Positions 1 to 29,091 of a stretch of 29,091 nt of DNA are shown here, one piece after another (within the stretch, counting starts at the first letter, position 1; each line of letters opens with the position of its first letter). The stretch spans positions 1 to 29,091 of the IMG/VR virus record IMGVR_UViG_3300008267_000425. The stretch is one strand, 5' to 3'. Source of the stretch: a virus. The translations under genes and the position numbers were made by a program. Under the pieces are notes generated by a model. The model saw only the letters and a program-made list of their open reading frames with translations, was not told where the DNA came from and searched no databases.

Positions 1-914
1 AGGTCATTGGGGCTAACTTTGGCACTCACAGGCATCAGCAAGTCCAAGTAATCGCACATGACAAAGTCCACTTTCAATCCTGTTTGCACTTGCACTTCTT
101 TGATATAGCTTCTGATGTCATTGATGTTGCTCTGTGCTGGCAAGGCCTTGATACGATACTGTCCAGCTTTCTTACTAACTAACTTAACTTTGAGTTCAGT
201 CTGATCTATGTCCTTGCGGATCTCTTTGGTGCTCATACCAGCCAGCATGGCATCAGTTCTCAGGGCACACAGTTCTTCACTCAGCTCTAAACTGATATAC
301 ACGCCGCTGAGTCCGGCCTGTAACCAACTCAAGGCTATGTTCATCATCACAAGACTTTTACCTGATCCAGATCCACCAGCAAATATGTTGAGTTCACCGC
401 GGCTGAATCCACCATACAAGATCTTGTCCATCTGTGGCCAACCTGTTGACACCTGCCCACCCGAGTTGAAGTATTTGTTAATACGTGCTTTGGGATCTGA
501 CCAATAGTCTGTGCCCATGTCCTTGGTCAGGCTGATCTGTACTGCATCTTTGATCAGTTTCTCCACAGGATCATACTCGCCCTTTTCCAGCAAGTCTGCA
601 CTTTTTAAAATAGCACGTTCCAGTTCTTGACGTCTAGTAAAGCCTTCAAACTCGTCCATGAACCATTCAAAATGACCTTCATTCAGATCTGGAATATGAT
701 TCAGTCGCACACCTGTGCTGGCTGCAATCTGTTCCACTGTAGGTAAAGTCTTGTGATCGTCACTGTGCTTGGCAATAAACTCAGCCGCAGGTCTTAAACT
801 TCTATCAAAGTTTTCTGGATTGTAAATGTTCTGCACACGCACATACGACTCTGCGTCTTGCAACATCATTTCTAAGAATAGGCGTTGGACTTCAAGTCCG
901 TAATCTTTTAACAA
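1..914 (-). CDS. 41: Replicative DNA helicase, T4 gp41-like (3' end missing)
   Basis: Hexameric DnaB-type helicase that unwinds DNA at the phage fork and works with the primase encoded just upstream. The reading frame is open from a TTG at 914 to the window edge (about 304 residues). The N-terminal 130 residues are helical. The RecA-like core follows, with Walker A GGSGSGKS at residues 180-187, an ISLELSEE segment after it, and a Walker B-like VDFVMCDYLDLL near residue 290. TTG is chosen because an in-frame TAA lies 12 nt upstream and AAGGA sits about 7 nt before it; the first ATG would be at 869. It overlaps the primase end by 23 nt, so translation is probably coupled. The C-terminal third, including the arginine finger, is outside the window. 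Confidence 0.9.
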   Translation of the reverse strand, partial: MLKDYGLEVQRLFLEMMLQDAESYVRVQNIYNPENFDRSLRPAAEFIAKHSDDHKTLPTVEQIAASTGVRLNHIPDLNEGHFEWFMDEFEGFTRRQELERAILKSADLLEKGEYDPVEKLIKDAVQISLTKDMGTDYWSDPKARINKYFNSGGQVSTGWPQMDKILYGGFSRGELNIFAGGSGSGKSLVMMNIALSWLQAGLSGVYISLELSEELCALRTDAMLAGMSTKEIRKDIDQTELKVKLVSKKAGQYRIKALPAQSNINDIRSYIKEVQVQTGLKVDFVMCDYLDLLMPVSAKVSPND

Positions 915-1851
915 GTTGTTTTTTCCTTAGTTCAATTTTTATTCGACTGGTTTCTTTGGCCTGCATGATAGTTATCAAAGTTGCTACCTTTCCACAACGA
1001 ATCACAGCATCGTTTACATCTTTTACATCCGCGGGCCAGTCAGGGATACTTACTGCCCAGCCCAGTTCCACTGCACGATCTACCAGGCGCATGCCCGGCT
1101 CGTCTTGATCGGGCACTACAATGATTTCGCTATCCAGACTACGTATGAGTCGTACCTGAGCATCATTGACATCGGCATGTAGTACAGCAAGTCCGTTGAT
1201 ACTGAGCGCATCAAACACCCCCTCGACTACAATTGCGTACTGCCAATTGGCGCCTTGTAAGTCTGTGCCAAATACATAGCCCGGCTGTATGTCTTGGATA
1301 TATCGGGGTGTGCGGTTATCTAAAAATCTTGTTGTATGCCCTACTACTTGATTGTCATGCGTAAACGGAATCACAATGCCAGGGCGTGGCATTGTTTTAT
1401 ATAAAAATGGATAGTCCAATGGCGCCTGGCGTTGCTTTAAATACTCCACAGCAGATTCATTCAGAGGTTGTGTGTCGGCGGGCAAATCCCGTTCTTCAAA
1501 CTCGATATTTTGTAAACGATTTGACAACTGCTGACGCTCACTGAGTATGCCTTCTATGTTTCGTTGCCGTAGACTTTCTAGATTGATGCGTTCTATTTCT
1601 TCCTGTGGCACATTCATCCAACCCAATAACTTGCGTGCTTTGAATGTGAGTGTACGACCCAGGACAAAACTGGCAGTAAATCCACAGTTGAAACAGTGAT
1701 AACTCCAGCCTGCAGACGTGGTCTTGATGCCGCCACGACTGCGTCGATCTCGGCTTTCGCCATTGTGCTCACAACAGGGTGCATTGAAACTGGTCCAGCC
1801 ACTAGCACTGGGCTTGCGTCGTACGGGCAAGTAGGACAAGACATCAATCAT
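892..1851 (-). CDS. 61: DNA primase, T4 gp61-like
   Basis: Makes the RNA primers for lagging-strand synthesis together with the gp41 helicase. The 319-residue protein has an N-terminal zinc ribbon (cysteines and histidine at 26, 27 and 29, then C53 and C56 in YHCFNCGF) followed by a linker and a TOPRIM domain with VVEGVFDALS and VVPDQDEPG, the acidic residues that hold catalytic metal. Length is close to T4 gp61 (342). The ATG at 1851 lies only 5 nt after a TATAAT box and has no Shine-Dalgarno sequence, which suggests a leaderless message. The helicase gene follows with a 23-nt overlap. Family assignment rests on motif order and on the neighbour. Confidence 0.9.
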   Translation of the reverse strand: MIDVLSYLPVRRKPSASGWTSFNAPCCEHNGESRDRRSRGGIKTTSAGWSYHCFNCGFTASFVLGRTLTFKARKLLGWMNVPQEEIERINLESLRQRNIEGILSERQQLSNRLQNIEFEERDLPADTQPLNESAVEYLKQRQAPLDYPFLYKTMPRPGIVIPFTHDNQVVGHTTRFLDNRTPRYIQDIQPGYVFGTDLQGANWQYAIVVEGVFDALSINGLAVLHADVNDAQVRLIRSLDSEIIVVPDQDEPGMRLVDRAVELGWAVSIPDWPADVKDVNDAVIRCGKVATLITIMQAKETSRIKIELRKKQLVKRLRT

Positions 1852-1885
1852 GTTGTATTATAACATGATTTTTGATCTAGATCAA
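1847..1885. repeat. Two palindromes over the primase promoter
   Basis: ATCATGTT/AACATGAT forms an inverted repeat with 8-nt arms (1847-1854 and 1862-1869) around the -10 box and start codon. TTGATCTAGATCAA (1872-1885) is a perfect 14-bp palindrome that includes the -35 box. Such symmetry suits a dimeric DNA-binding regulator, or an RNA hairpin for transcripts reading through from upstream. No T-tract follows, so this is not a standard terminator. Confidence 0.55.
1857..1885 (-). promoter_or_regulatory. sigma70-like promoter of primase-helicase genes
   Basis: A -35 box TTGATC (1880-1885) and a consensus -10 box TATAAT (1857-1862) are separated by 17 nt. The -10 ends 5 nt before the primase ATG, so the predicted start of transcription falls at or next to the start codon. 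Confidence 0.7.
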
Positions 1886-1897
1886 TACTGATCGGGA

Positions 1898-3055
1898 CTA
1901 ACGGTAAAGTAGATTTACCACAAAGCCTGTGGAAATTATCACTATGGCGCCTTGACTTTGTGGTGGAACTGGATAGGCATTCACATTGACTCCGGCAGCT
2001 GGCACAGGCCAATAGCCTGATCCGCCATTGGTCACTGTGACACCTGTGACCACTCCGATATTGTTGATAACAGCTTCGGCTGTAGCTCCGGCACCATTGC
2101 CCAAAATGCTGACTGTGGGCGGAGCCAAATAGCCACTTCCACCGTTGGCCACGGTGATGCTGGTCACAACACCATCTGTGCAAAAAGCATAGGCTATGGC
2201 CGGTGTTCCAGGAGGCTCGGGTGTGGCAAAAATTGAATTGTTAAAACACAGTTTCAACAAGGGATGCCATCCAATGATGTTCATGTGTATGGTTCTGGTT
2301 TCGTTTAGATAGGTGGTTGACTCAGTGACATTGTACCAGATACTTTGATAGTTTTCTGCAGCCTGTGCCTTGATAGTTCCGGTATAACCAATCAGGTCCA
2401 TTTGTATGGTGGTTACCGGACCGCGTGGTTCAATAAAACTACTGAAATATTCTGTGTTCCATAAACCCGGAAAGCCGCCACCTGCGCCAGTTGGATTGCC
2501 GGACCAGTAAGGATTGCCGCCCGGAAAATTGCTGTATCCAGCTCCATCATAGCTGATTTCGTTGGAAACTTCTAGTGTGGGGATTGTCAACTCGGCGCTG
2601 GGTACAAATTCGGGCAAGACTGAATTTACGATATCCACTGGAGCTCTTGCACCAGCTTGTGCGTCTACAAATACTGCTTCGGTGAGCCCACCTGTTTGTG
2701 TGCGAGCCAAACTGTAGCTGGCTGGTTGTGCTTGAACTGCCAAAAGTTCGTCAGTGGTCAATGTGACCTTGGCTCGGCCTGTGGCAGAGCTCAGCGCGAC
2801 CAAGGGCGCTTCCAATAGAATCTTGTCGCCGGACTGGCTGATGGCACGAAATACAAATGTGCTACCGGTGATGTTGACAGGTTTTTGATCTTGATTGATG
2901 AATTCAAACAAAATCACATTGTCAACACCTTTGTTAATTGTTAGTTTTTTAGCGTACACAGGATCCCACCTATATGTGAATGTAGAACCGTCGCTGGTGT
3001 CCAGGAGTAGGACTCGTGTGCGTTGCTGGTACAGATAAGCGGTGGTTGAATACAT
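1898..3055 (-). CDS. Probable virion structural protein with GGSGY repeats
   Basis: A 385-residue protein rich in Gly, Ser, Thr and Val and with low charge, typical of phage tail or baseplate components. Residues about 25-130 (KKLTINKGVDNVILFEFINQ onward) resemble the beta-sandwich N-terminal domain of phage baseplate or receptor-binding proteins. The C-terminal 92 residues carry two copies of a unit with VVTxxTVxNGGSGY (starting near residues 294 and 334), a motif often seen in tail and fibre proteins of large aquatic phages. A late box GCTAAATA lies 6 nt before the ATG, consistent with late expression. The exact role (fibre, baseplate, decoration) cannot be decided. Confidence 0.6.
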   Translation of the reverse strand: MYSTTAYLYQQRTRVLLLDTSDGSTFTYRWDPVYAKKLTINKGVDNVILFEFINQDQKPVNITGSTFVFRAISQSGDKILLEAPLVALSSATGRAKVTLTTDELLAVQAQPASYSLARTQTGGLTEAVFVDAQAGARAPVDIVNSVLPEFVPSAELTIPTLEVSNEISYDGAGYSNFPGGNPYWSGNPTGAGGGFPGLWNTEYFSSFIEPRGPVTTIQMDLIGYTGTIKAQAAENYQSIWYNVTESTTYLNETRTIHMNIIGWHPLLKLCFNNSIFATPEPPGTPAIAYAFCTDGVVTSITVANGGSGYLAPPTVSILGNGAGATAEAVINNIGVVTGVTVTNGGSGYWPVPAAGVNVNAYPVPPQSQGAIVIISTGFVVNLLYR

Positions 3056-3061
3056 ACATGC

Positions 3062-3069
3062 TATTTAGC
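3062..3069 (-). promoter_or_regulatory. Late promoter box (GCTAAATA)
   Basis: Variant of the T4 late box TATAAATA with two mismatches at the first positions, 6 nt upstream of the ATG at 3055. The same CTAAATA core and the same 6-nt spacing recur upstream of the plus-strand gene at 11499. Confidence 0.45.
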
Positions 3070-3096
3070 GATTGTGCAACCATGATGGAAATTGGG

Positions 3097-3104
3097 TATA
3101 AATA
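3097..3104 (+). promoter_or_regulatory. Late promoter box (TATAAATA)
   Basis: A perfect T4 late promoter octamer inside GGGTATAAATACCC. It ends 6 nt before the ATG of the plus-strand gene at 3111, with no ribosome binding site between. Confidence 0.7.
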
Positions 3105-3110
3105 CCCCAG

Positions 3111-3488
3111 ATGGCCAATGACATATTCAACCAACTAGCAGAAAAATATCCATTCATAACCCTGTGTGTGTATGCCAGCACAGAATACGTGGGTATCATA
3201 CAAAATCAAGATGACTCAATCACCACGATCTACGACTTTGGAAACATACAAGATCTGCCAAGTAAACGACGTTTTTTAGAATTGGCCAATGTTTGGTGGT
3301 GGGAATCAAACCGTAGCATACCCATAAACATATTCTTAAAAGCTGAATGGGACCCGTTCCGTATGTGTTTGCGTACTTTTGTCAACAAGGACCTACAAAT
3401 CTTGCATGGTCCGGTGTGCAGTCTCAGTGAAATGGCCCGTAAAAAAAGCAAGAGAAAATCAATTACTCTGGTCCGGCGTGTTGATTAG
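3111..3488 (+). CDS. Conserved phage protein of unknown function
   Basis: A 125-residue protein starting MANDIFNQLAEKYPFITLCV, with a mixed alpha/beta look, a Trp triplet (VWWWES, near residue 60) and a strongly basic tail (ARKKSKRK). I do not recognise a family with a known function; it resembles short conserved proteins of marine T4-like phages. It stands alone on the plus strand, driven by a perfect late box 6 nt upstream, so it is probably a late protein. Its last 30 nt overlap tail-to-tail with the minus-strand gene ending at 3459. The basic tail could bind nucleic acid, but that is only a guess. Confidence 0.7.
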   Translation: MANDIFNQLAEKYPFITLCVYASTEYVGIIQNQDDSITTIYDFGNIQDLPSKRRFLELANVWWWESNRSIPINIFLKAEWDPFRMCLRTFVNKDLQILHGPVCSLSEMARKKSKRKSITLVRRVD

Positions 3489-4037
3489 ATTCATGTGCAG
3501 GGCCACCAGGGCCGCATAAGAAATTGCATGGCTTTGCTTGAACACAAATCCTCGGCTGCTATCACCGTCCCAAACAGATCGAAATACTTGATCCCAGGGT
3601 TGGTTTTGCAAGTGTGCCTTGCCGGGACGGATGATACTGATAAATGCTGCCATCCTAGGAATACTGTCGGGCCGCATTGATCGAAGCAACTCTGTGTAGT
3701 TACCAATGTGTACCAATTGTTTGGCCCATTCTGGATCAGTCCACAATCTGGACCAGGGTGGATCCTGGTGCAGAACTTGTTTATAATGTTCGGGACTTTG
3801 TATCAACTGATACACTGTCATGTTCAATAGATCTATCTTGAAGTAGCCCAGTTGTTCAGCTGTTTGATAATCTATGGCCGCACAGGACTCAACAGGATCC
3901 ACAGGTATATCTGTGACATATACTCCGCTGTTATGACGTCTCACCTGTCCTTGATGTAGCTGACGTGCTGGCGTGGCTTTGATCAACTTGAGTAACTGAT
4001 CTCTGTCGGCCAAGTCTATGTCAATATCTGCACTCAT
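3459..4037 (-). CDS. Miniature DNA polymerase III alpha (DnaE)-like protein
   Basis: A 192-residue protein whose segments match bacterial DnaE in the same order with the intervening domains missing. ADIDIDLADRDQLL (3-16) matches the PDFDVDF palm motif holding two catalytic Asp. HNSGVYV (35-41) matches HAGGVVI. EQLGYFKIDLLNM (61-73) matches the GLVKFDFLGL motif holding the third Asp. LRSMRPDSIPRMAAFISIIRPG (118-139 region) matches the LIKRLQPD...ALFRPG segment, and FKQSHAISYA (166-175) matches FNKSHSAAYA. E. coli DnaE has 1160 residues, so PHP, thumb, most of the fingers and all C-terminal domains are absent. ATG at 4037 overlaps the upstream stop as TAATG. Whether it can polymerise is unknown; it may be regulatory or structural. 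Confidence 0.7.
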   Translation of the reverse strand: MSADIDIDLADRDQLLKLIKATPARQLHQGQVRRHNSGVYVTDIPVDPVESCAAIDYQTAEQLGYFKIDLLNMTVYQLIQSPEHYKQVLHQDPPWSRLWTDPEWAKQLVHIGNYTELLRSMRPDSIPRMAAFISIIRPGKAHLQNQPWDQVFRSVWDGDSSRGFVFKQSHAISYAALVALHMNLINTPDQSN

Positions 4038-4711
4038 TACCAACCTGCTTTCTGTAACATTTCCTTCACATATTCTTGGTCAGCCACATAGTCAGAGAAC
4101 TTTTTCATCCACACTTCTGAATCTATGTAGGACCAGATCATGGCTATCTGGCTGGCATCTAATTCACCCAAGAACCGTTGTCCGCTTTCACAATTGTACA
4201 CTATCCAAGCACTGATGCGACCAGTGGTCACAGCATAGACCATGGCATTGGTATTGCCGTAGCGCAGGCAGTCCTCGGCAGGATTGCCTGTTTGTTCTGA
4301 CCAATCTATGGCAAACTCCATGGCTCTAGCCAGGGCATCGTTCACATTCTCCACACGCAAGTAGTCTATCAAGTATTCGGTATACATGGTATCTCGTCCC
4401 CAGTGATCAATCTTCTTATTGTGCTTGAGCAACCATTCCATGAATCTGGCCGGATTAACAGCCCGGGTATCCACGCAGTATCTACCAAATTTCACAAAGG
4501 CACGGTAGTAAGGACTGGTCGCAAAGTCTTCAAATGTTTTTAACTTAGCACTACCCTGTGTAAGTTCATAGAATTTTAAATAAGCATTAAGCCCAATTCT
4601 AACTCCTGTTTCGTCTTTTTCCTGTCGACGACGACGCGGCTCGCAACTATGCACCGCAAGACTAGACTCTTTGATAAAGTCTTTTCGACAGTACTGACAG
4701 GTATAACTCAT
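4037..4711 (-). CDS. Zinc-finger conserved phage protein
   Basis: A 224-residue protein. The N-terminus has a C2HC-type zinc finger (C5, C8, H21, C23: CQYCRKDF...AVHSCE) followed by a basic stretch RRRRQEK, which suggests DNA or RNA binding. The rest is helical and Trp/Tyr-rich (AFVKFGRY, WLLKHNKKIDHW) and matches nothing of known function that I recognise, though proteins of this shape are conserved in marine T4-like phages. It overlaps its neighbours at both ends (ATGA with the SGNH gene, TAATG with the mini-DnaE), so it is translated as part of this polycistron. T4 late sigma factor gp55 was considered and not supported. Confidence 0.7.
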   Translation of the reverse strand: MSYTCQYCRKDFIKESSLAVHSCEPRRRRQEKDETGVRIGLNAYLKFYELTQGSAKLKTFEDFATSPYYRAFVKFGRYCVDTRAVNPARFMEWLLKHNKKIDHWGRDTMYTEYLIDYLRVENVNDALARAMEFAIDWSEQTGNPAEDCLRYGNTNAMVYAVTTGRISAWIVYNCESGQRFLGELDASQIAMIWSYIDSEVWMKKFSDYVADQEYVKEMLQKAGW

Positions 4712-5409
4712 AACAATTTATTATCTTGAATGTAGTTAATTAAAAATTCATTCAACAGTTGAAATTGTCCAATTTTGGGGTGTCTGGCACTAAGTGGTAA
4801 TTTATTATCGTAAACATTCCATTCTACTCCATGAGAATATTGCCAGTCATTTGCACACCATTCTAACCCATTTATTATGCTAGTGGATTTTTTTAACGGC
4901 AAAAATCGAGGGTCATTATAAAATTTTTCGTACACGTCGGTGGCTTGTTTATATAATACCACTTGATGTCCTCGACTTTTTAGATCGGCAATTGTACTTA
5001 ATATTCGATACATTAAATCTTCTAATCGATCGTCAATGCTGTAGACTTGATATTTTAGTTTCAAATCAATGTATTGATCAATTAACCTTTGATCCCACCC
5101 ATCTTGGTATTGAAAGGTTGAGTTAAAGTTATTACCAATACTTAACCATTTGCCTTCAAACTTATCATCAAAATTATTAATTGGTAGTTCAGATCTGCCT
5201 AAAAATGCTAACCCAATAACATAGAATGTAGACTCTGTAGTTTCATACGAATCTTTAAGAGTTGTTCGTAATATACGATCATTACATGATCCTGGAACTG
5301 CAATTGAGTCTGCTTTTGCAATGTTTAATTGTTGAGCCAACTCAACATGACCGTTACCTGCAGAATAACCATGCATATAACTACATCCGTTAACCACTAA
5401 TCGATTCAT
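4708..5409 (-). CDS. SGNH/GDSL-like hydrolase
   Basis: A 233-residue protein with the block layout of SGNH hydrolases: block I GCSYMHG (8-14, candidate nucleophile Ser10), block II Gly in PGSCNDR (39-45) and a C-terminal SARHP (207-211) with a candidate catalytic His210. The usual Asp three residues before that His is absent (Ser207 there), so the triad is incomplete or different. Family members remove acetyl or acyl groups from glycans and lipids, so a link to the glycan genes downstream is possible. The DNA is visibly more AT-rich than the flanking genes, a hint of separate acquisition. ATGA overlaps join it to both neighbours. Confidence 0.6.
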   Translation of the reverse strand: MNRLVVNGCSYMHGYSAGNGHVELAQQLNIAKADSIAVPGSCNDRILRTTLKDSYETTESTFYVIGLAFLGRSELPINNFDDKFEGKWLSIGNNFNSTFQYQDGWDQRLIDQYIDLKLKYQVYSIDDRLEDLMYRILSTIADLKSRGHQVVLYKQATDVYEKFYNDPRFLPLKKSTSIINGLEWCANDWQYSHGVEWNVYDNKLPLSARHPKIGQFQLLNEFLINYIQDNKLL

Positions 5410-5855
5410 TTTTTTGCTTCTTGCCCTAGTTGTTTAAGGTATGCATCTATGTCTTTTTTGGTATTGATTTCGGCCAGGACTTCTAGCTCGTCATCTTTGA
5501 GATGCGGAAACAATTCTGTCAGTTGTTTTTTAATGCTGCCTGCGCCAGGTTCTTTTTTCTTGGGAGCAATCCAGGTATGACGTTGTGTGCCCATGCCAGG
5601 ACTGACTGTGGTGGCACACAACCATTGTAGTTTTGGATGTCGATTGATGGTAAAAAAATGTTTGTTGAGTCGCTCATTGGTTGAGATCAGATAAAACTCT
5701 TGCAGATCTCTGCCACCTTGTACACTTGATCCATAGCGGATCATAAGGAAGTTGCTGAACTTTTTCTTTTCTTCATCAGTGAGTTCGTCGTAGAACCGTC
5801 TATTCTTGCGATCAAACTGCGCCATTTCGTTGTTGATGCTTAGTTTATCACTCAT
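5406..5855 (-). CDS. 62: Sliding-clamp loader small subunit, gp62-like
   Basis: Probable small subunit of the clamp loader, which works with the gp44 ATPase to place the gp45 clamp on DNA. The ATG at 5855 gives 149 residues, shorter than T4 gp62 (187). The central KFSNFLMIRYGSSVQG and FYLISTNERLNKHFF segments and a C-terminal helical region match the layout I recall for the phage clamp loader A family of marine T4-like phages; there is no ATPase motif, as expected. The gp44 and gp45 genes are not in the window. It overlaps the 53-residue gene upstream by 8 nt and the SGNH gene by 4 nt. Confidence 0.6.
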   Translation of the reverse strand: MSDKLSINNEMAQFDRKNRRFYDELTDEEKKKFSNFLMIRYGSSVQGGRDLQEFYLISTNERLNKHFFTINRHPKLQWLCATTVSPGMGTQRHTWIAPKKKEPGAGSIKKQLTELFPHLKDDELEVLAEINTKKDIDAYLKQLGQEAKK

Positions 5856-6009
5856 CAATTTCTATAGGTTTTGATGCTGTATCAATAGGCACATATTTCC
5901 AACCAATTATGAATCTTTCTTTGCCAGCTTCGCGAGCATACACTATGCCTCGTTCATATTCATATGTGTATGTGGCTCCGGGTCTTAGATTTCCTGTGCT
6001 TTGTTCCAT
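5848..6009 (-). CDS. Small conserved protein, 53 residues
   Basis: An open frame that fills the gap between two genes exactly: ATG at 6009 comes one base after the upstream TAA and the TGA at 5848 overlaps the start of the clamp-loader gene by 8 nt. The protein begins MEQSTGNLRPGATYTYEYER and continues with VYAREAGKERFIIGWKY, a beta-rich pattern similar to short proteins I recall from marine T4-like phages. No function is known to me. Packing between two coupled genes supports it being real despite its size. Confidence 0.65.
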   Translation of the reverse strand: MEQSTGNLRPGATYTYEYERGIVYAREAGKERFIIGWKYVPIDTASKPIEIDE

Positions 6010-6010
6010 G

Positions 6011-6511
6011 TTACCAGGCCTTGTTGTAGTCTAATACTTCGCAGTTCCTGCTGATGTCTTTGACAAAATACACACACTCGGGTTTGGCCTCTGTGCCCAC
6101 CGGAACACACAGCATCTGACCATTCTTGAGTTTGGGAGCATACCAGGTAACCTCTTGATAAACGTCAATGATCTCGATGTCTAAAAAACTGGGCCTAAAA
6201 CTGCTGAGTGGATTGAACTGGAATGCTTTGAATCCTCTATCATTGATGGCTGTGAGTGGTAGAATTTCTAAATCTCCTAGATCGGGTTCGCCGATCAGGA
6301 TCTGCCAATCCACTGGCATCTTGACTCGGTGTCCATCTATGCGCAGGACCAAGGCTGGCGCTGTAAAACTTTCTAAGAAGATCAGTGGTATGTAATAATA
6401 ATCAGGGTCAGCTGGATTTGAATTGTCCAGGATGGCAAATCGCATGTCGTCTACTTCTTCAGGTAGATGATCTAGTTCAAATGGAGTGTTATCCAGTGTT
6501 AGTATTCTCAT
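6011..6511 (-). CDS. Conserved T4-like phage protein, unknown function
   Basis: A 166-residue acidic protein starting MRILTLDNTPFELDHLPEEV, with PDYYYIPLIFLESFTAPA and a C-terminal VYFVKDISRNCEVLDYNKAW. It belongs, by recall, to a family kept next to uvsW and clamp-loader genes in marine T4-like phages; the role is unknown. ATG at 6511 is preferred over a TTG at 6526 because it matches the family's N-terminus and lies 6 nt after a TATAAT box. There is no Shine-Dalgarno sequence, so the message may be leaderless. It is the first gene of the polycistron running to 3459. Confidence 0.7.
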   Translation of the reverse strand: MRILTLDNTPFELDHLPEEVDDMRFAILDNSNPADPDYYYIPLIFLESFTAPALVLRIDGHRVKMPVDWQILIGEPDLGDLEILPLTAINDRGFKAFQFNPLSSFRPSFLDIEIIDVYQEVTWYAPKLKNGQMLCVPVGTEAKPECVYFVKDISRNCEVLDYNKAW

Positions 6512-6517
6512 AGTGTT

Positions 6518-6545
6518 ATTATACAACAGATTTGACCAATGTCAA
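6518..6545 (-). promoter_or_regulatory. Consensus sigma70 promoter
   Basis: TTGACA (6540-6545) and TATAAT (6518-6523) are both perfect consensus boxes, 16 nt apart, just downstream of the uvsW stop codon. The -10 ends 6 nt before the ATG at 6511. This should be a strong early promoter for the genes 6511 to 3459. Confidence 0.8.
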
Positions 6546-6547
6546 CC

Positions 6548-7879
6548 TTATTTCCATTGCAACTTTTCCTGTGTGAAAGGATAGTTGGCTTCCCGGTAAA
6601 AAGTCTTGCGTTTGGTAAGATGACGTTTGGCAAATCTACAAGTTGATGTCACGTCCCAGATCTGTACATGGTCCTTGTCTTCGGCCTTGCGGATACCACG
6701 TCCAATACTTTGTATCACTCGCACAAAACTCTTGCCAGGTTCCACAAGAACCAGATTGAAAATCCTAGGTATATTGATACCCACCATGCCTTGTCCGGCG
6801 GCAATACGATCTACCAACACAAGAGTGTTGCCGGTTTCATTGACTTGCCGGATCAAATTGGCAATGGTATCTAATCTGCCGGGCTCTTCCAACAGGTATT
6901 TTAGCTCGCTTTGATAATTGGTAAACTCTGCATGATCTTCCAACTGCACAATGTTCACGTGACATTGTGCCAACACGCCCTGGCTTTGTAATTCGCTGGC
7001 ACTGAGCTTGCCAATCACTGGCCCCAGGCTACATTTCAAGGCTTGCGACTCGAATGGTTCTTTGGGTATGGTTCCTGTGAGTCCCCAGCGCAGGGGAACA
7101 CGACTCATGACCCCAGTAAGCAAGGTCTTTAGTGCGTCGGCCTTGGCCATGTGAACCTCATCCACAATCACACACACAACATCTTGTAAAAACTCACCAA
7201 TGGTACAGTCCCCTACTCCATTTTTTGTATTCTTCAGCAGGATGTTTAGACTTTGCCAGGTACAGATGGTGTGTGTGCGCCCCCATTCTTTGCGATCACC
7301 AAAATAAACACCTACATCCTGTTGCATATTGATGTAGTCTTTTTCTGTTTGTGTTACCAAGCTCTTGTTGGGCACAATCACAATGGTGCGACCGTATGGT
7401 GCCACGGCGTTGCTGAGTGCGGCTGTGATCACTGTCTTGCCAGCACCGGTGGCAATCTCTTGTATGCATTGTGGATTGATCAAGAAATTGTTGATGATTT
7501 CAACTTGATAATCACGCAACTGCATGGGCTGACCTTCCAAGGGATGGCCACGGCCCCACACAATGTGGCCAAACGTGTTTTCGTTTACTTGTTGAAACTC
7601 AAAACTGGTACTGTAGTCTCTTTGATCGTCCAAATCAATATCGTAATTGAACTTTTCCAAGATAGGAATGATATCTGGCAGGAGATTTATGTAAGTGCTA
7701 CCACCCAGTTGGAAGTAACTTACCTTGCCGTCCCAACGGCCCAGTCTCACTGCCGGCAGGTATCTAGCACCCGGTACATCATACTTGAAGGCATTTACCA
7801 GAGCACGTCTAGCATCCAGCTCAAGGCCTTCTATTTTGATATTTACTTCGTCTCGAATTATAATTGTAGCTGTTCGCAT
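6548..7879 (-). CDS. uvsW: UvsW-like SF2 DNA/RNA helicase
   Basis: Superfamily 2 helicase that in T4 unwinds R-loops and branched recombination intermediates and shifts replication from origin-primed to recombination-primed. The 443-residue protein has an N-terminal DNA-binding-like part (GRWDGKVSYFQ), then motif I ATGAGKT (143-149), motif II DEVH (near 240), motif III GLTGT (near 267) and motif VI QSIGRGIRK near residue 390. It is about 60 residues shorter than T4 UvsW (503). The ATG at 7879 is 6 nt after a TATACT box with no Shine-Dalgarno sequence. In T4 this gene is late; here a sigma70-like promoter precedes it. Confidence 0.9.
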   Translation of the reverse strand: MRTATIIIRDEVNIKIEGLELDARRALVNAFKYDVPGARYLPAVRLGRWDGKVSYFQLGGSTYINLLPDIIPILEKFNYDIDLDDQRDYSTSFEFQQVNENTFGHIVWGRGHPLEGQPMQLRDYQVEIINNFLINPQCIQEIATGAGKTVITAALSNAVAPYGRTIVIVPNKSLVTQTEKDYINMQQDVGVYFGDRKEWGRTHTICTWQSLNILLKNTKNGVGDCTIGEFLQDVVCVIVDEVHMAKADALKTLLTGVMSRVPLRWGLTGTIPKEPFESQALKCSLGPVIGKLSASELQSQGVLAQCHVNIVQLEDHAEFTNYQSELKYLLEEPGRLDTIANLIRQVNETGNTLVLVDRIAAGQGMVGINIPRIFNLVLVEPGKSFVRVIQSIGRGIRKAEDKDHVQIWDVTSTCRFAKRHLTKRKTFYREANYPFTQEKLQWK

Positions 7880-7885
7880 AAGGAT

Positions 7886-7915
7886 AGTATAGCATACTTA
7901 GTTTATCAAAGTCAA
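7886..7915 (-). promoter_or_regulatory. sigma70-like promoter of uvsW
   Basis: TTGACT (7910-7915) and TATACT (7886-7891) are separated by 18 nt, and the -10 ends 6 nt before the ATG. The -35 overlaps the T-tract of the upstream terminator. Confidence 0.6.
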
Positions 7916-7939
7916 AAAAACAGGCCCCTAAAGGCCTGT
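7914..7939 (-). terminator. Rho-independent terminator after the AAA+ ATPase gene
   Basis: On the minus strand ACAGGCC (7939-7933) pairs with GGCCTGT (7926-7920) around a 6-nt loop and is followed by seven T. It lies 40 nt past the ATPase stop codon. Confidence 0.85.
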
Positions 7940-7980
7940 TGTAAAATGGACAGCGTTGCCGCTATCCAGGAGCTACCGTG

Positions 7981-9009
7981 TTAACTGTTCTTCATACATG
8001 TACTAGCGGCCAAGGCCTTCCAGTTATCACCGGACACTTTGGTCAAGTCTGCAATTTTCAGAGCCATACGCAAGCTCATCTCACGCAGTCGAGTTTGATT
8101 GGCTTCCATAAACCCAATGATCTCGTCACCTTGTTCTGTGCTAAAATCGTAGTCGGCAAACAGTTCACCTTTGAGGTAAATCTGCTTGATACGCAAGAAC
8201 CGATCACGCATGGTGTTGAGTGTAAGGTCCAGGAAGTGACAACGACTTTGTAAGGCTTCCAAATGGTCTTGCAACTTCTTGCTCTTGAGATTTTGGAACT
8301 GTAGGTTAGTAATGAAGATACACGAACCTTTGAAGTCAAACATGTCTGGAACGCCTTCACGACGCAACATGGCACTATCACTGTTCCAGTAGATTCTACG
8401 CTTCTTGCCTGAATCCAGAGCAGCCTTGAGAATGTTCAAAGATAAGTCATCTTGGAACACAGAGTCACAGTCGTCGAACACCAGGACATTGTTCTTGTCT
8501 GAATGTTTATACAAGGTGCAGTAGAGACCAATCGGAGTCATTGCACCTTTGATAATTTCGTACCTGACACGACGACCACTCAACTGATCAAACAAGCCAC
8601 TATGTTCCAACTGTTTTTCTACACCATAGCTCTTGCCTACACCAGGAGGGCCAACCACAATCATTGCACGGACATCACCGGCAATTGTGGCCTTGGTCAT
8701 TTGATCAAGGATGTCAAAGCGTTCACCAATACGGGCAATAACTTCTTCGTCTGTTTCAACTGTGGCTGGTTGTTTTGCTACAACCACAGCAGGACTGTCT
8801 GACGGTAAGCCGCCAACAAATTCCAAATCCTCAATGCCGTTTACATTGATACGAACTACTTCTGGCAAATCTGGGCCAAAATAGCCATCTGCATTCACGG
8901 TCACATAGCCTCCTTTGGCACCTGTTTGAAATCCTTTAACTAAAGTGAACGCAACATCTTGCACCGGAATATTGCGATACACACCATTTTTAATCATTAC
9001 TGTACTCAA
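7981..9009 (-). CDS. AAA+ ATPase, conserved in T4-like phages
   Basis: A 342-residue protein. The first 110 residues form a lead-in domain, followed by an AAA+ core with Walker A GPPGVGKS (120-127), Walker B VLVFDDCDS (near 175-183) and a sensor-1-like IFITN (near 231). The substrate is unknown; similar single-ring ATPases occur in marine T4-like phages without a proven role. It starts at a TTG (9009), chosen because AAGGAG lies 6 nt before it; the next ATG (9 nt on, residue 5) would be poorly spaced. It has its own promoter with a leader of about 25 nt and its own terminator, so it is an independent unit. Loader, chaperone or remodelling roles are all possible. Confidence 0.8.
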   Translation of the reverse strand: MSTVMIKNGVYRNIPVQDVAFTLVKGFQTGAKGGYVTVNADGYFGPDLPEVVRINVNGIEDLEFVGGLPSDSPAVVVAKQPATVETDEEVIARIGERFDILDQMTKATIAGDVRAMIVVGPPGVGKSYGVEKQLEHSGLFDQLSGRRVRYEIIKGAMTPIGLYCTLYKHSDKNNVLVFDDCDSVFQDDLSLNILKAALDSGKKRRIYWNSDSAMLRREGVPDMFDFKGSCIFITNLQFQNLKSKKLQDHLEALQSRCHFLDLTLNTMRDRFLRIKQIYLKGELFADYDFSTEQGDEIIGFMEANQTRLREMSLRMALKIADLTKVSGDNWKALAASTCMKNS

Positions 9010-9039
9010 GGTTAGCTCCTTTTTGTTAACAATACAACT

Positions 9040-9068
9040 ATTATACTATATTGGCGATTTCTGGTCAA
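9040..9068 (-). promoter_or_regulatory. sigma70-like promoter of the AAA+ ATPase gene
   Basis: TTGACC (9063-9068) and TATAAT (9040-9045) are 17 nt apart. Unlike the leaderless-type promoters of this window it leaves room for a leader carrying AAGGAG before the TTG start. It overlaps the very end of the upstream small membrane protein region. Confidence 0.75.
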
Positions 9069-9073
9069 CCGTC

Positions 9074-9202
9074 TTATTTGCGGTAGATTTCACGGGCTAT
9101 ATCGGCACCGTTTTTGTAGCCTTGATAGCGACCTAAACAATAGCCCAAAAATGCGCCATATGCCAGTGCCATTAAAACAATGATTATTGTGTTTGATTCC
9201 AT
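9074..9202 (-). CDS. Small single-pass membrane protein, 42 residues
   Basis: The ATG at 9202 has AAGGAG 7 nt upstream, which favours it over a longer frame starting at 9265. Residues about 5-24 form one hydrophobic helix with small-residue spacing (ALAYGAFLGYCLG), and the remainder is polar and basic (RYQGYKNGADIAREIYRK), probably cytoplasmic. The function is unknown; small early membrane proteins of phages often alter host membrane processes or transport, but nothing here shows which. It has its own promoter, TTGACC-N17-TACAAT. Confidence 0.65.
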   Translation of the reverse strand: MESNTIIIVLMALAYGAFLGYCLGRYQGYKNGADIAREIYRK

Positions 9203-9232
9203 CAAAAACTCCTTATTAATTATTATACTAAT

Positions 9233-9261
9233 ATTGTAGCAAAAAGGTAATAAATGGTCAA
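9233..9261 (-). promoter_or_regulatory. sigma70-like promoter of the small membrane protein
   Basis: TTGACC (9256-9261) and TACAAT (9233-9238), 17 nt apart, with about 30 nt to the start codon. It shares the TTGACC form of the -35 box with the ATPase promoter 190 nt away. Confidence 0.65.
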
Positions 9262-9265
9262 CCAT

Positions 9266-9294
9266 AAAAAAACCCTACATTTAGTAGGGTTTTT
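9266..9294 (-). terminator. Rho-independent terminator, possibly bidirectional
   Basis: AAAACCCTAC and GTAGGGTTTT form a 10-bp stem with a short loop. On the minus strand a run of seven T ends it, 14 nt after the stop of the gene at 9309; the A-rich flank makes it symmetrical. Confidence 0.85.
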
Positions 9295-9308
9295 GCAGTG
9301 TTGTACAG

Positions 9309-9779
9309 TTACAATAGGCCAGCGGGTATGTTGAGTGTAGCTGCAAATGTTCTGTTAGCGTCCAATGGCAAAGACCAGTCACCACTTATTCCAGGAGGAC
9401 ATACCAGAGATGGTGCTGGATTGCCATCTAACCTGAAATCGTACATATCGCTTTCGTGAATAAAAATAAATTCAAATCCTTGAGCGCCGCTGGACACATT
9501 GTTAGGAAGCGGCACATAGTTAATAGACACATCATGCAACAAAATACCACCGCCGGAATTCACTGTAATTTCTACAGGCATAGTTCCCTGAAATTCCACT
9601 GGAACTTCAATGGAAAACAATATTTCAGACTGCTCCAGTGGCCATTGCAATGGTACCAATGGTTGATCTAGTGTAGGAACAGGTCCGTTAAACACTTGAC
9701 TACCGTTGGCAGTTACAGAAATTTCTACAGCAGTGGGTCCAAACCCTTGTCCATGAAATTGTATAGTTCTATTGGTCAT
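9309..9779 (-). CDS. Beta-rich protein, probable late or virion protein
   Basis: The ATG at 9779 has GGAG 9 nt upstream and gives 156 residues; an upstream GTG at 9794 is less likely. The sequence is almost all beta-strand-like, with low charge and many Gly, Pro, Val and Asn (FHGQGFGPTAVEISVTANGS; LLHDVSINYVPLP). The pattern of a polar calcium-like loop region and short strands recalls small carbohydrate-binding or immunoglobulin-like sandwiches, but I cannot name a family. A CATAAATA late box lies just upstream and a strong terminator follows, so it is its own transcription unit. It may be a virion decoration or glycan-binding protein; this is inferred. Confidence 0.6.
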   Translation of the reverse strand: MTNRTIQFHGQGFGPTAVEISVTANGSQVFNGPVPTLDQPLVPLQWPLEQSEILFSIEVPVEFQGTMPVEITVNSGGGILLHDVSINYVPLPNNVSSGAQGFEFIFIHESDMYDFRLDGNPAPSLVCPPGISGDWSLPLDANRTFAATLNIPAGLL

Positions 9780-9797
9780 TTTTAAGATCTCCACAGG

Positions 9798-9805
9798 TAT
9801 TTATG
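9798..9805 (-). promoter_or_regulatory. Late promoter box (CATAAATA)
   Basis: One mismatch to TATAAATA, 18 nt upstream of the ATG at 9779. Transcription would start next to the GGAG ribosome binding site, giving a very short leader. Confidence 0.55.
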
Positions 9806-10624
9806 CTATTTCCAGTGTTGTAAGATCAGTGGATCTTGTATGCTGTCTGGTTTGGGCTGGCCATGAAAAATCAAAATGCTGTTGTTTTTTGCCAGTTGCG
9901 TGCCGGTGCCGGGCTGACGATATATCCGTTTATGATGATCATATCCACCATCAAATGCTTGCCAACGCCAGCTGGCCACTCGCCCTACGTCAAAAAATCT
10001 GCGCTGATCGGGCAAAAAGCAATCTGTGATATAGTCTTGATCTCCACGATATTTTTTCAAAATCTGAGCAAAATCTTTTGTAATAAAATTTTGGTAGATG
10101 TGACCATGCCGGCGTGTATCCCAACGCATGACGCTGGAATTGATATTGTAGGTGGTTGGTCTCCAGAGATATTTAAAATCGCGCACTGCCCAAAAATGTT
10201 GCAGATCCAGTTGCCAAATCCAGTCAATGTTTTGTGTGATTACCACATCAAGATCAAAATACAACAAAGGTCCTGCATAGTGATCAGTGTTGAACAGTTG
10301 CATCTTGTACCACCAGGACTTTTTAGGGCCATTGATGTACCAGTCAGTGAGTCCGTGTTTGATAAAATTTTCAGGCACTGGTCGATCTGTTTCGGTGTAC
10401 ACATGCAATCTTACGCCGGGTGTGATGTGACGATTCAGCATGCTGTACAGGCGTTCTACATAGTCCCAACTGTAGACAGATCCATGTATCACACAGGCAC
10501 AATCAATTGGGCCCGATTCTGGCAGTTGATTGCGTTCAGCATTCAGCGATTGTCTCAGAGCTTGTCGTGCCGCAGGATCATGCGCGGCCGCCAATTTAAG
10601 AGCTCGTTTGGTATTTTTATCCAT
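9806..10624 (-). CDS. Glycosyltransferase, GT-A type with DxD
   Basis: A 272-residue protein. After a helical first 40 residues it shows the Rossmann-like start CACVIHGSVYSWDYV (42-56), a strand with LHVYTETD and the metal-binding LYFDLDVVI with D124 and D126. These are features of GT-A enzymes that move a sugar from a nucleotide donor. SSVMRWD and DQDYI segments in the second half are typical of acceptor and donor loops in GT8-like families. Donor and acceptor are unknown. The start overlaps the end of the gene at 10617 by 8 nt. It is the most downstream gene of the left arm of the glycan module. Confidence 0.75.
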   Translation of the reverse strand: MDKNTKRALKLAAAHDPAARQALRQSLNAERNQLPESGPIDCACVIHGSVYSWDYVERLYSMLNRHITPGVRLHVYTETDRPVPENFIKHGLTDWYINGPKKSWWYKMQLFNTDHYAGPLLYFDLDVVITQNIDWIWQLDLQHFWAVRDFKYLWRPTTYNINSSVMRWDTRRHGHIYQNFITKDFAQILKKYRGDQDYITDCFLPDQRRFFDVGRVASWRWQAFDGGYDHHKRIYRQPGTGTQLAKNNSILIFHGQPKPDSIQDPLILQHWK

Positions 10625-11486
10625 GATTGCGTTGCAAGGCAGAAGACAAGCGAGTCAACCAACGACCTTGCGCTATTTCTTCAACTGTGTATTCGGTATG
10701 ACAAATTTCAACCAGCCACTGATCACGATCTACTGTATAGGGCTGATCAATGTTTTCTATTTGTATGCTCACAGGATGGGCCAGACTGCTGACATCCACA
10801 ATGGGTCTGGTTCCTGCAAGTGCGGCCTGTATGCCAGGGCCTGAATTGTGATTAACGATGGCATGGCAGTCAAAGGCCAAGTTGTAGCTGTCATAGGTGT
10901 TGTCTATTTTCTGTGGTTGCTCTATGATGACGTCCTTGGGCAAGTGTACCAGTCCGGCCCAGTCCAATGCACTTCTAGGGTGTGGGCGTACTACGATGGG
11001 ACGATCAGTGACTGTGCGTAGTCGTTCTACTTGTTGGACGACCCAACCTTCCATGCTGACCAGGCCCACTACTTGGAGACTGCGGGCATGTTGTGCGGCT
11101 ATCACAATCCGGGGATTACGGGTCAAATTGAGGGCCAGACTTATGCCCAGGTGTCTGGGGCGGTTCCAATCCAAGTTTTCTGTGTGTCCATAGTACCCGT
11201 CGGCTGTTATTGAGTTTACAGCTATCTTCCAGGTTTCACCGCGGTACAAGGCACCCACATCTATGACAATGACTGGCCGGCCCAGGCTTCTATAGTGACT
11301 CCAAACTGCCTGATTGGCGGCCATGCGTCCTGACCACAATACTGACCATATGATTGCCGCATCCGCGTCCCAACTGTTTTCCTGGGTGCTTATGCCAGCA
11401 TTGCGCAAAGAGTCCAGCATGGCACCCATCACAGGCACACTGTTCTTGGCACACTGCAAAGGAAAATAGGCCACCGATTTGATCAC
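10617..11486 (-). CDS. GT-B-like glycosyltransferase, paralogue A
   Basis: A 289-residue protein, one of five related proteins in this window. The shared features are TDRPIVVRPHPR (near 160), a C-terminal donor-site-like NHNSGPGIQAALAGTRPIV and DRDQWLVEICHTEYT. This arrangement resembles capsule-type (Kps/CDP-glycerol transferase-like) GT-B enzymes, where the RPHP and S-x-E/A-A-x2-G-x-P segments bind the nucleotide sugar. The start is set at GTG 11486: the longer frame to 11528 would cross the start of the divergent plus-strand gene. The two start codons are then 12 nt apart, with no clear ribosome binding site for this one. Confidence 0.65.
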   Translation of the reverse strand: MIKSVAYFPLQCAKNSVPVMGAMLDSLRNAGISTQENSWDADAAIIWSVLWSGRMAANQAVWSHYRSLGRPVIVIDVGALYRGETWKIAVNSITADGYYGHTENLDWNRPRHLGISLALNLTRNPRIVIAAQHARSLQVVGLVSMEGWVVQQVERLRTVTDRPIVVRPHPRSALDWAGLVHLPKDVIIEQPQKIDNTYDSYNLAFDCHAIVNHNSGPGIQAALAGTRPIVDVSSLAHPVSIQIENIDQPYTVDRDQWLVEICHTEYTVEEIAQGRWLTRLSSALQRNHG

Positions 11487-11492
11487 TAAATA
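11485..11492 (+). promoter_or_regulatory. Late promoter box (ACTAAATA) of the plus-strand glycan operon
   Basis: CTAAATA core 6 nt before the ATG at 11499, the same spacing as at 3097 and 3062. It overlaps the start codon of the divergent gene. No ribosome binding site lies between box and ATG. Confidence 0.45.
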
Positions 11493-11498
11493 TCCATT

Positions 11499-12344
11499 AT
11501 GAAATATACAGTAATTACCTCGTTTCACGAGGAGGGTCTAAAACAATATGGCCAGCGCATGATCCGTACATTTGAACAGCACTGGCCTGCCGAAGTTGAC
11601 TTGATTGTGTGTGCTGAAAACTGCCAACCCGAAGTTGTCAGAAGCAACAGTCATGTGTACGATCTCATGCAGGTCAGCAACAACTGTAGGGCCTTTGTGG
11701 AACGACACAGAAACAACCCCTTGGCACACGGACAAGCTGGGCCGCCCGAAGTTTGGAATCCCAAAAAGGCCTTTAGATGGCATGCTGTAAGATTTGCCTA
11801 CAAGGTATTCAGTGTGGCCTTGTGTGCTGACAATCTCAGCTCGGGCTGGATGATCTGGTTGGATGCTGATACCCATACTCACAGTCCTGTGCCGGTAGAA
11901 TGGTTGAGCAAAGTCTGTCCCGAATCCGCTATGATCAGCTATCTAGGACGTGGTGAAAAATATCACAGTGAATGTGGATGGGTGGCATACAATTTGGACC
12001 ATCCAGAAACCCGTAACTTTATCAGAGATTTTGTTGGCATGTACAACACCGATCAAATCTTTAAAGAACGTGAATGGCACGACAGTTATATCTGGGATGT
12101 TGTACGCAAACAATATCATCTAACCAATAATTTTTTTAATCTCAACCCGTCGTGGACAGACAAAGGCCTGGCTGGGCATCCGTTTATCAACAGTGAACTA
12201 GGTCTATACATGGATCATGTCAAAGGTGACAGGAAAAATCATGGTCACAGCAAGCCCAAAGAAGTGATCAGTCACCCCGACCATCCTTATTGGCAAAGAG
12301 TACTCACACAACCCAAAGTAAATTTTAATCTGGACAAAGACTAA
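11499..12344 (+). CDS. Glycosyltransferase, GT-A type with DAD
   Basis: A 281-residue protein starting MKYTVITSFHEEGLKQYGQR, with the metal- and donor-binding motif WMIWLDADTH (D122 and D124) and a downstream SECGWVAYNLDHPETRNFI acceptor-side region. It is the first of four plus-strand genes inserted head-on in a minus-strand block, and its stop is followed after one base by the next ATG. A late box lies 6 nt before the ATG and no Shine-Dalgarno sequence is visible. The sugar and acceptor cannot be told; by position it works with the adjacent FkbM methyltransferase and two GT-B-like enzymes. Confidence 0.75.
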   Translation: MKYTVITSFHEEGLKQYGQRMIRTFEQHWPAEVDLIVCAENCQPEVVRSNSHVYDLMQVSNNCRAFVERHRNNPLAHGQAGPPEVWNPKKAFRWHAVRFAYKVFSVALCADNLSSGWMIWLDADTHTHSPVPVEWLSKVCPESAMISYLGRGEKYHSECGWVAYNLDHPETRNFIRDFVGMYNTDQIFKEREWHDSYIWDVVRKQYHLTNNFFNLNPSWTDKGLAGHPFINSELGLYMDHVKGDRKNHGHSKPKEVISHPDHPYWQRVLTQPKVNFNLDKD

Positions 12345-12345
12345 C

Positions 12346-12996
12346 ATGTACCAAACTCACGGCTGGTGGTTTCCAGATCAAGACACGCATTTTGCTGGCA
12401 TGCTGGCAAAGAATATCAAAAAGGGCGGAGGTGCCGCTTATCAAGAGCAGGCACGACAGCGCAGCATTGCACTCACACCCAACAAAGGCATTGCCGTAGA
12501 CATTGGTGCCAATGTGGGACTATGGAGTCGAGACCTAGCACAGTGCTTTACTCAGGTAATCGCGTTTGAACCCGTGGCTGATTTTAGAGATTGCCTACGA
12601 CTCAATGTTCCCAGTGCCAATCTAGAAATACGCGAGTGTGCTCTGGGTCGAGAAGACAGCATGATTGACATGAACATAACCTTAGAAAATACCGGACACA
12701 GTCATGTCAACCCTACCACCATGGGTCTCGGAACTATTCCCATGTACCGGCTAGATCATTTGAACTTGCCCAAATTTGACTACTGTAAAATTGATTGTGA
12801 AGGTTATGAATATGAGATTCTGTTGGGCGCAGAACAAACCATACGAACATCGTGTCCTGTTATGGTAGTTGAACAAAAATTACACAAGGACACAGGTATT
12901 ACCAAACATACTCAATATGACGCAGTGGATCTGTTGAAAAGTTGGGGGGCCCGAGAACTTGATCGAGTTCGCAACGACATAATTCTAGGATGGTAG
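12346..12996 (+). CDS. FkbM-family SAM-dependent methyltransferase
   Basis: A 216-residue enzyme that most likely O-methylates a sugar hydroxyl. The SAM-binding motif I is VDIGANVGLWS (51-61), followed by motif II IAFEP, and the FkbM hallmark FDYCKIDCEGYEYEIL (near 145-160), where the acidic pair and Gly contact substrate and SAM. Length fits the family domain. It is the second gene of the plus-strand operon, one base after the glycosyltransferase and 4 nt before the next gene. A second FkbM-type gene lies at 18097-18687 on the other strand; the two are not close copies. Confidence 0.85.
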   Translation: MYQTHGWWFPDQDTHFAGMLAKNIKKGGGAAYQEQARQRSIALTPNKGIAVDIGANVGLWSRDLAQCFTQVIAFEPVADFRDCLRLNVPSANLEIRECALGREDSMIDMNITLENTGHSHVNPTTMGLGTIPMYRLDHLNLPKFDYCKIDCEGYEYEILLGAEQTIRTSCPVMVVEQKLHKDTGITKHTQYDAVDLLKSWGARELDRVRNDIILGW

Positions 12997-13000
12997 TTAG

Positions 13001-14089
13001 ATGCATGGTATCTTGAATTACGAAGAACTTGTGGCACCCTTGGCCGATCGGATCTTGATAAGACATCTTAAAAAATCTGTGCATATCGACTGGACTATTA
13101 CCACAGCTTATCTCAACAGTTGCCAACAAAACTTTGAACAAACCAGACTGTTAAACATTGATTTCAAAGTGGTACAACAAAGCCTACATGAAGATCTCAA
13201 AGTGTGGAAAAATCGTGTGGTCACTGAATACAAAGATCGGTACCGAAAACTGATCAACTGGTTGTCGGAAAATCTGCACGAATATGATCTAGATCGTGAT
13301 TATCTGATAGAGTTGTGTGTGACCGATCCTCGACTGACTTTTGTCAAAACCATAAGCAGACAATTCAACAAAGGCGAACCCACGTGGGCCTTGCAAGGAG
13401 AACAGGTTGATACCAATGAACCTGTGCTGTTGCGTAATATACTGGGCAACGAACTGCTGATCCAGGACCGGTTGACCCATGGCAAACCCATGTGGTTTAT
13501 TGATTCTGGTTACACAAATTTTCTCACCGGTAAAAAAACCTGGCACAGGTTGGTCAAAAATCACACGCATCATGACATCATGGAGCAACAATTTCCAGCT
13601 GATAGATTGGGCATGTTTACAAAATTTCCTGAGACTTGGCGGACCGGTGGAAACAAAATTCTTGTGGTCGAAAGCAGTGAATCACACTACAAAATGCAGG
13701 ACACCTGTTTGGCTAACTGGCGATATCAGCTGCGTAAAACACTACAAAATCTAACCGATCGGCCGATTGAATTCAAAAGCAAGACTACATCAAGAAAAAC
13801 TCGTGTCACGGTGTACCAACAGTTGAAGGACAATCCAGATGATTATTATTGCGTGATCAGTGACAGCAGTGTTGCCGCCATTGAAGCGATCTGGTTGGGC
13901 ATACCTGTTATTACCCTTGGACAACATATATCCGTGCCTGTGGCCAGGACCAAAATTGAAGACATCAATGATCTGTATCGTGGTCCCATTGGTGATTGGT
14001 TGTGTGCTCTAAGCTATTGTCAATTTACCAAAGTCGAAATGCTCAATGGCACAGCTGCAAAAATCACAAAGAAATTTTATCATGTATGA
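13001..14089 (+). CDS. GT-B-like glycosyltransferase, paralogue B (long form)
   Basis: A 362-residue protein, the longest of the five related GT-B-like proteins. An extra helical N-terminal part of about 120 residues (MHGILNYEELVAPLADRILI...) precedes the common core. The core has FIDSGYTNF and KNHTHHDI, then LTDRPIEFKSK, ISDSSVAAIEAIWLGIPVIT and WLCALSYCQFTKVEM, all of which match paralogue D (14991) most closely. The basic RPHP motif is changed to FKSK, so the phosphate-binding site differs from paralogues A and C. It overlaps the next gene by 8 nt. Confidence 0.65.
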   Translation: MHGILNYEELVAPLADRILIRHLKKSVHIDWTITTAYLNSCQQNFEQTRLLNIDFKVVQQSLHEDLKVWKNRVVTEYKDRYRKLINWLSENLHEYDLDRDYLIELCVTDPRLTFVKTISRQFNKGEPTWALQGEQVDTNEPVLLRNILGNELLIQDRLTHGKPMWFIDSGYTNFLTGKKTWHRLVKNHTHHDIMEQQFPADRLGMFTKFPETWRTGGNKILVVESSESHYKMQDTCLANWRYQLRKTLQNLTDRPIEFKSKTTSRKTRVTVYQQLKDNPDDYYCVISDSSVAAIEAIWLGIPVITLGQHISVPVARTKIEDINDLYRGPIGDWLCALSYCQFTKVEMLNGTAAKITKKFYHV

Positions 14090-15002
14090 TGTTGTGGTAT
14101 ATCTCAGTAGCCTGCCCAGGATTGCAGATCGCAATCGCAAAGTCGAGGTGTTACGAGCATTTGCTGAAGGTGCTCAGGCACAAGGTGCCAGTGTATTGGT
14201 ACAAACACAACCACAAGTGGTGGATTGCCGGCTGGCTGTAATTCTAGGCTGGGTTGGCACTAAAATTCGTGGACCCCACATACAGCTCAGACGTGATGTG
14301 ATTGATCATCAACTGCGTACCAAACAACATGTCATGCCCATTGACGCCAGTTGTTTTAAATTTGTAGATACCGACAGCTATTTTTTGCGTTACAGTCTTG
14401 ATGGAGTATTTTACAACACCAATAATTATGCCAATGCCCACAGTGATAATTCTAAATGGCAACAGATCCAACGCAAACTCAATCTTGATTTAAAACCCTG
14501 GCGAGCCAATGGAGACTATGTGTTGGTGTGTTTGCAACGTGATGGCGGATGGTCAATGAAAGGCACTGACATGGTTGAGTGGACTAGGCAAACTGTACAA
14601 CGTCTACGGTCAATTACCAACAGGCCAATTTTGATTCGGTCGCACCCCAAACACAAAATAAATTTGTCAGAATTAACCAGTTTGCCTGGAGTAAGTGAAA
14701 GCGTCAACGCAAACACATTACAACAAGATCTATTCAATGCCTGGGCCGCAGTGTTCTGCAATAGTTCCAGTAGCGTAGCGGCTGTGTTGGCCGGCATACC
14801 TGTGTTTGCCGATGATGATGATTGTGTGGCATGGGCCGTGGCCAATAAAGATCTGGCACAAATTGAATCACCTGCTATGCCAGATCGAACTCAGTGGCTC
14901 TATGATCTCAGTGCCGCACACTGGACTGATAACGAAGCACGCAACGGCATGATCTATCAACACTTTTTGCCTTGTTTAGAAAACACCCAACTAACTGTTT
15001 AA
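14082..15002 (+). CDS. GT-B-like glycosyltransferase, paralogue C
   Basis: A 306-residue protein, ATG at 14082 inside the end of paralogue B. It carries the shared core: VILGWVGTK (near 62), TNRPILIRSHPK, NSSSSVAAVLAGIPVF and DRTQWLYDLSAAHWT. The IRSHPK segment keeps the basic and His residues of paralogue A. An upstream in-frame ATG at 14046 was not used because the family starts with the strand YDVVVYLSS. It is the last gene of the plus-strand operon; its final 12 nt overlap tail-to-tail with paralogue D on the minus strand, and no terminator is visible between them. Confidence 0.65.
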   Translation: MYDVVVYLSSLPRIADRNRKVEVLRAFAEGAQAQGASVLVQTQPQVVDCRLAVILGWVGTKIRGPHIQLRRDVIDHQLRTKQHVMPIDASCFKFVDTDSYFLRYSLDGVFYNTNNYANAHSDNSKWQQIQRKLNLDLKPWRANGDYVLVCLQRDGGWSMKGTDMVEWTRQTVQRLRSITNRPILIRSHPKHKINLSELTSLPGVSESVNANTLQQDLFNAWAAVFCNSSSSVAAVLAGIPVFADDDDCVAWAVANKDLAQIESPAMPDRTQWLYDLSAAHWTDNEARNGMIYQHFLPCLENTQLTV

Positions 15003-15839
15003 GATCCTCCAGGCAGTGCCGTCACTCATTTCTGTAAAGGTAAATTGACTGTAACTGAGATGTCGTAGCCAAGCTTCTCTGAGATCGTCATCGGGAAAAC
15101 TTAATTTTTCTACATCACTGATCTGACTGTTAGATACTACTGTGGCTGCATTGGGTCCCAAAGTGATAGCTGGTTTGCCCAACATCACAGCTTCTACAGC
15201 AGACACGCTGTTGTAGGTGACCAGGCAATACACATCATCGGCCAAGGCTTCTTCCATGGTATTCTCTGTCATGCGTTCGGCTCTGGATCGTTTGAGTCGG
15301 ATTTCAATGGGTCGATCCGTGTGTTGTCTAAGGTGAGCCACAGTTTCTGCTACCCATACTTCTGGATCCATGCCCCACAAGCTGAGACTTTTCTGACTGG
15401 GCGGAGCAATCAAAATTTTACTGCCAGAGCTTTTGGGTTTAAGGCGGATAAAACAACGGGCCAGGCGATCTCCAGGACGTTCAATGATAGCACGTATATC
15501 ATGCACGTGATTTTTGATAATCCTGAAATAAGTTTTGGCTTGCCCATTGCCTATATATCCATTGTCAATGTAATAAAAAGTACGACCATCACGCCAACAG
15601 TCATTGACTCCGGCTGTGAATTTCATACCACGTATGTGCCAAGGATTGGTTGTGGGATACTGCATGGCTTCGTGATAGCTGACCAAATGACTGGGGTGAC
15701 CAGATGTCACAGCTCCGGCCATGAATCTATCCACAAAGGCTGCTTGCCTGGGCTTGACTGGTTGATCATGCAGTTTGCGATTGATGCACAACAGATCCGT
15801 TGGTCCTATCTCTGGACGGATTGGTATGTCTATTTTCAC
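14991..15839 (-). CDS. GT-B-like glycosyltransferase, paralogue D
   Basis: A 282-residue protein starting at GTG 15839, which overlaps the TGA of the upstream gene. Core motifs are YIDNGYIGN and KNHVHDIR, then TDRPIEIRLKRS, TYNSVSAVEAVMLGKPAIT and WLRHLSYSQFTFTEM. The Y/FIDxGY and KNHxHD segments are shared only with paralogue B, so B and D are sister genes on opposite strands, consistent with duplication followed by inversion. Probably transfers a sugar from a nucleotide donor; no donor can be named. Confidence 0.65.
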   Translation of the reverse strand: MKIDIPIRPEIGPTDLLCINRKLHDQPVKPRQAAFVDRFMAGAVTSGHPSHLVSYHEAMQYPTTNPWHIRGMKFTAGVNDCWRDGRTFYYIDNGYIGNGQAKTYFRIIKNHVHDIRAIIERPGDRLARCFIRLKPKSSGSKILIAPPSQKSLSLWGMDPEVWVAETVAHLRQHTDRPIEIRLKRSRAERMTENTMEEALADDVYCLVTYNSVSAVEAVMLGKPAITLGPNAATVVSNSQISDVEKLSFPDDDLREAWLRHLSYSQFTFTEMSDGTAWRILNS

Positions 15840-16522
15840 TCAATCCTCTGTTGACAATATTCAGTGAACATGCGTTCTTTGTGCCATTCTTCAGCCTGAG
15901 GAGTATCAGCGAACTCGTGGAAACAAGGCGTGCCCAAGGTATAATGCAACAGTTTGGCATCAGGATTGACACCATACTCGTCGGGCAACCAGTTCCATTC
16001 GGGTGGTAGCTCACCGATTCGCTTGTCGTCCAGCCAGCTAAATCTATGTAATTCAGCGCCAGTGGCACGTTGAACAAATTCTGGTGTGAGTTTTCTATTG
16101 GGCCATGAACTACAGTTCCATAGGATCACACTACTCCAGTTCTTTCTTGGATAGTCTTCGTTTTTGCTGCCTAGATACTTTTCTGTCATTTTGGTCTTGT
16201 AATCGTGTTTGACCACAAATACATCAGCATGATCCTCATTTCTTATATTCCACAGTTTTACAATATCATCACGCAGGATCATGTCCCCGTCGATGAATAT
16301 GGCCCATCCTGTGTAACTCATGAGGTGTGGCACCAAGAATCGTGTATAGATAAAATGATTGCTGCCATCAGTGTGTGTTTCTTCATAATCTCGGAACAGA
16401 TTTAGTGCCACGGGCACAATGGCCACAGGTTGACTGGCATGACGAATGATACTGTTCACACAGGTATGAAACGCTATGGCTTCTCGGGGATCATAACCAA
16501 CAAATACCGGAATCGGTGTCAT
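15836..16522 (-). CDS. Glycosyltransferase, GT8-like
   Basis: A 228-residue GT-A type enzyme. It begins PVFVGYDPREAIAFHTCVNS, has a short acidic metal-binding triad FIDGDMI (DGD at 78-80) and a C-terminal LLHYTLGTPCF that matches the HxxG...K/P metal and diphosphate motif region of GT8-type retaining transferases. FIYTRFLVPHLM just before the DGD motif is the usual conserved helix. It overlaps the NT-cupin gene by ATGA and paralogue D by GTGA, so all three are translated together. Confidence 0.8.
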   Translation of the reverse strand: MTPIPVFVGYDPREAIAFHTCVNSIIRHASQPVAIVPVALNLFRDYEETHTDGSNHFIYTRFLVPHLMSYTGWAIFIDGDMILRDDIVKLWNIRNEDHADVFVVKHDYKTKMTEKYLGSKNEDYPRKNWSSVILWNCSSWPNRKLTPEFVQRATGAELHRFSWLDDKRIGELPPEWNWLPDEYGVNPDAKLLHYTLGTPCFHEFADTPQAEEWHKERMFTEYCQQRIE

Positions 16523-17286
16523 TGTTGTCTTTCGATATCCAATTCTTCACACTGGGTACCAAATTGTATCTCTACTACTTTGAGTGGAACCTCATGTTCG
16601 TTACGCAATTGATGCCATTGACGATTGTCGACCCAGACATGGCCGTGCTGGTTGACCACCGCCATGAGTTCAAAATCACTTTTGACGTTCAAAGTATACA
16701 CGGTGGCAGTGCCTGATGCTACAAACCAAAATTCACTGCGTTGATTGTGTCGTTGCATGCTGAGCCATTTGCCTGGCGCCACGGTGAGTTCTTTGACCTT
16801 GAGCGTGGATGCGACGGAATGTAGGACACGATAGTATCCCCAGTCGCGATCAGTTCTAGGAGATTTCCACTCTTCCAAGATCCATGAGCTGGAATTGGCT
16901 TTGTTGTTGCCGCCTACACCAAAATCAAAACGCAGATTGAGGTCTAACAAGTCCATTTCTGGAATGTTTTGTTTTGTTCGATCACCGCCATTGGCAAATA
17001 TAATATGATCGTGCGGATAAAGTCGTCGGACATGATGGACGGCCATTTTTGCACTGTTGTCGCTGTCATCAAATTTGATTACTTCATCAACACAACGCAT
17101 GGATCGTAACACTGCTTCGCGCTCACTGAACGGCATAAAAGCCCGTCCTTTTTTGCGGATCAGCCATTCATCTGAATTTAAACCCACTATCAAAATATCA
17201 CCTAGTTTTTTAGCTGCTTCTAGGTAAGCCACATGCCCGCTGTGAGCAGGATCAAATCCACCAGTTGCCAAAACGATTCTTTTCAT
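16519..17286 (-). CDS. Nucleotidyltransferase-cupin fusion protein
   Basis: A 255-residue two-domain protein. Residues 1-135 form a cytidylyltransferase-like domain (HldE C-terminal/TagD type): TGGFDPAHSGH (8-18, with the HxGH motif), SEREAVLRSM (near 55) and NGGDR (near 99). After a linker with WGYYRVL, residues about 150-245 form a cupin like the C-terminal domain of type II phosphomannose isomerase (LSMQRHNQRSEFWFVASG). It may activate a sugar phosphate to a nucleotide sugar and bind or isomerise a sugar in the cupin. The ATG is 5 nt after a GATAAATA late box and has no Shine-Dalgarno sequence. I do not know this fusion from a characterised enzyme. Confidence 0.8.
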   Translation of the reverse strand: MKRIVLATGGFDPAHSGHVAYLEAAKKLGDILIVGLNSDEWLIRKKGRAFMPFSEREAVLRSMRCVDEVIKFDDSDNSAKMAVHHVRRLYPHDHIIFANGGDRTKQNIPEMDLLDLNLRFDFGVGGNNKANSSSWILEEWKSPRTDRDWGYYRVLHSVASTLKVKELTVAPGKWLSMQRHNQRSEFWFVASGTATVYTLNVKSDFELMAVVNQHGHVWVDNRQWHQLRNEHEVPLKVVEIQFGTQCEELDIERQQ

Positions 17287-17291
17287 GCTGA

Positions 17292-17299
17292 TATTTATC
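17292..17299 (-). promoter_or_regulatory. Late promoter box (GATAAATA)
   Basis: One mismatch to TATAAATA, 5 nt upstream of the nucleotidyltransferase-cupin ATG. It lies in the 20-nt gap after the stop of paralogue E. Confidence 0.6.
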
Positions 17300-17306
17300 T
17301 GGGCAG

Positions 17307-18095
17307 TTAATGTCGCAAAATTTGATACTGTTCTACCAGTTCTGCGGGCACAGCAGTTTCAAATTCTGCACGATTGAATTGACTCCAGCAGATGTGTTCC
17401 CACCAGGCAGTACGATCAGGCCGCAGAGGTGCGGCCAAGTTTTTTATGCTGCCCACTAACAAGGTGCTCATGCTGGCATCCACAGTAAATCCGGGCACGC
17501 CCAACAGGCATGCTTCCACAGTGGCCATGGTACGCTCGCCAATGACCGCATGAGCTGTAGCCAATTGTTCAACAAAACTGTCAAATCTTCCCGGTTTGGC
17601 GCCGCCACGTTTTTTACGCCAGTGTATGGGCCCAGACCAGTAAGGTTGTATGGCCAGAGTCAATCGATCTCTAAACTGCTGTAAATTTTCGCCGGTTCGT
17701 TGCAACAGGATTTCTTCCACAGGTTGTATGCCAATCACGTATTCACCTGCGGTGTCACGCCAGGGCTGATGTGACGGAACTGGAAACAAGTCAACGCGAC
17801 TGTAAGGCACTGATCGCATGTGTATGTTGTGGTGTCCACAATAGGTCACTCGGCGTGTTTCTCTTCTGGGTGTGTCGGGGCCCCAGTAACCGTACTCAAT
17901 TTCTATCCAGGGTCTGCCTTCTGCGATGTATTCTTTCAAGGGTGACCACCAGGGTGCAAAATGATTGGCTATCAATACATAGGTATCTGGCACATCGGCC
18001 ACACGATCAAAGTATTCTAGTCCACGTTGTTGCCAAGGAGCCAGTGCCCAACTGGGACCTTCTCCGGGCATGTCTCGGGCAAAGGCGTATTTCAT
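17307..18095 (-). CDS. GT-B-like glycosyltransferase, paralogue E
   Basis: A 262-residue protein, the most divergent of the five. Shared core features are PIHWRKKRGG (the basic segment near 175), GERTMATVEACLLGVPGFT and DRTAWWEHICWSQFNRAEF. The N-terminus, MKYAFARDMPGEGPSW, is Trp- and Pro-rich and resembles no other member. ATG 18095 is used; it follows the upstream FkbM stop after one base, and the longer TTG start at 18110 would lie inside that gene. The Asn/Ser before the S/T-x-E-A motif of other members is replaced here by Glu-Arg-Thr. Confidence 0.6.
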   Translation of the reverse strand: MKYAFARDMPGEGPSWALAPWQQRGLEYFDRVADVPDTYVLIANHFAPWWSPLKEYIAEGRPWIEIEYGYWGPDTPRRETRRVTYCGHHNIHMRSVPYSRVDLFPVPSHQPWRDTAGEYVIGIQPVEEILLQRTGENLQQFRDRLTLAIQPYWSGPIHWRKKRGGAKPGRFDSFVEQLATAHAVIGERTMATVEACLLGVPGFTVDASMSTLLVGSIKNLAAPLRPDRTAWWEHICWSQFNRAEFETAVPAELVEQYQILRH

Positions 18096-18096
18096 G

Positions 18097-18687
18097 TCAG
18101 TGCCACTCAACCAAGTTTATGTCATAGGATTGTATGATAGATCTTAGTTGTTGTTCTTTTTGTAACAGTTCTACATCGTTGATCATAGTCGCATGCCATT
18201 CTACATACAAATGATTGATCCAATTCAATACTCCTAAATCGTGCATGTGTTCCAGGACCTGATACTCGGCTCCTTCTATGTCTAACTTGCACACAATAAA
18301 ATCGTCTAAGGCACAGTTGTTTTTGATCCAATGGGCAAAATCTATACAAGGTACTATGCATTGTTCTTGAAATGTACCAATGTGTGGACCTGCTTGCCAG
18401 CGATCAAGTTCTAAAATACTACTGCCTTGTCCTATAGGTGCCAGACCTTTTTGATATTTGGTTTCAGCAGTTTCTATATTGAGTGTTATGTCACCAGAGT
18501 GGTCAGACAAGGCTTGATTGTAACTGTTGATCCAATTCAAGTTGTTTTTGGCTGTGTATTTGGCATGCGTATAAGGATTGGCTTCCCAGGTATGCACCAA
18601 CCAGGTGTCATCCACAGCATGGTTACGCATAATCTGCTTGAGTCCTTGCCCTAAATGTGTGCCGCCGTCTAGTAAAAATTTACGCAT
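18097..18687 (-). CDS. FkbM-family methyltransferase
   Basis: A 196-residue SAM-dependent O-methyltransferase. Motif I is LDGGTHLGQGL (6-16), a variant shared with the methyltransferase at 20185, followed by HTWEANP and the FkbM signature FIVCKLDIEGAEYQVLEHM (near 130-148). The start at ATG 18687 overlaps the previous gene by 8 nt and matches the family N-terminus. It probably methylates a sugar made or transferred by the neighbouring enzymes. Confidence 0.8.
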   Translation of the reverse strand: MRKFLLDGGTHLGQGLKQIMRNHAVDDTWLVHTWEANPYTHAKYTAKNNLNWINSYNQALSDHSGDITLNIETAETKYQKGLAPIGQGSSILELDRWQAGPHIGTFQEQCIVPCIDFAHWIKNNCALDDFIVCKLDIEGAEYQVLEHMHDLGVLNWINHLYVEWHATMINDVELLQKEQQLRSIIQSYDINLVEWH

Positions 18688-19336
18688 GATACGTGGCACT
18701 TAACTGTTGAAAACTATGTTTGTACTTGCGATCACCTTTGCCGGTCCAGATATAACTGTCTGCGGTCATTTTAAAATCACTGTAGCGTCGATCTTGCTCG
18801 GCAAATATGCCTGCATCCAACAAACGATCCATTTCAATTTGATCCTGATACCAGGTCAATTCTGGTAATGCCAACAAAGCGTTTCTCAAATCATGTCTGG
18901 CACGATCTGGTGCAAAGCCTACAGCACTGCCCAGGCTTCGTTGTTCACGTTTCTTGGCTGTGGTTACCCAACTGTGCTTCATATCTATATCAAAATGATC
19001 CTCTGGCAAGGCTTGTGCAAATACACTGTCGGCATCTATGCTGATAACCGGTGTTGCATCATCGTACAGCTCGGGCAATCTGACAAATCGCATGTTTACC
19101 CAATAACCGCAACGGCTGTCTTGATCTGTGTATTGCGGTGGAGTAGGTTCTGCAGTGACCGAACACGCATAATCCTGGGCCCACTCTAAGTCACAAGCTG
19201 TGGCATCAAATATGTGCAAATGCGTATGAGCCCATGGTGCATGCTTTTTGGCACTGAGCACAAATGTCTTGGCCAAGATTTCAAAATACCCATGATCACA
19301 GGCCAAGTAAAATCCTTTCTTGTTGACCTTAGTCAT
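18680..19336 (-). CDS. Glycosyltransferase, GT-A type with DAD
   Basis: A 218-residue protein. It starts MTKVNKKGFYLACDHGYFEI, has a central ISIDADSVF (D101 and D103) for metal and nucleotide sugar, and QDQIEMDRLLDAG in the C-terminal part, similar to the QDxI...N/D region of GT8-like transferases. The start at 19336 overlaps the previous gene by 8 nt; a longer frame to 19369 would reach further into that gene. No donor can be named. Confidence 0.7.
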   Translation of the reverse strand: MTKVNKKGFYLACDHGYFEILAKTFVLSAKKHAPWAHTHLHIFDATACDLEWAQDYACSVTAEPTPPQYTDQDSRCGYWVNMRFVRLPELYDDATPVISIDADSVFAQALPEDHFDIDMKHSWVTTAKKREQRSLGSAVGFAPDRARHDLRNALLALPELTWYQDQIEMDRLLDAGIFAEQDRRYSDFKMTADSYIWTGKGDRKYKHSFQQLSATYHA

Positions 19337-20177
19337 GCAACACTCCGGTGTTGGCAAACACTTCAGCAAATCTACTGAAACTGCTTTTGACCGTAAACTG
19401 TATGGTAGTTTGGCTTAGTATCAGCATGTCTACAAAAGCTTCAATCACACTTTGTCTTGGACGATCGATATTGTAGTTGTATCTACGTCCATCGGCATCC
19501 ACGGTTTCTGCACGCCAATCGCCATCAATCAACTTGCCGACATAACTGGTTTTGGGCCAACAGCATACATTGGGCAAGGTTGCAAATCTTTGTTCTGTAG
19601 CCTGATCGTCGCTACAAACAAAATATCTTTGGCCCGGGGCGGCTTGGACTCGTTTGAATAATTTTCCTTCGTCCAGCTTGTAGTTCTCAGTTTTTCTAAG
19701 ATGCAAGCCCGTAACCGATTTGTTGATCTGATTGCGTTTGCAGAATTCTTGTACCTGTTGTTTGATCGAGTCTGCAGGCCGTAGTTGGTTAGCCATGCTC
19801 CAGACCAATTGCATGTCCATGTAAGGTGCTATTTTGTTGTGATAGTACACTATGGAGTTGGGTATCTGTGTCAGACAATCTAGTGAGTCTCCGGACTGTG
19901 GCAATATCAAACCTAGATCTGCACCAGTTTGATTTTCATGTACAACAAAGGCCTGGTCAAAGCCGGCCACAAAGATGTCATTGATAGATGAACTGACGAT
20001 TTGAAATTCTTGATTGGCAAACAGGTCTTGAAAATAACTACCGCACCAATTATTGGATGGCCAGCACACTGTGATATCACGGGTACCCACATGATTGGCC
20101 ACATACAGTCCTCCAACCAGACTACCCAATCTGTTGCCCAGGCCTCCGTCGCAGAATATTGTAACTTGTCTGCTCAT
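19329..20177 (-). CDS. Fucosyltransferase-like glycosyltransferase
   Basis: A 282-residue protein with the N-terminal donor-site start CDGGLGNRLGSLVGGLYVA (9-27), the GGxGNR motif of GT11/GT23/GT65-type fucosyltransferases. It continues with VTGLHLRKTENYK (near 155, the H-x-R that binds the GDP diphosphate), YFVCSDDQATEQRFA and a C-terminal SSFSRFAEVF. These match the conserved order in alpha-1,2-, alpha-1,6- and O-fucosyltransferases. It likely uses GDP-fucose or a related GDP-sugar. No GDP-fucose synthesis genes are in the window, so the donor would come from the host or from elsewhere in the phage. Confidence 0.7.
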   Translation of the reverse strand: MSRQVTIFCDGGLGNRLGSLVGGLYVANHVGTRDITVCWPSNNWCGSYFQDLFANQEFQIVSSSINDIFVAGFDQAFVVHENQTGADLGLILPQSGDSLDCLTQIPNSIVYYHNKIAPYMDMQLVWSMANQLRPADSIKQQVQEFCKRNQINKSVTGLHLRKTENYKLDEGKLFKRVQAAPGQRYFVCSDDQATEQRFATLPNVCCWPKTSYVGKLIDGDWRAETVDADGRRYNYNIDRPRQSVIEAFVDMLILSQTTIQFTVKSSFSRFAEVFANTGVLHD

Positions 20178-20184
20178 GGCTGAC

Positions 20185-20787
20185 TCAAATGTAAGCTACG
20201 AGTATGTTGCCTGGAAGATGTGCATCCAAGAATTCAAATTTGTAGTCAGGGTTGATTTGCGAAATGCGTTGCTGAACCTGTTCCAAAGGTATGTTATCGT
20301 GTGCCTTGTTATCAAAACAGGCCACGTCATCAATGATGATGGTATGAGTTTTGATTGGGTGACAATCAATGGCATCTAGTTCTTCAAAGATAGGACAGTT
20401 CTTGGCCAACTTGATACCGTAGTTGCCGCTGATGTGTGCATCCAACCAAAATGTGGTTTGTGCAGTTAGTCCTGCTATGATCTGCGGCAATGCCACTGCA
20501 CTGTCGCCTAGCCGACATTCTACACGACCTTGTTCGATTTCTGTGGCAAATCTTTTGCAAGCGTCCTGGTACAGGTGTTCATGTATCTCAATGGTATAGC
20601 ATTTTTTATGGCCAGCGTCCAGGGCCGTTTTTAAACCATTGCCCAGGTGTGTGCCTGTTTCTACAAAATAGTCGTTGCGGAATCTTGTAAAATGTTGTAG
20701 GAGATTGTCATAGTAAGTCTTGACATAGCCTTCAAAGTTTTCTGTTCGTAACCAAGGGTTTGGAGTGTTGAGCCATTTTTTCTTCAT
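20185..20787 (-). CDS. Class I methyltransferase-like protein
   Basis: A 200-residue protein with SAM motif I YFVETGTHLGNGL (40-52), motif II CYTIEIHE, a RLGDSA motif and TTFWLDAHISG. This pattern occurs in small methyltransferases of glycan and antibiotic clusters, where the DAH segment may bind metal or substrate. It is related in motif I to the FkbM gene at 18097 but lacks the FkbM signature. The ATG at 20787 is 8 nt after a perfect TATAAATA box and there is no Shine-Dalgarno sequence. Probably acts on a sugar; the substrate is unproven. Confidence 0.7.
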   Translation of the reverse strand: MKKKWLNTPNPWLRTENFEGYVKTYYDNLLQHFTRFRNDYFVETGTHLGNGLKTALDAGHKKCYTIEIHEHLYQDACKRFATEIEQGRVECRLGDSAVALPQIIAGLTAQTTFWLDAHISGNYGIKLAKNCPIFEELDAIDCHPIKTHTIIIDDVACFDNKAHDNIPLEQVQQRISQINPDYKFEFLDAHLPGNILVAYI

Positions 20788-20794
20788 GATACAA

Positions 20795-21577
20795 CTATTT
20801 ATAGCTTGTAACAGACCGTTGATTCTTGTTGATCAGCGTTTGATTATAACTCAGCAAAGACCTGGTGGCTGCTGGATCAATTCCTGTGGATTCAGCCCAG
20901 GCCAACCAGGCATAAACATCTTTGGGGAGACACTTGGAATTCACGCCGCGCTTGTCGGGATAAACAAATGTCCACCAGAGATTCATCCTAGGATCATCTC
21001 CGTAAACTGCATCTCTGATGGTGTAATAGTCTACACCGGCGGCCTCACAAGCATCATACAACTCTTGGCACTGTAACACTTTGTAAAAAATAGCACGATT
21101 TTCTGACAGTTTGATTATCTCCGCTTCTAAGTTGGTCACCTGTCTGATAGACACATTGGCATTGTACACTGTGGTATAACATTCAATGACCTTGCGTCGG
21201 TCTTGGGCACTGCCGCCTAGTATGATGAAGTCGCGATGCCGCATGTTCAGCGCAGGGTGAGACGGAGTTTCTCCTAGATATTCGGGTTGGACCACTATGC
21301 GTTTGTGATATTTTTTGGCCATGGCATCAGCAAATCCTGGTTGTGTGGCCGACCGAATAACAATCAAATCTGCGCGGCAATTTGCTATGGCATGTTCAAC
21401 TTCAGTGCCATCCAGAGTGTGTCCGTTCCACGGAGTGGGCACTGCCAAGAATGCTATGTCACACGGAGGCAAAGGATTTTTAAATTCCTCTATGTAAACA
21501 TCATGTATGTGTGCATCTGGAAACAGGGCATGGGTGGCCTTGCCTACCCATCCGTATCCAACAATTCCTATGTTCAT
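20795..21577 (-). CDS. UDP-glucose/GDP-mannose dehydrogenase-like, C-terminally short
   Basis: A 260-residue NAD-dependent enzyme of the family that oxidises UDP-glucose or GDP-mannose to uronic acids. It has NAD motif IVGYGWVG (5-12), FLAVPTP (43-49), PEYLGE (98-103, catalytic Glu), the EAEIIKLSEN helix (151-160, Lys and Asn of the active site) and SKCLPKD (214-220, nucleophile Cys216). The catalytic set is present, but the protein ends about 40 residues later; the C-terminal nucleotide-sugar-binding domain of usual 390-450-residue members is missing. ATG 21577 is used because it begins the Rossmann strand MNIGIVGYG; the longer frame to 21679 overlaps uvsY. Confidence 0.8.
   Translation of the reverse strand: MNIGIVGYGWVGKATHALFPDAHIHDVYIEEFKNPLPPCDIAFLAVPTPWNGHTLDGTEVEHAIANCRADLIVIRSATQPGFADAMAKKYHKRIVVQPEYLGETPSHPALNMRHRDFIILGGSAQDRRKVIECYTTVYNANVSIRQVTNLEAEIIKLSENRAIFYKVLQCQELYDACEAAGVDYYTIRDAVYGDDPRMNLWWTFVYPDKRGVNSKCLPKDVYAWLAWAESTGIDPAATRSLLSYNQTLINKNQRSVTSYK
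20796..20803 (-). promoter_or_regulatory. Late promoter box (TATAAATA)
   Basis: Perfect octamer overlapping the stop codon of the dehydrogenase gene, 8 nt upstream of the ATG at 20787. It could drive the downstream glycan genes (20787 to 17307) late in infection, independent of the uvsX/uvsY operon. Confidence 0.7.
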
Positions 21578-21582
21578 AAGCG

Positions 21583-22035
21583 TTAAACTGTTATGTCTTC
21601 CATACCAGCAGTGCGTAAGCGCACCACATGACCCATCTGCCACTGTTTGGTATCCAACCCTTTCATGATGCCTAACCAACGGTTGCGTAGCAAGGCCACT
21701 TCATTGATTATGGTTTCAAAGTCGATCACTTCATCTTCGCCGTCTACATACTTTTCAGCATCTCTACTGGTCAGGGCTCTAGCATAACCTTCTAGATATT
21801 TTTGAAAATATCTACGACGGATCTTGCGCAGTTGTATGTTGAGATAATTCAACACAGCTTCTATTTCTTGTAGCTGATTGAATCTATGTTCGGTGATACC
21901 AGGCAAGGCTGTGATGTTTTTTTCCACAAGACCGCCAATGCGGCATTCAATCTTGGCTGATTCCAGCTCGGTTTCGTAGTGTGCTATAAAGTCTGGAATA
22001 GCACCAAGGTTGGCTACAACTTTACTATACCACAT
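21583..22035 (-). CDS. uvsY: Recombination mediator, UvsY-like
   Basis: Mediator that helps UvsX displace gp32 and load on single-stranded DNA. The 150-residue helical protein is close to T4 UvsY in length (137) and has the same layout: a basic helix (LRKIRRRYFQKYLEGYARAL, near 70-90), then an acidic stretch and the C-terminal self-association region with LLRNRWLGIMKGLDTKQWQM. Identity is by layout and by being in the same operon as uvsX and gp32. AAGG lies 7 nt before the ATG. Sequence similarity to T4 is low, so a search is needed to be certain. Confidence 0.65.
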   Translation of the reverse strand: MWYSKVVANLGAIPDFIAHYETELESAKIECRIGGLVEKNITALPGITEHRFNQLQEIEAVLNYLNIQLRKIRRRYFQKYLEGYARALTSRDAEKYVDGEDEVIDFETIINEVALLRNRWLGIMKGLDTKQWQMGHVVRLRTAGMEDITV

Positions 22036-22044
22036 ATAATGCCT

Positions 22045-23196
22045 TCATGTTAGATTTAACCATTGTAACATACTTAGCGGAAAGATGTCAAGCGTGAGAT
22101 TCCTTCGCTGAGCATATTGGCTGAGATAACTGGAAAGCTGTTGTCGTTGCAACTCTGAGCAAGGTTTCATCATGGTTGTTATAATACTGTCTTTGAGTCG
22201 GATACTGCTGTTAGAGATTGAGGTGGCCAAGTTGTTTTTGGTTTTGTCGTCCAGCACATTGATGCTCAAATAAATTGGGTCGTTGCAAAAATTATAAAAT
22301 GAAACTTGATCAGCGAATTGATCAACAAAATCAACTATGCCATGTATGGTCAAATTACTCAGTACCGATGAAAATTTCACAGTCATATGGCCTTGCAGTA
22401 TTTTTAAATTTTCTAAAAATTTTTGATATGTGTTGTTGTATCTGGTAAATTCGTACAAGCGATCACAAGTTTCAGCACTGATCACGGCTGTGATTTTTTC
22501 CTTGTGTTGTATACGATCAAGTTGGGCAATCAGTCGTCGGCCATCGACACCTAGCCCTGTATAAAACAATAAATTTTCATTGTCTGACAAACTGTTTAAC
22601 AAATCAGGAAACCCGTTGTATAAAAAAGGTTCGCCTCCGTCGATCACAATTTCTTTGAGATTTTTGTAGTTGGATAATTCTTTAACAATGATATCAAAGC
22701 CTTCGGATTGTTCGTGTTCGGGTTGGCTTATGCGAGACAGGATTTTATCCAAGGGCACCAAATTAAATCTCGCACTGTCAAAATATACTCCGTTGTTTTT
22801 TATATCTCGAGTCCAGGCAGTGCTGTACTGTTTGCAACAATACACGCAGGTGAGATTACAAGTTGATCCCAATATAATGTTCAATTTCCCAGGGTCAACT
22901 GTTTTTGTATCAGTGTGAGTTAAATTGTAAGTTTTGTGTAGAGTTCGCGGGCTTTCTAGTCCCTGTGATTCAGGAGTCCAGCAGGCCTGTTGACAACTGG
23001 CCACTGGTTGGTTGTCCAACATGTCTTGCCTTTCCTGTTGCAGTTTAAGGCTGTTGAACAACTGACCAGGATTGTCCTTTAGCCAGTCCAAATCAATTTT
23101 TTCCGGAACCGCGGAACAACAAGAATACAGTAATCTTTTTTCTAAATCAACGCTGAGACTGGTGAATTTTTGACTGCAATAAAAATTATCAACCAT
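22045..23196 (-). CDS. Radical SAM protein with N-terminal cysteine domain (1)
   Basis: A 383-residue enzyme that should cleave S-adenosylmethionine with a 4Fe-4S cluster. The radical SAM motif CNLTCVYC is at C113, C117 and C120, with IDGGEPF (the GGE SAM-binding motif) near residue 200. An N-terminal domain contains C7, C26/C27 and CQQAC (C68, C72), resembling the N-terminal twitch-type domain that may hold an auxiliary cluster. The motif MLDNQPxxxC is shared with the enzyme at 24518. ATG 23196 is used; a longer frame would run into the acidic gene. The substrate is unknown. Confidence 0.8.
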   Translation of the reverse strand: MVDNFYCSQKFTSLSVDLEKRLLYSCCSAVPEKIDLDWLKDNPGQLFNSLKLQQERQDMLDNQPVASCQQACWTPESQGLESPRTLHKTYNLTHTDTKTVDPGKLNIILGSTCNLTCVYCCKQYSTAWTRDIKNNGVYFDSARFNLVPLDKILSRISQPEHEQSEGFDIIVKELSNYKNLKEIVIDGGEPFLYNGFPDLLNSLSDNENLLFYTGLGVDGRRLIAQLDRIQHKEKITAVISAETCDRLYEFTRYNNTYQKFLENLKILQGHMTVKFSSVLSNLTIHGIVDFVDQFADQVSFYNFCNDPIYLSINVLDDKTKNNLATSISNSSIRLKDSIITTMMKPCSELQRQQLSSYLSQYAQRRNLTLDIFPLSMLQWLNLT

Positions 23197-23204
23197 AGAA
23201 GTTA

Positions 23205-23453
23205 TTAGTACTCGTCGTCTTCCTCTTCTTCCCAACTGTCGTCGTCGTCTTCCTCTTCTTCCTGATCTTTGAGATAGTGGGCTAGAGCACGCTTTACTTC
23301 CGTATCGCTTTTGAAAGTTTCTTTGATCTCATCGGCTGCTACATCGTTGTCAATCAACACCGATACCAAGGTTTCTGCGGCATCGTTGCGATCCACAACA
23401 TTTACGTAACGTTTGAGTTCGTTCCAAATTTCTCGGCTTAGTTCTGCTGACAT
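23205..23453 (-). CDS. Small acidic conserved protein downstream of uvsX
   Basis: An 82-residue protein: a helical part (REIWNELKRYVNVVDRNDAA; VSVLIDNDVAADEIKETFKS) and an extremely acidic tail (last 20 residues almost all Glu and Asp). Similar small proteins sit next to uvsX in marine T4-like phages; the function is unknown. The acidic tail could mimic DNA or bind a basic partner such as UvsX, UvsY or gp32, by analogy with the acidic tail of gp32. GGAGG is 8 nt before the ATG, and the stop is 3 nt after the uvsX start region's upstream gene boundary. Confidence 0.7.
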   Translation of the reverse strand: MSAELSREIWNELKRYVNVVDRNDAAETLVSVLIDNDVAADEIKETFKSDTEVKRALAHYLKDQEEEEDDDDSWEEEEDDEY

Positions 23454-23456
23454 CTA

Positions 23457-24515
23457 TTATTCCTCCGTGGCTGTATTTTCAGTGATTACTGTTTCTTTCT
23501 GGTTTTTAAAATCCAGCATTACTTTATCTAAACAACTATCTTCGTTTGATTCCCATGCTTTGCGGAACTGTTTGATAATTTCACCATCGCTTGTGACAAA
23601 CATCAGACGATTGCCGTCTTTCTTAAGAATACCTTTTTTCTCTGCCAAGTCAGTTAGGCCACTGTAGGGATTCATACCTGTTTCGTATGGAATCTTAACC
23701 TGCATGCCTTCAAACGGTTTAGCATAACGAGTTTTCATTACCTTACAACCAGCACGGATACCCATGACTTCACTGATCTTGTTGCCGTCCTCGTCCTCTT
23801 TGAGCTTCATTTTCTTCATGGCAACCACAATTGAACTTGCATAGATAAAGCCTTGCCCACCTGAGATTTTATCATCTGGATCAAACATGTCTTGACTGGC
23901 ATAGGTATGATTGGTACAAACCATTCCAACGTTATAGCCGCCAAACATGTTGACTGAATTACGAACCAAGGCTGTGAGTGCTTTAGGTTTGCGACCCATG
24001 TCGCCTTTCATGTCACCTGCTTCAAACTGGTTAACGTCTGTTGGAGTAAGCAACATACCCAAACTGTCAATAACCCACAGCACTTTCATACGCTCGCCGT
24101 CGGGCAGGGCTTTGTAGTCGATCATAAATGTTGAAATAGCCTTGGCCACATCGTCGATCATACTCATATTCAATTTAAGTAACTTGTCTGGACCGGTGTC
24201 CACACCAAGTGCATGTAACCATGTTTCATCAAGTGCGTTTTCTGTATCAACTAGGATAACAAAAATGCCTTGCTCTTGTGCGTTCTTGACAATGTTGCCG
24301 GAACAAATATAACTTTTGCCTGCACCAGACTCGCCGGCGAACACTGTGATCTTACCTAAAGGAATACCTCGATTAAAGTCTCCTGAGATAAGATAATTCA
24401 AGGCAAAGTTGCCTGTTGAAATCCAATCAGTTGGGTCGTTGAATCCAATGCTCAAGCCTTCAATGCTTTTGGTGATGTCCTTGCGGAACTTGCTGATGTC
24501 AAATGGTTTTGCCAT
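23457..24515 (-). CDS. uvsX: RecA-like recombinase UvsX
   Basis: Strand-exchange protein for recombination-dependent replication and repair. The 352-residue protein has the RecA core: Walker A GESGAGKS (61-68), a VDTENALDE segment (near 95), Walker B VLWVIDSLGML (near 145-155), and CTNHTYASQDMF, which is typical of UvsX. Length is close to T4 UvsX (391) and cyanophage versions. A good ribosome binding site (AAGGA) lies 9 nt before the ATG. It sits in the middle of the operon from gp32 to uvsY, with radical SAM genes on either side. Confidence 0.95.
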   Translation of the reverse strand: MAKPFDISKFRKDITKSIEGLSIGFNDPTDWISTGNFALNYLISGDFNRGIPLGKITVFAGESGAGKSYICSGNIVKNAQEQGIFVILVDTENALDETWLHALGVDTGPDKLLKLNMSMIDDVAKAISTFMIDYKALPDGERMKVLWVIDSLGMLLTPTDVNQFEAGDMKGDMGRKPKALTALVRNSVNMFGGYNVGMVCTNHTYASQDMFDPDDKISGGQGFIYASSIVVAMKKMKLKEDEDGNKISEVMGIRAGCKVMKTRYAKPFEGMQVKIPYETGMNPYSGLTDLAEKKGILKKDGNRLMFVTSDGEIIKQFRKAWESNEDSCLDKVMLDFKNQKETVITENTATEE

Positions 24516-24517
24516 GA

Positions 24518-25690
24518 TTACTTTCCTTCTTTAAGTTTGTATAATTCTGTAAAAATTTTACTGCTGTCTACTCCACGACGCTGATCCATTTCCCATAACT
24601 TTTCAAATGATCTTTTGAGATTTTTCTCAAAAGGCGTTTGGATATAGTTCAACATATTCCGATAACTGTCTTCTAATAGATATCCAGGTGACTCGGATAT
24701 TTTATCTTGCAGTTTGTGTTCAAGTAATTTTAACACATTTTCTGGCAGATTCCTAATGTTTAGGTATTCTGGACCCTGGGCCTCTGGACCCAAAAGAGCT
24801 CCAATGACAAAACTGTTGTTGTGGAATCCAATCTGTTTTAGGTAATCAACACAGTCAAATATGGAATCATAGTTCAACAAAAACCACAGCATGTTAAACG
24901 ATATTTTGTGTTCCAGTTGCGTGATTGTTTGTAGGTTGTCCAAAAAGTCCCTCCAGTGGGCGCCAAATCTAATATACTCAAACTCCTGCGCCAAAGATTC
25001 CACACTCACGGTCCAATGCACATTTTTAAACTCACATATGGCTTCAAAAACCCGAGTATCTGTTTTGCTGAGATTGGTATTGACTCGCAGATTTACTTCT
25101 GGGTTGACCTGTTTTAGCAATGCCAACAACTCCAAATTTTCCTTCATCAGCAAGGGTTCGCCGCCGGCCATGTACACATGCTGTAGAGTAGACGCATGAT
25201 CAAATATGTATTTTTTGAACTCGTCGACCTGTGTCTGAGTAGGACGAACCATTGCTGTGCCTAATTCATCGGCCCATCGGCTACTGAATGCAGGACCACA
25301 ATACACACATGCAAAATTACACAGGTTAGTCCAACGTACATCTATGGTATGCAGGTCATGTTGTCCAAGTTGGTAGGTCGTCAATGGCACCTGTTTCAAC
25401 TCACGTATGTAAAATATTCTATCACTAATGATGTCAAAGCCTAATTTTTTGTTTTCAAGACTGTAACAAGGGTGGCAATCCTGACCGGGTTGATTGTCCA
25501 GCATGCGTTGTTGTGTGTCCAGATTGGTTGGCCCATGCAAGATGTCCTGTATGGGATGATCTTGAATATTACCCAGGTGCCCGGCACTGCGAATGCAGTT
25601 TTTCACCCGGCCATCTGTGTTGTACATGAGACCAGTCCAAGGCAAAGGACAAAAGGTGCCACCGGTCAGTATTTGTTTTGGTGTGATCAT
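24518..25690 (-). CDS. Radical SAM protein with N-terminal twitch-like domain (2)
   Basis: A 390-residue enzyme. The SAM/4Fe-4S motif CNFACVYC is at C124, C128 and C131, with MAGGEPL (GGE motif) near residue 160. The N-terminal domain FCPLPWTGLMYNTDGRV has C14, C32 and the pair C72/C75 (CHPC), spaced as in N-terminal twitch radical SAM proteins. The same cysteine pattern is in the enzymes at 26220 and, with changes, 22045. It starts at ATG 25690, overlapping the SDR stop as ATGA, so the two are translated together. Its stop is 2 nt before uvsX. Confidence 0.85.
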   Translation of the reverse strand: MITPKQILTGGTFCPLPWTGLMYNTDGRVKNCIRSAGHLGNIQDHPIQDILHGPTNLDTQQRMLDNQPGQDCHPCYSLENKKLGFDIISDRIFYIRELKQVPLTTYQLGQHDLHTIDVRWTNLCNFACVYCGPAFSSRWADELGTAMVRPTQTQVDEFKKYIFDHASTLQHVYMAGGEPLLMKENLELLALLKQVNPEVNLRVNTNLSKTDTRVFEAICEFKNVHWTVSVESLAQEFEYIRFGAHWRDFLDNLQTITQLEHKISFNMLWFLLNYDSIFDCVDYLKQIGFHNNSFVIGALLGPEAQGPEYLNIRNLPENVLKLLEHKLQDKISESPGYLLEDSYRNMLNYIQTPFEKNLKRSFEKLWEMDQRRGVDSSKIFTELYKLKEGK

Positions 25691-26223
25691 GGTCCAATAC
25701 TTATTTCCGGTATGCACAATTTATTTTTTGTTGCTAGATTTAAAATTTCTACCAAGGTGTGAGCCCAGTTGTTGACATCGGCCGCTGGCGGCACTGTTTT
25801 GTCTGCACTGGTGGCTATATTGCCTGGACGAACTATGGTAAATGTTATGCCTAGTTCACGATTGCGCAATTGTTTTACTGCCTCCTCCAGTGCAACTTTT
25901 TGTATTCTATACTGATCCATTTCCAATCCTGGCAAAGGGCTGATTGGATACTGTGTCATTTGTGTGCTGACAATCACCATGTGTTTGCGTGTTCCGGACC
26001 ATCGTTTGGCCATTTCAAACACCAGTTCTGTTTGTGCGTAGCCAGCTTGAGCATTGTTCACAAACATGTCACAGGATTCAATCTGATCACATATCTTTGG
26101 AATGTTGCGTATGTTGTTGCCTTCGCGTTTGCTCAGGCCCACAATTTCGTGGCCCAATCTTGTGTATTGTTCAGCAAGTGCCTGCCCGATGCCTGCGGTA
26201 TGACCAGTGATTGCAATTTTCAT
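25687..26223 (-). CDS. Short-chain dehydrogenase/reductase (SDR), short form
   Basis: A 178-residue NAD(P)-dependent oxidoreductase. It has the cofactor motif TGHTAGIG (6-13), NNAQAG (56-61, NNAG variant), a candidate catalytic Ser in IVST (86-87) and YxxxK at Y105 and K109. It is about 70 residues shorter than usual SDRs (250), having lost parts of the Rossmann strands after residue 40. ATGA overlaps link it to radical SAM genes on both sides, so it probably acts on the same substrate as they do. Confidence 0.8.
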   Translation of the reverse strand: MKIAITGHTAGIGQALAEQYTRLGHEIVGLSKREGNNIRNIPKICDQIESCDMFVNNAQAGYAQTELVFEMAKRWSGTRKHMVIVSTQMTQYPISPLPGLEMDQYRIQKVALEEAVKQLRNRELGITFTIVRPGNIATSADKTVPPAADVNNWAHTLVEILNLATKNKLCIPEISIGP

Positions 26224-27095
26224 ACGATTTCCCTAAGCAATTTTTGTTTGCGTATGTATGCTTGCGTGGCTTCAATGTCTTTATTATCCACCGACAGTTC
26301 CCAGGGATGTTTGAGATAAGCCCAACTGTGATCAATCTTGTGCTGTTTGGCAAATGCCTGGATGTTGGGCAGATCATCTGCATTGAGAACACTGACCGTG
26401 GTCCAAAGATTCAACTGCACAGGCATAGTCTTGTAGGTCATGAGATTATCATAGAACGTCTGCCATGTGATGGGCCAACGTGCGAGTTCATGTACAGGTC
26501 CAATGCCATCACAACTGACTGTGACTGTGACCTTGATGCCGCGGTCAGCTATGTCTGTGAGTTCTGACAGAACTGTGCTACAGTTGGTGTTGAGTCGCAA
26601 GGTGCGTAGGTTAGGCGGCAGATTGGTCAATAGACTTTTGTAGTTTTTGCTGTAGCTGGGCTCTCCACCGTTGACGTCCAAGTGAACTATACGATCTTGT
26701 GGCAAGGCCCAGAATCTATCAAGATTGTTGTACACAGGAAATCCTCGTCCATTCAGATTGCCTATACGAGTGCTCAAGGTTTCATTACAACTCAAGCAGG
26801 CCGCGTTACACACGTTGTCTAACACTCCTCCTACCTGCAAGTAATCACATTGGTCAGTTTGGTTATCTAGGTCCGTGGCATAGTGACGTATGCTGTTGGG
26901 TTCAGTTTCTTGACAGCGCACACATTCTGCAGGCCACTGATCGGCCTGCATCTTTTCACGTGTCTTGGTCAACCAAGTGCTGTTTTCCATGTCTTCGAGA
27001 CTGTCAAACTGTGGAGCATTGACCATGTGGCCGCAACGGCTCACTGTGCCGTTGGAATTAAAACGTACAAAATGATCAAGTCTGGGGCAATACAT
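26220..27095 (-). CDS. Radical SAM protein with N-terminal twitch-like domain (3)
   Basis: A 291-residue enzyme with CNAACLSC (C96, C100, C103), DVNGGEPSY (GGE motif, near 138) and RLNTNCST. The N-terminal domain MYCPRLDHFVRFNSNGTVSR has C3, C21 and C58/C61 (CVRC), spaced like enzyme 2. It is shorter than the other two, ending soon after the barrel. It overlaps the sulfotransferase-like gene by 20 nt and the SDR by 4 nt. Confidence 0.85.
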   Translation of the reverse strand: MYCPRLDHFVRFNSNGTVSRCGHMVNAPQFDSLEDMENSTWLTKTREKMQADQWPAECVRCQETEPNSIRHYATDLDNQTDQCDYLQVGGVLDNVCNAACLSCNETLSTRIGNLNGRGFPVYNNLDRFWALPQDRIVHLDVNGGEPSYSKNYKSLLTNLPPNLRTLRLNTNCSTVLSELTDIADRGIKVTVTVSCDGIGPVHELARWPITWQTFYDNLMTYKTMPVQLNLWTTVSVLNADDLPNIQAFAKQHKIDHSWAYLKHPWELSVDNKDIEATQAYIRKQKLLREIV

Positions 27096-27744
27096 GGGTA
27101 GAATTTAAAATGCGTTGACTACGTCCTATGACCCAATCATATGCTGTTGGGTCTTGTTGACGTAAGGTATTCAAAAGCTGTCCAAAGGTCATGGATCGGC
27201 CCATACACTGGTCAAACAAGGACTGGTCTAGGCGTTGATACATTTCTATATTAGGAATTGACAAGGCCTGTTGTGCTATGTCTTCAGTAGGTGGCGTTAT
27301 GCCTTCTGGTAACTTATGAAGTAGTGCGATATCTGCGACACAGTCCATAGGTCGAAAAGTCAATACTGTGTCAGGAGACAAATATCTTGACAAATTGATC
27401 AACCAAAAAAACTGTGGACAATAGTGACGATCTAGAAAAAGATAATTTTTTGCAAACCATACAACTGTATTTTGATCTAACTCTGGATTGTCCTGTAGCA
27501 CATGTTGTATAAATGTGTTGAATCCGGACACCAGCCGTTGCTGAGGGTCTCGTAAGATTACTTCTATATGACTTAATTTTTTGATTTGCTCATTGAATAT
27601 TATTCTCCAGCTGCTTTGTATAGCCCGATAATGCAAACTAGATGAAGCATTTTTGAATATAGGATACACATACCGCTGTGACGGTACAACTTCTATTACC
27701 TCACAGCGGTCTGGAAAAATAATACAATCTAAATACGACAGCAT
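27076..27744 (-). CDS. Sulfotransferase-like protein
   Basis: A 222-residue protein with the PAPS-binding signatures of sulfotransferases: the 5'-phosphosulfate loop YPIFKNASSSL (27-37, Lys31) and the 3'-phosphate motif LRDPQQRLVSGF (64-75, Arg65 and Ser73). It resembles carbohydrate (Sulfotransfer_2 type) enzymes and probably moves sulfate to a sugar or other hydroxyl. It lies directly after gp32 (3 nt) and before radical SAM gene 3. The sulfate donor must come from the host, since no PAPS synthesis gene is seen. Confidence 0.7.
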   Translation of the reverse strand: MLSYLDCIIFPDRCEVIEVVPSQRYVYPIFKNASSSLHYRAIQSSWRIIFNEQIKKLSHIEVILRDPQQRLVSGFNTFIQHVLQDNPELDQNTVVWFAKNYLFLDRHYCPQFFWLINLSRYLSPDTVLTFRPMDCVADIALLHKLPEGITPPTEDIAQQALSIPNIEMYQRLDQSLFDQCMGRSMTFGQLLNTLRQQDPTAYDWVIGRSQRILNSTHVLPQT

Positions 27745-27747
27745 TGA

Positions 27748-28722
27748 TTAAGATTTTTGACGGCTACGAATCATGGCCAAAATATCTTCGGCTTTTTGAG
27801 TCGTTGGCTTGGCAGCCACCGGAGCACTTGCTGTTGCAGGTGCATCTTCGTCGTCAAAACTACTTGCCGCCACTGGAGCTGGTCGAGCCGCAGGTGCTGG
27901 AGCATCCTCATCTACCGCAACAGCACCGGCAGAAGCTGTCACACCTGCTGGGCGAAAATACTGACCCCAACGTTCGGTGTCATAAGTCTGTCCGTCTACT
28001 GACGCTTCAAACATTTCCTTGATGACCTTGACTTCGGCCTCGCTTGGCTTCTTAGGCAAGAATGTGCTCAAATCAAACAGTCCGTGTTTTTCGATCGCAG
28101 CTTGTTCCACTTCAGTCAGTGCTGACTCCTTGCGTGCCCATTTACTACTGTTGTAGTCGGCAAAGCCACCTTTGCTGGTCTTGCTGATACGGAAGTCCAA
28201 GCCACGCATCAAGTCTGTTGGCAATTCTTCCAGTTCTGGATCCATCAATGCACCTTTGATAAGTGTAAAGATTTGTGGACCAATGATGAATCTACGGATT
28301 GGATTCTCTGGAGTCTTGTCGTCGGCCAAGGGATTCTCACGTACAAACCCCTGGAAGATATAACTGCGTTTTTTCCAATACTTACGACCCATGTCTTCAA
28401 GAGCTTTGTCCTTGAACCAGGTACGAACTTCCGTCAGCACTGGGCAGGTCTCTTGCCACATTTCCATGCATGGCACTTGGACATAGACTTGCTTTGAGTC
28501 TGCTTCGCCTTTGATGCCATTGAATGGCAAACGGATCATGGCCCGCTCTTGCCAAAAGAATGTGTTTTTAGTGTTACCATCAGGCAAAAACCGGAGTGTG
28601 GCACTGGCGCCTTCTTCCATGTTCCAATGTGGGTAAATCCCGTTGTCACCGCCTGTGGAGTTTCCGCCTTGTTTTGATTCGCTAGCGGCTAGTCTTGCGC
28701 GAATTTCTGCTAATGATGCCAT
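27748..28722 (-). CDS. 32: Single-stranded DNA binding protein gp32
   Basis: Coats single-stranded DNA at forks and recombination sites. The 324-residue protein has the N-terminal basic B region (LAEIRARLAA), an OB-fold core with PCMEMWQETCPVLTEVRTWF (85-104), RKYWKKRSYIFQGFV and NPIRRFIIGPQIF, and a long acidic/Ala-Pro tail ending in EDILAMIRSR, the protein-protein contact region. The T4 zinc set (His and three Cys) is reduced to two Cys, as in marine relatives. It opens the operon to uvsY. Its leader carries an embedded promoter, a hairpin and three AGGCAAC repeats. Confidence 0.95.
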   Translation of the reverse strand: MASLAEIRARLAASESKQGGNSTGGDNGIYPHWNMEEGASATLRFLPDGNTKNTFFWQERAMIRLPFNGIKGEADSKQVYVQVPCMEMWQETCPVLTEVRTWFKDKALEDMGRKYWKKRSYIFQGFVRENPLADDKTPENPIRRFIIGPQIFTLIKGALMDPELEELPTDLMRGLDFRISKTSKGGFADYNSSKWARKESALTEVEQAAIEKHGLFDLSTFLPKKPSEAEVKVIKEMFEASVDGQTYDTERWGQYFRPAGVTASAGAVAVDEDAPAPAARPAPVAASSFDDEDAPATASAPVAAKPTTQKAEDILAMIRSRQKS

Positions 28723-28728
28723 AGTTGA

Positions 28729-28790
28729 GTTGCCTTTCTAAAAGTTTTACTATGTGTTGCCTATCTAAATGTTTAGATGTTACGTTGCCT
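28729..28790 (-). repeat. gp32 leader: three AGGCAAC repeats and a hairpin
   Basis: GTTGCCT on the plus strand (AGGCAAC in the message) occurs at 28729-28735, 28756-28762 and 28784-28790, spaced 27 and 28 nt. The last two flank ATCTAAACATTTAGAT (28763-28778), a perfect inverted repeat. The copy nearest the gene includes the only ribosome-binding-like AAGG. T4 gp32 represses its own translation through a leader pseudoknot, so a comparable operator is plausible. Confidence 0.6.
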
Positions 28791-28802
28791 GTGATACAAA
28801 AG

Positions 28803-28837
28803 AAAAAAGCGTATTCACTTGTGTAGTGTACACGCTT
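28803..28837 (-). terminator. Rho-independent terminator before gp32
   Basis: On the minus strand AAGCGTGTACACT pairs with AGTGAATACGCTT (one G-U pair, one mismatch) around a 5-nt loop and is followed by TTTTTTC. It ends the transcript of the Cys-rich gene that stops at 28888. Confidence 0.75.
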
Positions 28838-28853
28838 AATTCCTTAGCGTCAA
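28825..28853 (-). promoter_or_regulatory. sigma70-like promoter of gp32, inside a terminator
   Basis: TTGACG (28848-28853) and TACACT (28825-28830) are 17 nt apart. The -10 box lies in the 5' arm of the terminator hairpin, and transcription should start near 28818, past that arm. Confidence 0.6.
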
Positions 28854-28857
28854 GTAT

Positions 28858-28865
28858 TATTTATG
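28858..28865 (-). promoter_or_regulatory. Possible late promoter box (CATAAATA)
   Basis: One mismatch to TATAAATA, mostly in the loop of a small GCGTCA/TGACGC hairpin (28847-28869). A transcript from here would meet the full terminator at 28837, so its use for gp32 is doubtful. Confidence 0.3.
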
Positions 28866-28887
28866 ACGCGGTTGTTCTATTTGCAAT

Positions 28888-29091
28888 TTACTTGCGCATC
28901 ATGCCAGATAGTTCTTTGAGACGGTCCAAGAACGAGACATCTTTTTCTACCGGCTTCATCTTGCCCGAATGTCCATACTGCCCGGCCAATGGTGAATTGT
29001 CTTGGCTTTCCATGCCACACTCCATCATGCCGTGCTGTGGGCACATTTTACCTGCTTCGGTCATGTTGCACTTGCCTTCTTCGGTAAATGG
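28888..29091 (-). CDS. Cys/His/Met-rich repeat protein (5' end missing)
   Basis: The last 67 residues of a protein whose start is beyond the window. The visible part has repeats of a short unit, TEEGKCNM then TEAGKMCPQHGMMECGM, followed by a lower-complexity part and a helical end (FLDRLKELSGMMRK). Regular Cys, His and Met spacing suggests metal binding, either zinc or copper/iron, or disulfides. I do not recognise a named family. It is followed by a terminator and then gp32. It may be a small virion or metal-handling protein; this is not shown. Confidence 0.65.
   Translation of the reverse strand, partial: PFTEEGKCNMTEAGKMCPQHGMMECGMESQDNSPLAGQYGHSGKMKPVEKDVSFLDRLKELSGMMRK

Follow-up and report, generated by a model that had tools for sequence, protein, structure and literature searches.

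A probable C-terminal subunit of a split, minimal DNA polymerase III alpha in an uncultured relative of jumbo phages

Introduction

How much of a bacterial-type replicative polymerase can a phage do without? The question is posed by a small gene in the window analysed here, i.e., the whole 29,091-nucleotide stretch of IMG/VR virus record IMGVR_UViG_3300008267_000425. The original prediction was of a 192-residue miniature of DNA polymerase III alpha (DnaE) at 3459-4037, with its catalytic aspartates intact. Those coordinates are right and the gene is on the minus strand, but as a self-sufficient enzyme the protein falls short: the chain is without the NTP-binding half of the palm, with its GRGS motif, and in relatives that half is supplied by a second, unlinked gene. 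A self-standing miniature polymerase is thereby ruled out. What, then, is the protein half of, and what could the two halves do together?

The gene and its family

The open reading frame runs from an ATG at 4037 to a stop at 3461-3459, through a region in which the plus strand is full of stops.

4037..3459, minus strand: 192-aa protein, probably the C half of a split minimal DNA polymerase III alpha; phrog_11778, with the catalytic Asp strands and a remnant of the fingers
4020..4028, minus strand: codons for D4-I5-D6, the catalytic DxD; invariant in 34 sequences, and corresponding to D401/D403 of E. coli DnaE provided that the structural alignment begins without a gap
3831..3839, minus strand: codons for K67-I68-D69, the KFDFLGL equivalent with the third catalytic Asp; K67 and D69 invariant, with a strand at 68-72 in the predicted model

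Five DnaE/PolC motifs occur in order within the 192 residues, as had been proposed: D4-I-D6-I-D8, H35-NSGVYV, K67-I-D69-LL, I136-RPGK and F166-KQSHAISYA. Among them are the three aspartates that bind metal in C-family polymerases, D4, D6 and D69, belonging to DxD and KxD motifs (E. coli equivalents D401, D403 and D555). In an alignment of 34 diverse members the invariant positions are D4, D6, D8, H35, G38, K67, D69, R137, P138, F166 and H170, and in nearly every relative D[IV]DID is no more than about 20 residues from the start of the protein.

At the family level, residues 3-186 match phrog_11778, ‘DNA polymerase’, with an E value of 1.4e-53, and the general DnaE family, phrog_405, is matched more weakly (E 2.5e-5); hhalign comparison with a full-length phage DnaE gives a probability of 95.5%. 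A Pfam search with the 192-residue product gave no match, so its assignment to a family is based on PHROGs, hhalign and structure. A profile search of PDB sequences likewise gave no close similarity to cellular DnaE, the relevant hit being sub-threshold (E 0.12), and in it the DxD is two positions out of register, within a stretch that is itself sub-threshold; because that similarity is weak, the assignment of D4 and D6 as the catalytic pair is based on the structural alignment and on their invariance. Considered together, the motif, family and structure matches to C-family polymerases exceed chance.

The C half is widely kept. By tblastn at least 63 phage records carry it, almost all being jumbo phages of the RaK2, PA5oct, 121Q, Atu_ph07 and XacN1 kind, and at least 593 IMG/VR stretches encode relatives of it. 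The window version is at most 41% identical to those of named phages. Among close relatives (11 pairs) dN/dS is about 0.1, i.e., there is purifying selection.

The predicted fold

The AlphaFold model of the C half has a pLDDT of 89.7 and a pTM of 0.79. When it was aligned by VIA-align, the top 14 entries were all Pol III alpha or PolC, with Z from 9.6 down to 6.0, and the next, unrelated, row had 3.4, so that the comparison with the E. coli DnaE palm suggested at the outset came out in favour of a C-family fold. The best match is PolC 3f2c (Z 9.6, rmsd 4.1, 190 residues aligned), with Taq Pol III alpha at Z 9.1 and E. coli 2hnh at Z 8.2. In the structural alignment residues 1-190 correspond to E. 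coli DnaE 398-809, and residue 1 is aligned with DnaE 398, Taq 460 and PolC 970. Foldseek TM-scores are modest, 0.33-0.50, as is to be expected of a half-domain with large deletions.

Where are the deletions? The DxD-to-HxxG spacing is 31 residues in the C half and 109 in a full phage DnaE, a loss of about 78, and the RPG-to-FxKSH spacing is 30 against 109, a loss of about 79. The segment lost between DxD and HxxG is the one that in DnaE forms the thumb, and the motif spacing leaves no space for one. With 192 residues, and nothing outside the region aligned to DnaE 398-809, the C half is without thumb, PHP, clamp-binding, OB and tau-binding parts. The GRGS motif is also absent from the chain, and in relatives it is carried by a separate protein.

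The partner and the split point

A search of relatives with a DnaE profile identified that second small protein, of about 170 aa (phrog_11127), which carries GVGRGSSVASY; GRGS is invariant among the aligned relatives. Eight relatives were tested, of which six have this N half; the remaining two are incomplete contigs, 111 and 145 kb long. The N half is absent from the 29-kb window contig, a fragment, and is known from relatives only, among them some whose C half is about 80% identical to that of the window, e.g., the pair L070 and L115, which are on one 317-kb contig.

The hhalign match of the N half to a full-length phage DnaE has a probability of 97.6% (E 3e-12), and its PDB profile search returned Pol III alpha only, in a match that stops at E. 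coli residue 392. In the model of the L115 protein (pLDDT 83.3) residues 79-173 correspond to DnaE 279-393, the structural alignment of that part giving Z 10.4 on 2hnh and 12.4 on 5lew. As the N half aligns to 279-393 and the C half to 398-809, the modelled split point is between DnaE 393 and 398, directly ahead of the catalytic DxD. Of 87 N-half reading frames read, 86 end within a few residues of EFL(K/R), the DnaE segment just before PDFDVDF, and no fused single-chain form of the split family was seen among the 87. The one that does not end there, L259, is a full-length phage DnaE of the ordinary sort rather than a fused form.

Do the halves travel together? The listings for the two halves have 60 phage records each, and 59 of these occur in both. 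One of the two exceptions is a partial record of 109 kb; the other, a phage of 319 kb, comes from the weak end of the list, and three C-half records there fell outside the 60. The genes themselves are far apart, from about 15 kb in XacN1 to about 180 kb in Atu_ph07.

Gene neighbourhoods

The window is a T4-type replication neighbourhood, with genes for a Toprim primase, UvsW, UvsX and a gp32-like SSB, and in relatives also the C half is located among UvsW, primase and helicase genes. The neighbours that bear on what follows are:

4037..4711, minus strand: upstream gene, phrog_11058, 224 aa, with a C2H2-like zinc finger at the N terminus; coupled by TAATG to the polymerase half
3111..3488, plus strand: convergent gene, phrog_11637, 125 aa; shares 30 nt with the 3′ end of the polymerase gene, a neighbour kept across lineages
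892..1851, minus strand: DnaG-type Toprim primase (gp61-like), phrog_47 (E 1.4e-33), Toprim_2; conserved replication neighbourhood
6548..7879, minus strand: UvsW-like helicase, phrog_16 (E 1.1e-57); same replication neighbourhood as the polymerase half
7981-9009: AAA+ protein of unknown function, phrog_1250 (E 7e-83)

Coupling to a zinc-finger protein had been proposed, and the coupling itself stands, by TAATG overlap. The upstream product matches phrog_11058 with an E value of 1.3e-50; its zinc finger has a visible cysteine/histidine pattern, but at 15 bits falls below the Pfam cut-off of 25. The order phrog_11058 gene then polymerase half recurs in phage Paride, and in RaK2 with one gene inserted. 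The clamp-loader gene thought to be nearby in the window proved to be the phrog_1250 AAA+ gene, whose match to the clamp-loader family is weak (E 0.05). It is the N half, in relatives, that is near a clamp loader, being two to three genes from gp44 in Paride, RaK2 and L115.

The tail-to-tail arrangement with the phrog_11637 gene (window 3459-3488) is a matter of its own: overlaps of 4-41 nt are present in 39 of the 51 loci read, including lineages that are about 35% identical, and this antisense overlap is unusually durable. Several other features of the window may be recorded. A perfect sigma-70 promoter match (TTGACA-16-TATAAT, 12/12) at 6545-6518 on the minus strand heads the gene run toward the polymerase half. 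Beside the replication genes, 1898-3055 on the minus strand encodes a 385-aa protein, residues 280-357 of which match a repeat of many phage baseplate, head-closure and virion proteins. Some 12 kb among the replication genes, 9806-21679, carries genes for a glycosyltransferase, an FkbM methyltransferase, a cytidylyltransferase/cupin protein and UDP-glucose dehydrogenase, which suggests sugar-nucleotide or glycan synthesis. Near UvsX are genes for three radical SAM proteins (phrog_14086), on the minus strand at 22045-23235, 24518-25717 and 26220-27095, and in the relative L115 another radical SAM protein adjoins gp44.

A further premise was that a C-family segment would here be in a T4-like lineage with its own B-family polymerase, and the relatives bear this out. 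A search for gp43 found it in five of the eight tested, namely three large environmental contigs, Paride and RaK2; it was not found in the three shorter related contigs. One 337-kb phage contig (G001, IMGVR_UViG_3300023174_005338) even has three polymerases: a DnaE-like protein of 568 aa, in a single chain, that has every catalytic motif and no PHP part (L089, 1102-2805, minus strand), the split pair and a B-family polymerase.

Polymerase, scaffold, transferase or relic?

The reading frame probably encodes the C subunit of a minimal C-family DNA polymerase that RaK2/PA5oct-like jumbo phages (group 2.2) make from two genes. The C subunit would supply the metal-binding aspartate strands (D4, D6 and D69), the HxxG segment and the RPG and FKxSH helices, and the separately encoded N subunit, phrog_11127, would supply the front part of the palm, including the GRGSS motif for nucleotide binding. 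Since the N half ends where the C half begins in DnaE, the two are proposed to fold into one Pol-beta-type palm with reduced fingers. Judging from the separate alignments of the models to DnaE, GRGS and the three aspartates would then come close together across two chains. With thumb, PHP, clamp-binding and OB parts missing, such an enzyme would be expected to be distributive and suited to short synthesis; its most likely role would be primer extension, gap filling or repair in a T4-type replisome with B-family gp43 as the main polymerase. The data themselves show homology and a fold match for both halves, where the split falls, that the halves co-occur, conserved active-site residues, purifying selection and the setting among replication genes; physical assembly, catalytic activity, the substrate and a gap-filling or lagging-strand role are what we infer. 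A bolder version is quite possible, though less likely than not: that this is the smallest known templated C-family polymerase, with two unlinked subunits of about 170-190 aa forming one thumbless active site, that it is a dedicated second polymerase beside gp43, perhaps recruited by the clamp loader to the lagging strand, and that it is a living model of an ancestral Pol III core.

Must there be synthesis at all? The halves could have kept the Pol III palm as a scaffold for the binding of DNA, primers or proteins of the replisome, e.g., linking clamp loader to primase-helicase. Loss of the thumb and most of the fingers, seen in the shortened motif spacings (31 and 30 residues, each in place of 109), would be in keeping with such a non-catalytic adaptor, as would the B-family replicase of the relatives and the replisome genes that adjoin. 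It is nevertheless unlikely, as the three metal-binding aspartates, K67, the HxxG and FKxH positions and the partner's GRGS are all invariant, and invariance of active-site residues is hard to explain without catalysis. Catalysis of another sort, a template-independent or unusual nucleotidyl transfer by this split palm (to tail ends, make primers or carry out a modification), has in its favour that Pol-beta-type palms include many non-templated transferases and that a missing thumb and trimmed fingers weaken the grip on a template. The RPG and FKxSH helices, which in DnaE structures lie at the nucleotide and template, are retained here as fingers helices, invariant or nearly so, and that makes this reading improbable. 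The early suggestion of a minimal nucleotidyl transferase may still hold for a two-subunit enzyme, not for the C half by itself.

Two further early suggestions, a relic and a decoy for host replication factors, could appeal to the small size of the protein and to its having no other DnaE domain. Both fit poorly with invariant catalytic residues, the low dN/dS, retention in so many phage records and IMG/VR stretches, joint retention with the N half and the fact that cellular DnaE is not closely similar; no support emerged for a decoy of host DnaE, and both readings are very improbable. The preferred two-subunit polymerase would, if active, have an active site divided between two unlinked proteins and pared to the palm and bits of the fingers. 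It would then show what a C-family polymerase can dispense with, and be a minimal system for its chemistry. It also raises the question of why a phage with a T4-type replicase retains a second, bacterial-type polymerase. With so sharp a split point and a link to the clamp loader, the enzyme can be tested directly in phages like RaK2 or PA5oct.

Comparison with known systems

In 2021 Iyer et al. (PMC7824862) described computationally a minimal DNA Pol III alpha that group 2.2 jumbo phages encode in split form, as two proteins from distant genes with a co-existing B-family polymerase and no other Pol III domains, and the idea of an ancestral Pol III core was suggested there. The window protein is probably part of that predicted enzyme, in an uncultured environmental lineage: it is the separate C unit, with the Mg-binding aspartates and a template-binding segment. 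The families (PHROGs 11127 for the N half, 11778 for the C half) and, in relatives of the window, the two-protein split are the same and nothing essential differs, with the window lineage at most 41% identical to named phages. What is added is the exact split point, the near-complete co-occurrence, the selection estimate and the finding that the N half keeps a place close to the clamp-loader gene. No experimental follow-up since 2021 (activity, complex or expression) turned up in the open papers that were searched.

Single genes of the pair had been met before. The truncated ‘Pol III alpha’ of phages CBB (CBB_328, 172 aa) and Atu_ph07 (gp316) was noted as one gene, with the split unrecognised (PMC5259590, PMC6102473); by size and place near gp44 both are the N half. 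In a marine survey the Pol III alpha NTPase domain PF07733 was in 51.9% of cluster PGC_A (PMC9123017), and some of those proteins may be the N half.

With the single-chain phage DnaE proteins (L259, 858 aa; L089, 568 aa) the split pair shares its motifs, which there are within one chain, in one reading frame with long inter-motif spacing; L089 coexists with a split pair in its contig. With bacterial DnaE/PolC alpha (2hnh, 2hpi, 3f2c) it shares motif order, catalytic aspartate positions and the fold of palm and partial fingers. It is quite a departure from them in being two chains that total about 365 residues, compared to about 1,160, and in having no PHP, thumb, clamp-binding, OB or tau-binding parts.

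Follow-up and report, generated by a model that had tools for sequence, protein, structure and literature searches.

Why does a phage carry five related, GT-B-like genes within about 8 kb, and what might their products make? We addressed this question in a window of 29,091 nucleotides (IMG/VR virus record IMGVR_UViG_3300008267_000425, the whole stretch of DNA analysed), which is a fragment of a T4-like phage. The five genes, here called A to E, belong to a cassette at one fixed site adjoining uvsX. This cassette consists of a nucleotidyltransferase-cupin fusion, two GT8-like enzymes, an FkbM methyltransferase and two to six of the paralogues.

Five homologous genes in one cassette

The genes of the cassette and of its surroundings in the window are given below. 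A to E are all open and intact, and none of them found a match in the family libraries.

9806..10624, minus strand: GT8a, GT8-like glycosyltransferase (PHROG 1962 glycosyltransferase, 1.4e-18); constant cassette end, overlaps A
10617..11528, minus strand: paralogue A, GT-B, 303 aa; constant cassette member
11499..12344, plus strand: orf11499, GT-A-like by eye (DxD-like motif), without a family match
12346..12996, plus strand: FkbM methyltransferase (TIGR01444, 2.3e-24; PF05050, 1.8e-14)
13001..14089, plus strand: paralogue B, GT-B, 362 aa
14082..15002, plus strand: paralogue C, GT-B, 306 aa; alternative ATG at 14046
14991..15839, minus strand: paralogue D, GT-B, 282 aa; AF2 pLDDT 95.7
15836..16522, minus strand: GT8b, GT8-family glycosyltransferase (PF01501, 1.2e-7); overlaps D
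16519..17286, minus strand: HldE-cupin, an HldE/GCT-like nucleotidyltransferase (PF01467, 2.7e-14) fused to a mannose-6-P-isomerase-type cupin (PF01050, 4.1e-21); TIGR02199, 2e-21, is under that family's cut-off
17307..18095, minus strand: paralogue E, GT-B, 262 aa; AF2 pLDDT 91.3
18097..18699, minus strand: second FkbM methyltransferase (PF05050, 6.6e-9)
18680..19369, minus strand: GT-A-like ORF by eye (DxD-like motif), no Pfam match
19329..20177, minus strand: NodZ-like fucosyltransferase candidate (PF05830, E 0.0013, under the Pfam cut-off)
20795..21679, minus strand: UDP-glucose/GDP-mannose dehydrogenase-like (PF00984, 5.7e-11; PF03721, 1e-7)

Pairwise BLAST and phmmer comparisons place A to E in one homologous set. 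D, used as the sole query against the window, recovers the other four (best E 4.6e-29, 1.4e-9, 4.1e-7 and 3.9e-4); the weakest pairs, A-B and C-E, show no direct significance and are joined via the remaining paralogues. The motifs by which the original prediction had linked the five genes are present in their alignment. It had also described B and D as sisters. No other pair is as similar (35%), yet the tree places D with D2, a sixth paralogue that is absent from the window, and the placement of B is weakly resolved. The tree covers 208 complete family members, reduced at 85% identity to 124 representatives, and excludes 14 partial ones.

The predicted GT-B-like fold was borne out by AF2 models and a fold search for D and E and by profile comparison; A, B and C are assigned to the fold by homology. 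Rather than falling into unrelated folds, the separate models of D and E match the same solved structures, with the top 15 VIA-align rows all KpsC, WbbB or KrkA for D (Z 10.0-11.4, next row 8.6) as well as for E (Z 8.8-11.4, next row 7.0). Foldseek TM-scores for these models were modest (0.27-0.53; top rows, Kdo transferases and neighbours), indicating that the domain orientation differs from that of Kdo transferases. When the family was compared with Capsule_synth alignments by hhalign, the probability was 81.6-96.4 in all six comparisons, and unrelated control alignments gave 0.0-1.2 in 10 of 10. PF05159 (Capsule_synth) did not reach its gathering cut-off in A to E or elsewhere in the window. 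It was matched at E 0.01 or better by 4 of 101 relatives (best 5.3e-5), a set from which two fusions (~550 aa) and some near-duplicates had been excluded. PDB sequence searches with five-row, 101-row and 24-row alignments gave nothing significant, the best match for the latter two being WbbB (E 0.46 and 0.52). KpsC, WbbB and KrkA belong to GT107, GT99 and GT140, respectively, and their Pfam family is Capsule_synth. Judged from the predicted models and profile comparison, the closest known enzymes of A to E are these three retaining beta-Kdo transferases. Bacterial capsules are anchored by enzymes to which A to E are related.

Site, copy number and selection

One gene of unknown function, weakly similar to DnaC (PHROG 1250), was used purely to mark position; its label gp44clampl is a guess, as are the labels gp41hel and regA. 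HldE-cupin, GT8b, A and GT8a form the constant set, and the cassette middle is swapped between phages. A and HldE-cupin were each found in 15 of 15 two-flank contigs. In a flank-based sample, which is free of carrier bias but favours short gaps (both flanks within one stretch), GT8a accompanies A in at least 22 loci and is never alone among the matches listed. Among the matches listed, most relatives are missing the cassette. What varies between phages is which middle members are present and whether the cassette is present at all.

The five copies had been taken for a local expansion in one phage. The paralogues are instead old, since 13 of the 70 related viral contigs hold orthologues of all five with gene order preserved, where clade labels were assigned by best BLAST match to tree-chosen anchors; the 70 contigs were found using the family itself, and copy numbers are therefore biased to carriers. 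Rapid change, the other explanation offered, does not agree with dN/dS values of 0.046-0.271 in 15 of 15 comparisons, which indicate purifying selection on each paralogue.

A phase-variable switch was considered for the inverted B-C pair and seems unlikely, its orientation being fixed within groups of diverged contigs; relative to A and D, the pair lies on the opposite strand in 16 contigs and on the same strand in 8. Matches to a T4-type late-promoter motif were no more frequent than expected by chance, as many occurring in 16 and 33 of 100 shuffles, and so do not separate early from late expression. The GT8b-HldE stretch, searched as DNA against phage records, gave no match.

Proposed role of the cassette

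The cassette probably builds a short sugar chain, either on the host surface, which we favour, or on the virus particle. The HldE-cupin fusion would probably make or activate a sugar-phosphate, the GT8-like (GT-A) enzymes and the GT-B paralogues would add residues in turn, and FkbM would O-methylate the glycan. Membrane segments are not evident in any cassette protein (no 19-residue hydropathy mean above 1.6), and assembly would thus occur on a cytosolic or cytosol-facing acceptor. We infer that old, separately maintained GT-B paralogues assemble this glycan stepwise, with inverting transfer suggested, and that the acceptor is most likely a host surface-glycan precursor, e.g. the LPS core; as a whole, this reading has about an even chance of being correct. 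An altered host surface could change the receptor for competing phages. With a constant set at its ends and a swapped middle, the cassette may specify a common core bearing variable outer residues; these features and the fixed site parallel bacterial serotype loci.

The excerpted text of a study of pelagimyophages describes LPS-type genes (GT8, rfaE and UDP-glucose dehydrogenase) and interprets them as modifying the O-chain, a change of host surface glycan in infection being deduced there as well (PMC7029224). These phages share with the window a T4-like background and the GT8, rfaE-like and UDP-glucose dehydrogenase genes. However, many of their gene sets are located in the tail-fibre (host-recognition) region, with GT8 predominant, whereas the window's cassette occupies a fixed site beside uvsX; a GT-B family with two to six paralogues, as found here, is not named for those sets in the same excerpts (PMC7029224). 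A literature search on phage or virion glycosylation, phage FkbM-glycosyltransferase-uvsX and phage KpsC found no paper describing this gene set.

Alternatively, the cassette may decorate capsid or tail-fibre proteins of the virion instead of the host surface, which we consider possible but doubtful. Family members and relatives of GT8b, FkbM or orf11499 adjoin structural genes in three unrelated phages or prophage-like loci. The family homologues lie next to tail genes in Caulobacter phage CcrSC, next to terminase/head genes and a gene annotated as a tibC glycosyltransferase in phage ct7QV12 (which also has a 34% homologue of orf11499), and next to a Phage_capsid gene in a locus of genome G550. 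This counts against a host-surface target and fits virion glycosylation better, and the lack of evident membrane segments in any cassette enzyme is also in its favour. On the other hand, the group to which the window belongs has its cassette among replication genes, away from structural genes, and Pelagibacterales chromosomes hold relatives outside phages. Family members were present in 62 of 162 Pelagibacterales genomes searched, mostly as a single copy in contrast to the five in the window; at an annotated locus, the family gene is near purH and 2OG-Fe(II) oxygenase genes. Modification of the host surface remains the role that we prefer.

Active-site motifs and predicted chemistry

In retaining Kdo transferases, the Asp of a QXXXD motif is the nucleophile (PMC12887879, PMC9587256), and one report describes their double-displacement mechanism as having, to date, no counterpart in other glycosyltransferases (PMC12887879). 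A to E resemble KpsC, WbbB and KrkA in the GT-B fold (their best structural and profile match) but differ in having neither the Asp nucleophile nor a Pfam match. Of 208 complete members, a single one, from ct7QV12, has an Asp at the QXXXD column; A to E all lack it. A and C, like the known enzymes, retain the Gln and the CMP-binding (K/R)XHP motif. In A, Asp is replaced by Ser and the second motif reads RPHP (both in 46 of 46 complete orthologues); in C, the replacement is Gly and the motif RSHP (both 28 of 28), with hhalign aligning its Gln onto that of QXXXD. B, D and E lack HP. B (FKSK) and D (RLKRS) are also without QXXXD, having His or Tyr and Ser, respectively, at the Asp column. In E (WRKKR), a Gln is shifted by one column from that of the alignment and the residue at +4 from it is variable and not Asp (Glu in the window copy). 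Among the 208 complete members, HP is limited to A, C, the C-like clades H, I, J and K, ct7QV12 and one CcrSC copy; the main Pelagibacterales chromosomal group is without it. QXXXD and HP occur together in ct7QV12 and one Pelagibacterales gene, and 12 of 20 Capsule_synth loci, used as a control, carry QXXXD then (K/R)XHP.

A to E are very unlikely to be genuine retaining transferases of beta-Kdo (or another ulosonic acid) that use CMP-sugars and double displacement. Their nearest solved structures and the residues kept in A and C would agree with this, but the replaced Asp in all five and the missing HP in three argue against it, as does the count of 0 of 10 family-bearing records with a CMP-sugar synthetase (PF02348), although the host could supply the sugar. 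An acid is found at the (D/E)xG column of the N-terminal (D/E)xG(Y) segment in 206 of 208 complete members, a sequence feature which suggests that A to E may act by direct, inverting transfer. Since active-site motifs are near-invariant inside clades and different between them, it is plausible, as first proposed, that the paralogues differ in donors or acceptors.

Could the nucleophile-less copies be catalytically dead scaffolds for the remaining transferases? The loss of Asp, and in B, D and E of HP too, would allow this, and GT8b is fused to a D relative (D3) in L080 and L086. However, motifs near the nucleotide site that are near-invariant and particular to each clade, the conserved acid, the purifying selection and the parallel maintenance of several paralogues make such a role most unlikely. 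DNA glucosylation, as in T4, would suit a T4-like phage with many glycosyltransferases in a cassette adjoining uvsX, but it is very unlikely given a thymidylate-synthase/dCMP-hydroxymethylase (PF00303) in 0 of 10 records (Mosig, CcrSC and ct7QV12 complete, most viral contigs fragments) and a set of FkbM, GT8, rfaE-like and UDP-sugar dehydrogenase genes that looks like surface-glycan loci.

For inverting assembly of a surface glycan, the reading that we favour, a tentative history can be proposed. QXXXD carriers are basal in the tree rooted on capsule enzymes. An ancestor with QXXXD and HP might first have lost the nucleophile, as in A and C, and later also the CMP-binding motif, as in B, D and E, perhaps yielding a new inverting family with new donors, a swappable oligosaccharide and a serotype-like phage locus. 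A nucleophile-less family on a Kdo-transferase scaffold, conserved in parallel copies, would show how double-displacement chemistry arises or disappears. Because the cultured Pelagibacter phage Mosig, Caulobacter phages and SAR11 chromosomes have homologues, the cassette family can be tested. No HldE-cupin match was found in the cluster of Mosig EXVC030M (MT647606), which holds relatives of orf11499 (33%), GT8b (44%) and GT8a (30%). Its family members number just two, against five in the window, and are very diverged, with an annotated sulfotransferase between them.

Predicted fold and catalytic residues of the five paralogues

The window, 29,091 bases of a single virus record, carries T4-like replication genes (a primase, a UvsW-type helicase, UvsX, an ssDNA-binding protein and a partial DNA polymerase). 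Pfam supports two radical-SAM genes, one of which also matches SPASM; these and a third Cys-rich ORF that looks alike but has no radical-SAM match (22045-23235, 24518-25717 and 26220-27095) are interspersed among uvsX and gp32-like genes, and a sulfotransferase-like gene (27076-27744; weak Pfam match) adjoins the gp32-like gene. All five paralogues (A to E) belong to a dense sugar-gene block, or cassette, that separates the UvsX side from an AAA-like PHROG 1250 gene:

9806-10624, minus strand: GT8a
10617-11528, minus strand: A
11499-12344, plus strand: orf11499
13001-14089, plus strand: B
14082-15002, plus strand: C
14991-15839, minus strand: D
15836-16522, minus strand: GT8b
16519-17286, minus strand: HldE-cupin, an HldE/GCT-type nucleotidyltransferase fused to a mannose-6-phosphate-isomerase-type cupin, also found in several phages without the paralogues
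17307-18095, minus strand: E

The original prediction of five related, GT-B-like genes was correct on both counts. D as sole query finds the other four in the window, and pairwise searches joined A to E into one set. Pfam, PHROGs and NCBIfam gave no family name for any of them. Structures were predicted for D (101 input sequences; pLDDT 95.7) and E (70 alignment rows; 91.3). For each, KpsC, WbbB and KrkA, all retaining Kdo transferases, filled the top 15 VIA-align rows (Z 10.0-11.4 for D, next row 8.6; 8.8-11.4 for E, next row 7.0). Best Foldseek rows agreed (KpsC 3.3e-5 for D, KrkA 4.5e-5 for E). TM-scores were modest, and the first seven rows for D also included two glucosyltransferase structures with unrelated names. 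Hits in a viral structure library were phage proteins and Tetraselmis virus 1 proteins with a capsule annotation. A profile comparison pointed the same way: hhalign matched the family to Capsule_synth alignments built from alphaproteobacterial genomes with probability 81.6-96.4 in six comparisons, versus 0.0-1.2 for ten unrelated ortholog alignments of the same construction. PF05159 was touched weakly by 4 of 101 members.

Retaining Kdo transferases are reported to form their covalent adduct at the Asp in a QXXXD motif and to bind CMP via (K/R)XHP (PMC12887879; PMC9587256). Among 208 complete family members, Asp occupies the QXXXD column in one, from phage ct7QV12. It is replaced by Ser in A (46/46) and D (26/26), Gly in C (28/28) and His or Tyr in B (25/25), and E has no aligned Asp (38/38). 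A and C retain the Gln. The HP of (K/R)XHP survives in both, as well as in the C-like clades H, I, J and K, and is gone from B, D and E. The acidic residue of an N-terminal-domain (D/E)xG segment, which we presume to resemble the sialyltransferase D/E-D/E-G motif, persists in 206 members. The five are built on a predicted Kdo-transferase scaffold without its nucleophile, and because this defining Asp was sought and found missing, we do not class the family as Kdo transferases. Three genome-derived relatives possess QXXXD (L093, L094 and L095, the last also with HP). In a quick tree rooted on Capsule_synth proteins, with SH-aLRT support only, ct7QV12, L093 and L095 fall at the unresolved base, and A, C and a B/D/E group form separate derived clades. 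This branching order, read from long branches, suggests stepwise loss of the motifs.

Age and composition of the cassette

Four scans of viral contigs yielded 70 contigs with 212 members (198 complete). In a tree of 124 representatives, A to E form separate clades with long stems. All five occur in 13 of the 70 contigs, and their order there is invariably E, D, (D2, a further family group), B/C pair, A, and the pair is flipped in place in one contig group. The dN/dS ratio was 0.046-0.271 across 15 comparisons. We replace the earlier reading of a local expansion with one of a swappable cassette whose specialised enzymes form an ancient set in conserved synteny. The B/C pair (13001-15002 in the window, compared with L074, L071 and L024) runs in opposite directions in two contig groups, with its neighbours unchanged.

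Each of the 15 contigs that include both flanks had A, GT8a and HldE-cupin; orf11499 was present in 11, and GT8b in 14 by label; the fifteenth (L086) has a fusion labelled D at the GT8b position. Each contig holds two to six family groups, with middles of B/C/D/E, C/D3/E/F, G/H, I, J or K/X. A second sample was drawn by flanking genes instead of by family. Among the loci listed, 35 of 44 with two flanks had a short gap and no member, and nine had two or three members. Where listed loci extended far enough next to the PHROG 1250 gene (54 loci), 22 had GT8a together with A, 32 had neither, and none had just one of the two. Whole-record searches of 15 larger records confined each record's matches to one stretch. 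GT8b and a D-type paralogue are fused in single ORFs of ~550 aa in L080 (10987-12636) and L086 (11688-13328), and BFVD holds a similar-looking 547-aa phage protein.

Proposed function and target

Hydropathy peaks of the cassette proteins did not exceed 1.6, and the scanned genes gave no match to a flippase or polymerase family. Based on these observations, the sugars would probably be added in the cytosol to a pre-existing acceptor. The HldE-cupin protein suggests a role in sugar activation, and the FkbM methyltransferase one in capping. A search of 10 records for the CMP-sugar synthetase family PF02348 gave no match. Two things favour the host surface as target: the LPS-type genes, and the way such genes have been interpreted in pelagimyophages (PMC7029224). 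Glycosylation of the virion competes strongly with this reading, given what the family's genes adjoin in three other phages or prophage-like loci. Two members follow tail genes in Caulobacter phage CcrSC, one lies near terminase in ct7QV12, and in genome G550 a Phage_capsid gene lies near two members that are accompanied by GT8b and FkbM relatives. DNA glucosylation seems unlikely. The hydroxymethylase family that it predicts had no match in the 10 records searched.

Relatives in a Pelagibacter phage and in Pelagibacterales genomes

The cultured Pelagibacter phage Mosig encodes two family members and relatives of orf11499, GT8b and GT8a; an annotated sulfotransferase sits between the two members. 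Matches were found in 62 of 162 Pelagibacterales genomes, mostly single, and in 13 of 385 genomes of a class-level sample, some weak. One chromosomal Pelagibacterales cluster (L293, 4703-10115) has a TPR protein surrounded by genes that resemble GT8b, D, orf11499 and C, and lies between purH and thioredoxin/Lon-domain genes. A Pelagibacterales single-copy homologue (L295, 9366-11587) adjoins purH and has a 2OG-Fe(II) oxygenase gene on either side, a possible hydroxylation-plus-glycosylation pair.
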